Virus record (IMG/VR): IMGVR_UViG_3300032516_000159
Location: 1-26,876 of that record
Strand: one strand, 5' to 3'
Source of the DNA: a virus
Length of the DNA: 26,876 nucleotides
In this document: piece by piece, positions 1-26,876 of the stretch
How positions within the stretch are numbered: the first letter of the stretch is position 1
Layout: each line of letters begins with the position of its first letter
Notes under the pieces: model-generated
Databases searched by the model: none
What the model was told of the DNA's origin: nothing
The model's input: only the letters and a program-made list of their open reading frames with translations
Program-made: the position numbers and the translations under genes

Positions 1-658
1 GGTGGCCAGCTTCTTCGGCGCCCCTCACCTGCGGGCGCAAAGCCTTTCCACCCGTGTCCACGGCCCTCTGCGCGTTCTTCGGCGTACTCCCAAGCACCCC
101 GTAGATCTTGGCCGTATAGAGATACTTCAAATAGGCCCCACGCTCATAGCGCACGCCAAAGTACTGAGACTTCTCTGGATGCTCCCACGTCGGGTCCACC
201 ACGTTCCCCGCCTTATCCACGGCCCATGCGTGCATGAATGTCAACCCGTGCGATGTAGCATACCCTTCCGCGTATGTGAGGTCTGACCGCTGCATGACGA
301 GCAGAGAAGCATTCTTGTAGCACTCCTTCGGCTTACCTTTCTCCACGTCCGCCGGGAGCTGTTGGGCTTTGAACTCTTCACCGTAGGCCGCTATGTAGTT
401 CTTGTCCCCTCGCGTGTTGTTATCCACGCCCAGTACGAAATCCGGGTGTGCCAGCAGATTCGTTTGGGCAGCGGCTAACGCCTCCTGATGTGCGGCTTCC
501 GCGGCTACGCCTGGAGAGGTGCCACGGTTTGTCCACTGATTTCCATAAAACTCGTGGCCAGGCTTACCACCAGCAGACCTCAAGTCCTCCCCCAGAAGAA
601 TCTCCCAGATCCCCCTATCCTGCGGCACGCCGTCTACCATGCGATACAACTCAGGCAT
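1..658 (-). CDS. Tagged protein with transglutaminase-like Cys-His-Asp domain, 3' end outside window
   Basis: Translation of the minus strand from the ATG at 658 stays open for 219 codons to the window edge, so this is a partial gene. It starts 18 bases after the stop of the giant gene, with AGGAAAGG upstream. Residues 34-43 are a full GHEFYGNQWT tag, and the last readable residues (RGAEEAGH, next codon starting with C) look like the beginning of another tag. Between them lies a compact domain with KECYKNA (C113), EGY (131-133), HAW (H143) and VVDPTW (D155). That order resembles the Cys-His-Asp core of transglutaminase/papain-like folds, where HAW and DPT are typical. Whether it is an active amidase, peptidase or transglutaminase cannot be told. 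It continues the series of tagged modules in the two genes upstream. I am sure of the reading frame and tags, less sure of the fold. Confidence 0.8.
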   Translation of the reverse strand, partial: MPELYRMVDGVPQDRGIWEILLGEDLRSAGGKPGHEFYGNQWTNRGTSPGVAAEAAHQEALAAAQTNLLAHPDFVLGVDNNTRGDKNYIAAYGEEFKAQQLPADVEKGKPKECYKNASLLVMQRSDLTYAEGYATSHGLTFMHAWAVDKAGNVVDPTWEHPEKSQYFGVRYERGAYLKYLYTAKIYGVLGSTPKNAQRAVDTGGKALRPQVRGAEEAGH

Positions 659-675
659 TAGCCACCGAACCTTTC

Positions 676-3600
676 CTACTCCGTCACCGCAGGATGTGGT
701 GTACTTTTCGTCTTCACGTATGCCGCAAGGCGTGCCCGTGCAGACTTATCGCTCACAGTCATAACGGCTGGCCACGAATTGAAATAAGGATCCGTCATAA
801 GCGTTCTGCCAAGCGGGTGATCTGCCAAACGCCATGCGGACTCATCCGCCGGGCCGTTATTCAAAAGTCTCGCCAGAACCACCTCGTCGGCCCTGCTTAT
901 GCTCCCATTCATTCTTATCTTTTCGATAGCCGATTCAGCAACCTTCACGAAATTATCCGGGTGCTCCGGCTTAAATCCAAACTTGGCCCACGCGTATTTG
1001 CCAACATCCACGTTAGCCTGAAGCTTCACCTGCAGCACACCCATCTTGTCGTAGGCCTGGAAGCTGCGTTCGAGCACATCCTTGGCAATGCCAGCCCCCT
1101 GCTTGTCGTCTTCCACCTCGAAGCCCTCGTGAACGACGCGGAGGTTTCCCGATTCACTGTAGGAAATAGTCCTTACTATTTTGGCATCTGGAACATCGAG
1201 TGTTACGTGAGCGGCGCCTTCGTCATCCAATTCCCAGTAGCAGGATTCCCCCGGTTTAGTGAAAGCAGCCGAAAACGTATCTATCTGCTCCCCCCAAGCC
1301 ATGCGCAATTCTTCTTCTTCTCTAACCCGAATGGCTCTATCTTCAGCCTCTTCCTTTGCGAAATCAGGCCTAGTACCGCTACCAGCGTCTGTCCACTGAT
1401 TCCCGTGGAACTCGTGGCCCGTAGCTTCGCCAGCCACCCTCATCCCGAACACCTCCAACCGATCGTCCGTGCGCTTGGGCCAGTCGGCATTCGACAGAAT
1501 AGCGTCGATGTTGTAGAGCACTTCCACGGGGATCTGCTTAACAAACTCCGCTCCACGAAGGCTGCCCTTCAGACGCTTCTGCCACCCTTCACTCGGCTGG
1601 GCCATGTAGACCTTAAGCCGTCCGCCAAGCAGGAGGATCTCGGACTCCGTAAGACATCCGCGCCCTGTTACTGCCGTACTGAGCACACGGGCAACCGGCA
1701 CGCGAGTGGCCATCACGTACCCGGTATCCATAGCGAATGTCTTAGCAGTCTCCAAGTCCGTCGTCCAAGAAGAGGCTGGCTGCATACGCACTTCCGTATG
1801 CCCGTCATGTGTTTGTCCCGCGTTCACTTCACCACGGTACACCGTCACATGCGTAATACCCTGCTCTTTGAACCAGCGTTGCGTGTTCTCGTACTCCGCC
1901 CGGGCATACAACTGATCTATCTCGGGCACATGTGAACTGGTCGTGCGCAGATGGTCTATAGCGGCATCCTTGATATCGAACTCCGCAGCGACCGCCACCT
2001 GTCGGGCTACAGCCACCGGAGAAGAATCTCCAGACGTCACAGCCCACTGGTCCAAGTTCCGCTGTACTTCTTTACCCCAGGCCTCTCGCACGTCTGGTTC
2101 AACCTGGGACTTGAATTGCTCGACGATAGCCTCTTTCGTTCTGGCCCGTATCGTTTCACCAGCGTCTTTGGCCGAAACGTGAAAGCCACCATGCTTACTC
2201 GCTACATCCGCAAAGGCCTTGTCTACGGCCGAAATCTCTTCCGCGGACCCGCCACCTTCACTGGTCCACTGGTTTCCGTAAAATGGATGGCCTTCCACAT
2301 CGCCAAGACTTCTGCGAACAACCAACGGCAACACAAAGTCCTGCCCGTCGTTAAACGGATTGGCTTGCCCCACAGCCCGAGCACCGAAGGCTATGTGGTA
2401 GTATGGAAACGAATTCCATTTCGCCGTACCGTGCATCTCTGTCGCGCCCTGTTCTCGACCCCAGTCCATCACCTGACGAATGAGTTTCATGCCGGCGCCA
2501 GGGGCTACGCTTCCGGCCCACTTCAACTCCAAATCACCATCCGGCCGTATCACACCGAGCGCAGCAGCAGCGATACCGCCCGGCTTACTGGCGTCCAGCT
2601 TGTAGGCAAACTTCGCCGTCGCCGCTAGCTCTGGGTTACGGTTGGCCTTTTCTTGGCTTTCCAAGACAGTTGAAATAGCATCGAACGCCGAGTATTCCCT
2701 GAGCTTATTCGGGTTTGCTTTGTCCTCAAACGACGAAGTCTCGTCGATGGCTTCTTTCGCTGCCTCGATAGAGATCAGCTTGCCCTGAATCTCTTCGGAT
2801 GTCCAGGTAGCCCCAACACCACCATCGGTAAACTGATTGCCGTGAAACGGGTGCCCCTCGGCTTCTCCAGCCGCCCGAGCCTCTGTGTCCTCCAATATCA
2901 CAGCAACATAGACAATAGAAGCTCCTCCATCAGAAAGCTCCCGCCGCACCATCTTACCTGACTTATTCGGCTCATGCACAGCCTTAATCCACGCAGGGGG
3001 TATAGTCTCCTGTCCCCTGTAGACTATGTGGTCTCCGCTTTTTTCGGGATACAGACGTCCTTTTGTCCTTGGTTCGAAACGTCCTATTGCCGACTTGGGG
3101 ATGCTGACCTCGAACACGACACTGCGTCGGCGCTCAGTCCCAGCCCCACGGGCATAACCTAGAGCTTCCTCTAAGGAAGATGTAGCGTACACCTTGCTGT
3201 ACTTCGGCCGAATACCGTACCTAAGGATGCTCTTAAGATTTTCCTCGGCACTCCCGTGAAAAGCGGTAGTATCCCCCGTCCACTGGTTCCCATGAAACTC
3301 GTGCCCAGCTCCTTCCCCCGCCGCCCGCGCCTTGGAAGCATAGATCGCACGTTCCTGAGCCAGCGCACCCTCCCGCGACGTGTGGCGGCCCAAAACCTTG
3401 CTTCCGTCCTTGGTATACAGCACCCACGATCGTCCAACCTTGCGCACGGTGGCGGAGCGGAGATCCGCTTCCTCTGCTGCGCGCGGTAAGCTCAACCCTA
3501 CAGTGCACCGGCACCGCGGGTGACCTGGCGGCGTTGTGACCGGCTCTCCGTCAAAGTCAAAGTCCTCATCGAGCCTGACGGTAACACCGTCCATCGCTTC

Positions 3601-6600
3601 ACAAATAGGGCAGTTATGTACAACAATTCCGCCCGCTACGAAACTCTCGTCCTCTTCCACCCGCAAATCGTAAACAGTTTGCCGTGCCACGGTTTTATAA
3701 GTAATCTGTTTAGGCCCCAGCCGGACAAAGCAGCAGTGTTTACGTATCTCAGAAGCCACGTTGTGAATACCGTCTTGCAGCTCTCGAAGCGTAAACTCCA
3801 AATAACGCACACCTTGTTTTTTTAGAGCATCTACCCGCGGCCGGCGTCCCAGCACCTCCGAGGGTATTTTTGTGCTTACACACTCGATGACCAACTTCGG
3901 CCCCGGAAGATAGAAATCCGCAAAGCCCTTTCGGTGTTCGTTACTCTGATCGGCATACTCGTATTCCCACTGCTGCAGATATTCAAGCCGCTGCGCTTCC
4001 AGTAACCCTTTCAGTATCTGTTCATTCTTCACATCCCCAGAAAGCGTAGGAAGCCTCTTTGATTTAATGCTGTCTCTTATGATTTGTATGAGATCTTCAT
4101 AGGACTGAGCACCAAAACCTATAACGCCTTCTTGAGCAAATTTCAATAACTTATCTCTACGCCCTCGTTCGGAAGCATCCATATGTGCTAAATAAGCCGG
4201 GTCTTTCCACAAAACCTTTATGGCTTCACTCATTTCCTCTTTTCGCCCCGGCTCGGCCCAGCGTTCTCTGTTTCGCCAAGAGAGCAAATCATGCTGTGCC
4301 GGATCGTTCCATCGAACCTTGTTTGATTCCTGTGGGGCACACACAGAACAAAAGCTCACATCCTGCCCCGGCCCACTCTTGAGAAGCTGCCCACAGCCTC
4401 CCGCGCAAGGTTTTGCAAACACGGTTAAAACATCTGTGAGCTTCACGTTTTCAGCGTCTATCCAATCTTCCCCAATTAGGATTGGATGATTTGGAGTTAC
4501 GGATACTTTGATACCGGCTCTACCACCTATCTTGAACGACACCATCGGACCATCGTACCGTTTTGCAAATATTGCTGCCACGCGGCAAAACCGGTCCTTA
4601 TGTGTCAACACATAATCGCCGACTTTGATATGGTTGACATGGACCCAACCCTTTGTCGTCATAACAGGTGTGCGATTTGCTACGGCCAACCGGTCATCAG
4701 GCGTAGTAATCCACTCCTTCATCTCGTTACCCGTAAGCTGTCCGTCATCAACGGCCTGCTCCCAGAGTTCCTGTTGGCCCTCGTTGGCAGCGCGCATCGT
4801 TTCCGTCGAAGCTATCGTCTCCGCCCGGTAGTTCAGCATCTCCTCACGCCGGGCATCAATCTCATCTTCCAGGTCGGCCCCCTCAACACCTTGCTCATCC
4901 AGGCTCTCACGCAGCAACAGGAGTGTCTCGGTCTGCTTACCGGTCAGGCCGATGAAGCTGCGCAGCATCTTCTTCATGTCGCGCACCTGGAAGTCGCCGG
5001 TCATTACGCGAGCCGTTAGGTAACGAATACCCTCCTTGGCGTCATCGAGAATATCCTGCACCAGCTCCGCCGCATGATTGCGGGCCCACGCAATAGCAGC
5101 CGGATTGGACTGGTCGAACCGCATACCGGTGGAGGGGCGCTTGGCGGAGCGGAGAGCTGCTGCTCTCTGCCGCTTGAATAATTCTGGGAACAACTCACCC
5201 AGTGCGCCGCCCCTGCCAACAAGACTGCCCTTCCCGAAAAACTCGTGGTGCAGCCCGAACACTTCTGTATCCGATGGAGCCCCGTGAGCCACGAAACTCT
5301 CCACGGCTTTATACACAGCATCAAACAAAAGCGCATTGTTATGCTGCATTTTCTCAGTGTCTTCATACGTTCGGTCGGGAAGTCCACCGCGAAGATACGC
5401 GCCAGACTTCGTATCAAACACAATCATCGGAGGCGTTCCGTTATCCTGGACTCCGTAAAATAGACCACGCACCTGCTCGTCGTAAGGGGCCAGTTGCTCA
5501 TCGCCTTTTTGGCGGGCCACTGCGTATGTCTCGGCATGCGTGTCTCTAGCAGCATCAGGATTCGTAAGATAATTGCCAAAAATGAACTTCGAAGACGACG
5601 GGTCAAACATGAATCGACGCGTGCCTAGAGAATTGAAATCAAATGCTCGCGCTACAAAGACGCCCCCAGGCGCTTCGGGCTGCGAAGAAGACCCACCTTC
5701 CGTCCACTGATTCCCATGAAACGGATGGCCAACCGCTTCTCCTGCCGCTCTCTGCCGCTGCTGGTGCTCACGGCCCTGCCAATAGTAAGCGATACTCTGC
5801 GGCGTCAGCGGGCCGTTCACATCCCCGGCATGCTGTCCAGTAAGCTCAATCCCGTGCTTTGCGTAGTAATCCCCAACAGCAAAGTAGTCATCCACCGACG
5901 GCACGGCATCCCACAAAACCTCTTTATGGGCCATACGGAAGCGTTGATGAAGATCCGGCTGCTGTTTGAACGTTTCCGCGTGGTTACGCTTCCAGATGTC
6001 CGCCGCAGACGGCAGGTGCATCGCTTCTATAGAGCCATCGTTGCCTACCTGACCGAGAGAGGCGACGATAGGCCGCGGTGTGCCAACGTCCGTCCACTGA
6101 TTCCCGTGGAACGGGTGGCCTTCAGCTTCGCCGGCGTCTCGAATACCTTCAAGATCTGTTAGTGGCCCTAGCGGCCCCTTCCTCTTGCTCGGGTCTATAC
6201 TGCCTTCCGGCTGTCCGCCATACGTTTTCTGCCAATTATGTGTGCCGGTAAGCACCACTTCCCATTGATGCTTTGCTCCAATACCGCGCCCACCAATAGA
6301 TAGGACGTCTTTAGCCGGCACACGAGCCACAACCACGCGCTCGCCAACTCGATTGGCAAACGTACCGGCCACTTTCGGAGATAACGTCCAACTGCTAGCC
6401 GCTCGAGTCTGCTCGCCGGAGGACTTCGCACCCTGCCACACGATCAGTTCGGTGATACCCTTCTTGGTCAGATACTCCTGGGCTTCTTCGTGGCTCGCCC
6501 GTAGCACACTCTCGAACACGCGATCTGGAATGTTCTTACCTGCAGGCCACGGCACCGGGTCGTTTTCGTGAATAGAAACGCTAGCCAAAGGCCCCAGCAT

Positions 6601-9600
6601 CCCCCGCGTGTCCTGTTTACCACCGCCAATCTCTACCCGTGGACCGCCGAACACGTTAGAAGCCGCCACCTTGAAACGGTCCATGTAATATGGCGAACCA
6701 ATTTGCCACTTCTCAATCACCTTCTCTGCTATACGAATCTCTTCCTTGGATAGCCCGAGCTTCTCGAGCCGCGGAGTAAGAATAACCGTGGCCCTAGCAG
6801 ATTCCTGAAAAGAGCGCTGCTTCAAATAGCCAGCACTAGGCACTATGCCGAACAGCTTCTTGCCCTGCTCAGCAGAAACAACGTCCAGAGGGCGCCCCGT
6901 AGAACCAGCATCGTACTGGTTTCCATAGAACGGATGCCCCTCAACGTCCCCTGCGGCCCGTAGAGCCTCCATTGTGTCCGGCGTCCGTTTAGCCCAGTCC
7001 GCATTCTTTAGATCAGCATCGATGTCGTAGACGGCCACTTCCGAACCGCGCAACTTTGACAGAACATTTGCAAGCCAACCCTTATCGTTCGTATTCTGCG
7101 CGTGGACCTTCATGGTGCCGCCTAGCACCAGTACCTCGGCCTCCGTCAAACACCCCCGTCCGGTTACGCACGTGCTTAGGATGCGGCTCACCGGCACCCG
7201 CACCGACATGACAACCCCACCCTTACCGAAGTCGCGTGCCACCTGCGGGCTTGTCGTCCACGACGAGATGGGCTGCATACGCACTTCCACGTCGCCGGTC
7301 TTCGGAACCGGGTACTTACCCTCGTGTGGCTCCTGCCCTCTAAACAGCGTGACGTGCGTAATGCCCTGCTCTTTGAACCATTCCTGCGTATGCTCGTACT
7401 CCCGACGAGCATAGAACTTATCCACAATACTCACATCCGGGATCGGTTGATCCGGCGTCACCATGTGTGAGATGCCGGCATCCGCTAGACCAAACTCCTC
7501 TTTGACAGCAAGTTGCGAGGCTACTGCACGCGGCAGATGGTCCCCCGACGTGGTAGCCCACATGTTGAGTTGACGTTGAACTTCCTTTTCCCATGGAAGC
7601 CGCGTCTCAGCATTCAGACCCTCACTCAAATCACGAATAATACCGAGCTTGACTTGCCCTCGCACATAATCGTTAGTCGCTCTCAGCTCGTTAACTTCGT
7701 ATTCCGGCAAGACGGCGTGGGCATTCGCGTAGGCCAGGAAGCCCTTCTCTAGCGCCGCTCGTTCCTGCTCCGATCCGCCTGGCTCAGAGGTCCACTGGTT
7801 CCCATAGAAGGGGTGGCCTTCGACGTCGCCGGCAGTTCTGGACTTTACCACGCGCAAAATCGTCGGGCGCCCGTTCTTAGTCTCTACCACCTGGAACGTG
7901 TGCCCCCGTCCTAGCAGTACTTCCTTTTCCCAACGGGCCTGCCCACCGAGCGCTCGCACCTTCTCCAACTTCTGAATAGCCCGCTCATACCTTCCGCGCA
8001 GGCCTGCCGGTCCCCCCGGACGTAGGTTATCGCGAAGGTCGGCCAACTTCACTTCAATAGCTAGCTGGTCCCCGCTCTGCTCGATGCGAGAGATGAAATC
8101 CCTGTACACCTCGCCGCGCTGCCGCGTAAGAATTTCAACGGAGTCGATAACCTTCGCAGGCACCCCTTCCGCCAGTAGCGTTTCCCGCGTGTGCGGCGTG
8201 TCCTCAATCGCGTCATGCAGCCAGGCCACCGGCTTCGCGGCATCCGATACACTGTCAACAACGCGAGAGACATGCTCAATGTAGAAAACACCCTGTCTAT
8301 CAACCTGCGTGGCATGGGCCTTCCGCGCAACGCCTTCGGCCGTGGCAGTCGCATCTCCGGACCCGCCCACCTGCCCCGGCCTCCCCGCATGTCCGAAGTT
8401 GCCGGAGCCGGGACCGCCGAGGGTGTGGATGGGGAATTTGGACTTTGATGCGAGATGCCGCCCGCTCCAGAATGCTTCGCCCTCAGAAGTCTGGCGTTGT
8501 TCTGGCGTCAACTTCTGCCCTGTAGCACCTTCAACGTGCTTGTACAACGTGGACGCTATGCCTTGCCGGCGATACCGACTATCTACGTGCAAATCCGAAC
8601 CAACCGATTTCTTTTTCTGTTGAAAGATGAAAACGCTACCTACTACGTTTTCTTTCGATACTCCTGCAGGCAACTTAGACCAATCCACCTTCACACGCGA
8701 CTCTATAAACTTCCATTTATTTGTCTCTGCCCCCGGCAGCAAGGCAAGTTCGACAGACTTCAAACCAAGAGCCGGATTGCCTACAAATGGAATCGAGTGA
8801 AAACGAAGTTGTGCTCCAACTTCGCCACCCTCTCCCGATCCCCCCACCTGTCCGGGGCGTCCTGCGTGGCCAAAGTTGCCGGAGCCGGGGCCACCGAGGG
8901 TGCGCACTGCACTCGAATCTATCACTCGGGCCTTGATCGAAATACCGAGCAGTCTGGCCGCAGCCGCCCGATGATTCCCATCAAGAATCTGTGTGATACC
9001 AGAGGTCTTCGTTACGACGATCTCGCCAATCTTCTCGGGGTTCCGAATGTAATCGTTCAGGATGTGGCGTTCAAGCGTCTTCTGACTCGAAACGAGCTGC
9101 TTCGAATCTATTTTCTCGACTGTAGCCCTACCGATTAACTCCCGCTTATTGGCGCCATTCAGTTCGAACCACCAGCCAGGGTTCCCGCCCGCCTCGATAT
9201 TGGACGAGCCCGAAATCGGATTAGTGATCCGCGGGGTAAGAGATTGGCCGACTTCCTTTTGGTTCTTGACCCAGTCCAGCGCGCTGTTCTTCGCCTCTTC
9301 GGAAATCACACCTCCCTGACTCCCCGGCACGTGCCCGTTCTCCGCGGTCCACCCACTACCGGGGCCGCCGAGGGTGCGCCACGCTTTTATCTCCTCGGGC
9401 TCAGCTTTCCGAACGCTTTTGATCCGAAAAAACTCAATCCCGCCCTCGTCTTGCTCCCGTGGCCCATACCTCGAATCGAACTCAATGATCAATCCAAACT
9501 TACGATCCGTCAGAGGCTGTGCGCCTAACGCCGTATAAGAAACATACTGGCCCATTCCTGGACCAGGCTTGAACCCATCTCGAAGAATTGCATCGGCATG

Positions 9601-9819
9601 CTCTTCCTTACGGACCATTGTGATACCGTGAGTAGAGCGATACTCATCGCGCGTCTGATCTCCAAATAATACTTTCGCAATCTCAATGGTATCCGGCGCG
9701 TCGCTGCCTCCCTGACTCCCCGGCACATGCCCATTCTCCGCCGTCCACCCACTTCCGGGGCCGCCAGCCGTCACCAGCACGTAATCCACAGGCGCCGTCA
9801 ATCGCTCTTGCAGGGACAT
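676..9819 (-). CDS. Giant 3047-residue multidomain head-associated polyprotein with tagged effector-like domains
   Basis: One uninterrupted frame. Its ATG overlaps the stop of the upstream gene by one base (TAATG), implying translational coupling. In order: GGPGSG tag at 19; ART-like 39-148; tag at 151; ParB/Srx-like 172-305; tag at 309; GNAT 330-460; tag at 468; RSH-type HD 489-645; then GHxFxGNQ[WYF] tags at 668, 961, 1234, 1364, 2172, 2322, 2510 and 2801. These separate an R-S-E ART (678-955), an ART lacking the Arg (971-1226), an unknown domain (1244-1357), an unknown domain plus the SPP1 gp7/Mu gpF head morphogenesis domain (1374-1711 and 2070-2165) split by an intein (1712-2069), an H-Y type ART-like domain (2182-2312), a GNAT-like domain (2332-2500), a second R-S-E ART (2520-2795) and a C-terminal GNAT (2811-3047). 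Head morphogenesis proteins of this family are usually a few hundred residues, so this is a very large fusion. Whether it is cleaved into parts is unknown. Confidence 0.93.
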   Translation of the reverse strand: MSLQERLTAPVDYVLVTAGGPGSGWTAENGHVPGSQGGSDAPDTIEIAKVLFGDQTRDEYRSTHGITMVRKEEHADAILRDGFKPGPGMGQYVSYTALGAQPLTDRKFGLIIEFDSRYGPREQDEGGIEFFRIKSVRKAEPEEIKAWRTLGGPGSGWTAENGHVPGSQGGVISEEAKNSALDWVKNQKEVGQSLTPRITNPISGSSNIEAGGNPGWWFELNGANKRELIGRATVEKIDSKQLVSSQKTLERHILNDYIRNPEKIGEIVVTKTSGITQILDGNHRAAAARLLGISIKARVIDSSAVRTLGGPGSGNFGHAGRPGQVGGSGEGGEVGAQLRFHSIPFVGNPALGLKSVELALLPGAETNKWKFIESRVKVDWSKLPAGVSKENVVGSVFIFQQKKKSVGSDLHVDSRYRRQGIASTLYKHVEGATGQKLTPEQRQTSEGEAFWSGRHLASKSKFPIHTLGGPGSGNFGHAGRPGQVGGSGDATATAEGVARKAHATQVDRQGVFYIEHVSRVVDSVSDAAKPVAWLHDAIEDTPHTRETLLAEGVPAKVIDSVEILTRQRGEVYRDFISRIEQSGDQLAIEVKLADLRDNLRPGGPAGLRGRYERAIQKLEKVRALGGQARWEKEVLLGRGHTFQVVETKNGRPTILRVVKSRTAGDVEGHPFYGNQWTSEPGGSEQERAALEKGFLAYANAHAVLPEYEVNELRATNDYVRGQVKLGIIRDLSEGLNAETRLPWEKEVQRQLNMWATTSGDHLPRAVASQLAVKEEFGLADAGISHMVTPDQPIPDVSIVDKFYARREYEHTQEWFKEQGITHVTLFRGQEPHEGKYPVPKTGDVEVRMQPISSWTTSPQVARDFGKGGVVMSVRVPVSRILSTCVTGRGCLTEAEVLVLGGTMKVHAQNTNDKGWLANVLSKLRGSEVAVYDIDADLKNADWAKRTPDTMEALRAAGDVEGHPFYGNQYDAGSTGRPLDVVSAEQGKKLFGIVPSAGYLKQRSFQESARATVILTPRLEKLGLSKEEIRIAEKVIEKWQIGSPYYMDRFKVAASNVFGGPRVEIGGGKQDTRGMLGPLASVSIHENDPVPWPAGKNIPDRVFESVLRASHEEAQEYLTKKGITELIVWQGAKSSGEQTRAASSWTLSPKVAGTFANRVGERVVVARVPAKDVLSIGGRGIGAKHQWEVVLTGTHNWQKTYGGQPEGSIDPSKRKGPLGPLTDLEGIRDAGEAEGHPFHGNQWTDVGTPRPIVASLGQVGNDGSIEAMHLPSAADIWKRNHAETFKQQPDLHQRFRMAHKEVLWDAVPSVDDYFAVGDYYAKHGIELTGQHAGDVNGPLTPQSIAYYWQGREHQQRQRAAGEAVGHPFHGNQWTEGGSSSQPEAPGGVFVARAFDFNSLGTRRFMFDPSSSKFIFGNYLTNPDAARDTHAETYAVARQKGDEQLAPYDEQVRGLFYGVQDNGTPPMIVFDTKSGAYLRGGLPDRTYEDTEKMQHNNALLFDAVYKAVESFVAHGAPSDTEVFGLHHEFFGKGSLVGRGGALGELFPELFKRQRAAALRSAKRPSTGMRFDQSNPAAIAWARNHAAELVQDILDDAKEGIRYLTARVMTGDFQVRDMKKMLRSFIGLTGKQTETLLLLRESLDEQGVEGADLEDEIDARREEMLNYRAETIASTETMRAANEGQQELWEQAVDDGQLTGNEMKEWITTPDDRLAVANRTPVMTTKGWVHVNHIKVGDYVLTHKDRFCRVAAIFAKRYDGPMVSFKIGGRAGIKVSVTPNHPILIGEDWIDAENVKLTDVLTVFAKPCAGGCGQLLKSGPGQDVSFCSVCAPQESNKVRWNDPAQHDLLSWRNRERWAEPGRKEEMSEAIKVLWKDPAYLAHMDASERGRRDKLLKFAQEGVIGFGAQSYEDLIQIIRDSIKSKRLPTLSGDVKNEQILKGLLEAQRLEYLQQWEYEYADQSNEHRKGFADFYLPGPKLVIECVSTKIPSEVLGRRPRVDALKKQGVRYLEFTLRELQDGIHNVASEIRKHCCFVRLGPKQITYKTVARQTVYDLRVEEDESFVAGGIVVHNCPICEAMDGVTVRLDEDFDFDGEPVTTPPGHPRCRCTVGLSLPRAAEEADLRSATVRKVGRSWVLYTKDGSKVLGRHTSREGALAQERAIYASKARAAGEGAGHEFHGNQWTGDTTAFHGSAEENLKSILRYGIRPKYSKVYATSSLEEALGYARGAGTERRRSVVFEVSIPKSAIGRFEPRTKGRLYPEKSGDHIVYRGQETIPPAWIKAVHEPNKSGKMVRRELSDGGASIVYVAVILEDTEARAAGEAEGHPFHGNQFTDGGVGATWTSEEIQGKLISIEAAKEAIDETSSFEDKANPNKLREYSAFDAISTVLESQEKANRNPELAATAKFAYKLDASKPGGIAAAALGVIRPDGDLELKWAGSVAPGAGMKLIRQVMDWGREQGATEMHGTAKWNSFPYYHIAFGARAVGQANPFNDGQDFVLPLVVRRSLGDVEGHPFYGNQWTSEGGGSAEEISAVDKAFADVASKHGGFHVSAKDAGETIRARTKEAIVEQFKSQVEPDVREAWGKEVQRNLDQWAVTSGDSSPVAVARQVAVAAEFDIKDAAIDHLRTTSSHVPEIDQLYARAEYENTQRWFKEQGITHVTVYRGEVNAGQTHDGHTEVRMQPASSWTTDLETAKTFAMDTGYVMATRVPVARVLSTAVTGRGCLTESEILLLGGRLKVYMAQPSEGWQKRLKGSLRGAEFVKQIPVEVLYNIDAILSNADWPKRTDDRLEVFGMRVAGEATGHEFHGNQWTDAGSGTRPDFAKEEAEDRAIRVREEEELRMAWGEQIDTFSAAFTKPGESCYWELDDEGAAHVTLDVPDAKIVRTISYSESGNLRVVHEGFEVEDDKQGAGIAKDVLERSFQAYDKMGVLQVKLQANVDVGKYAWAKFGFKPEHPDNFVKVAESAIEKIRMNGSISRADEVVLARLLNNGPADESAWRLADHPLGRTLMTDPYFNSWPAVMTVSDKSARARLAAYVKTKSTPHPAVTE
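679..1389 (-). other. Domain 12 of giant protein: GNAT-like C-terminal domain, residues 2811-3047
   Basis: The motif DDKQGAGIAKDVL (Q2907-G-A-G) is the acetyl-CoA loop of GNAT enzymes and is followed by VGKYAWAKFGFKPEHP, a typical motif B end. The last 70 residues (ADEVVLARLLNN, HPLGRTLMTDPYF) are an extension I do not recognise. Confidence 0.7.
1435..2262 (-). other. Domain 11 of giant protein: second R-S-E ADP-ribosyltransferase, residues 2520-2795
   Basis: R2662 in VTVYRGEV, S2684 in SSWTT and E2725-x-E2727 in TESEIL complete the ART triad. It shares blocks with domain 5 throughout its length (KEVQR.L..WA.TSGD, YAR.EYE.TQ.WFKEQGITHVT, STxVTGRGCLTE). This indicates an old internal duplication, now diverged at DNA level. 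Confidence 0.85.
2320..2826 (-). other. Domain 10 of giant protein: divergent GNAT-like, residues 2332-2500
   Basis: Pattern LELKWAGSVAPGAGMKLIRQVMDWG followed by KWNSFPYYHIAFGARAVG resembles GNAT motifs A and B (G-x-G-M-x-L, then a Tyr-Gly-Ala end where GF is usual). It lacks the canonical R/Q-x-x-G-x-G/A. Assignment is tentative. Confidence 0.5.
2884..3276 (-). other. Domain 9 of giant protein: H-Y type ART-like, residues 2182-2312
   Basis: The tag at 2172 runs straight into TTAFHGSAEENLKSILRYGIRP, then KVYATSSLEEALGYA. H2188 and Y2211 are in the places of the H-Y pair of PARP/DarT/Tpt1-like ART domains. The same TTAxHG entry follows the first tag of the 728-residue protein, so the two domains are related (both also share KPEWIKA/PPAWIKA and SGGSIxVAVxL-like ends). 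Confidence 0.65.
3322..3612 (-). other. C-terminal part of the head morphogenesis domain, residues 2070-2166
   Basis: Starts at the C-extein CPICEAMDGVTV and continues to TTPPGHPRCRCTVGLSLP, the paired CxxC and HPxCRC zinc-binding hallmark of SPP1 gp7/Mu gpF proteins. A short basic region (GRHTSREGALAQERAIYASK), similar to the small KDGK...T+e.A..hErAI segment seen in many phage proteins, links to the next tag. Confidence 0.88.
3613..4686 (-). other. Intein (Ala1, class 2-like) with zinc knuckle and Vsr-like nuclease insert, residues 1712-2069
   Basis: Block A reads AVANRTPVMT, with Ala at position 1 and T6/V8 in place. Block B is TPNHPIL, block F is VYDLRVEEDESFVAGG and block G is VVHN followed by C+1 (C2070). 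Removing residues 1712-2069 rejoins ...TTPDDRL with CPICEAMDG, restoring the conserved CxxC segment of the head morphogenesis family. An N-terminal Ala with C+1 as nucleophile is the pattern of class 2 (KlbA-type) inteins. The insert holds a C4 knuckle (about 1804-1831, CAGGCGQ...CSVC), NUMOD3-like WKDPAYL repeats, and FADFYLPGPKLVIEC followed by GRRPRVDALKKQGVRYLEF, which resembles a Vsr/PD-(D/E)xK homing nuclease. Confidence 0.9.
4687..5700 (-). other. Domain 8 plus N-terminal part of the head morphogenesis (SPP1 gp7/Mu gpF-like) domain, residues 1374-1711
   Basis: Residues 1374 to about 1560 form an unrecognised domain (FDFNSLGTRRFMFDP, HAETYAVARQKGD, THAETY-like His/Glu pairs). From about 1565 the sequence becomes the helical part of the SPP1 gp7/Mu gpF family: a long charged helix, RAETIASTETMRAANEGQ, and then KEWITTPDDRL, the segment that in this family precedes the CxxC. 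Those proteins sit at the portal and head interface and are needed for head assembly. The intein begins right after L1711. Confidence 0.78.
5749..6090 (-). other. Domain 7 of giant protein: unrecognised, residues 1244-1357
   Basis: This is a short module between two tags, rich in His, Trp and Tyr, with HAETFKQQPDLHQRF, VDDYFAVGDYYAKHG and IAYYWQGREHQQRQR. I recognise no family. Its boundaries are set by the tags on either side, which supports it as a separate unit. Confidence 0.5.
6142..6909 (-). other. Domain 6 of giant protein: ART-fold domain with Arg replaced by Gln, residues 971-1226
   Basis: The layout matches the ART domains (LIVWQGAK, SSWTLSP at 1142-1148, then HQWEVVL) but the usual catalytic/NAD-binding Arg is Q1129 and the terminal motif is Q1185-x-E1187. 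A QxE motif occurs in C3-like exoenzymes, yet loss of the Arg suggests altered or lost activity. The N-terminal 150 residues are not recognisable. Confidence 0.6.
6955..7788 (-). other. Domain 5 of giant protein: R-S-E ADP-ribosyltransferase, residues 678-955
   Basis: The three ART elements are intact: R827 in VTLFRGQE, S853 in SSWTTSP, and E893-x-E895 in TEAEVL after GRGCL. The ExE form is typical of arginine-directed mono-ADP-ribosyltransferases. An approximately 150-residue helical N-terminal part precedes the catalytic core. It is closely related to residues 2520-2795 of the same protein, with shared segments such as WFKEQGITHVT and GRGCLTE. Confidence 0.85.
7885..8355 (-). other. Domain 4 of giant protein: RSH-type HD hydrolase ((p)ppGpp hydrolase-like), residues 489-645
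   Basis: All signature blocks of the RelA/SpoT-homologue hydrolase fold are present in order: KAHATQ...GVFYIEHV (two His), WLHDAIEDT (H535, D536 and the following E-D), EILTRQRGEVY, and VKLADLRDN around residues 590-598. Family knowledge says these residues bind Mn and remove pyrophosphate from (p)ppGpp. No synthetase domain is attached, so it resembles stand-alone small alarmone hydrolases (MESH1-like). Function in a phage head fusion is inferred. Confidence 0.78.
8440..8832 (-). other. Domain 3 of giant protein: GNAT acetyltransferase, residues 330-460
   Basis: The acetyl-CoA pyrophosphate-binding motif is visible as RYRRQGIASTLY (Q419-G420-I421-A422), preceded by a strand LHVDS and followed by a helix ending in GEAFWSGRHL, typical of motif A and B of the GNAT family. 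It should transfer an acetyl group from acetyl-CoA to an unknown target. It is flanked by two GGPGSGNFGHAGRPG tags. Confidence 0.75.
8905..9306 (-). other. Domain 2 of giant protein: ParB/sulfiredoxin-like, residues 172-305
   Basis: The signature ILDGNHRAAAARLLG (D280, G281, N282, H283, R284) matches the D-G-x-H-R motif of the ParB/Srx superfamily, which binds or hydrolyses nucleotides. The preceding stretch (KIGEIVVTKTSGITQ) fits the strand before it. Members fused to phage head proteins have been described as possible effectors. The substrate here is unknown. Confidence 0.72.
9376..9705 (-). other. Domain 1 of giant protein: ART-like fold, residues 39-148
   Basis: The segment has THGITMVRK, then AILRDGFKPG, then YVSYTALGA and a hydrophobic GLIIEFD strand. 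This order (His or Arg strand, helix with I-L-x-x-G, small-residue strand) is seen in compact ADP-ribosyltransferase/PARP-like domains. No clear ExE motif is visible. The fold assignment is an inference from pattern alone. The domain is flanked on both sides by the GGPGSGW-type tag. Confidence 0.35.
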
Positions 9820-12005
9820 TAGACCACCGGTTGAATACGCCTACTCTGTGGAACTACTTTTCCGTATGCGTTTGTCCAATCCCATTTCTTCTGCACGGAC
9901 TCCGCCGGCCCTGTGCGCGTCACCTTCGCATACGTGACACCGTCCCGCGTCTCAACAGACGTAACGCGGTACTTGCCCGTCGTCAGGTATTCTTTGGCGT
10001 CCTTGATCAGAGGCTTCCCCGAGTGTACCGGGAGCCCCTTGGCCTGAGATGCTTCGAACACCAGCACGACGGAGCTGCCGGCATGCCCGAGCTTTCCCCC
10101 GTACTCCCCTTTAGCAAACTGCGTGGCCAGGTCTTCTCGCGCTGTCCACGACGTCAGGCTCTCGCTAAACTCTGCCCCTGCTACGAAGGCCGTCGGGTCT
10201 ACCTTCAACCCCCTGTACAGTGGCATGTCCAACGGTTCTGTTTTCTCGATAGTCTCAAGTAGCAGCTTGGCGTTCTCGTATCGCTCCTTGTCGCTGCCCT
10301 TACAATCCGCACAGGCATAGTCTTTCTGGGGCTGCCCTTCAATCACAGCCCGCGCTGCATGCTGCATCTCGGACCAGTCGTACTCGCCCTCCGACCAACC
10401 TGTCACCAGCTCCTCGACGTGAGCCGCGGCGTCTGTCCACTGGTTCCCGTAGAACGGGTGCCCCTCAACATCCCCCGCCGCCCGCACAGAGATCGACCTG
10501 TTCCGCAGCTCCCTCTCCACAAGTGCGAGTTGATGCCCATTAGACTCCTGGTTGGCCATGTGGTGCTGGAGCTTATAGCGGAATACCCCCACAAGTTTCT
10601 GTAGATGCCAGTCTGACAACCGAAGCAGTATAGCGGCATCCACCTTCTTCCCGCCAAGAATAGCGCGCGACGTGCGATCCGCCTCGTGAGAAGAAAAGGA
10701 ACTTCCAGTAGTGTCCAGACCTTCATCCCACTGGTTGCCATAGAAGGGATGGCCGTACACGCCGCCGGCCATCCGAATCTGCGAATCCCTACCCTTCGAC
10801 GGACTGAACAGCACCTTCTCAATCGTCGTGGATTCTCCAACGAAGCGCTTGTCCCCGGTGTAGTTTGCCCCGAGGCCTGGCTTGAGGTAGGCCACACAGA
10901 TATGCGGGGTGTACGTCGGGTGTGTGTCCGTGACGGGCAGGGCCTCGGAGATCCGTTTGTTCAACTCCACAAGGTCCGGGCTGTCTACCGACACGTACAG
11001 CACATCGTATTCCTCACCCTCGAAACAGGCCGTCTTACCGAGCGCCAGGGACACAGCACCGAAGCCTTCCAGGACCGGACGTACCTTGTCCGCAGACGTT
11101 GTGTGCAAGCCGTATTTGACGGTGGCGTGAATTTCGTCTTCCCTGCCGTCGACCGCAAGATCCGCGTCCGGAATGGTCTGTCCGTAGGCCAGCACCTTAT
11201 CGGCCAGGGCTTCGGGGAGATTGACTTGTGTGCTGGAGTAGTCGTGTTGGAGGGCCTTCAGTCTGCTTAGCACAACCGCCACAAAAATAGAGCCACCGGA
11301 CTCGAGCACCTTTACGCGACTTCGCGCACCACCTGGCCCGGTGGCCACCATCCAGGCAGCTTTAATCCACTCCGGTTTGATGTCCCCCGCGAACGTCACA
11401 AGATTGCGATCAACCATATCCGTGTGACTGATGTTCATCTGGCTTTTCGCGGCGTCCGGAATCACAATCTCAAGCACCGCGACAGACTCGCGCCAAGGCG
11501 TATGATCAATGCCCCACTGTTCCGCTTCCTCCCGGCTTGTTGTGGCGTAGACAGTTCCTTGTGAGGAGAACAAAGAGGTTTCGCCAGCGTGGGAAGCCTT
11601 TAGCCCTTCTTTTAAGATCTGATTGAGCCGCGCCGTCGCTGTACCGTGGTAGGCCGTTGTGTCGCCTTCGGTGTATTGATTGCCATGGAACGCATGCCCA
11701 TCCCCCTCCCCAAGTGCCCTCGGCGCCTTAAACTTCATCGCATGCACATGCCCCGAGGCCAGGACGACCCTATGAAGCACCGGAATCAACGACTCCCGCA
11801 GACGTGCCGCCCACTGCTCTACGTGTGCGTTGTCCCACTCCGTCGGCAGCGAGGCCAGAAACGTCTTCTTCAGAGTGGCAACAGCGGCATCCGCAACGCC
11901 GTGGACGGGGAACTGTTTCTTGGCGGGAACCTTGGCATTCGCTCGCATCGACGCGAGCAGCAAGAACTTCGCAGCGACGCCCGGTTCGAGCGGGAGCTTA
12001 AGCAT
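9819..12005 (-). CDS. 728-residue tagged minor-head-like protein with two ART domains and a 2H phosphoesterase
   Basis: The ATG at 12005 overlaps the portal stop by 8 bases; the stop overlaps the giant gene's ATG by one base. Residues 1-102 are an unrecognised N-terminal region (MLKLPLEPGVAAKFLLLA...), probably structural. A tag at 103 (GHAFHGNQYT) leads into an H-Y type ART-like domain (H120 in TTAYHGT, Y153 in VYATTS). Residues about 250-412 are a 2H phosphoesterase-like domain. A tag at 418 precedes a small helical segment (SRAILGGKKVDAAILLRLSDW, about 430-508). A tag at 515 precedes a C-terminal ART with R598 in LYRGL, S619 in TSWTA and E672 in DAKEYL. The order of modules mirrors the giant protein next door, so the two were probably built from the same parts. 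Enzymatic targets are unknown. Confidence 0.9.
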   Translation of the reverse strand: MLKLPLEPGVAAKFLLLASMRANAKVPAKKQFPVHGVADAAVATLKKTFLASLPTEWDNAHVEQWAARLRESLIPVLHRVVLASGHVHAMKFKAPRALGEGDGHAFHGNQYTEGDTTAYHGTATARLNQILKEGLKASHAGETSLFSSQGTVYATTSREEAEQWGIDHTPWRESVAVLEIVIPDAAKSQMNISHTDMVDRNLVTFAGDIKPEWIKAAWMVATGPGGARSRVKVLESGGSIFVAVVLSRLKALQHDYSSTQVNLPEALADKVLAYGQTIPDADLAVDGREDEIHATVKYGLHTTSADKVRPVLEGFGAVSLALGKTACFEGEEYDVLYVSVDSPDLVELNKRISEALPVTDTHPTYTPHICVAYLKPGLGANYTGDKRFVGESTTIEKVLFSPSKGRDSQIRMAGGVYGHPFYGNQWDEGLDTTGSSFSSHEADRTSRAILGGKKVDAAILLRLSDWHLQKLVGVFRYKLQHHMANQESNGHQLALVERELRNRSISVRAAGDVEGHPFYGNQWTDAAAHVEELVTGWSEGEYDWSEMQHAARAVIEGQPQKDYACADCKGSDKERYENAKLLLETIEKTEPLDMPLYRGLKVDPTAFVAGAEFSESLTSWTAREDLATQFAKGEYGGKLGHAGSSVVLVFEASQAKGLPVHSGKPLIKDAKEYLTTGKYRVTSVETRDGVTYAKVTRTGPAESVQKKWDWTNAYGKVVPQSRRIQPVV
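9822..10433 (-). other. C-terminal ART domain, residues 525-728 of the 728-residue protein
   Basis: R598 (PLYRGLK), S619 (SLTSWTARED) and E672 (KDAKEYLTTGKYRV) occupy the R-S-E positions. Only the second Glu of ExE is present (A670-K671-E672), which makes Arg-specific transfer less likely. A pair of Cys (ACADCKGSD, about residues 562-565) precedes the core. Confidence 0.62.
10434..11699 (-). repeat. Three GHxFxGNQ[WY] tags in the 728-residue protein
   Basis: Tags start at residues 103, 418 and 515 (11670-11699, 10725-10754 and 10434-10463). They are GHAFHGNQYT, GHPFYGNQWD and GHPFYGNQWT. All follow an Arg seven to eight residues upstream (RALGEGD, RMAGGVY, RAAGDVE), as in the neighbouring proteins. 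Confidence 0.92.
10770..11258 (-). other. 2H phosphoesterase-like domain, residues 250-412 of the 728-residue protein
   Basis: Two H-x-T-type motifs sit at the expected distance: IHATVKYG (H293, T295) and YTPHICVAYLK (H368, with C370 where Thr/Ser is usual). The intervening ALPVTDTHPTYTPH and FGAVSLALGKTACFEGEEYDVLYVSV fit the two-lobed fold of LigT/Acb1-like enzymes, which open 2'-3' or cyclic phosphodiester bonds. The anti-CBASS nuclease Acb1 belongs to this superfamily and some members are fused to DUF1073 portals, the type encoded just upstream. An anti-CBASS role is inference. Confidence 0.68.
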
Positions 12006-13773
12006 CTACCTGCTCTTGCGGCACGGCATAGGCCACGCGGATGCCGAACTTCTTGATGTCGTCGCTATGGTGCACGTAAGTACTGCCATGACCATCCCGA
12101 CGCAGCTTCATGCCAGCGGCGTGAGATTCTTTCTTCGTCTTGAACACCCCATACTGCTGGACAGAACCATCTGCCTTGTGCTCGATCACGTGGTAGCCCT
12201 CGGCCACATCTGTGTACTGATTGATTCCCTCGGGATTCGCCGCGTGCCGCACACCACAAATCTCGTCGATCGTATCCGTGTCCCCTGTGACAATAGCTTG
12301 CTCGAGAGCCAACAGGAGATCGCCTGCTTCGGCCGTCTTGGGTTCCGCAGGCTTACCCGTCTTGGGATCGATCTTCGCACCTGCGTCGGCCTGCGGGGCA
12401 CCTGCCGGCATTTCAGGCGCAGGTGGCGCTGGCGGCGTCATTTCTGCTACCTGTTCCGGCGTCAGGGGTTCCATCCGGTACCATTTCTGCCGAATCTCGG
12501 ACGTTGTGAACACGCCCTTACCGTCCGCCGTCTTAGCCCCAGACCATGCCGTTACGCCCTGAGCCTTCTCAATCTCCGTCAACTCCTCTACCGTAGGCCA
12601 CACTACGTCGTATTTAGAAGGCTTAGGCAAATACCCGTATTTGATGAGCCGATCCACGAACGGTCGCACGATGTTCGGACCGGCGTAAGCTGTGCGCCTG
12701 TCCTGCACCTGAGACGACCAGTTGTCCTGATCCTGGCCGCTGGCAAGCTGGCCCATCTCGCTACCCATGAGAATGCGCTTGGGAATGCCCTTCGAGCCGG
12801 CGATCTGCGTAAGAATGGCGTCCGCAGGGTTACTGAAGTTTGCAACGTCGCTGCCGAGCATGTTCACATCCATGCCCTTTGTCTTAAGAATGCGACTGAT
12901 ATTGTTCCTGTACTCTTCGACCTCGTCCACCAGCTTCGCAGCCGCTTCGGTGCCCAACGTCATGTCCTTGTCCAGGTTGAGATTCATACCCTGATTCGCC
13001 CGAAGCCAGAAAGCCTCCGCCCCGCCACCTGTGACCTTCTCCAAATCTTCCAGCAGGTTGTAGACGTTCTCGAGCGTGGGTTGTCCGTAGACCTCGTTGT
13101 CGAGCAGCCCTTCGGCAACGTGAAGGACCCGACTCCAGTGCACCGGCTTCAGAAAGTCCGCGGACGTGACGTCCAATCGCCGCAACTGATACGTGAGCGG
13201 CAAGCCAAAGCGCGGATCCTTCGTGTCCGACACGAACTCCATAATGGTGGCATCCACATACCCGGCACTTGTTGGCCCGGCAGCAGTTTGCCCTCCACCC
13301 TGCGACATAGCAGGGCCGCCCCCTCCGGCGAACGGTGTAAAGTACAGCAGCCTGTCCGGACTACCCTTCGGCAGCTCCTCATTCAACTCCCCAGGCGCGC
13401 CTATGAGCAGCACGGAAAACGAACCCAAACCAGCCAGGATGTCCACCCGCTGCAACTTGGACCACAACTGAAACTTCTGCTGTAGCTCTTCCCACGCCAT
13501 CTCAAACGGTGTCGAGACGTCCGGGTCCTCGTCTTCCTGGAGATCCACCCCTCCACGCCAGGTAGCCTTCGGGTAGGCCTCCACGATACGCTTTGCAATG
13601 CCCCCACGCAGATATGTATCCCGGTACATCGTATTGGTAAGGATACGAGAATAGCCGAGCGTCTCGTACATATCCCGTGCGCCGCCAAAAGTTAGCCCGG
13701 CCTGCCGGAGAAACTGGTAACGGGCCAACAGCACGGACGTTAAGGAACGAATTTCCGCTGGATTCTCAGGCAT
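11998..13773 (-). CDS. Portal protein, DUF1073/PF06381 type, with degenerate GNQYT tag at C-terminus
   Basis: 591 residues starting 3 bases after the terminase stop. MYETLGYSRILTNTMYRDTYLRGGIAKRIVEAYPKATWRGG is the N-terminal signature of the DUF1073 portal group, followed by WSKLQRVDILAGLGSFSVLLIG and SGQDQDNWSSQVQDRR near the middle, as in that family. Twelve such subunits form the ring through which DNA enters the head. Position between the large terminase and head morphogenesis gene fits. A Pro-rich linker (about 445-480) leads to a C-terminal extension in which residues 513-521 read NPEGINQYT, a degenerate form of the GHxFxGNQ[WYF]T tag, followed by a small domain (GYHVIEHKADGSVQQYGVFKTKKESHAAGMKL). 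Pfam calls this family 'Acb1-like N-terminal' because of fusions to anti-CBASS enzymes; no 2H domain is in this chain. Confidence 0.88.
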   Translation of the reverse strand: MPENPAEIRSLTSVLLARYQFLRQAGLTFGGARDMYETLGYSRILTNTMYRDTYLRGGIAKRIVEAYPKATWRGGVDLQEDEDPDVSTPFEMAWEELQQKFQLWSKLQRVDILAGLGSFSVLLIGAPGELNEELPKGSPDRLLYFTPFAGGGGPAMSQGGGQTAAGPTSAGYVDATIMEFVSDTKDPRFGLPLTYQLRRLDVTSADFLKPVHWSRVLHVAEGLLDNEVYGQPTLENVYNLLEDLEKVTGGGAEAFWLRANQGMNLNLDKDMTLGTEAAAKLVDEVEEYRNNISRILKTKGMDVNMLGSDVANFSNPADAILTQIAGSKGIPKRILMGSEMGQLASGQDQDNWSSQVQDRRTAYAGPNIVRPFVDRLIKYGYLPKPSKYDVVWPTVEELTEIEKAQGVTAWSGAKTADGKGVFTTSEIRQKWYRMEPLTPEQVAEMTPPAPPAPEMPAGAPQADAGAKIDPKTGKPAEPKTAEAGDLLLALEQAIVTGDTDTIDEICGVRHAANPEGINQYTDVAEGYHVIEHKADGSVQQYGVFKTKKESHAAGMKLRRDGHGSTYVHHSDDIKKFGIRVAYAVPQEQVDA

Positions 13774-13776
13774 TAC

Positions 13777-15093
13777 CTATCTCCCCCACGTCGCTTCCTG
13801 CTCAACTACGACATGCCGAAGCCTTTCAACGGCATAGCGTAGCGAGTCGATCACGTGATTTTTCTTGTCCTGCAAAATTGGCGTGGTTATCCCCGTTAGC
13901 CTGTCCACTTTGAAAGAATAGAGGGTCAACTCGTCGATGGTGTGAATGCAGCGCGGATGAACGTGGATGTTGTAGTTCTGCAGAAAGATCACACCTTCCT
14001 TGACGCTGTCCTTACCCTTTATCGAAGGCTCGATGCGCGGAAACCCGTGCCGCTGCAGATACGAAATTGTTTCCGGTCGCGCAGAATCCGCAATGATGGG
14101 CCAGTCTCGAGAGCCGGGCACCCCATCAAACAAGGCCGGCAGATGGTCTATCTCGACGCCAATTCTGTACACCTCGTGATCGATGTAGAGATCTCTACCA
14201 TTTACCCAGCAGCGCACCAGCACAGACGGGTCCACCGAGAAACCCCAGTCCCCGCCCAAGTAGAACACCGTGTCCCCAGGAGCATCGACAGCCTCAATCG
14301 TCCAGTTCTTAAAGACGCGAGACTCGCTGTTGCGCTCATACTCCCCCATCCAGACGTGCGCGTACTTCTCCGGATCCCGACTACGGTCCCACTCCATCTC
14401 GTCCTGGAGCACGCCTGGAAAGTGCGGGTTGTCCCTGTAGGTAGATCCGATAATGATGGCGTTAGGCGGCGTTGCCGCTCCGCGTAAAAGCTGATCCACA
14501 GGGTCCGTGGCCCTGCGCGGGTTCCAGGAGAACCACAACTCCGAATACTCTTTCCGAATAGTCGGCCGCAGCAGTGTCAAAGACCGCTCGGAGAACGTCT
14601 GCGCTTCCTCCACCCACGCTACGTCGTAACCCTCTAGGGACTTGATGCTGTCCGCGGTGTAGGTGGCCATCCCCTTGAAGATGATGATGCCACCACGCGG
14701 CGTTTCAATGTGGGTATCGAGGATCCGAAAGTCGTCTCGCAGGCCAAAGACGTCAATCTTGTCCTCGAGCAGACGCTTTACCGACTGCTCGAGGCTGGCC
14801 TGAAACTCACGGACGCACACGGCCCGTATTTTCCGTCCGCGGCACTTGTCCAACAGCAGTTCCGCAAAGACGTGAGACTTGCCGCTACCGCGGCCGCCCC
14901 ATGCGCCCTTGTATCTGCTTCGTTTAAGGAAGGGAAGAAAGACGGGAGGGATATCCGAATGAGAGGTTAATCGACGTCGAGCCAGCTCCGCCGCAATAGC
15001 GTTGCTTCTGTCAACAATAGCGTCAATTTCGCTAATTGACGACGCTTGGGTCTGGGGTATCGATGACAGGTTTATGGGCCACGGGAACCTCAT
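13777..15093 (-). CDS. terL: Terminase large subunit (PBSX/Terminase_3 type)
   Basis: 438 residues, complete. Walker A GGRGSGKS at 66-73 and Walker B YDVAWVEEA near 156-164 form the packaging ATPase; FSWNPRR (188-194) is the coupling motif of this family. The C-terminal RNase H-like nuclease has D282 (GGDWGFSVDPS), D336 (IIADSARPE) and D416 (HVIDSLRYA). It translocates and cuts phage DNA at the portal. The ATG at 15093 overlaps the upstream gene by 62 bases; no better start lies nearer its stop, so I keep it. Confidence 0.96.
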   Translation of the reverse strand: MRFPWPINLSSIPQTQASSISEIDAIVDRSNAIAAELARRRLTSHSDIPPVFLPFLKRSRYKGAWGGRGSGKSHVFAELLLDKCRGRKIRAVCVREFQASLEQSVKRLLEDKIDVFGLRDDFRILDTHIETPRGGIIIFKGMATYTADSIKSLEGYDVAWVEEAQTFSERSLTLLRPTIRKEYSELWFSWNPRRATDPVDQLLRGAATPPNAIIIGSTYRDNPHFPGVLQDEMEWDRSRDPEKYAHVWMGEYERNSESRVFKNWTIEAVDAPGDTVFYLGGDWGFSVDPSVLVRCWVNGRDLYIDHEVYRIGVEIDHLPALFDGVPGSRDWPIIADSARPETISYLQRHGFPRIEPSIKGKDSVKEGVIFLQNYNIHVHPRCIHTIDELTLYSFKVDRLTGITTPILQDKKNHVIDSLRYAVERLRHVVVEQEATWGR

Positions 15094-15676
15094 TCATTCG
15101 TGTTTGCGGTGTAAGGCCTTTAACAGCACGCGCTCGACCTGCCTCGTCGCGAGCACGCAGGGCCAGCACTTCCAGTTCGCTCGCAAGCTCTTCTGTCGTC
15201 TTATCCGCCAGGCCTTCTCGCTTGTCTTCCACGGACACAACCGAGTGCGGGCCAAACCCTGCCCTATCCATCAAGGCACGAGCCGCGTTTACACGCACCG
15301 GCCAGTCCGGGCAGGCGTTCCCGTGCTCACGGCAAAGCACGACGCGATCAAACTTGACCTTACGTGTTGGCTTGCCAGCAGGCGTGAGAGGAACCTCTTC
15401 CTCCGGGTTATCGAGGAAGTAATACTCGCAGTGCAATCCGAGGGCTTTGAATAGGGTCTTGAGCGCAGGTTCTACCAGCTCGAGAAGACGTCGAGAAGCC
15501 GCTGCGCGGGCTGTCGGGGCAGAACCGCCATGAACATTACAGACGTCCGAGCCAATCATCGGGGCCCCTAAGCAGCGCTCGCCTGTCCCGGCGGCAATCG
15601 CCGTGCACTGCTTGGTTCCCATCTTTTCGACTGGGCCAGAAACCCGCGTGACATCCCTGAGATCTTCTAGGGCCAT
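15032..15676 (-). CDS. Zinc-knuckle protein in the small-terminase position
   Basis: 214 residues. The pattern C24...C35...C46-x-x-H49 followed by GGSAPTARAAASRRLLEL is a small zinc-binding head often found in phage proteins encoded just before the large terminase; some are annotated as small terminase subunits. The middle part holds DRVVLCREHGNACPDWPVRVNAARALMDRAGFGP, and the C-terminus is charged and probably helical (ELASELEVLALRARDEAGRA). If it is the small terminase it would bind packaging sites and dock on TerL. I am fairly sure of the gene, less of the role. A strong promoter lies 58 bases upstream, and this is the first gene of the structural operon. Confidence 0.75.
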   Translation of the reverse strand: MALEDLRDVTRVSGPVEKMGTKQCTAIAAGTGERCLGAPMIGSDVCNVHGGSAPTARAAASRRLLELVEPALKTLFKALGLHCEYYFLDNPEEEVPLTPAGKPTRKVKFDRVVLCREHGNACPDWPVRVNAARALMDRAGFGPHSVVSVEDKREGLADKTTEELASELEVLALRARDEAGRARAVKGLTPQTRMNEVPVAHKPVIDTPDPSVVN

Positions 15677-15733
15677 TGGAGTTCGACTTCGTAAAACACA
15701 ACGTGACCGAGAACCTACACCTCAGTCGTGACA

Positions 15734-15762
15734 AGCATATACGACTTCGTGTTCCGTGTCAA
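15734..15762 (-). promoter_or_regulatory. Strong sigma70-like promoter of the structural operon
   Basis: On the minus strand TTGACA (15757-15762) and TATGCT (15734-15739) are separated by exactly 17 bases. Transcription would start near 15727 and give a leader of about 50 bases before the ATG at 15676. It lacks the TGTGG found before the -10 of the early promoters, so it may belong to another timing class. Confidence 0.78.
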
Positions 15763-15835
15763 GAGAAATCTGTGTGGTATTTTTAAGACAGTTCTTCTCA
15801 GACTGCCCTTGTCCCACCGTCGGCCTACGTAACGG

Positions 15836-15885
15836 GTTCCCCCTAAAGGGGGAGAACACCGCTACGTTCATTGGCAACGTAGCGG
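15836..15885. repeat. Two adjacent hairpins upstream of the structural promoter
   Basis: CCCCC-TAAA-GGGGG (15839-15852) is followed by a perfect 10-base inverted repeat, CCGCTACGTT-CATTGGC-AACGTAGCGG (15859-15885). Neither is followed by a T-run on the minus strand, so intrinsic termination is doubtful. The second is built from two of the CTACGT repeats, which suits a protein-binding palindrome. Confidence 0.6.
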
Positions 15886-16054
15886 GGCTATACTGGGCTA
15901 TGCTCGGTAACGCTACGTCTATTATCATCTAACTCCTTCTTTCGCAACACTTTGGACATAGCGGGGGTTCCCGGCTACGTTCCTAAAAACCGCGCAGGCA
16001 TTCGGGCGCAGGCCACCTCAGATACGTAGCCAGACGCCTCGATTTGGAACTGTA

Positions 16055-16073
16055 ACCTGTTCTGTCTACAGGT
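16055..16073. repeat. Inverted repeat ACCTGT-N7-ACAGGT
   Basis: A perfect 6-base inverted repeat with a 7-base centre lies 36 bases past the stop of the ATPase gene. There is no T-run, so it could be an operator half-site pair or a weak hairpin at the end of the replication transcript. Confidence 0.4.
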
Positions 16074-16108
16074 GTTTACGGACCCGCTACGTTTCCGATT
16101 TTGCTCCA

Positions 16109-17311
16109 TCACAGTTCTGTCTCCAGCGCCTTCAAACCAGACTCTTTAATCTCAAACGGTTCGCCACGTTTCCCCTCTACGATCCACCCTTCTCGCAGCA
16201 GTTGCCTTATAGCCGCCAGGACAAGGTCTTGGCTAATCCCCATTCGGTTTCGCAGCTTCGTAATGTTAGTGGCATCTGGGTATTTCTGTATGGCCCTCAG
16301 CACGGACAGTCTTGTCTCTTGATCCTTCTCTTCCTCCCTCCGCTGCCGCTGCTCTCGCATCTCCTTCGAACTGCCTAATCGCATTACCAGTGATGTGACG
16401 GGTCTTCCGCTCTCGTGGACCATCTGCAGGCCGTGGCCGTTGTAAATCGGTATGACGCACCCCATCAGCTCCAGGGGCACGGGTCTCTGGTCGTCCTTCT
16501 GCTTCGTGCAGACCACCTTCACGTTACGACTGTCCAAAATCAGCGCGTCTTCCTTCTCGTCCATGTCTAATTGAATCTCCGTATCTATCGCGCCAAACAC
16601 GGCCCCGGATCCGCGCCCTCCACCATTTGTAGAGGACTTGGCCGGATGGTGAATGAAGGCCACCGTAGAACGCGCGGGGCGTTGGAGGAGCGTGCAGAAG
16701 TTAATGACCTCCCCCATGTCCTTCGCGCTGTTCTCTTCCGCACCGGGGGAGCACCTGGCGAGCGTGTCCACCACAATAAAAATCGGTTGCATCTGTTCCA
16801 CGACGGCCAGCAACTCTTTTTGTAGGTTCTCGTCGCGCAGGTTCACGGGTAAGGGGATAATACGGAAGGGAATGGTAAGCGGGTCGAACTCGTGCTCCTG
16901 GCACCACGCGCGGATGCGATACTGGAACGCCCCGCCACCTTCCGCTGCTATGTAGAGAACGGGGCCGTAGCGTGTAATAGTGTAACCGAAGAAGTGGGTA
17001 AGGCCGCACGCGATAGACAAAGAGGCATCGAGAGCGAAGAACGTCTTAAGTGCGCCAGGATGGCCAACGATTTGAATAAGCCCAGTATCCGGGAACCACT
17101 GGTCTACCACATACTGCGGTTGCGGACGGGCGAAGAGTTCTTGAATGGTGAGGGCCTGCAGCGGTGGCTGCGGCGGCTGCTCTTCAGCATCGAGGGCTTT
17201 CTTTGCCTTGCGTCTCGCCGCCTCCAAACGTTTGATGTTTGAGTCAAAGGACTCTTGTGCCTTTTCGTGTATTCTAAGGGCGTCGGCTGCAGCCTTTTCT
17301 TGCTCAGTCAT
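16109..17311 (-). CDS. RepA-like AAA ATPase (replicative helicase type) with C-terminal winged helix
   Basis: I start at the ATG at 17311 (400 residues), which overlaps the primase stop by 8 bases; a longer frame would run into the primase. Residues 83-90 read GHPGALKT, a P-loop variant common in phage RepA-type ATPases; IFIVVD (177-182) is Walker B, HHPAK (221-225) and GRGSGA (232-237) are the later RecA-fold motifs. Residues 1-50 are a charged helix and a Pro-rich linker. About residues 330-395 form a winged helix (VLRAIQKYPDATNITKLRNRMGISQ...LREGWIVEGKRGEPFEI). Proteins of this kind unwind DNA beside a primase, here encoded immediately upstream. Confidence 0.85.
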   Translation of the reverse strand: MTEQEKAAADALRIHEKAQESFDSNIKRLEAARRKAKKALDAEEQPPQPPLQALTIQELFARPQPQYVVDQWFPDTGLIQIVGHPGALKTFFALDASLSIACGLTHFFGYTITRYGPVLYIAAEGGGAFQYRIRAWCQEHEFDPLTIPFRIIPLPVNLRDENLQKELLAVVEQMQPIFIVVDTLARCSPGAEENSAKDMGEVINFCTLLQRPARSTVAFIHHPAKSSTNGGGRGSGAVFGAIDTEIQLDMDEKEDALILDSRNVKVVCTKQKDDQRPVPLELMGCVIPIYNGHGLQMVHESGRPVTSLVMRLGSSKEMREQRQRREEEKDQETRLSVLRAIQKYPDATNITKLRNRMGISQDLVLAAIRQLLREGWIVEGKRGEPFEIKESGLKALETEL

Positions 17312-18137
17312 CGCTGCGCCCCGGATCAAAATCTGGTGTGACGGAGCGCACAATAACAATCGCTTGTCCGACGGGGATGCCGGCGTCTAGTAACCCGCTG
17401 GCCAGGTCCCAACCGACTTGCGGGGAGGGCGCGAAATCACCACGATGTTGGTGTTTTCCTACACGTTTCAAATATGGCTTGAGCGTGTCCTTGCCGAGTG
17501 GCGGGAAGCAGTGCGTTTGGTCCACGGCATAGCAAGCCTCGAGGGCCGGATCGAACGGGACACCTCTTGCTAGCAAAGAACGGAGCAGGGCAAACATCTT
17601 GTCGTGGCGTTCACCTGCGCAGATACGAGGAGGGAGGCGGTAGGGCATCCCGTCTTCTGAGCCGCGTTCGCCGGGAGGGCGATCGTCATAGCAGAAGAAT
17701 TCAGGGAAGTACGGGATGTCGCTCCACTTCCAACTCCAATCGGCTGCTCTGTAGATGAGCCCACTCGGATGCGTGGAGCCGGGGCCAACGACGTATTGGC
17801 CGACGTTTCTGTGTTCGATTGTGAGGCCGTCGCGATGGATGTATTTGGGGCTCGGGGCGAGCTGCCTGTAATACCGGTGCAGGCCGCGGGTTGTGTGCAC
17901 CATGAAGGGCGTGTCGAGGAGATACTGCTGGGCCCAGGCTTCGTCTTCTGGGGTATCGGTATCTACTACGGCTAGGACGCCGAGGATCACCCCGTAGTTC
18001 TTCCAGGTAGCCGCTTCTTTTTCGGTAGCGCGGTAGTCCGTCCACGACTTACATGCTGGCGTCTTACCGCCGGAGATGATGGGGAACACGCCGATGGAGT
18101 GTTCGAGGAACCAGCGAGTAGCGGTGGCGGTGCTCAC
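17304..18137 (-). CDS. Primase-polymerase (AEP/Prim-Pol superfamily) with PriCT-like C-terminus
   Basis: I prefer the GTG at 18137 (277 residues): it has AGGTGGAG six bases upstream and forms a GTGA overlap with the stop of the gene before. The frame could open further upstream at 18224 but that part is Arg-rich and overlaps the preceding gene. The N-terminal domain shows the bifunctional primase/polymerase pattern: VFPIISGGKTPA (17-28), VVDTDTPE with D59 and D61 as metal ligands, HTTRGLHRYY (81-90) and VGPGSTHPSGLIY (117-129). A PriCT-like helical part follows (GERHDKMFALLRSLLARGV...HCFPPL, 175-213). It makes primers for phage DNA synthesis. Confidence 0.87.
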   Translation of the reverse strand: MSTATATRWFLEHSIGVFPIISGGKTPACKSWTDYRATEKEAATWKNYGVILGVLAVVDTDTPEDEAWAQQYLLDTPFMVHTTRGLHRYYRQLAPSPKYIHRDGLTIEHRNVGQYVVGPGSTHPSGLIYRAADWSWKWSDIPYFPEFFCYDDRPPGERGSEDGMPYRLPPRICAGERHDKMFALLRSLLARGVPFDPALEACYAVDQTHCFPPLGKDTLKPYLKRVGKHQHRGDFAPSPQVGWDLASGLLDAGIPVGQAIVIVRSVTPDFDPGRSDD

Positions 18138-18352
18138 GGGATCTCCACCTGCCTTTTTGTGGCCCGCCACTCGCTGTGCGCCTGTTTCATGGCGCTTCGT
18201 AGAAGAACGTCGTCCCCTACCCACTCCAAGAGCCGGTAGAGCCTCGCGTAATGGCGCGGAAATGTGGGGGATTTAGAAGCAAATCTGGCGAGATCCCCGA
18301 CAGGACCGCGACGCTTGGTTTGCGTCAACAAAAAGACAGCGAATTGTGTCAC
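18134..18352 (-). CDS. Small YozE-like protein, 72 residues
   Basis: GTG start at 18352; the stop forms a GTGA overlap with the primase GTG. The sequence MTQFAVFLLTQTKRRGPVGDLARFASKSPTFPR... ends in EWRA and follows the F-x-x-[WF]-L-x-x-Q...p.gdLA...p.fP pattern of the small helical YozE/SAM-like family found in phages and plasmids. Function unknown. Its ribosome site AAGGGG lies in the stem of a small hairpin, see 18355-18366. Confidence 0.75.
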   Translation of the reverse strand: MTQFAVFLLTQTKRRGPVGDLARFASKSPTFPRHYARLYRLLEWVGDDVLLRSAMKQAHSEWRATKRQVEIP

Positions 18353-18354
18353 GC

Positions 18355-18366
18355 GGGGAAAGCCCC
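18355..18366 (-). promoter_or_regulatory. Hairpin that contains the ribosome site of the YozE-like gene
   Basis: GGGG-CTTT-CCCC lies 2 bases before the GTG start, and the GGGG half is the only ribosome-site-like sequence there. If the stem forms, initiation of this gene, and through coupling of the primase, would be reduced. Confidence 0.35.
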
Positions 18367-18499
18367 TTCTTATAGGGAGGTGGTCTGGCTACGGGCGGTA
18401 CAAGAAGGGTATACGCCCACAGTTCGCGCTATACGGACAACGCTGCAGGTTTAACGCCGTGCTCGGGAGAGCGGCGAAGCAACACTACCAAACAGGAAC

Positions 18500-18528
18500 A
18501 GTATACCACAAATTGTGTTGGAAGTCAA
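18500..18528 (-). promoter_or_regulatory. Promoter of the replication block (TTGACT-17-TATACT)
   Basis: TTGACT at 18523-18528 and TATACT at 18500-18505 with a 17-base spacer ending TTTGTGG, the same -35/TTCC/TGTGG/-10 plan as the early promoters. It lies between the end of the small-gene cluster (18584) and the YozE-like gene. The leader of about 140 bases between it and 18352 shows no gene I can support. Confidence 0.8.
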
Positions 18529-18583
18529 CTCCCTGGACGGGACTGTGCGATGGGCCAGGGCGGGCGGATGGCGGTAATGGCGT

Positions 18584-18838
18584 TCATAGGGGAAACTCAA
18601 TGTTAAATGAGATACGCTTTCCGGGCACGAACCGCGCGCAACACAGGTTTACGAACTCCTGGGAACAGCCGGCGAGGATGGTCCGAATCTCATCCTCCGA
18701 GTGTAGCGGGTCACTATCGAGTAGGGCCAGGATGCGGTTGGCCCCCGGAAACGGGGTAGCAGGGAAGGGGTTGTGCGGGAGGCCGTAGTGTTCAAATACG
18801 TTGACGGGCCCGCCATTGATGGTTACGACGATAGTCAC
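18584..18838 (-). CDS. Hypothetical protein, 84 residues
   Basis: GTG start at 18838 in a GTGA overlap with the gene before. Reads VTIVVTINGGPVNVFEHYGLPHNPFPATPFPGANRIL and ends CARFVPGKRISFNIEFPL. I recognise no family. A Pro-rich stretch and beta-strand-like ends suggest a small compact protein. It is the last gene of its operon before the promoter at 18500. Confidence 0.7.
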   Translation of the reverse strand: MTIVVTINGGPVNVFEHYGLPHNPFPATPFPGANRILALLDSDPLHSEDEIRTILAGCSQEFVNLCCARFVPGKRISFNIEFPL

Positions 18839-19149
18839 TTGGGCACCTCTGTCAGCATCTCCGACAGCATCCACCCGGTCAGGGACGCCTTGTCCTCGTG
18901 CTGGGTCTCGAAGCTGTTGAGAGCGGCCTTCCAGCAGAGCAGTTGCTGACGGCGAATTTGGGGGTCGTCGGAGCGCCATTTCCAGTTGGCCGTGGACCCA
19001 CCACCGTAGAAGACACTCATCGCGTACGTGGACCACGGGTTCTCGTAAGGCCGAAAGGCCTTTGGGATGTGCTTCACCAGCTCCAGTTCATTCGATAACC
19101 CACCGAGTGGACCGGGCGTGCCGGAGAAGAGCTGGGCAGTTTCGTTCAT
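18835..19149 (-). CDS. Hypothetical protein, 104 residues
   Basis: The ATG at 19149 forms an ATGA overlap with the gene before and has AAGAGG upstream; the frame extends further but without support. MNETAQLFSGTPGPLGGLSNELELVKHIPKAFRPYENPWSTYAMSVFYGGG... and QQLLCWKAALNSFETQHEDKASLTGWMLSEML. Aromatic-rich, no known motif. Confidence 0.72.
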   Translation of the reverse strand: MNETAQLFSGTPGPLGGLSNELELVKHIPKAFRPYENPWSTYAMSVFYGGGSTANWKWRSDDPQIRRQQLLCWKAALNSFETQHEDKASLTGWMLSEMLTEVPK

Positions 19150-19499
19150 GTCAACCTCTTCAGCAGGCCTTCCGCCTCTTCGAACGTGAGAAACAGACCA
19201 GGCATGAGACGGCCCGGTTCGCTTCCTCTGCCGGGCCGCCACACCGTGCCGCCGGCTCCAAGCTCCGTGGCCAGCGTCTTGGCGCGGTCCTTGATGGCGG
19301 TTTGTGAGGCAGCGCGCTGGGCGTTGGCGATCTTTACCTGCTCTACCTTGCGGAACACCCGATCAGGGTCGTGTTGTGTGCAGTAGTCCTTGCCGTCGAA
19401 ACGAACCGTGGCGTAGGAGGCGCATTGACGAAAGGTCCAATCGTCCAGGATGCTTTTGCTGCAGCGGATTTTGTTGCCGGCGGAGTCCTTAAGAACCAC
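19146..19499 (-). CDS. Cys/His-containing small protein, 117 residues
   Basis: GTG start at 19499 with GGGAGG six bases before it. The N-terminal half has C13, C24 (RQCAS) and YCTQH (C-x-x-H), a likely single zinc site (RCSKS...RQCASYATVRFDGKDYCTQHDP). The C-terminal half is charged with an Arg/Gln-rich helix (ANAQRAASQTAIKDRAK). Similar zinc-site proteins are common in phage early regions. Function unknown. Confidence 0.74.
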   Translation of the reverse strand: MVLKDSAGNKIRCSKSILDDWTFRQCASYATVRFDGKDYCTQHDPDRVFRKVEQVKIANAQRAASQTAIKDRAKTLATELGAGGTVWRPGRGSEPGRLMPGLFLTFEEAEGLLKRLT

Positions 19500-19671
19500 T
19501 AGATGCCTCCCTTAGCTTGCGGTTGTAGGCTCGAACGAAGGACCGGGCCTGTGCGACCCGCGCGAACCATGCCAGGTGTGTGGAACTTTCTTCCGGGTTA
19601 CGAGTGGACCCGAAGACGGCCCGTCCGTCTCGCAACCAGACTTCGTAAGCCCTTGGATTGCTGGTGATCAC
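19489..19671 (-). CDS. Hypothetical protein, 60 residues
   Basis: I choose the GTG at 19671 (GGAGGT seven bases upstream, one base after the previous stop), rather than an upstream ATG at 19734 that would overlap the preceding gene by 62 bases. Sequence VITSNPRAYEVWLRDGRAVFGSTRNPEE...AQARSFVRAYNRKLREASS, no known family. Ends 11 bases inside the next gene. Confidence 0.6.
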   Translation of the reverse strand: MITSNPRAYEVWLRDGRAVFGSTRNPEESSTHLAWFARVAQARSFVRAYNRKLREASSGS

Positions 19672-19672
19672 C

Positions 19673-19879
19673 TCAGTAACCTCCGCCTTCCGCCCGGTCG
19701 GCGCAAGCGTCGCACTGATAGCCAAGCGCGACATCCTTCGGCGTCAGCCGGTTCTTGGCCTTGCAGGTGGGGCAGGGGCGGTTGCGCGGGTTACTTTTGC
19801 TCGAGGCCCGGAGCGCACTGTTCCCACCGGGGTTAGCGAACTCGCTTCTATCGTCCCAGTCTCCGTCGAGGTCCCTCAT
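19673..19879 (-). CDS. Small zinc-ribbon protein, 68 residues
   Basis: Starts at ATG 19879 after GGTGGGAGGATCAG, the standard ribosome-site cassette here. Contains RPCPTCKAKNRL...GYQCDACADRA, two CxxC pairs that would bind one zinc. Residues 1-30 are acidic and then Asn/Ser rich. Function unknown. Confidence 0.75.
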   Translation of the reverse strand: MRDLDGDWDDRSEFANPGGNSALRASSKSNPRNRPCPTCKAKNRLTPKDVALGYQCDACADRAEGGGY

Positions 19880-19967
19880 CTGATCCTCCCACCAGAACCT
19901 CGTTGACACCTATCACGGTCGCTTCCGGCAGTGGCGTTAAGCGGCCGGGGCTTTCTTCCCCAGTAAC

Positions 19968-19996
19968 AGTATACCACAGAAGGGGCAGAAAGGCTA
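19968..19996 (-). promoter_or_regulatory. Promoter (TAGCCT-17-TATACT with TGTGG)
   Basis: TATACT at 19968-19973, spacer of 17 ending TCTGTGG, weak -35 TAGCCT at 19991-19996. A leader of about 80 bases precedes the ATG at 19879, longer than for its sister promoters. Confidence 0.65.
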
Positions 19997-20233
19997 GTCG
20001 TTGAAGACCGTGAGGGTGAACGCGCCGTCGTTGGTGTTGTAGACCTTGCCCGCGAACTCGCCGCGGTGGGTCATCTCTTTTGGGTGTCCAAAGAGGAACC
20101 CGTCGTTCCCGCTGTCGGTGACCGCGATCCAGTCCGGCCACTCACCGGGCGCGAGGCCCATTGTGCTGGCCTCACCGGTCAGCCCGACCTTGTCCTCGTT
20201 GAGGTGAACGAGCGATTTGTCGATCTTGATCAT
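19994..20233 (-). CDS. Hypothetical protein, 79 residues
   Basis: ATG at 20233 directly after the promoter-ribosome cassette; a longer frame would translate the cassette itself, so I exclude it. MIKIDKSLVHLNEDKVGLTGEASTMGLAPGEWPDWIAVTDSG... ending YNTNDGAFTLTVFND, likely all-beta. No family recognised. Confidence 0.75.
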   Translation of the reverse strand: MIKIDKSLVHLNEDKVGLTGEASTMGLAPGEWPDWIAVTDSGNDGFLFGHPKEMTHRGEFAGKVYNTNDGAFTLTVFND

Positions 20234-20250
20234 CTGATCCTCCCACCTAC

Positions 20251-20279
20251 ATATTACCATACTCGGGAGGGAATTACAA
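20251..20279 (-). promoter_or_regulatory. Promoter-ribosome cassette (TTGTAA-17-TAATAT)
   Basis: -10 TAATAT at 20251-20256, -35 TTGTAA at 20274-20279, then GGTGGGAGGATCAG and the ATG at 20233. The expected start leaves a leader of about 10-12 bases. The -35 contains the stop codon of the gene before (20274-20276). Confidence 0.75.
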
Positions 20280-20453
20280 CTTCTTTATCGGATACTGCCC
20301 TTCGTTCTGAAACAGCTTCTCCAAGGCCGGGGAGTGCTCGCGCATGGCCTTCTCCTGGCAGTCGAGGCACATTCTTCCGGTCCAAACGCTTAGATCACCC
20401 CACGGATATGGACGATGACAGACGGGGCACAGCTTTTCTGGTGTCCGAATCAT
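20274..20453 (-). CDS. Zinc-ribbon protein, 59 residues
   Basis: A short gene read on the minus strand from the ATG at 20453, in an ATGA overlap with the stop of the gene before. MIRTPEKLCPVCHRPYPWGD...GRMCLDCQEKAMREH, with C9, C12, C29 and C32 as a probable zinc site, ends FQNEGQYPIKKL. Function unknown. Confidence 0.72.
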   Translation of the reverse strand: MIRTPEKLCPVCHRPYPWGDLSVWTGRMCLDCQEKAMREHSPALEKLFQNEGQYPIKKL

Positions 20454-20644
20454 GTTGTCACCACCTCAATTGGAACTCCCGGCCAGTGTTTTTCCACGTA
20501 GCGTTCCGCGCCTCCGACTACGCACGTGAACGACACATCTAGGGTATCCGTGAACGGCCAGAGAGCCGCCGGTAAGTCTGTATGTAAGCTCACGATGTCG
20601 GCGTGGCCGGACCGGTGTAGGATAAAGATGGAGACGATTTTCAT
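20450..20644 (-). CDS. Hypothetical protein, 64 residues
   Basis: ATG at 20644 in a TGATG overlap with the previous stop (a GTG one codon earlier is also possible). MKIVSIFILHRSGHADIVSLHTDLPAALWPFTDTLDVSFTC...AERYVEKHWPGVPIEVVTT. An alternating strand-helix pattern is likely; no family recognised. Confidence 0.7.
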   Translation of the reverse strand: MKIVSIFILHRSGHADIVSLHTDLPAALWPFTDTLDVSFTCVVGGAERYVEKHWPGVPIEVVTT

Positions 20645-20967
20645 CACAGCTCCGCGATGGCCTTGTTCAGAAATCCAATGCAGCGCAACCGAATGGCGGC
20701 ATAAGCATCGTTGGCATCCTTGACGCGCTTGGCCACGTGCTCGTCCATGGCCTGTTTGCGCTCGGCAGCGTCGTTCTTGGCGTCGGCGAGGATCAGCTTG
20801 GCTTCCCTGTAGGCCTCGGCGGGCATCTTGGCCATCGGTGAGAAGTCGTTGCGGATGTCCGAGGCCACCTGCTCACGGATGCCTCGGAGCCACGGTCCCA
20901 GGTAACTGTCCCGTGGGAACTTCGCGGCGAACTCGTCGAAGAGTACCATCTCCTGTGCTTTGGTCAT
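20644..20967 (-). CDS. Helical hypothetical phage protein, 107 residues
   Basis: ATG at 20967 overlaps the previous stop (TGATG). MTKAQEMVLFDEFAAKFPRDSYLGPWLRGIREQVASDIRNDF, then a long Ala/Lys/Asp-rich helix likely to form a coiled coil (AKLILADAKNDAAERKQAMDEHVAKRVKDANDAY). Proteins with the FPRDSYLGPWL-type start recur in phage early regions. Function unknown. Confidence 0.75.
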   Translation of the reverse strand: MTKAQEMVLFDEFAAKFPRDSYLGPWLRGIREQVASDIRNDFSPMAKMPAEAYREAKLILADAKNDAAERKQAMDEHVAKRVKDANDAYAAIRLRCIGFLNKAIAEL

Positions 20968-21188
20968 CACCTCTCCTCGTCGCGATATCTCTTGCCATCT
21001 GGGTGCTGCCCACCGCCTGTGCTGTTGTGGCGCTTCGGGGCGTGCTTGGAGCACTGCTTCTCGGGCGTGTAGTCCCCCTTTGGCACCTCGTCGATGGTGG
21101 AACAGATGCCCTTCGTGGGCATTGAAAGAGTGCGTCCGGTGACTTCGTCCCAATAGTGAGCTTTCGTGCCCACACGACAGATTCTCAT
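20967..21188 (-). CDS. Hypothetical protein, 73 residues
   Basis: ATG at 21188 after GGGAGG. MRICRVGTKAHYWDEVTGRTLSMPTKGICSTIDEVPKGDYTPEKQCSKHAPKRHNSTGGG... Three Cys and several His but no clear zinc pattern. Basic C-terminus. Confidence 0.68.
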   Translation of the reverse strand: MRICRVGTKAHYWDEVTGRTLSMPTKGICSTIDEVPKGDYTPEKQCSKHAPKRHNSTGGGQHPDGKRYRDEER

Positions 21189-21206
21189 TGCTAACCTCCC
21201 ACTACC

Positions 21207-21235
21207 AGTATACCATTAGGCGGTCACTTCGTCCA
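21207..21235 (-). promoter_or_regulatory. Promoter (TGGACG-17-TATACT)
   Basis: TATACT at 21207-21212 and TGGACG at 21230-21235, spacer 17 ending AATGG. The -35 sits inside the last codons of the upstream gene (ending 21216). A GGGAGG ribosome site follows within about 20 bases. Confidence 0.65.
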
Positions 21236-22121
21236 GGACTTTTGCCTTCCGCGGCCTGCTGAAGAACGCGAACGACGGGTCGGCCCCATGTCTGAAGTTG
21301 GCTGTGAACTCGATTTCCCGTCCCTTTACGTCCCCGTCGAGCTGCGCGGGGCAGGTGCCCCACGCCAACCAGATCCCGTCCGGGGTATCCACCTTGACCG
21401 TCATCCGCAGGGTCGTGCCGTAGAAGCCGTCCTGCGTCTTGAGGCTGATCACCTTGCCCTTTACCGTGAGCCCGTCGCCCTCCGGGGCCGGCGCCTTCTT
21501 CTCGGCGGCCGGCGGGTTGCGCACCTCATCCGCCAGCTTGAAGGCGAACTCGATCTGCTTCTCGGAGAGATCGCACCACTGGGTGAACCGCCCAGCCATG
21601 TCCTTGAGGATCGGGTGGTCCAGTTTGAGCGCCTCCTCGAGGCCAGGGTGCTCCGCCAGGAACTTCGCACGCTCGCTGGCTTTGAGTGCCTTGAGCTGCT
21701 CGGTGGCCGCGCTCCGTCTCAACCGCATGATGGTCAGATCCCACTCGCTTCGGTCGGCCAGCATCTGATACTTGTCGGCGCAGTCGTGACCGACGTGGAG
21801 CAGGAGGCCCGTGGGTGTGTGCCGCCAGATGTCCCCGTAGATGTAGTGCGTGGAGCAGATGGAGCAGCGGCCGGTGCTGCCGGTCTCGACGAACTTCTGG
21901 GTCTGGCGCATCCGAAGGACGCAGCACATTCCGGAGTCCTGGTGCTTACCGTTGACGATCTTGCCGTCCACTTCGTGGCGGTAGTCCAGTTCGCAGTTGA
22001 CCCCCCAGGAGGGAATCGGCCAACCGTCCTGCGAGGTGCTCAGGTTATAGGAGCGAACGTAGCTGTAGTTTGCTGGGATAATGGCTCCCGGCCGGTGAAT
22101 GTCGCTTCGGTTCGTGGCCAT
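21216..22121 (-). CDS. Zinc-site protein with OB-like C-terminus, 301 residues
   Basis: ATG at 22121 after the promoter cassette. N-terminal segment has C-x-x-C (GRCSICSTHYIYGDIW) and LLLHVGHDCADKYQ, a C-C-H-C zinc site. A helical middle part (SERAKFLAEHPGLEEALKLDHPILKDMAGRFTQW..SEKQIEFAFKLADE) and a Pro/Ala linker follow. The end (LTVKGKVISLKTQDGFYGTTLRMTVKVDTPDGIWLAWGTCP...FFSRPRKAKVL) looks like an OB-type beta barrel seen in many phage early proteins. A role in nucleic acid binding is likely but unproven. Confidence 0.82.
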   Translation of the reverse strand: MATNRSDIHRPGAIIPANYSYVRSYNLSTSQDGWPIPSWGVNCELDYRHEVDGKIVNGKHQDSGMCCVLRMRQTQKFVETGSTGRCSICSTHYIYGDIWRHTPTGLLLHVGHDCADKYQMLADRSEWDLTIMRLRRSAATEQLKALKASERAKFLAEHPGLEEALKLDHPILKDMAGRFTQWCDLSEKQIEFAFKLADEVRNPPAAEKKAPAPEGDGLTVKGKVISLKTQDGFYGTTLRMTVKVDTPDGIWLAWGTCPAQLDGDVKGREIEFTANFRHGADPSFAFFSRPRKAKVLDEVTA

Positions 22122-22141
22122 CTGTCTTACCTCCCACCTAC

Positions 22142-22170
22142 ATATTACCACAAAGGGCATCGGAAGTCCA
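22142..22170 (-). promoter_or_regulatory. Promoter-ribosome cassette (TGGACT-17-TAATAT)
   Basis: -35 TGGACT at 22165-22170, spacer TCCGATG...TTTGTGG, -10 TAATAT at 22142-22147, then GGTGGGAGGTAAGACAG before the ATG at 22121. Confidence 0.8.
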
Positions 22171-22175
22171 CGACT

Positions 22176-22391
22176 TTACGACCACGAAATGAGATCTCGG
22201 AGCTGCTCGATTCTGTAGGCGAGGCCCTGGAGTTCGCTGGCCTTGCCGCCGAGGTTGAATCCGAAGTGGTTGGACACCTTGTCGGCGGCTAGTTCAGCGG
22301 TGGCCTGCTCGGCGATCTGCCGCAGCTCCTCGCGGTACTGCCGGCGCAGCTTCTCCTGCTCGGCCATAAGATTCGCTTTCTGAAGTGCCAT
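22176..22391 (-). CDS. Small helical protein, 71 residues
   Basis: ATG at 22391. MALQKANLMAEQEKLRRQYREELRQIAEQATAELAADKVSNHFGFNLGGKASELQGLAYRIEQLRDLISWS. Strong coiled-coil-like heptads over residues 8-35 and 50-66. No family recognised. Confidence 0.75.
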   Translation of the reverse strand: MALQKANLMAEQEKLRRQYREELRQIAEQATAELAADKVSNHFGFNLGGKASELQGLAYRIEQLRDLISWS

Positions 22392-22408
22392 CTGATCCTC
22401 CCACCTAC

Positions 22409-22437
22409 ATATTACCACAAAAGGTATCGGAAGTCCA
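22409..22437 (-). promoter_or_regulatory. Promoter-ribosome cassette (TGGACT-17-TAATAT)
   Basis: -35 TGGACT at 22432-22437, -10 TAATAT at 22409-22414, spacer TCCGATACC...TTGTGG. The GGTGGGAGGATCAG ribosome site ends at the ATG 22391. Confidence 0.8.
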
Positions 22438-22443
22438 GCGATC

Positions 22444-22632
22444 TTATGCCATCTCGATCAGCAGCTCCTCCGCGCCGTAGACCATCGGCAGGTCGCAGTG
22501 TTCGCACTTATAGCCCCTGGCATTGGGTTCCACGCCGTAAGCCTTCTTGCCGCAAGCCTTACAGAAGCCAACGTACTCGCCGGACTTTGCTGCCCGGAGC
22601 ACTCGGTTGAGGGTGAGCGATTTGTGAACCAT
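22444..22632 (-). CDS. Zinc-ribbon protein, 62 residues
   Basis: ATG at 22632 after a promoter cassette. MVHKSLTLNRVLRAAKSGEYVGFCKACGKKAYGVEPNARGYKCEHCDLPMVYGAEELLIEMA, with two CxxC pairs as in rubredoxin-like ribbons. Function unknown. Confidence 0.78.
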   Translation of the reverse strand: MVHKSLTLNRVLRAAKSGEYVGFCKACGKKAYGVEPNARGYKCEHCDLPMVYGAEELLIEMA

Positions 22633-22650
22633 TGCTGTCCTCCCACCTAC

Positions 22651-22679
22651 ATATTACCACAATCCGATGCGGAAGGCTA
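22651..22679 (-). promoter_or_regulatory. Promoter-ribosome cassette (TAGCCT-17-TAATAT)
   Basis: -10 TAATAT at 22651-22656, spacer of 17 (TTCCGCATCGGATTGTGG region), weak -35 TAGCCT at 22674-22679, which overlaps the stop codon of the gene before (22677-22679). Confidence 0.7.
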
Positions 22680-23063
22680 GGGAAAATCCATCCTCCGCTC
22701 TCGGCGCTCTTCTTCTTCTACTGGGTCGTAGTCCGGCTCGTCGTCTTCCTCCGGCCCTTCCCCGTAATCGTTTGGCTCGTAGGTCTCCGCCCACGTTTCG
22801 GCTGCGGCCACGACAGACGCAGGGATATTTTCACCGACTAGCGGCGTCCCCCACTCTCCATCGATATCGATGGCGGCGCTCTTGATTTCCCAGCGCCGTT
22901 CGTCCTCCGCGGTAACGTCGTGGCCACGATTGCCGTCCGCGTCGCAGTCAGCGTTGGCATCGTGGAACCATCCGATCGTTAGCGTGCCGGAAATGAGCCA
23001 GAGGCTGAAGCCGACGCTTAGCTCCTGCTCTTCGACGGTGTGTTTGGTTTGCCAGGTGTTCAT
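22677..23063 (-). CDS. Acidic hypothetical protein, 128 residues
   Basis: ATG at 23063 in an ATGA overlap with the gene before. MNTWQTKHTVEEQELSVGFSLWLISGTLTIGWFHDANADCDADG..., then ETWAETYEPNDYGEGPEEDDEPDYDPVEEEE and a basic end (RRERRMDFP). The acidic tail is unusual among its neighbours. Family not recognised; a DNA-mimic or binding role is only speculation. Confidence 0.72.
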   Translation of the reverse strand: MNTWQTKHTVEEQELSVGFSLWLISGTLTIGWFHDANADCDADGNRGHDVTAEDERRWEIKSAAIDIDGEWGTPLVGENIPASVVAAAETWAETYEPNDYGEGPEEDDEPDYDPVEEEERRERRMDFP

Positions 23064-23407
23064 GATGTAAATACCTCAACAGGCTTGCCAGCTTTGGTGG
23101 CTATTTTCACCATGTTAGCCGTGCCTTTGGACGCGGCGATGTTGGTGTGGAACGCCAGCACACGGTCGGGCTTGGCGTTCAGCATGGCCAGGTTACGCAA
23201 TGGGCCGGCAGCGCGACCGAAGTGTGCCCAGTCGGCAGGAAACCGCTCGACGGACAGCCCGAGGGCCAGTGCTTCTTCACGCGCTATGGTGTCGGCACCG
23301 CGGGCTTCGCCTTCGATGATAATGGTGCCGGCGGGCAGTTTGGCCAGTTCGCGGCGGATGGCCGCCCGGTTGAACCAGTTGCGATCGCCACAGACGAGCA
23401 CGCGCAT
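23060..23407 (-). CDS. DUF2493/SLOG-type nucleotide-binding protein, 115 residues
   Basis: I start at ATG 23407 after GGGAGGG. MRVLVCGDRNWF...IIIEGEARGADTIAREEALALGLSVERFPADWAHFGRAAGPLRNLAML...VLAFHTNIAASKGTANMVKIATKAGKPVEVF follows the DUF2493 pattern (GDRxW, GxarGAD, FpADW..GraAGPxRN, GT). This Rossmann-like family belongs to the SLOG superfamily that senses or processes nucleotide signals. Its phage role is unknown. Confidence 0.86.
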   Translation of the reverse strand: MRVLVCGDRNWFNRAAIRRELAKLPAGTIIIEGEARGADTIAREEALALGLSVERFPADWAHFGRAAGPLRNLAMLNAKPDRVLAFHTNIAASKGTANMVKIATKAGKPVEVFTS

Positions 23408-23425
23408 TGGAACCCTCCCGACCAC

Positions 23426-23454
23426 AGTATACTATATTTCTTTCTTGATGCCTA
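23426..23454 (-). promoter_or_regulatory. Possible promoter (TAGGCA-17-TATACT)
   Basis: TATACT at 23426-23431 is followed by TGTGG and the GGGAGGG ribosome site of the DUF2493 gene. The -35 match TAGGCA (23449-23454) is poor and lies in the end of the gene before, so confidence is lower than for sister sites. Confidence 0.45.
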
Positions 23455-23650
23455 AGGCTTTTTGCATCTCAGGAGACAAGGGCCGAAATCGCACGAAGGC
23501 GATGCCGTTGACACAGCACCACACCTGGCCGTTGCTAGCGATGTGCACGCCGAAGTCGGCGCACTGCAGGTCCATCTCCTGGATGAGCGCGAGGTTCTCG
23601 ATGCCGACAGCGCCCTGCCAGTGCTTCTCAGGGAAGGTGCGTTGCGCCAT
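23432..23650 (-). CDS. Hypothetical protein, 72 residues
   Basis: ATG at 23650, one base after the previous stop; the frame continues upstream but overlaps the preceding gene, so I reject that. MAQRTFPEKHWQGAVGIENLALIQEMDLQCADFGVHIASNGQVWCCVNGIAFVRFRPLSPEMQKALGIKKEI. Beta-rich middle. No family recognised. Confidence 0.7.
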   Translation of the reverse strand: MAQRTFPEKHWQGAVGIENLALIQEMDLQCADFGVHIASNGQVWCCVNGIAFVRFRPLSPEMQKALGIKKEI

Positions 23651-23651
23651 A

Positions 23652-24038
23652 TCAATCCCAGTACTGCGTTCCGAGTTTCGTGGGTGTGCGCCCGGCTGCG
23701 CGATCGACGTATTCCTGGTAGTAGGCATCCGATGCCGGCACGCTCTCTCCACTGCTGTCCGCCGGCTTGCCCAGACCGAGTAACGTGCCCAGCTCTTCAC
23801 GGTCGGATGGGCCCATACCGCTGCCCGGTTTACCAGTGTCGAAGGACTCGTAGACGGCCTGCGACGTCGGAGAGCGGGAACCGTAGACCTCCCGATACTC
23901 CCAGGTGCGGCGGGAAGGCGGGGCGGTGATGCGGATCCAGCCCCAAGCCGTGCCCTGTCCGCCAGTGACACTCCACGTTTTCTTGCTACGGTTTTTGAGG
24001 CTGGCCTTGATGCTGGCGATGGTCTCGTTGCGGTCCAT
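23652..24038 (-). CDS. Hypothetical protein, 128 residues
   Basis: ATG at 24038 after AAGAGGAACAGC. MDRNETIASIKASLKNRSKKTWSVTGGQGTAWGWIRITAPPSRRTWEYREV, then a Ser/Gly-rich part with SDREELGTLLGLGKPADSSGESVPAS and YYQEYVDRAAGRTPTKLGTQYWD. The WSVTGGxGTAWGWIxI start recurs in small phage proteins of unknown role. Starts inside the zinc-knuckle gene before it. Confidence 0.75.
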   Translation of the reverse strand: MDRNETIASIKASLKNRSKKTWSVTGGQGTAWGWIRITAPPSRRTWEYREVYGSRSPTSQAVYESFDTGKPGSGMGPSDREELGTLLGLGKPADSSGESVPASDAYYQEYVDRAAGRTPTKLGTQYWD

Positions 24039-24165
24039 GCTGTTCCTCTTTCCCACAGTCTTCGATGAACTCGTTGGTGCATTTCTGACACAGGCCTTCT
24101 TCCGCCATGTCGGACCCGTGAGAGTTTGCCCCACAGCGTTCGCAGATCAGGGGTTCAGACGTCAT
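23986..24165 (-). CDS. Small zinc-knuckle protein, 59 residues
   Basis: ATG at 24165 in an ATGA overlap with the gene before. MTSEPLICERCGANSHGSDMAEEGLCQKCTNEFIEDCGKE, with two CxxC pairs (C8, C11, C26, C29). The last 17 codons overlap the next gene out of frame, so the exact C-terminal end is less certain in function. Confidence 0.6.
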   Translation of the reverse strand: MTSEPLICERCGANSHGSDMAEEGLCQKCTNEFIEDCGKEEQHGPQRDHRQHQGQPQKP

Positions 24166-24401
24166 GGCTCCCATCTTCCTGCCGGTGCCGGCTTCTCCTG
24201 CCCCATCAGCTCGTGGATGCTGGTGCCCTCCACGGTGACCTTGCCGATCCCGTAGGCGTCCACCGCGTAACCGAAGGTCTCGCCGATGTCGAACGGGCTT
24301 CCAATGCGCCGTTTGGCATAAGCCTGAGCGCCCTTGAGTGTTTTGAACTTCCGCGTCTCGGAGAAGTGATCGATTGTGCGGAAGCGAACTGTGATGTTCA
24401 T
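24162..24401 (-). CDS. Hypothetical protein, 79 residues
   Basis: ATG at 24401 after a promoter cassette (GGGAGGGTCAG). MNITVRFRTIDHFSETRKFKTLKGAQAYAKRRIGSPFDIGETFGYAVDAYGIGKVTVEGTSIHELM. Starts with a strand and a helix (AQAYAKRRIG) in the pattern of small phage proteins with FKTLxGAxxYA. No function known. Confidence 0.76.
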   Translation of the reverse strand: MNITVRFRTIDHFSETRKFKTLKGAQAYAKRRIGSPFDIGETFGYAVDAYGIGKVTVEGTSIHELMGQEKPAPAGRWEP

Positions 24402-24418
24402 CTGACCCTCCCAATTAC

Positions 24419-24447
24419 ACTTTACCACGATCCGCATCGGAAGTCCA
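24419..24447 (-). promoter_or_regulatory. Promoter-ribosome cassette (TGGACT-17-TAAAGT)
   Basis: -35 TGGACT at 24442-24447, spacer TCCGATGCGG...CGTGG, -10 TAAAGT at 24419-24424. The -35 and spacer code for the last residues (LDFRCGSW) of the gene before, and the stop TAA is part of the -10. Confidence 0.65.
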
Positions 24448-24883
24448 GCGATTTAACCTTCGACACTTCGGTTGGTCCGGTCCACGTCAACAGGTGGTTC
24501 TTCTCGGTGACGAGCCCGGTACGCTTCAGACTGTCGATGACGCGTGTATAGGCGTCGAGGTTCAGAAAGTTCATCACGCGGGCATACAGGTGACCGCTCG
24601 GCACGCTGCCGAGCTCGCGGAGGGCCTCGGCCACGGTCTTGATAATCTCGACCGCGGCTTGCTCTGGTGTCAGTAGTTTCGGGTAGCAACACTCAGAGCA
24701 GATGAGCTGGCCGCGCTCGGACATCTGCATCGGGTAAGGGAATGTGCAACTGCAGTATCTGGGATTCACCTCTTGCTCCTTCTTACAGCCGGGACACGGC
24801 TCATTCTCGCACCCTCCGCATTTGTCCGGCGTGCTTGGGCAGAATACGATGACGCCTGCGTCGTTACAGGTCTCGCACATCAT
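24422..24883 (-). CDS. Cys-rich zinc-binding protein with helical C-terminus, 153 residues
   Basis: ATG at 24883 (a second ATG follows at once). The first 70 residues carry more than a dozen Cys in CxxC-type pairs (CETC, CGGCENEPCPGC, YCSCTF, CSECCYP), enough for two or three zinc sites. The C-terminal half (LTPEQAAVEIIKTVAEALRELG, YARVMNFLNLDAYTRVIDSLKRTGLVTEKNHLLTW) resembles a winged-helix fold. A DNA-binding regulator is plausible. Confidence 0.76.
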   Translation of the reverse strand: MMCETCNDAGVIVFCPSTPDKCGGCENEPCPGCKKEQEVNPRYCSCTFPYPMQMSERGQLICSECCYPKLLTPEQAAVEIIKTVAEALRELGSVPSGHLYARVMNFLNLDAYTRVIDSLKRTGLVTEKNHLLTWTGPTEVSKVKSLDFRCGSW

Positions 24884-25044
24884 CTGTCCACTACCTGATC
24901 AAAGAGTCTCCGCCACCCAACCCCGGCCCAGTATTCCGGATCGTCGTCGTAAGCCGCGAGCATCCGCGTCCTCACGTTGTCCCGGTCCTCGGGGTCCGGG
25001 AACTCGTGCTCGAGCCAGGCTTCGAGGTGTTCGAGGGTGGTCAC
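24880..25044 (-). CDS. Small acidic protein, 54 residues
   Basis: Read on the minus strand from the GTG at 25044, in a GTGA overlap with the gene before, and ending in an ATGA overlap with the next. VTTLEHLEAWLEHEFPDPEDRDN..RMLAAYDDDPEYWAGVGWRRLFDQVVDR. Both coupled ends support it. No family recognised. Confidence 0.7.
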   Translation of the reverse strand: MTTLEHLEAWLEHEFPDPEDRDNVRTRMLAAYDDDPEYWAGVGWRRLFDQVVDR

Positions 25045-25325
25045 TTGTTCCTCGCAGCCAGCATCGCATCGACGTATCGATACGAGTAAAGGGCGACAGT
25101 GACATCTGCCGTTCCGTCCTTGATCTCCCTGCGTGTGACGGCTTGAAGTAGTTCCGGATTCGCAAGCAGTCCGATGAGCGCTGCCTTGGCGAACTCATCA
25201 CGTAACACGTCGGCTACCTGCTCTGCCTCGAATCGCAGGTCATCACTGATGTCCTGGTGCCCTCCGGGAAGTGAGTCAAGCTTGTCCGCCGCACGGATCA
25301 AAAGCGCCTTCAGTTCTGGTGTCAC
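25041..25325 (-). CDS. Hypothetical protein, 94 residues
   Basis: GTG start at 25325, GTGA overlap with the gene before. MTPELKALLIRAADKLDSLPGGHQDISDDLRFEAEQVADVLRDEFAKAALIGLLANPELLQ...TADVTVALYSYRYVDAMLAAR. Mostly helical. No family recognised. Confidence 0.72.
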   Translation of the reverse strand: MTPELKALLIRAADKLDSLPGGHQDISDDLRFEAEQVADVLRDEFAKAALIGLLANPELLQAVTRREIKDGTADVTVALYSYRYVDAMLAARNK

Positions 25326-25492
25326 GATTCAACCTCCTGCTGGTTAAGCCGACGGCACACCGCCCACGCCTGCCGGTGCGTCTTGAATGTTTTCCGCATG
25401 TCGAGCTCAGTCCCCCGGCGTAGATACCAGCCGACCGGCGACCCACAGAGCGCCACGTAGTCGGTTGGCCAGACGCGAAAGGGCACCCACAT
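25322..25492 (-). CDS. Hypothetical protein, 56 residues
   Basis: ATG at 25492 in a TGATG overlap with the gene before, preferred over a longer frame that would overlap 42 bases more. MWVPFRVWPTDYVALCGSPVGWYLRRGTELDMRKTFKTHRQAWAVCRRLNQQEVES. Aromatic-rich N-terminus; the end suggests a helix after a short strand. Confidence 0.68.
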   Translation of the reverse strand: MWVPFRVWPTDYVALCGSPVGWYLRRGTELDMRKTFKTHRQAWAVCRRLNQQEVES

Positions 25493-25782
25493 CACAGGCT
25501 CGTTTCTAGGCCGGTAAGCTGCGTGAACACCCACCGCAAGTCTTCTGCGTAGACGTCCTCGACCGTGCCGCGGTTCTTGACCTCGAACTTGGACACGCGG
25601 AAGGCCTCCACTGTGTAGGTGTCTGTCGGATCCAGCGTGATCCGAATCTTGTTCGGAGCACTGGGAAGTGGCAGAGCGAACTGCAACCCGTTGTCCAGGG
25701 CCAAGAGCTTAGACGCCCCCGTCATGGCCAGGAACCGACTGCCGCCAAGCTGCGCGAGAATGACCTGAGCGATGCTACCCAT
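25492..25782 (-). CDS. Conserved phage protein, 96 residues
   Basis: I start at ATG 25782, which overlaps the previous stop by 8 bases. MGSIAQVILAQLGGSRFLAMTGASKLLALDNGLQFALP...NKIRITLDPTDTYTVEAFRVSKFEV...VEDVYAEDLRWVFTQLTGLETSL. The plan (LGGxRFxAMTGA, then IRITLDPTDTYxVE, then VYAExLxxVFTxxTGL) is one I recognise as widespread among phages of many hosts, with unknown function. Confidence 0.8.
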   Translation of the reverse strand: MGSIAQVILAQLGGSRFLAMTGASKLLALDNGLQFALPLPSAPNKIRITLDPTDTYTVEAFRVSKFEVKNRGTVEDVYAEDLRWVFTQLTGLETSL

Positions 25783-25981
25783 CGTCTTCCGCCTCTCCAA
25801 ATTCGTTTGTGATCCGAGCGCACAGATCGAGGAGATCCTTGCGGGCCGTCATTTCGTCGTGGCTCAGAGCATCCGCACCGTGGTCCGTCTGCTCCTGAAT
25901 GCCGTCCTCGCACATGGCTCGGTAGCAGTCTCGCAGGTCGGACAAGGTGTTCTGGAATCTGCAGTAGCTCATGTTGCTCAT
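25775..25981 (-). CDS. Conserved small phage protein, 68 residues
   Basis: ATG at 25981 after the promoter cassette. MSNMSYCRFQNTLSDLRDCYRAMCEDG...SHDEMTARKDLLDLCARITNEFGEAEDDG. The MSYCRFxNTxxDLxDC start is common in small phage and prophage proteins. Function unknown. Helical with an acidic end. Confidence 0.78.
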   Translation of the reverse strand: MSNMSYCRFQNTLSDLRDCYRAMCEDGIQEQTDHGADALSHDEMTARKDLLDLCARITNEFGEAEDDG

Positions 25982-25998
25982 CTGATCCTCCCACCTAC

Positions 25999-26027
25999 AT
26001 ATTACCACAATTCGTATCGGAACACAA
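25999..26027 (-). promoter_or_regulatory. Promoter-ribosome cassette (TTGTGT-17-TAATAT)
   Basis: -10 TAATAT at 25999-26004, spacer TCCGATACG...TTGTGG, -35 TTGTGT at 26022-26027, then GGTGGGAGGATCAG and the ATG at 25981. Confidence 0.75.
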
Positions 26028-26060
26028 CGATGAGGCATCCGCCCTTAGTGCTTTCTTCGT

Positions 26061-26095
26061 AACCTGTGGAAATCCCTGTGGAACCTGTGGAAATC
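26061..26095. repeat. Short direct repeats containing CCTGTGGAA
   Basis: AACCTGTGGAAATC occurs at 26061-26074 and 26082-26095, and CCTGTGGAA three times (26063, 26075, 26084). The reverse complement ATTTCCACA differs from the DnaA-box consensus TTWTNCACA at one position. The rest of the 150 bases between 26028 and 26180 shows no gene I can support. Confidence 0.5.
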
Positions 26096-26180
26096 GCTTG
26101 TGGTGCTTTTCCAAAACCCGCCAACCTACCGGTCGGCCTAACCTGCGATCGTCGCACCTGCGCGAAGCCTGCTTCTGGGT

Positions 26181-26387
26181 TTACCCACAATCTGCGCAGT
26201 ACCTCTGGTTCCTGGGAATCTGTGCCCAGCAGCCGTTGCACTGATGCGTGGCGTTGGGGCATCCGATCTCGTGGAGCGCCATGCCGTTGACCACAATCAC
26301 ATCGCACTGTGAGCAACCGACGTCAGTGCCGGAGCACTTGTCGAACCCTCTGGCCTTGAGCCAGTCCTTTTTCTCACGCGGTATCAC
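26181..26387 (-). CDS. Zinc-site phage protein, 68 residues
   Basis: GTG start at 26387, after AGGAGG five bases upstream. MIPREKKDWLKARGFDKCSGTDVGCSQCDVIVVNGMALHEIGCPNATHQCNGCWAQIPRNQRYCADCG. The VVNGxALHExGCPN segment plus the C-terminal CxxC pairs form a small zinc protein widespread in phages and mobile elements. Function unknown. Confidence 0.8.
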   Translation of the reverse strand: MIPREKKDWLKARGFDKCSGTDVGCSQCDVIVVNGMALHEIGCPNATHQCNGCWAQIPRNQRYCADCG

Positions 26388-26388
26388 G

Positions 26389-26676
26389 TCATCCTCCTGT
26401 TCCGTTCTTCACCAGCTTTGGCCACGCCTTCACCTTTGCTGGTGAGCCCCAGCACGCGCCGGGCACTTCGTTGTAGAGGTAAGCCACGATGGCCGGGATG
26501 GCCCACAGATTCTCGAGATCCGCCCGGCCGACGGCTTCGGACAGGTTGTTGCTTAGCACGGCGGAGAGAAAGCCGCCGACGGGGTGGCCGGTCTTGCCCC
26601 ATTCGTCCAGGGCGTTCTTGACGTACTGAGAAATCCGATCGTAGCTCCGTGGGTCGTCTGCTGGGAACCCGTTCAT
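26389..26676 (-). CDS. Hypothetical protein, 95 residues
   Basis: ATG at 26676 after AAGGAGAAGAG; forms an ATGA overlap with the gene before. MNGFPADDPRSYDRISQYVKNALDEWGKTGHPVGGFLSAVLSNNLSEAVGRADLENLWAIPAIVAYLYNEVPG. The GxPVGxFLxAVLsNdL...AD pattern is common in small phage proteins. Helical. Confidence 0.75.
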   Translation of the reverse strand: MNGFPADDPRSYDRISQYVKNALDEWGKTGHPVGGFLSAVLSNNLSEAVGRADLENLWAIPAIVAYLYNEVPGACWGSPAKVKAWPKLVKNGTGG

Positions 26677-26843
26677 CTCTTCTCCTTCCAAATGGAGGCT
26701 TCGCCCCCCTTGCTCTCGACGATTGCCTTCAACCGTAGGGCGTCTTTCTTGTAGTAGGCTTTCCGCGGGAAGTAGCCCGCAGGGAAGTAGCCCGCAGGGA
26801 AGTCGTGTCCAGGACCGGCCTTGAGCAGCTCGACTCTCCACAT
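26673..26843 (-). CDS. Small basic protein with tandem repeat, 56 residues
   Basis: Read from the ATG at 26843, which has AGGAGGAACCC upstream, to a stop that overlaps the next gene (ATGA). MWRVELLKAGPGHDFPAGYFPAGYFPRKAYYKKDALRLKAIVESKGGEASIWKEKR. A perfect 15-base duplication (26771-26800) makes PAGYF twice. No family recognised. Confidence 0.7.
   Translation of the reverse strand: MWRVELLKAGPGHDFPAGYFPAGYFPRKAYYKKDALRLKAIVESKGGEASIWKEKR
26771..26800. repeat. Perfect 15-base tandem duplication
   Basis: Two identical copies of AGTAGCCCGCAGGGA side by side (26771-26785, 26786-26800), in frame with the gene above, adding five residues. Being perfect, it is either recent or variable in copy number between related phages. 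Confidence 0.9.
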
Positions 26844-26876
26844 GGGTTCCTCCTGCTACTCGATGTGAACCGCACC

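Follow-up and report, generated by a model that had tools for sequence, protein, structure and literature searches.

A GCTACGT repeat cluster directly past the RepA-type helicase gene of a metagenomic phage: a predicted iteron array of a replication origin

Introduction

In RSF1010, the RepA helicase operates along with the RepB' primase and a dedicated iteron reader, RepC, and the alpha protein of P4 is described as binding its repeats through a winged helix (both according to PMC4234260). Origin recognition has been suggested as a possible role of the winged helix in those PrimQH proteins that carry a RepA-type helicase (Kazlauskas et al. 2018, PMC5862659). In SaPI Rep and SCCmec Cch2, the C-terminal domains bind iterons located just downstream of the helicase gene (PMC7581432). 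The polymerase of phage NrS-1 needs an 8-nt recognition sequence for priming, and two copies of this sequence in the middle of the genome may serve as the origin (PMC7102993).

The locus considered here belongs to an uncultured phage represented by the IMG/VR record IMGVR_UViG_3300032516_000159 (26,876 bases, hereafter “the window”); all the window counts given below cover this record, which is probably a fragment of the phage genome. The window combines an RSF1010-type helicase and a predicted iteron reader in one protein, with the Prim-Pol encoded separately, an arrangement of an already known kind. It shares with RSF1010 the helicase fold (Z 24.7), the presence of a primase, and the iterons, but RSF1010 relies on the separate RepC for reading the iterons, whereas the winged helix of the window RepA is fused to the helicase (cf. 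PMC4234260). The likeness to SaPI and SCCmec includes the iterons directly past the initiator-helicase gene, the C-terminal reader (a predicted one in the window), and the separate primase partner; however, Cch2 translocates in the 3'-to-5' direction and is likened to MCM, whereas the window protein has a RecA-fold core resembling RSF1010 RepA, and the SCCmec Cch2 iteron, AAGTG, is unlike GCTACGT of the window (PMC7581432). The PrimQH proteins display the same RepA-type helicase with a C-terminal winged helix, but are mostly single fused proteins, whereas Prim-Pol and RepA are split in the window (PMC5862659).

The origins of pRN1-type replicons and of Bordetella phage BIP-1 also reside directly 3' of a gene encoding Prim-Pol, helicase, and winged helix, but they comprise one long stem-loop, reportedly without iterons, and a superfamily 3 helicase (PMC4234260). 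A pRN1-type origin was considered for the window and rejected: several iterons are present there, and the perfect inverted repeat spans only 10 bp. NrS-1 is similar to the window in its related terminase (46%) and in the repeat array (AAAGTGT) following the Prim-Pol gene, but its polymerase possesses DUF5906 and NrS-1-specific head and tail domains instead of AAA_25.

The Repeat Cluster and Its Surroundings

The main genes of the window are located on the minus strand in the order small early genes, Prim-Pol, RepA, gap, putative terminase small subunit, TerL, portal, and very large structural ORFs. The features around the gap are as follows:

17304..18224, minus strand: Prim-Pol primase-polymerase (PF09250), overlapping the RepA ORF at its listed start
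16109..17359, minus strand: RepA, RSF1010-RepA-like hexameric helicase (matches to AAA_25 and the C-terminal winged helix HTH_24)
15677-16108: gap of 432 bases, holding the cluster
15734..15762, minus strand: sigma-70-like promoter TTGACA-17-TATGCT of the structural operon (consensus match only)
15032..15676, minus strand: putative terminase small subunit, a name based solely on position (match to PHROG 3678, function unknown)
13777..15093, minus strand: terminase large subunit, TerL (Terminase_3)

Beyond this region, a leader repeated ahead of several early genes, roughly TGGACTTCCGATNCCTTTTGTGGTAATATGTAGGTGGGAGG(ATCAGATG), is read on the minus strand in copies that are 71-100% alike (20239-20279, 22130-22170, 22397-22437, 22639-22679, 24407-24447, and 25987-26027); judged by its sequence, it looks like an early promoter joined to a ribosome-binding cassette. 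At the other end, a 3047-aa ORF (676-9819, minus strand) contains many EGHPFHGNQ-like repeats and displays matches to DRAT ADP-ribosyltransferase, acetyltransferase, and MuF-like domains. An intein splicing match (residues 1739-2069) immediately precedes the MuF-like stretch.

The gap between the RepA gene and the putative small-subunit gene harbors the following repeats and associated elements:

15824..16092, both strands: iteron cluster, core GCTACGT (inverse ACGTAGC), six exact copies and two one-mismatch copies
15861-15867, 15912-15918, 15974-15980, 16086-16092, plus strand: exact GCTACGT
15877-15883, 16024-16030, minus strand: exact GCTACGT
15824-15830 (plus strand, CCTACGT) and 15956-15962 (minus strand, GCTATGT): one-mismatch copies
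15825-15830, 15862-15867, 15913-15918, 15975-15980, 16087-16092, plus strand: exact CTACGT
15877-15882, 16024-16029, minus strand: exact CTACGT
15859..15885: two iterons forming a perfect inverted repeat (10 bp, 7-nt spacer) capable of hairpin extrusion
15839..15852: short palindrome CCCCCTAAAGGGGG next to the cluster, read from the sequence
15751..15800: AT-richest 50 bases of the gap by base composition (62% A+T)

The seven CTACGT copies reported in about 270 bases by the first-pass annotation were recovered in 268 bases, compared with nine across the other 26.6 kb of the window. When all 7-mers were allowed to compete, ACGTAGC reached six copies per 270 bases, and the maximum in shuffled sequences was three or four in 60 of 60 cases; the same test with 6-mers was weaker, since one of the 60 shuffles reached seven. 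The octamer CGCTACGT, whose abundance throughout the genome would have spoken against a specialized element, occurs six times in the window, including four times in the cluster (mean of 0.90 and maximum of three in shuffles), so it is not frequent elsewhere in the window, with two copies outside the cluster. The two identical 10-mers and their inverse annotated earlier are also present: CCGCTACGTT occupies 15859-15868 and 16084-16093, and the first of these copies forms the perfect 10-bp inverted repeat with the exact inverse located at 15876-15885. The repeat cluster is real and non-random. Its nearest copy is 16 nt away from the RepA stop codon.

When folded as DNA, the stretch 15800-16108 (minus strand) was more stable than expected (z -3.56), with none of 100 shuffles being equally stable. 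The exact hairpin pattern was present in no other viral contig searched, no DNA similar to the window was found in the phages collection, the Rfam search returned no family, and the tRNA search found none. The gap holds no strong AT-rich unwinding element, its best 50 bases having 62% A+T; 15751..15800 is at most a weak candidate for a possible unwinding element. The cumulative GC skew, proposed earlier as a check on the origin, reaches a minimum near 16-17 kb that is only local, the curve declining anew past 19.5 kb. A rolling-circle nick site was set aside because no Rep nuclease was detected among the ten proteins scanned against Pfam. An intrinsic terminator or another RNA element was likewise rejected: the only terminator-like site (15727-15705) lies downstream of the promoter, not within the cluster, and 0.7 such sites are expected by chance.

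A translated small gene, or another element repetitive by chance, can hardly be credited as the source of the cluster. A 68-aa ORF (15722-15928, minus strand), with the purine-rich AAGGAG four bases upstream of its ATG, does overlap half of the array, but it has no PHROG match, its best tblastn match is at chance level (E 0.8), and the repeats occur in different frames and on both strands, inside as well as outside the ORF.

The late promoter suggested by the first-pass annotation stands as a consensus match (one found vs. 0.2 expected in shuffles), 62 bases away from the nearest CTACGT copy. The operator role proposed with it, i.e., an operator or activator array in which a phage regulator bound to GCTACGT switches late transcription from the structural-operon promoter, fared worse and is regarded here as improbable. 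The promoter-like site downstream of the nearest copy would suit such an array, and the inverted pairs would suit a dimeric regulator; still, none of the copies overlaps the promoter, and the copies reach more than 300 bases upstream of it.

The RepA Protein

Both neighbors named by the first-pass annotation, the RepA-type ATPase and the Prim-Pol, are corroborated by Pfam matches. In RepA, the match to AAA_25 is followed C-terminally by a match to HTH_24 at residues 348-393, the latter barely above the cut-off (22.4 vs. 21.9). Single-sequence searches of the viral contigs with RepA, Prim-Pol, and portal yielded zero confirmed relatives. The profile built from 39 RepA relatives matches RSF1010 RepA (E 1.4e-15), and the Walker lysine K105 is invariant across these 39 sequences. 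The closest fold to the AlphaFold2 model of RepA (mean pLDDT 86.5) is that of RSF1010 RepA, with Z 24.7 over 228 residues, a match confined to the core (9.7e-11 in Foldseek). Beyond the helicase core, the model shows one long helix as well as a small domain, also helical, that contains the HTH_24 stretch. Judging by its sequence, modeled fold, and Walker lysine taken together, the protein is a member of the RSF1010 RepA helicase family.

Repeat Clusters among RepA Loci

Scanning of loci had revealed clusters immediately past rep in L023, L027, L052, MW202867, and NrS-1; therefore, a position rule was proposed and then tested on new loci. The best 80 of 573 confirmed loci from the RepA alignment search, chosen by protein similarity alone, together with the window and four earlier loci made up the 85 loci tested. 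Eleven of them, having no stop codon or less than 500 bases after it, were dropped, and the remaining 74 formed 41 groups when clustered at 80% protein identity. Each locus was scored by the copy number of the commonest 7-mer within the 500 bases past the rep stop codon, and five or more copies were taken as a cluster.

A post-stop cluster was found in 28 of the 41 non-redundant RepA loci, the mean top 7-mer count being 5.34, and in 23 of 36 when the five loci seen beforehand were left aside. In nine other positions of the 500-base window, at least five copies were reached in 2/40, 0/35, 0/35, 0/32, 1/31, 0/35, 1/35, 3/31, and 0/41 loci. With 300-base windows, the 36 independent loci averaged 5.06 copies after the stop vs. 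2.32 in 795 other windows (Mann–Whitney p 2.5e-22), and in 22 of them no other window of the locus equaled the post-stop one. Within the 28 clusters, the first copy occurs at a median of 10 nt past the stop codon (within 50 nt in 24 and within 80 nt in all 28), and copies in both orientations are present in 25. The iteron words vary between the lineages of the 41 loci.

The remaining 13 of the 41 loci display no cluster of five or more, in at least one case (L124) because the ORF reads into the array. A mechanically called ORF of at least 100 aa spans the array in 15 of the 28 clusters, hence some clusters cannot be called non-coding, although the array of the window is spanned by none. Overall, the clusters are located beside homologous initiators, though not universally.

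The same loci bear on the readings in which the repeats serve the neighboring structural genes. TerL of the window's family is encoded in the downstream flank of only 2 of the 36 independent loci, at distances of 2.1 and 2.9 kb, which argues against both an operator of the structural operon and a packaging site.

Named Phages and Single Relatives

Arrays were found in 5 of 16 named phage records, i.e., in PB15 (8 copies), CGphi29 (5), CRP-831 (10), NrS-1 (13), and MW202867 (8); NrS-1 and MW202867 had been seen before the test. In NrS-1 (L083, 7188-7620), the 13 copies of AAAGTGT directly follow the Prim-Pol gene, many of them as inverted pairs. The other 11 of the 16 records lack an array; these are GB2A, BFK20, NBR1, Vibrio 1.210.O, Sour, and Acadian, as well as Vibrio 1243, TPA2, HokkenD, MW202475, and Shagrat. 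Several of the array-less phages encode a DNA polymerase I of their own as well as a second helicase, and such phages may start replication differently. In the named phages, the clusters follow rep irrespective of the genes beyond them (thymidine-salvage, sulfate, or hypothetical ones), which also disfavors an operator tied to the structural promoter: the repeats of the relatives go with rep, not with the terminase.

The gene order of the window, i.e., Prim-Pol, RepA, repeats, putative small subunit, and TerL, recurs in L052. By structural genes, L001 is the sole close relative (64% for both TerL and portal). Its putative small subunit is 55% identical to that of the window (61% in the best segment); the search of viral contigs with this protein returned only L001 and the distant L084, and no relative was found in the genome_contigs collection. 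The protein of the window (15052-15676, minus strand) and its L001 homologue both carry C24, C35, C46, and H49, perhaps a zinc-binding start of the putative small subunit. L001 possesses a different rep gene, followed in the same slot by different repeats, GGCGAAAC and its inverse. These repeats are weak: the 8-mer has three copies, a count reached by shuffles, and the 14-base inverse pair was recognized by eye. As in the window, the putative small-subunit gene of L001 is preceded by a sigma-70-like sequence, a parallel which would speak for the operator.

In phage lambda, cosB lies ahead of the small-subunit gene. A similar packaging site, with the terminase small subunit binding the repeats, would be in line with the location of the window cluster directly ahead of the putative small-subunit gene and with L044-L046, where a CGGTTACA cluster precedes the terminase genes at a distance from the Prim-Pol gene. 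This reading is nevertheless considered highly improbable, since throughout the family the clusters keep close to the stop codon of rep, with no terminase of the window's family nearby, and L001 has entirely different repeats in spite of retaining a 55%-identical putative small subunit. As to its coordinates, the cluster preceding the terminase genes occupies 7271-7480 in L046 (it is present in L044 and L045, too); in L046, it is about 2.4 kb away from the Prim-Pol/DUF5906 gene and represents an exception to the position rule.

Joint Change of the Iterons and the RepA C-Terminus in One Trio

Three relatives, L135, L138, and L124, have near-identical RepA cores (203/209, 209/209, and 220/228 identical residues, 96-100%), and their C-terminal regions share only 114-116 of 149 residues. 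Their repeats are GGTCGAAT in L135, GGTCAAAT in L138, and GTGACGAAT in L124. Between L135 and L138, the same single base differs in the aligned copies; the core of L124 is the same as that of L135 (209/209), yet the spelling of the repeat differs. This switch is as expected if the C-terminal region reads the iterons, and does not amount to a general proof. Across all 820 pairs of sequences, C-terminal identity was no better than core identity at predicting shared iterons (AUC 0.66 and 0.66). In L092 and L097, the iterons changed from CCGTATC to CCGTACC, the core and the C-terminus being equally diverged. In L124 (3000-3466), the rep ORF is devoid of the stop codon used in L135 and L138 and runs into its own iteron array.

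A Model of the Proposed Origin and Its Implications

We consider the cluster, with a probability of roughly 80%, to be the predicted iteron part of a phage replication origin read by RepA. This reading is based on computed features, namely the repeats and where such clusters lie across the family, the order of the genes, the folds, and the joint switch in the trio; from them, we infer binding by RepA, unwinding, priming, and origin activity. The candidate origin bound by the RepA-type ATPase, put forward in the first-pass annotation, gains support from the clusters located directly 3' of the RepA genes in many phages.

According to the proposed mechanism, the origin would sit directly 3' of the gene of its own initiator. 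The C-terminal winged helix of RepA would bind the GCTACGT sites, both the direct copies and the inverted pairs; the bound RepA would then assemble, open the DNA, and load itself as the helicase, and the neighboring Prim-Pol would synthesize the initial primers on the strands thus exposed. Dual use of the array, with RepA as an autoregulator, is possible as well.

In a wider context, many phages with RSF1010-RepA-type helicases might carry a self-contained, swappable replicon in which the fused winged helix reads an array starting no more than tens of bases past the stop codon, a generalization to which we give about even odds. In such a replicon, the specificity of the initiator and the origin would move and change together, GGTCGAAT, GGTCAAAT, and GTGACGAAT would represent natural specificity swaps, and the fused reader would replace RepC of RSF1010. 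The rule combining the position and the fused reader was not stated in the literature searched, which includes few subscription journals.

With this reading, an anonymous repeat cluster of a metagenomic phage becomes a testable origin. The finding also offers a rule for locating the origins of uncultured phages, i.e., to look just past the stop codon of the RepA-type helicase. The close relatives with switched iterons would provide ready pairs for learning how winged helices read iterons, and such arrays are carried by the cultured phages PB15, CGphi29, CRP-831, and NrS-1.

Follow-up and report, generated by a model that had tools for sequence, protein, structure and literature searches.

A dispersed family of near-identical predicted promoters, most fused to a ribosome site, between small genes of the putative early region of a virus

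Results

Gene content of the window and the repeated sites

The window that we analyzed, IMGVR_UViG_3300032516_000159, is a complete IMG/VR record of 26,876 bases that is classed as linear and is therefore probably a fragment. Every gene called in it is on the minus strand. Read from right to left, the genes begin with a putative early region of ~28 small genes (26843 to 18584), followed by replication-type genes for a Prim-Pol and an AAA-ATPase. Next come a small terminase-like gene and the genes for the large terminase, the portal and two proteins of 728 aa and 3047 aa, the latter with head-morphogenesis domains. We found no near DNA relative of the window in the phage collection. Proteins at ~60% identity to the large terminase occur in other uncultivated phages and in genomes of Cupriavidus and Inquilinus, and Afipia genomes also hold relatives of it, which suggests that the host may be proteobacterial.

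Ten sites in this window share a layout of a -35-like hexamer, exactly 17 bases, and then TAATAT, TATACT or TAAAGT (Table 1). The original prediction had listed nine of them, all of which we found in place, on the minus strand and with the spacer length exact; the tenth, at 23431, was absent from that list. Sites are named below by the first base of the -10. The -35 had been described as TGGACT, TTGACT or a weaker variant, and this holds in outline: TGGACT occurs at three sites, TTGACT and TGGACG at one each, and weaker hexamers elsewhere (TAGCCT twice, TTGTGT, TTGTAA and TAGGCA). The spacer, said to end in TGTGG in most copies, does so at six of the ten, the remaining four ending in CGTGG, TATGG, AATGG and TATAG.

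Table 1. Predicted promoters and ribosome sites of the family. Positions are those of the window; the -10 is located by its first base in plus-strand coordinates.
Feature	Coordinates	Strand	-10	-35, spacer, -10	Ribosome site	Gene with ATG	Predicted +1	Predicted leader (nt)	Remarks
Cassette 1	25979..26027	minus	26004	TTGTGT-17-TAATAT	GGGAGGATCAG	25981-25775	25992	11	bears TTCCGATAC
Cassette 2	24399..24447	minus	24424	TGGACT-17-TAAAGT	GGGAGGGTCAG	24401-24162	24412	11	bears TTCCGATGCGGA; TAA of -10 is the stop codon of upstream gene 24883-24422
Cassette 3	23405..23454	minus	23431	TAGGCA-17-TATACT, without TG	GGGAGG	23407-23060 (YspA/SLOG-like)	23419	12	
Cassette 4	22630..22679	minus	22656	TAGCCT-17-TAATAT	GGGAGG	22632-22444	22644	12	TCCGCATCGGA in spacer; upstream stop codon is TAG of -35
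Cassette 5	22389..22437	minus	22414	TGGACT-17-TAATAT	GGGAGGATCAG	22391-22176	22402	11	bears TTCCGATAC
Cassette 6	22119..22170	minus	22147	TGGACT-17-TAATAT	GGGAGG	22121-21216	22135	14	bears TTCCGATGC
Cassette 7	21186..21235	minus	21212	TGGACG-17-TATACT	GGGAGG	21188-20967	21200	12	upstream stop TAA inside spacer
Cassette 8	20231..20279	minus	20256	TTGTAA-17-TAATAT	GGGAGGATCAG	20233-19994	20244	11	upstream stop TAA forms part of -35
Promoter 9	19961..19996	minus	19973	TAGCCT-17-TATACT			19961	82	no directly fused ribosome site; TAG of -35 is the upstream stop codon
Ribosome-site half without promoter	19877..19893	minus			GGTGGGAGGATCAG	19879-19673			
Promoter 10	18493..18528	minus	18505	TTGACT-17-TATACT			18493	at least 141	best -35/-10 match; upstream of genes 18352-18134, Prim-Pol 18137-17304 and AAA-ATPase 17311-16109

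The motifs that define these sites far exceed the numbers expected from dinucleotide shuffles. The minus strand has 7 copies of TRTGGTAWWNT, against an expectation of 0.10 for the two strands together; TGG followed by TAATAT or TATACT was found 8 times (0.11 expected), and TGGGAGGATCAGATG 4 times (0.00 expected). In a leave-one-out matrix analysis, each of the ten sites scored above every one of the other 53,642 positions of the two strands, and the scoring matrix leaves out the Shine-Dalgarno stretch except for the predicted +1 G, so this ranking is independent of the ribosome site. Scanning the window with a motif built from the sites, as had been proposed, placed all ten above every non-site position. 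Matches were not equally common within genes: with the full matrix, scores reached 10.2 at most for non-site positions and were 21.2 or more for true sites. Together, these sequence comparisons confirm the ten sites as one family of predicted promoters.

The sites have the grammar of sigma70 promoters

The mean match to TTGACA upstream of the ten -10 elements is 3.8 of 6 positions at a spacing of 17, compared with 0.6-2.3 at spacings of 10-16 and 18-25; sets of ten positions drawn at random, 20,000 in all, gave at most 2.8 at spacings of 15-19. The peak was the same when the four near-identical copies were reduced to one (3.86 at 17). The T at position 1 and the G at position 3 of the -35 are invariant in 10/10 sites. 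A point against the promoter reading is that nine of the ten hexamers agree with the consensus at just 3-4 positions and that stop codons overlap some of them. The -10 is preceded by TGG at nine sites and by TRTG at seven, the site at 23431 having no TG. The family thus has both features of a sigma70 promoter of the extended -10 type: a TGn directly 5' of a TATAAT-like -10, and a -35-like hexamer ~17 bp from it.

It had been suggested that the TGTGG bases are not needed by sigma70 and may be recognized by a phage regulator. The extended -10 element consists of -15 TGn -13, plus -17 TRTG -14 in Gram-positive promoters, and can compensate for a weak -35 (PMC2613000). TGTGG at these sites reads as T-17 G-16 T-15 G-14 n-13, which is this very element of sigma70 (PMC2613000), and no phage regulator is therefore needed to account for it.

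We also assembled an independent set of loci from IMG/VR, selected only by TGTGGTAATATGT or TGTGGTATACTGT followed by GGAGG within 2-10 bases (in short form, TGTGGTAATAT/TATACT plus GGAGG), which gave 19 non-redundant viral loci. In 7/19 of these, a -35 that matches at 5/6 positions or more lies at exactly 17 bases, compared with 0-1 loci at any other spacing, and therefore an extended -10 with a near ribosome site behaves as an ordinary promoter. This composite occurs singly elsewhere; its multiplication is peculiar to the window.

Within the collections searched, the family is confined to this virus, which would fit recognition of the sites by a sigma factor or RNA polymerase of the phage's own. 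However, the elements and their spacing are those of housekeeping sigma70, and the same composite occurs with TTGACA in unrelated viruses. Family searches recognized no sigma or polymerase gene, which is weak evidence given that the contig is a fragment. We consider a dedicated phage enzyme extremely improbable.

Most of the predicted promoters run directly into a ribosome site

At eight of the ten sites, GGGAGG stands directly downstream of the promoter and is followed by a start codon. The original prediction held that GGTGGGAGGATCAG follows immediately in several copies; the full sequence is indeed present at 26004, 22414 and 20256, where a 3-base GTA intervenes. A further copy lies at 19893-19880, at a distance of 80 bp downstream from the 19973 promoter, and has no adjacent promoter. 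A G located seven bases past the last -10 base is invariant in all ten sites, including the unfused 19973 and 18505, and it is therefore likely the +1. At the eight fused sites this predicted +1 is the first G of GGGAGG. Leaders of about 10-12 bases had been anticipated, and the predicted lengths of 11-14 nt at these eight sites come close, whereas those of promoters 9 and 10 would be far longer (82 and at least 141 nt). We considered whether these two leaders are structured and rejected the idea as unconvincing (z-scores of -0.31 and -1.70); there was no Rfam match.

The repeated unit is the linker between two genes

Among the 28 junctions of the early region, a family site is present in 10/10 gaps of at least 10 bp and in 0/18 junctions that abut or overlap (gap of at most 1 base), a rule that is partly a consequence of the room that a promoter needs. 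Several of the promoters also reuse the stop codon of the preceding gene, as TAA in the -10 (24424), TAG in the -35 (22656 and 19973) or TAA in the -35 (20256). A TAA, out of frame in the case of 24424, lies within ~10 bases before the -35 in three of the closest copies.

In the four closest copies (26004, 24424, 22414 and 22147), the functional blocks are 75-100% identical, compared with 21% for the flank upstream of -30 and 27% for the downstream coding sequence, placing the cassette between unrelated genes. As flanks and coding sequence are at background identity, what is repeated is the linker and not a duplicated gene; this linker may have spread by recombination. We found no intrinsic terminators in the cassette gaps on the minus strand, and the overall count equals that of shuffles. 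Without terminators, read-through would blur separate mini-operons.

A unit bounded by a stop and a start codon, set between unrelated coding sequences and accompanied by a copy at 19893-19877 that has the ribosome site only, is also what would be expected if the repeats were translation or recombination linkers, running from stop codon to ribosome site and homogenized by recombination, with incidental promoter activity. Against this stand the promoters at 18505 and 19973, which have no fused ribosome site, the persistence of the -35/17/-10 grammar with its invariant T and G in otherwise divergent copies, and the presence, in unrelated loci, of a -35 located 17 bases from the same extended -10. 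We therefore judge it very unlikely that promoter activity is incidental.

A TCCGAT block adjoins the -35 at four sites

TCCGAT had likewise been described as repeated and not needed by sigma70. It is unexplained by sigma70, and within the family it adjoins the -35 at 4/10 sites (26004, 24424, 22414 and 22147). A phage repressor or activator could bind TTCCGATRC, or a dyad TCCG-N3-CGGA, within the spacer beside the -35, and so co-regulate a subset of the promoters. Consistent with this, TCCGAT is 100% identical among the four sites, compared with 50% for the next six spacer bases and 21-33% for the upstream flank, and the site at 26004 retains TTCCGATAC despite its changed -35. Both occurrences in the window of the perfect dyad TCCGNNNCGGA lie in the same register, at 24424 and 22656, and spacer positions 1 and 8 are T and C, respectively, each in 9/10 sites.

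However, six of the ten sites do without TCCGAT, which is not enriched in the window (19 occurrences vs 13.4 in shuffles), and two pattern scans of IMG/VR for the arrangement of TTCCGAT/TGGACTTCCG with the promoter gave chance-like matches only. Spacer inverted repeats are no better than those of shuffled spacers (P of about 0.26 for the two dyads), and we set a dyad operator aside on this ground. We recognized no regulator gene in the contig, which is a fragment, and no DNA-binding regulator among its small early proteins. Recent common ancestry of the four copies would also explain the block. With just four related copies, selection is hard to tell from ancestry, so TCCGAT could be either an operator or a mark of common ancestry. 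We regard a regulator acting on the subset as unlikely. An inverted repeat of ATCG/CGAT around the -35, seen by eye, was dropped, as its spacing varies (8 or 9 bases) between copies.

The family was found in a single virus

The exact family consensus TRTGGTAATATGTAGGTGGGAGG had zero matches in IMG/VR, as did TGTGGTAATATGTAGGTGGGAGG in GTDB genomes, and distant BLAST of a 54-bp cassette against annotated phages returned weak chance matches only. No close relatives were found in IMG/VR by the early protein 22121-21216 or the Prim-Pol 18137-17304. The family was absent from 80 terminase relatives, and a looser pattern was absent from 25 full records of relatives; its lone match fell in L107, a record included for other reasons. 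Three matches of TGTGGTATACTGT...GGAG in another record, G007, were rejected, as they lie within a bigger dispersed repeat of high GC content, and the flanking sequence read holds no start codon. We thus found no second virus with the family in the collections searched.

Discussion

We propose, with a probability of roughly 0.8, that the sites are housekeeping (sigma70/sigmaA) promoters that form part of a multiplied linker of stop codon, promoter, Shine-Dalgarno site and start codon, one per early mini-operon and read by the host polymerase. With its ten co-directional promoters, the early region of this tailed phage would comprise ~ten mini-operons, each holding between one and six small genes. 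Each promoter pairs a weak-to-fair -35 with a TAATAT/TATACT -10 across 17 bases, and the -10 is of the extended type (TRTGn in most). At eight sites transcription would start at the invariant G of GGGAGG, making the Shine-Dalgarno sequence the first transcribed bases. The unit, spanning from the stop codon of one gene to the start codon of the next, would have been multiplied between unrelated genes. On infection, host RNA polymerase would read all of the promoters without a phage activator, which would equip every early mini-operon with a promoter of its own as well as a strong ribosome site. No special phage regulator is needed for most of the family. An extension of this proposal is that the spacer block TTCCGATRC, with the dyad TCCG-N3-CGGA in two copies, is an operator through which an unrecognized phage regulator switches a subset of the linkers together, while the linker itself moves as a stop-to-start unit and brings in early genes already regulated and translatable. 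This extension seems to us unlikely.

Dispersed promoter cassettes are a known phage strategy, of which this is an unusually tidy case. The early (host-takeover) promoters of Bacillus phage SPO1 are many and strong, use the host sigma factor, carry TRTG and precede small genes with strong ribosome sites; a comparison of described features sets this family apart by its predicted leaders of 11-14 nt. Arbiol et al. in 2010, as cited in PMC4177764, reportedly described early promoters of T4-type phages as "mobile regulatory cassettes" that were proposed to aid gene shuffling. These cassettes reportedly pair a promoter with a stem-loop terminator. Like the present family as we read it, they are nearly identical early promoters for the host sigma factor, scattered among small genes, but here the promoter is fused to a Shine-Dalgarno site and no terminator was found.

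Cluster K mycobacteriophages carry Start-Associated Sequences (SAS/ESAS), GGGATAGGAGCCC, with or without 17-bp inverted repeats (PMC3203893, PMC12699233). Like the present family, these are dispersed, mostly in one orientation, a few bases 5' of non-structural start codons and with the ribosome site inside. In contrast, the sites described here comprise a -35/-10 promoter plus GGGAGG and have no such inverted repeats, and the start codons are preceded not by the SAS consensus GGGATAGGAGCCC but by GGTGGGAGGATCAG or variants of it, with TAATAT/TATACT upstream. The extended -10 promoters of sigma70/sigmaA (PMC2613000) share with the family TRTG at -17 to -14, a compensated weak -35, a TATAAT-like -10 and a 17-bp spacer; what differs here is the presence of about ten near-identical copies in 7.5 kb, merged with a ribosome site.

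The case also illustrates that motif "extras" such as TGTGG are no proof of a new regulator. If our reading is true, the cassette would be a minimal natural expression linker, holding a gene end, a transcription start, a ribosome site and the next gene start in ~50 bp, with the ribosome site supplied as the first transcribed bases. It would then offer a clean test of ribosome loading on the 5'-terminal Shine-Dalgarno site of an 11-nt leader, and a test of how phages gain small early genes.

Promoter-like sites and repeats outside the early family

Upstream of the small-terminase-like gene we located a TTGACA-17-TATGCT site, a candidate promoter for late genes that is unlike the early promoter family. 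At the equivalent place in L006, the closest relative, TTGACT and TATAAT lie ~19 bases apart, near 4005-4040. Short direct repeats in the 199-bp gap preceding cassette 1, the predicted early promoter fused to the ribosome site of gene 25981-25775, are possible iterons or a possible origin. The GC-rich repeat of another record, for which no start codon adjoined the repeat in the flanks read, is unrelated to the promoter family of the window.

Features located in the window and in compared loci
Feature	Position	Strand	Details
58-nt repeat, twelve copies	522-11719	-	encodes (E/G)GHPF(Y/H)GNQW(T) motif
3047-aa protein gene	676-9819	-	domain matches
728-aa protein gene	9819-12005	-	Pfam match
TTGACA-17-TATGCT	15734-15762	-	10/12 match, without TG
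Early gene, YspA/cpYpsA-related SLOG-family protein	23060-23407	-	Pfam YAcAr, E 2e-12
Short direct repeats T/GTTCCACAGG, n=3	26063-26093	-	starts 26093, 26084, 26072
GC-rich dispersed repeat, ~100 bp	L092, L101, L106 (other loci)		IMGVR_UViG_3300006217_002199; contains TGTGGTATACTGTCCCCGGGGAGG, three copies

The 3047-aa and 728-aa proteins and their inter-domain repeat

The 3047-aa protein looks like a multi-domain polyprotein, containing DRAT-type ADP-ribosyltransferase stretches (E 3e-15), a GNAT acetyltransferase domain, a phrog_990 metal-dependent phosphohydrolase domain and portal/Mu-F-like head morphogenesis pieces, with an intein splicing domain (residues ~1739-2069) that splits its Mu-F-like region. 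A 2'-5' RNA ligase-like domain in the 728-aa protein clears the Pfam cut-off (E 3e-7) and also matches the anti-CBASS protein Acb1, though below threshold (E 0.0016). The twelve copies of the 58-nt repeat are distributed between domains of these two proteins, and the repeat is possibly a processing or packaging signal there.
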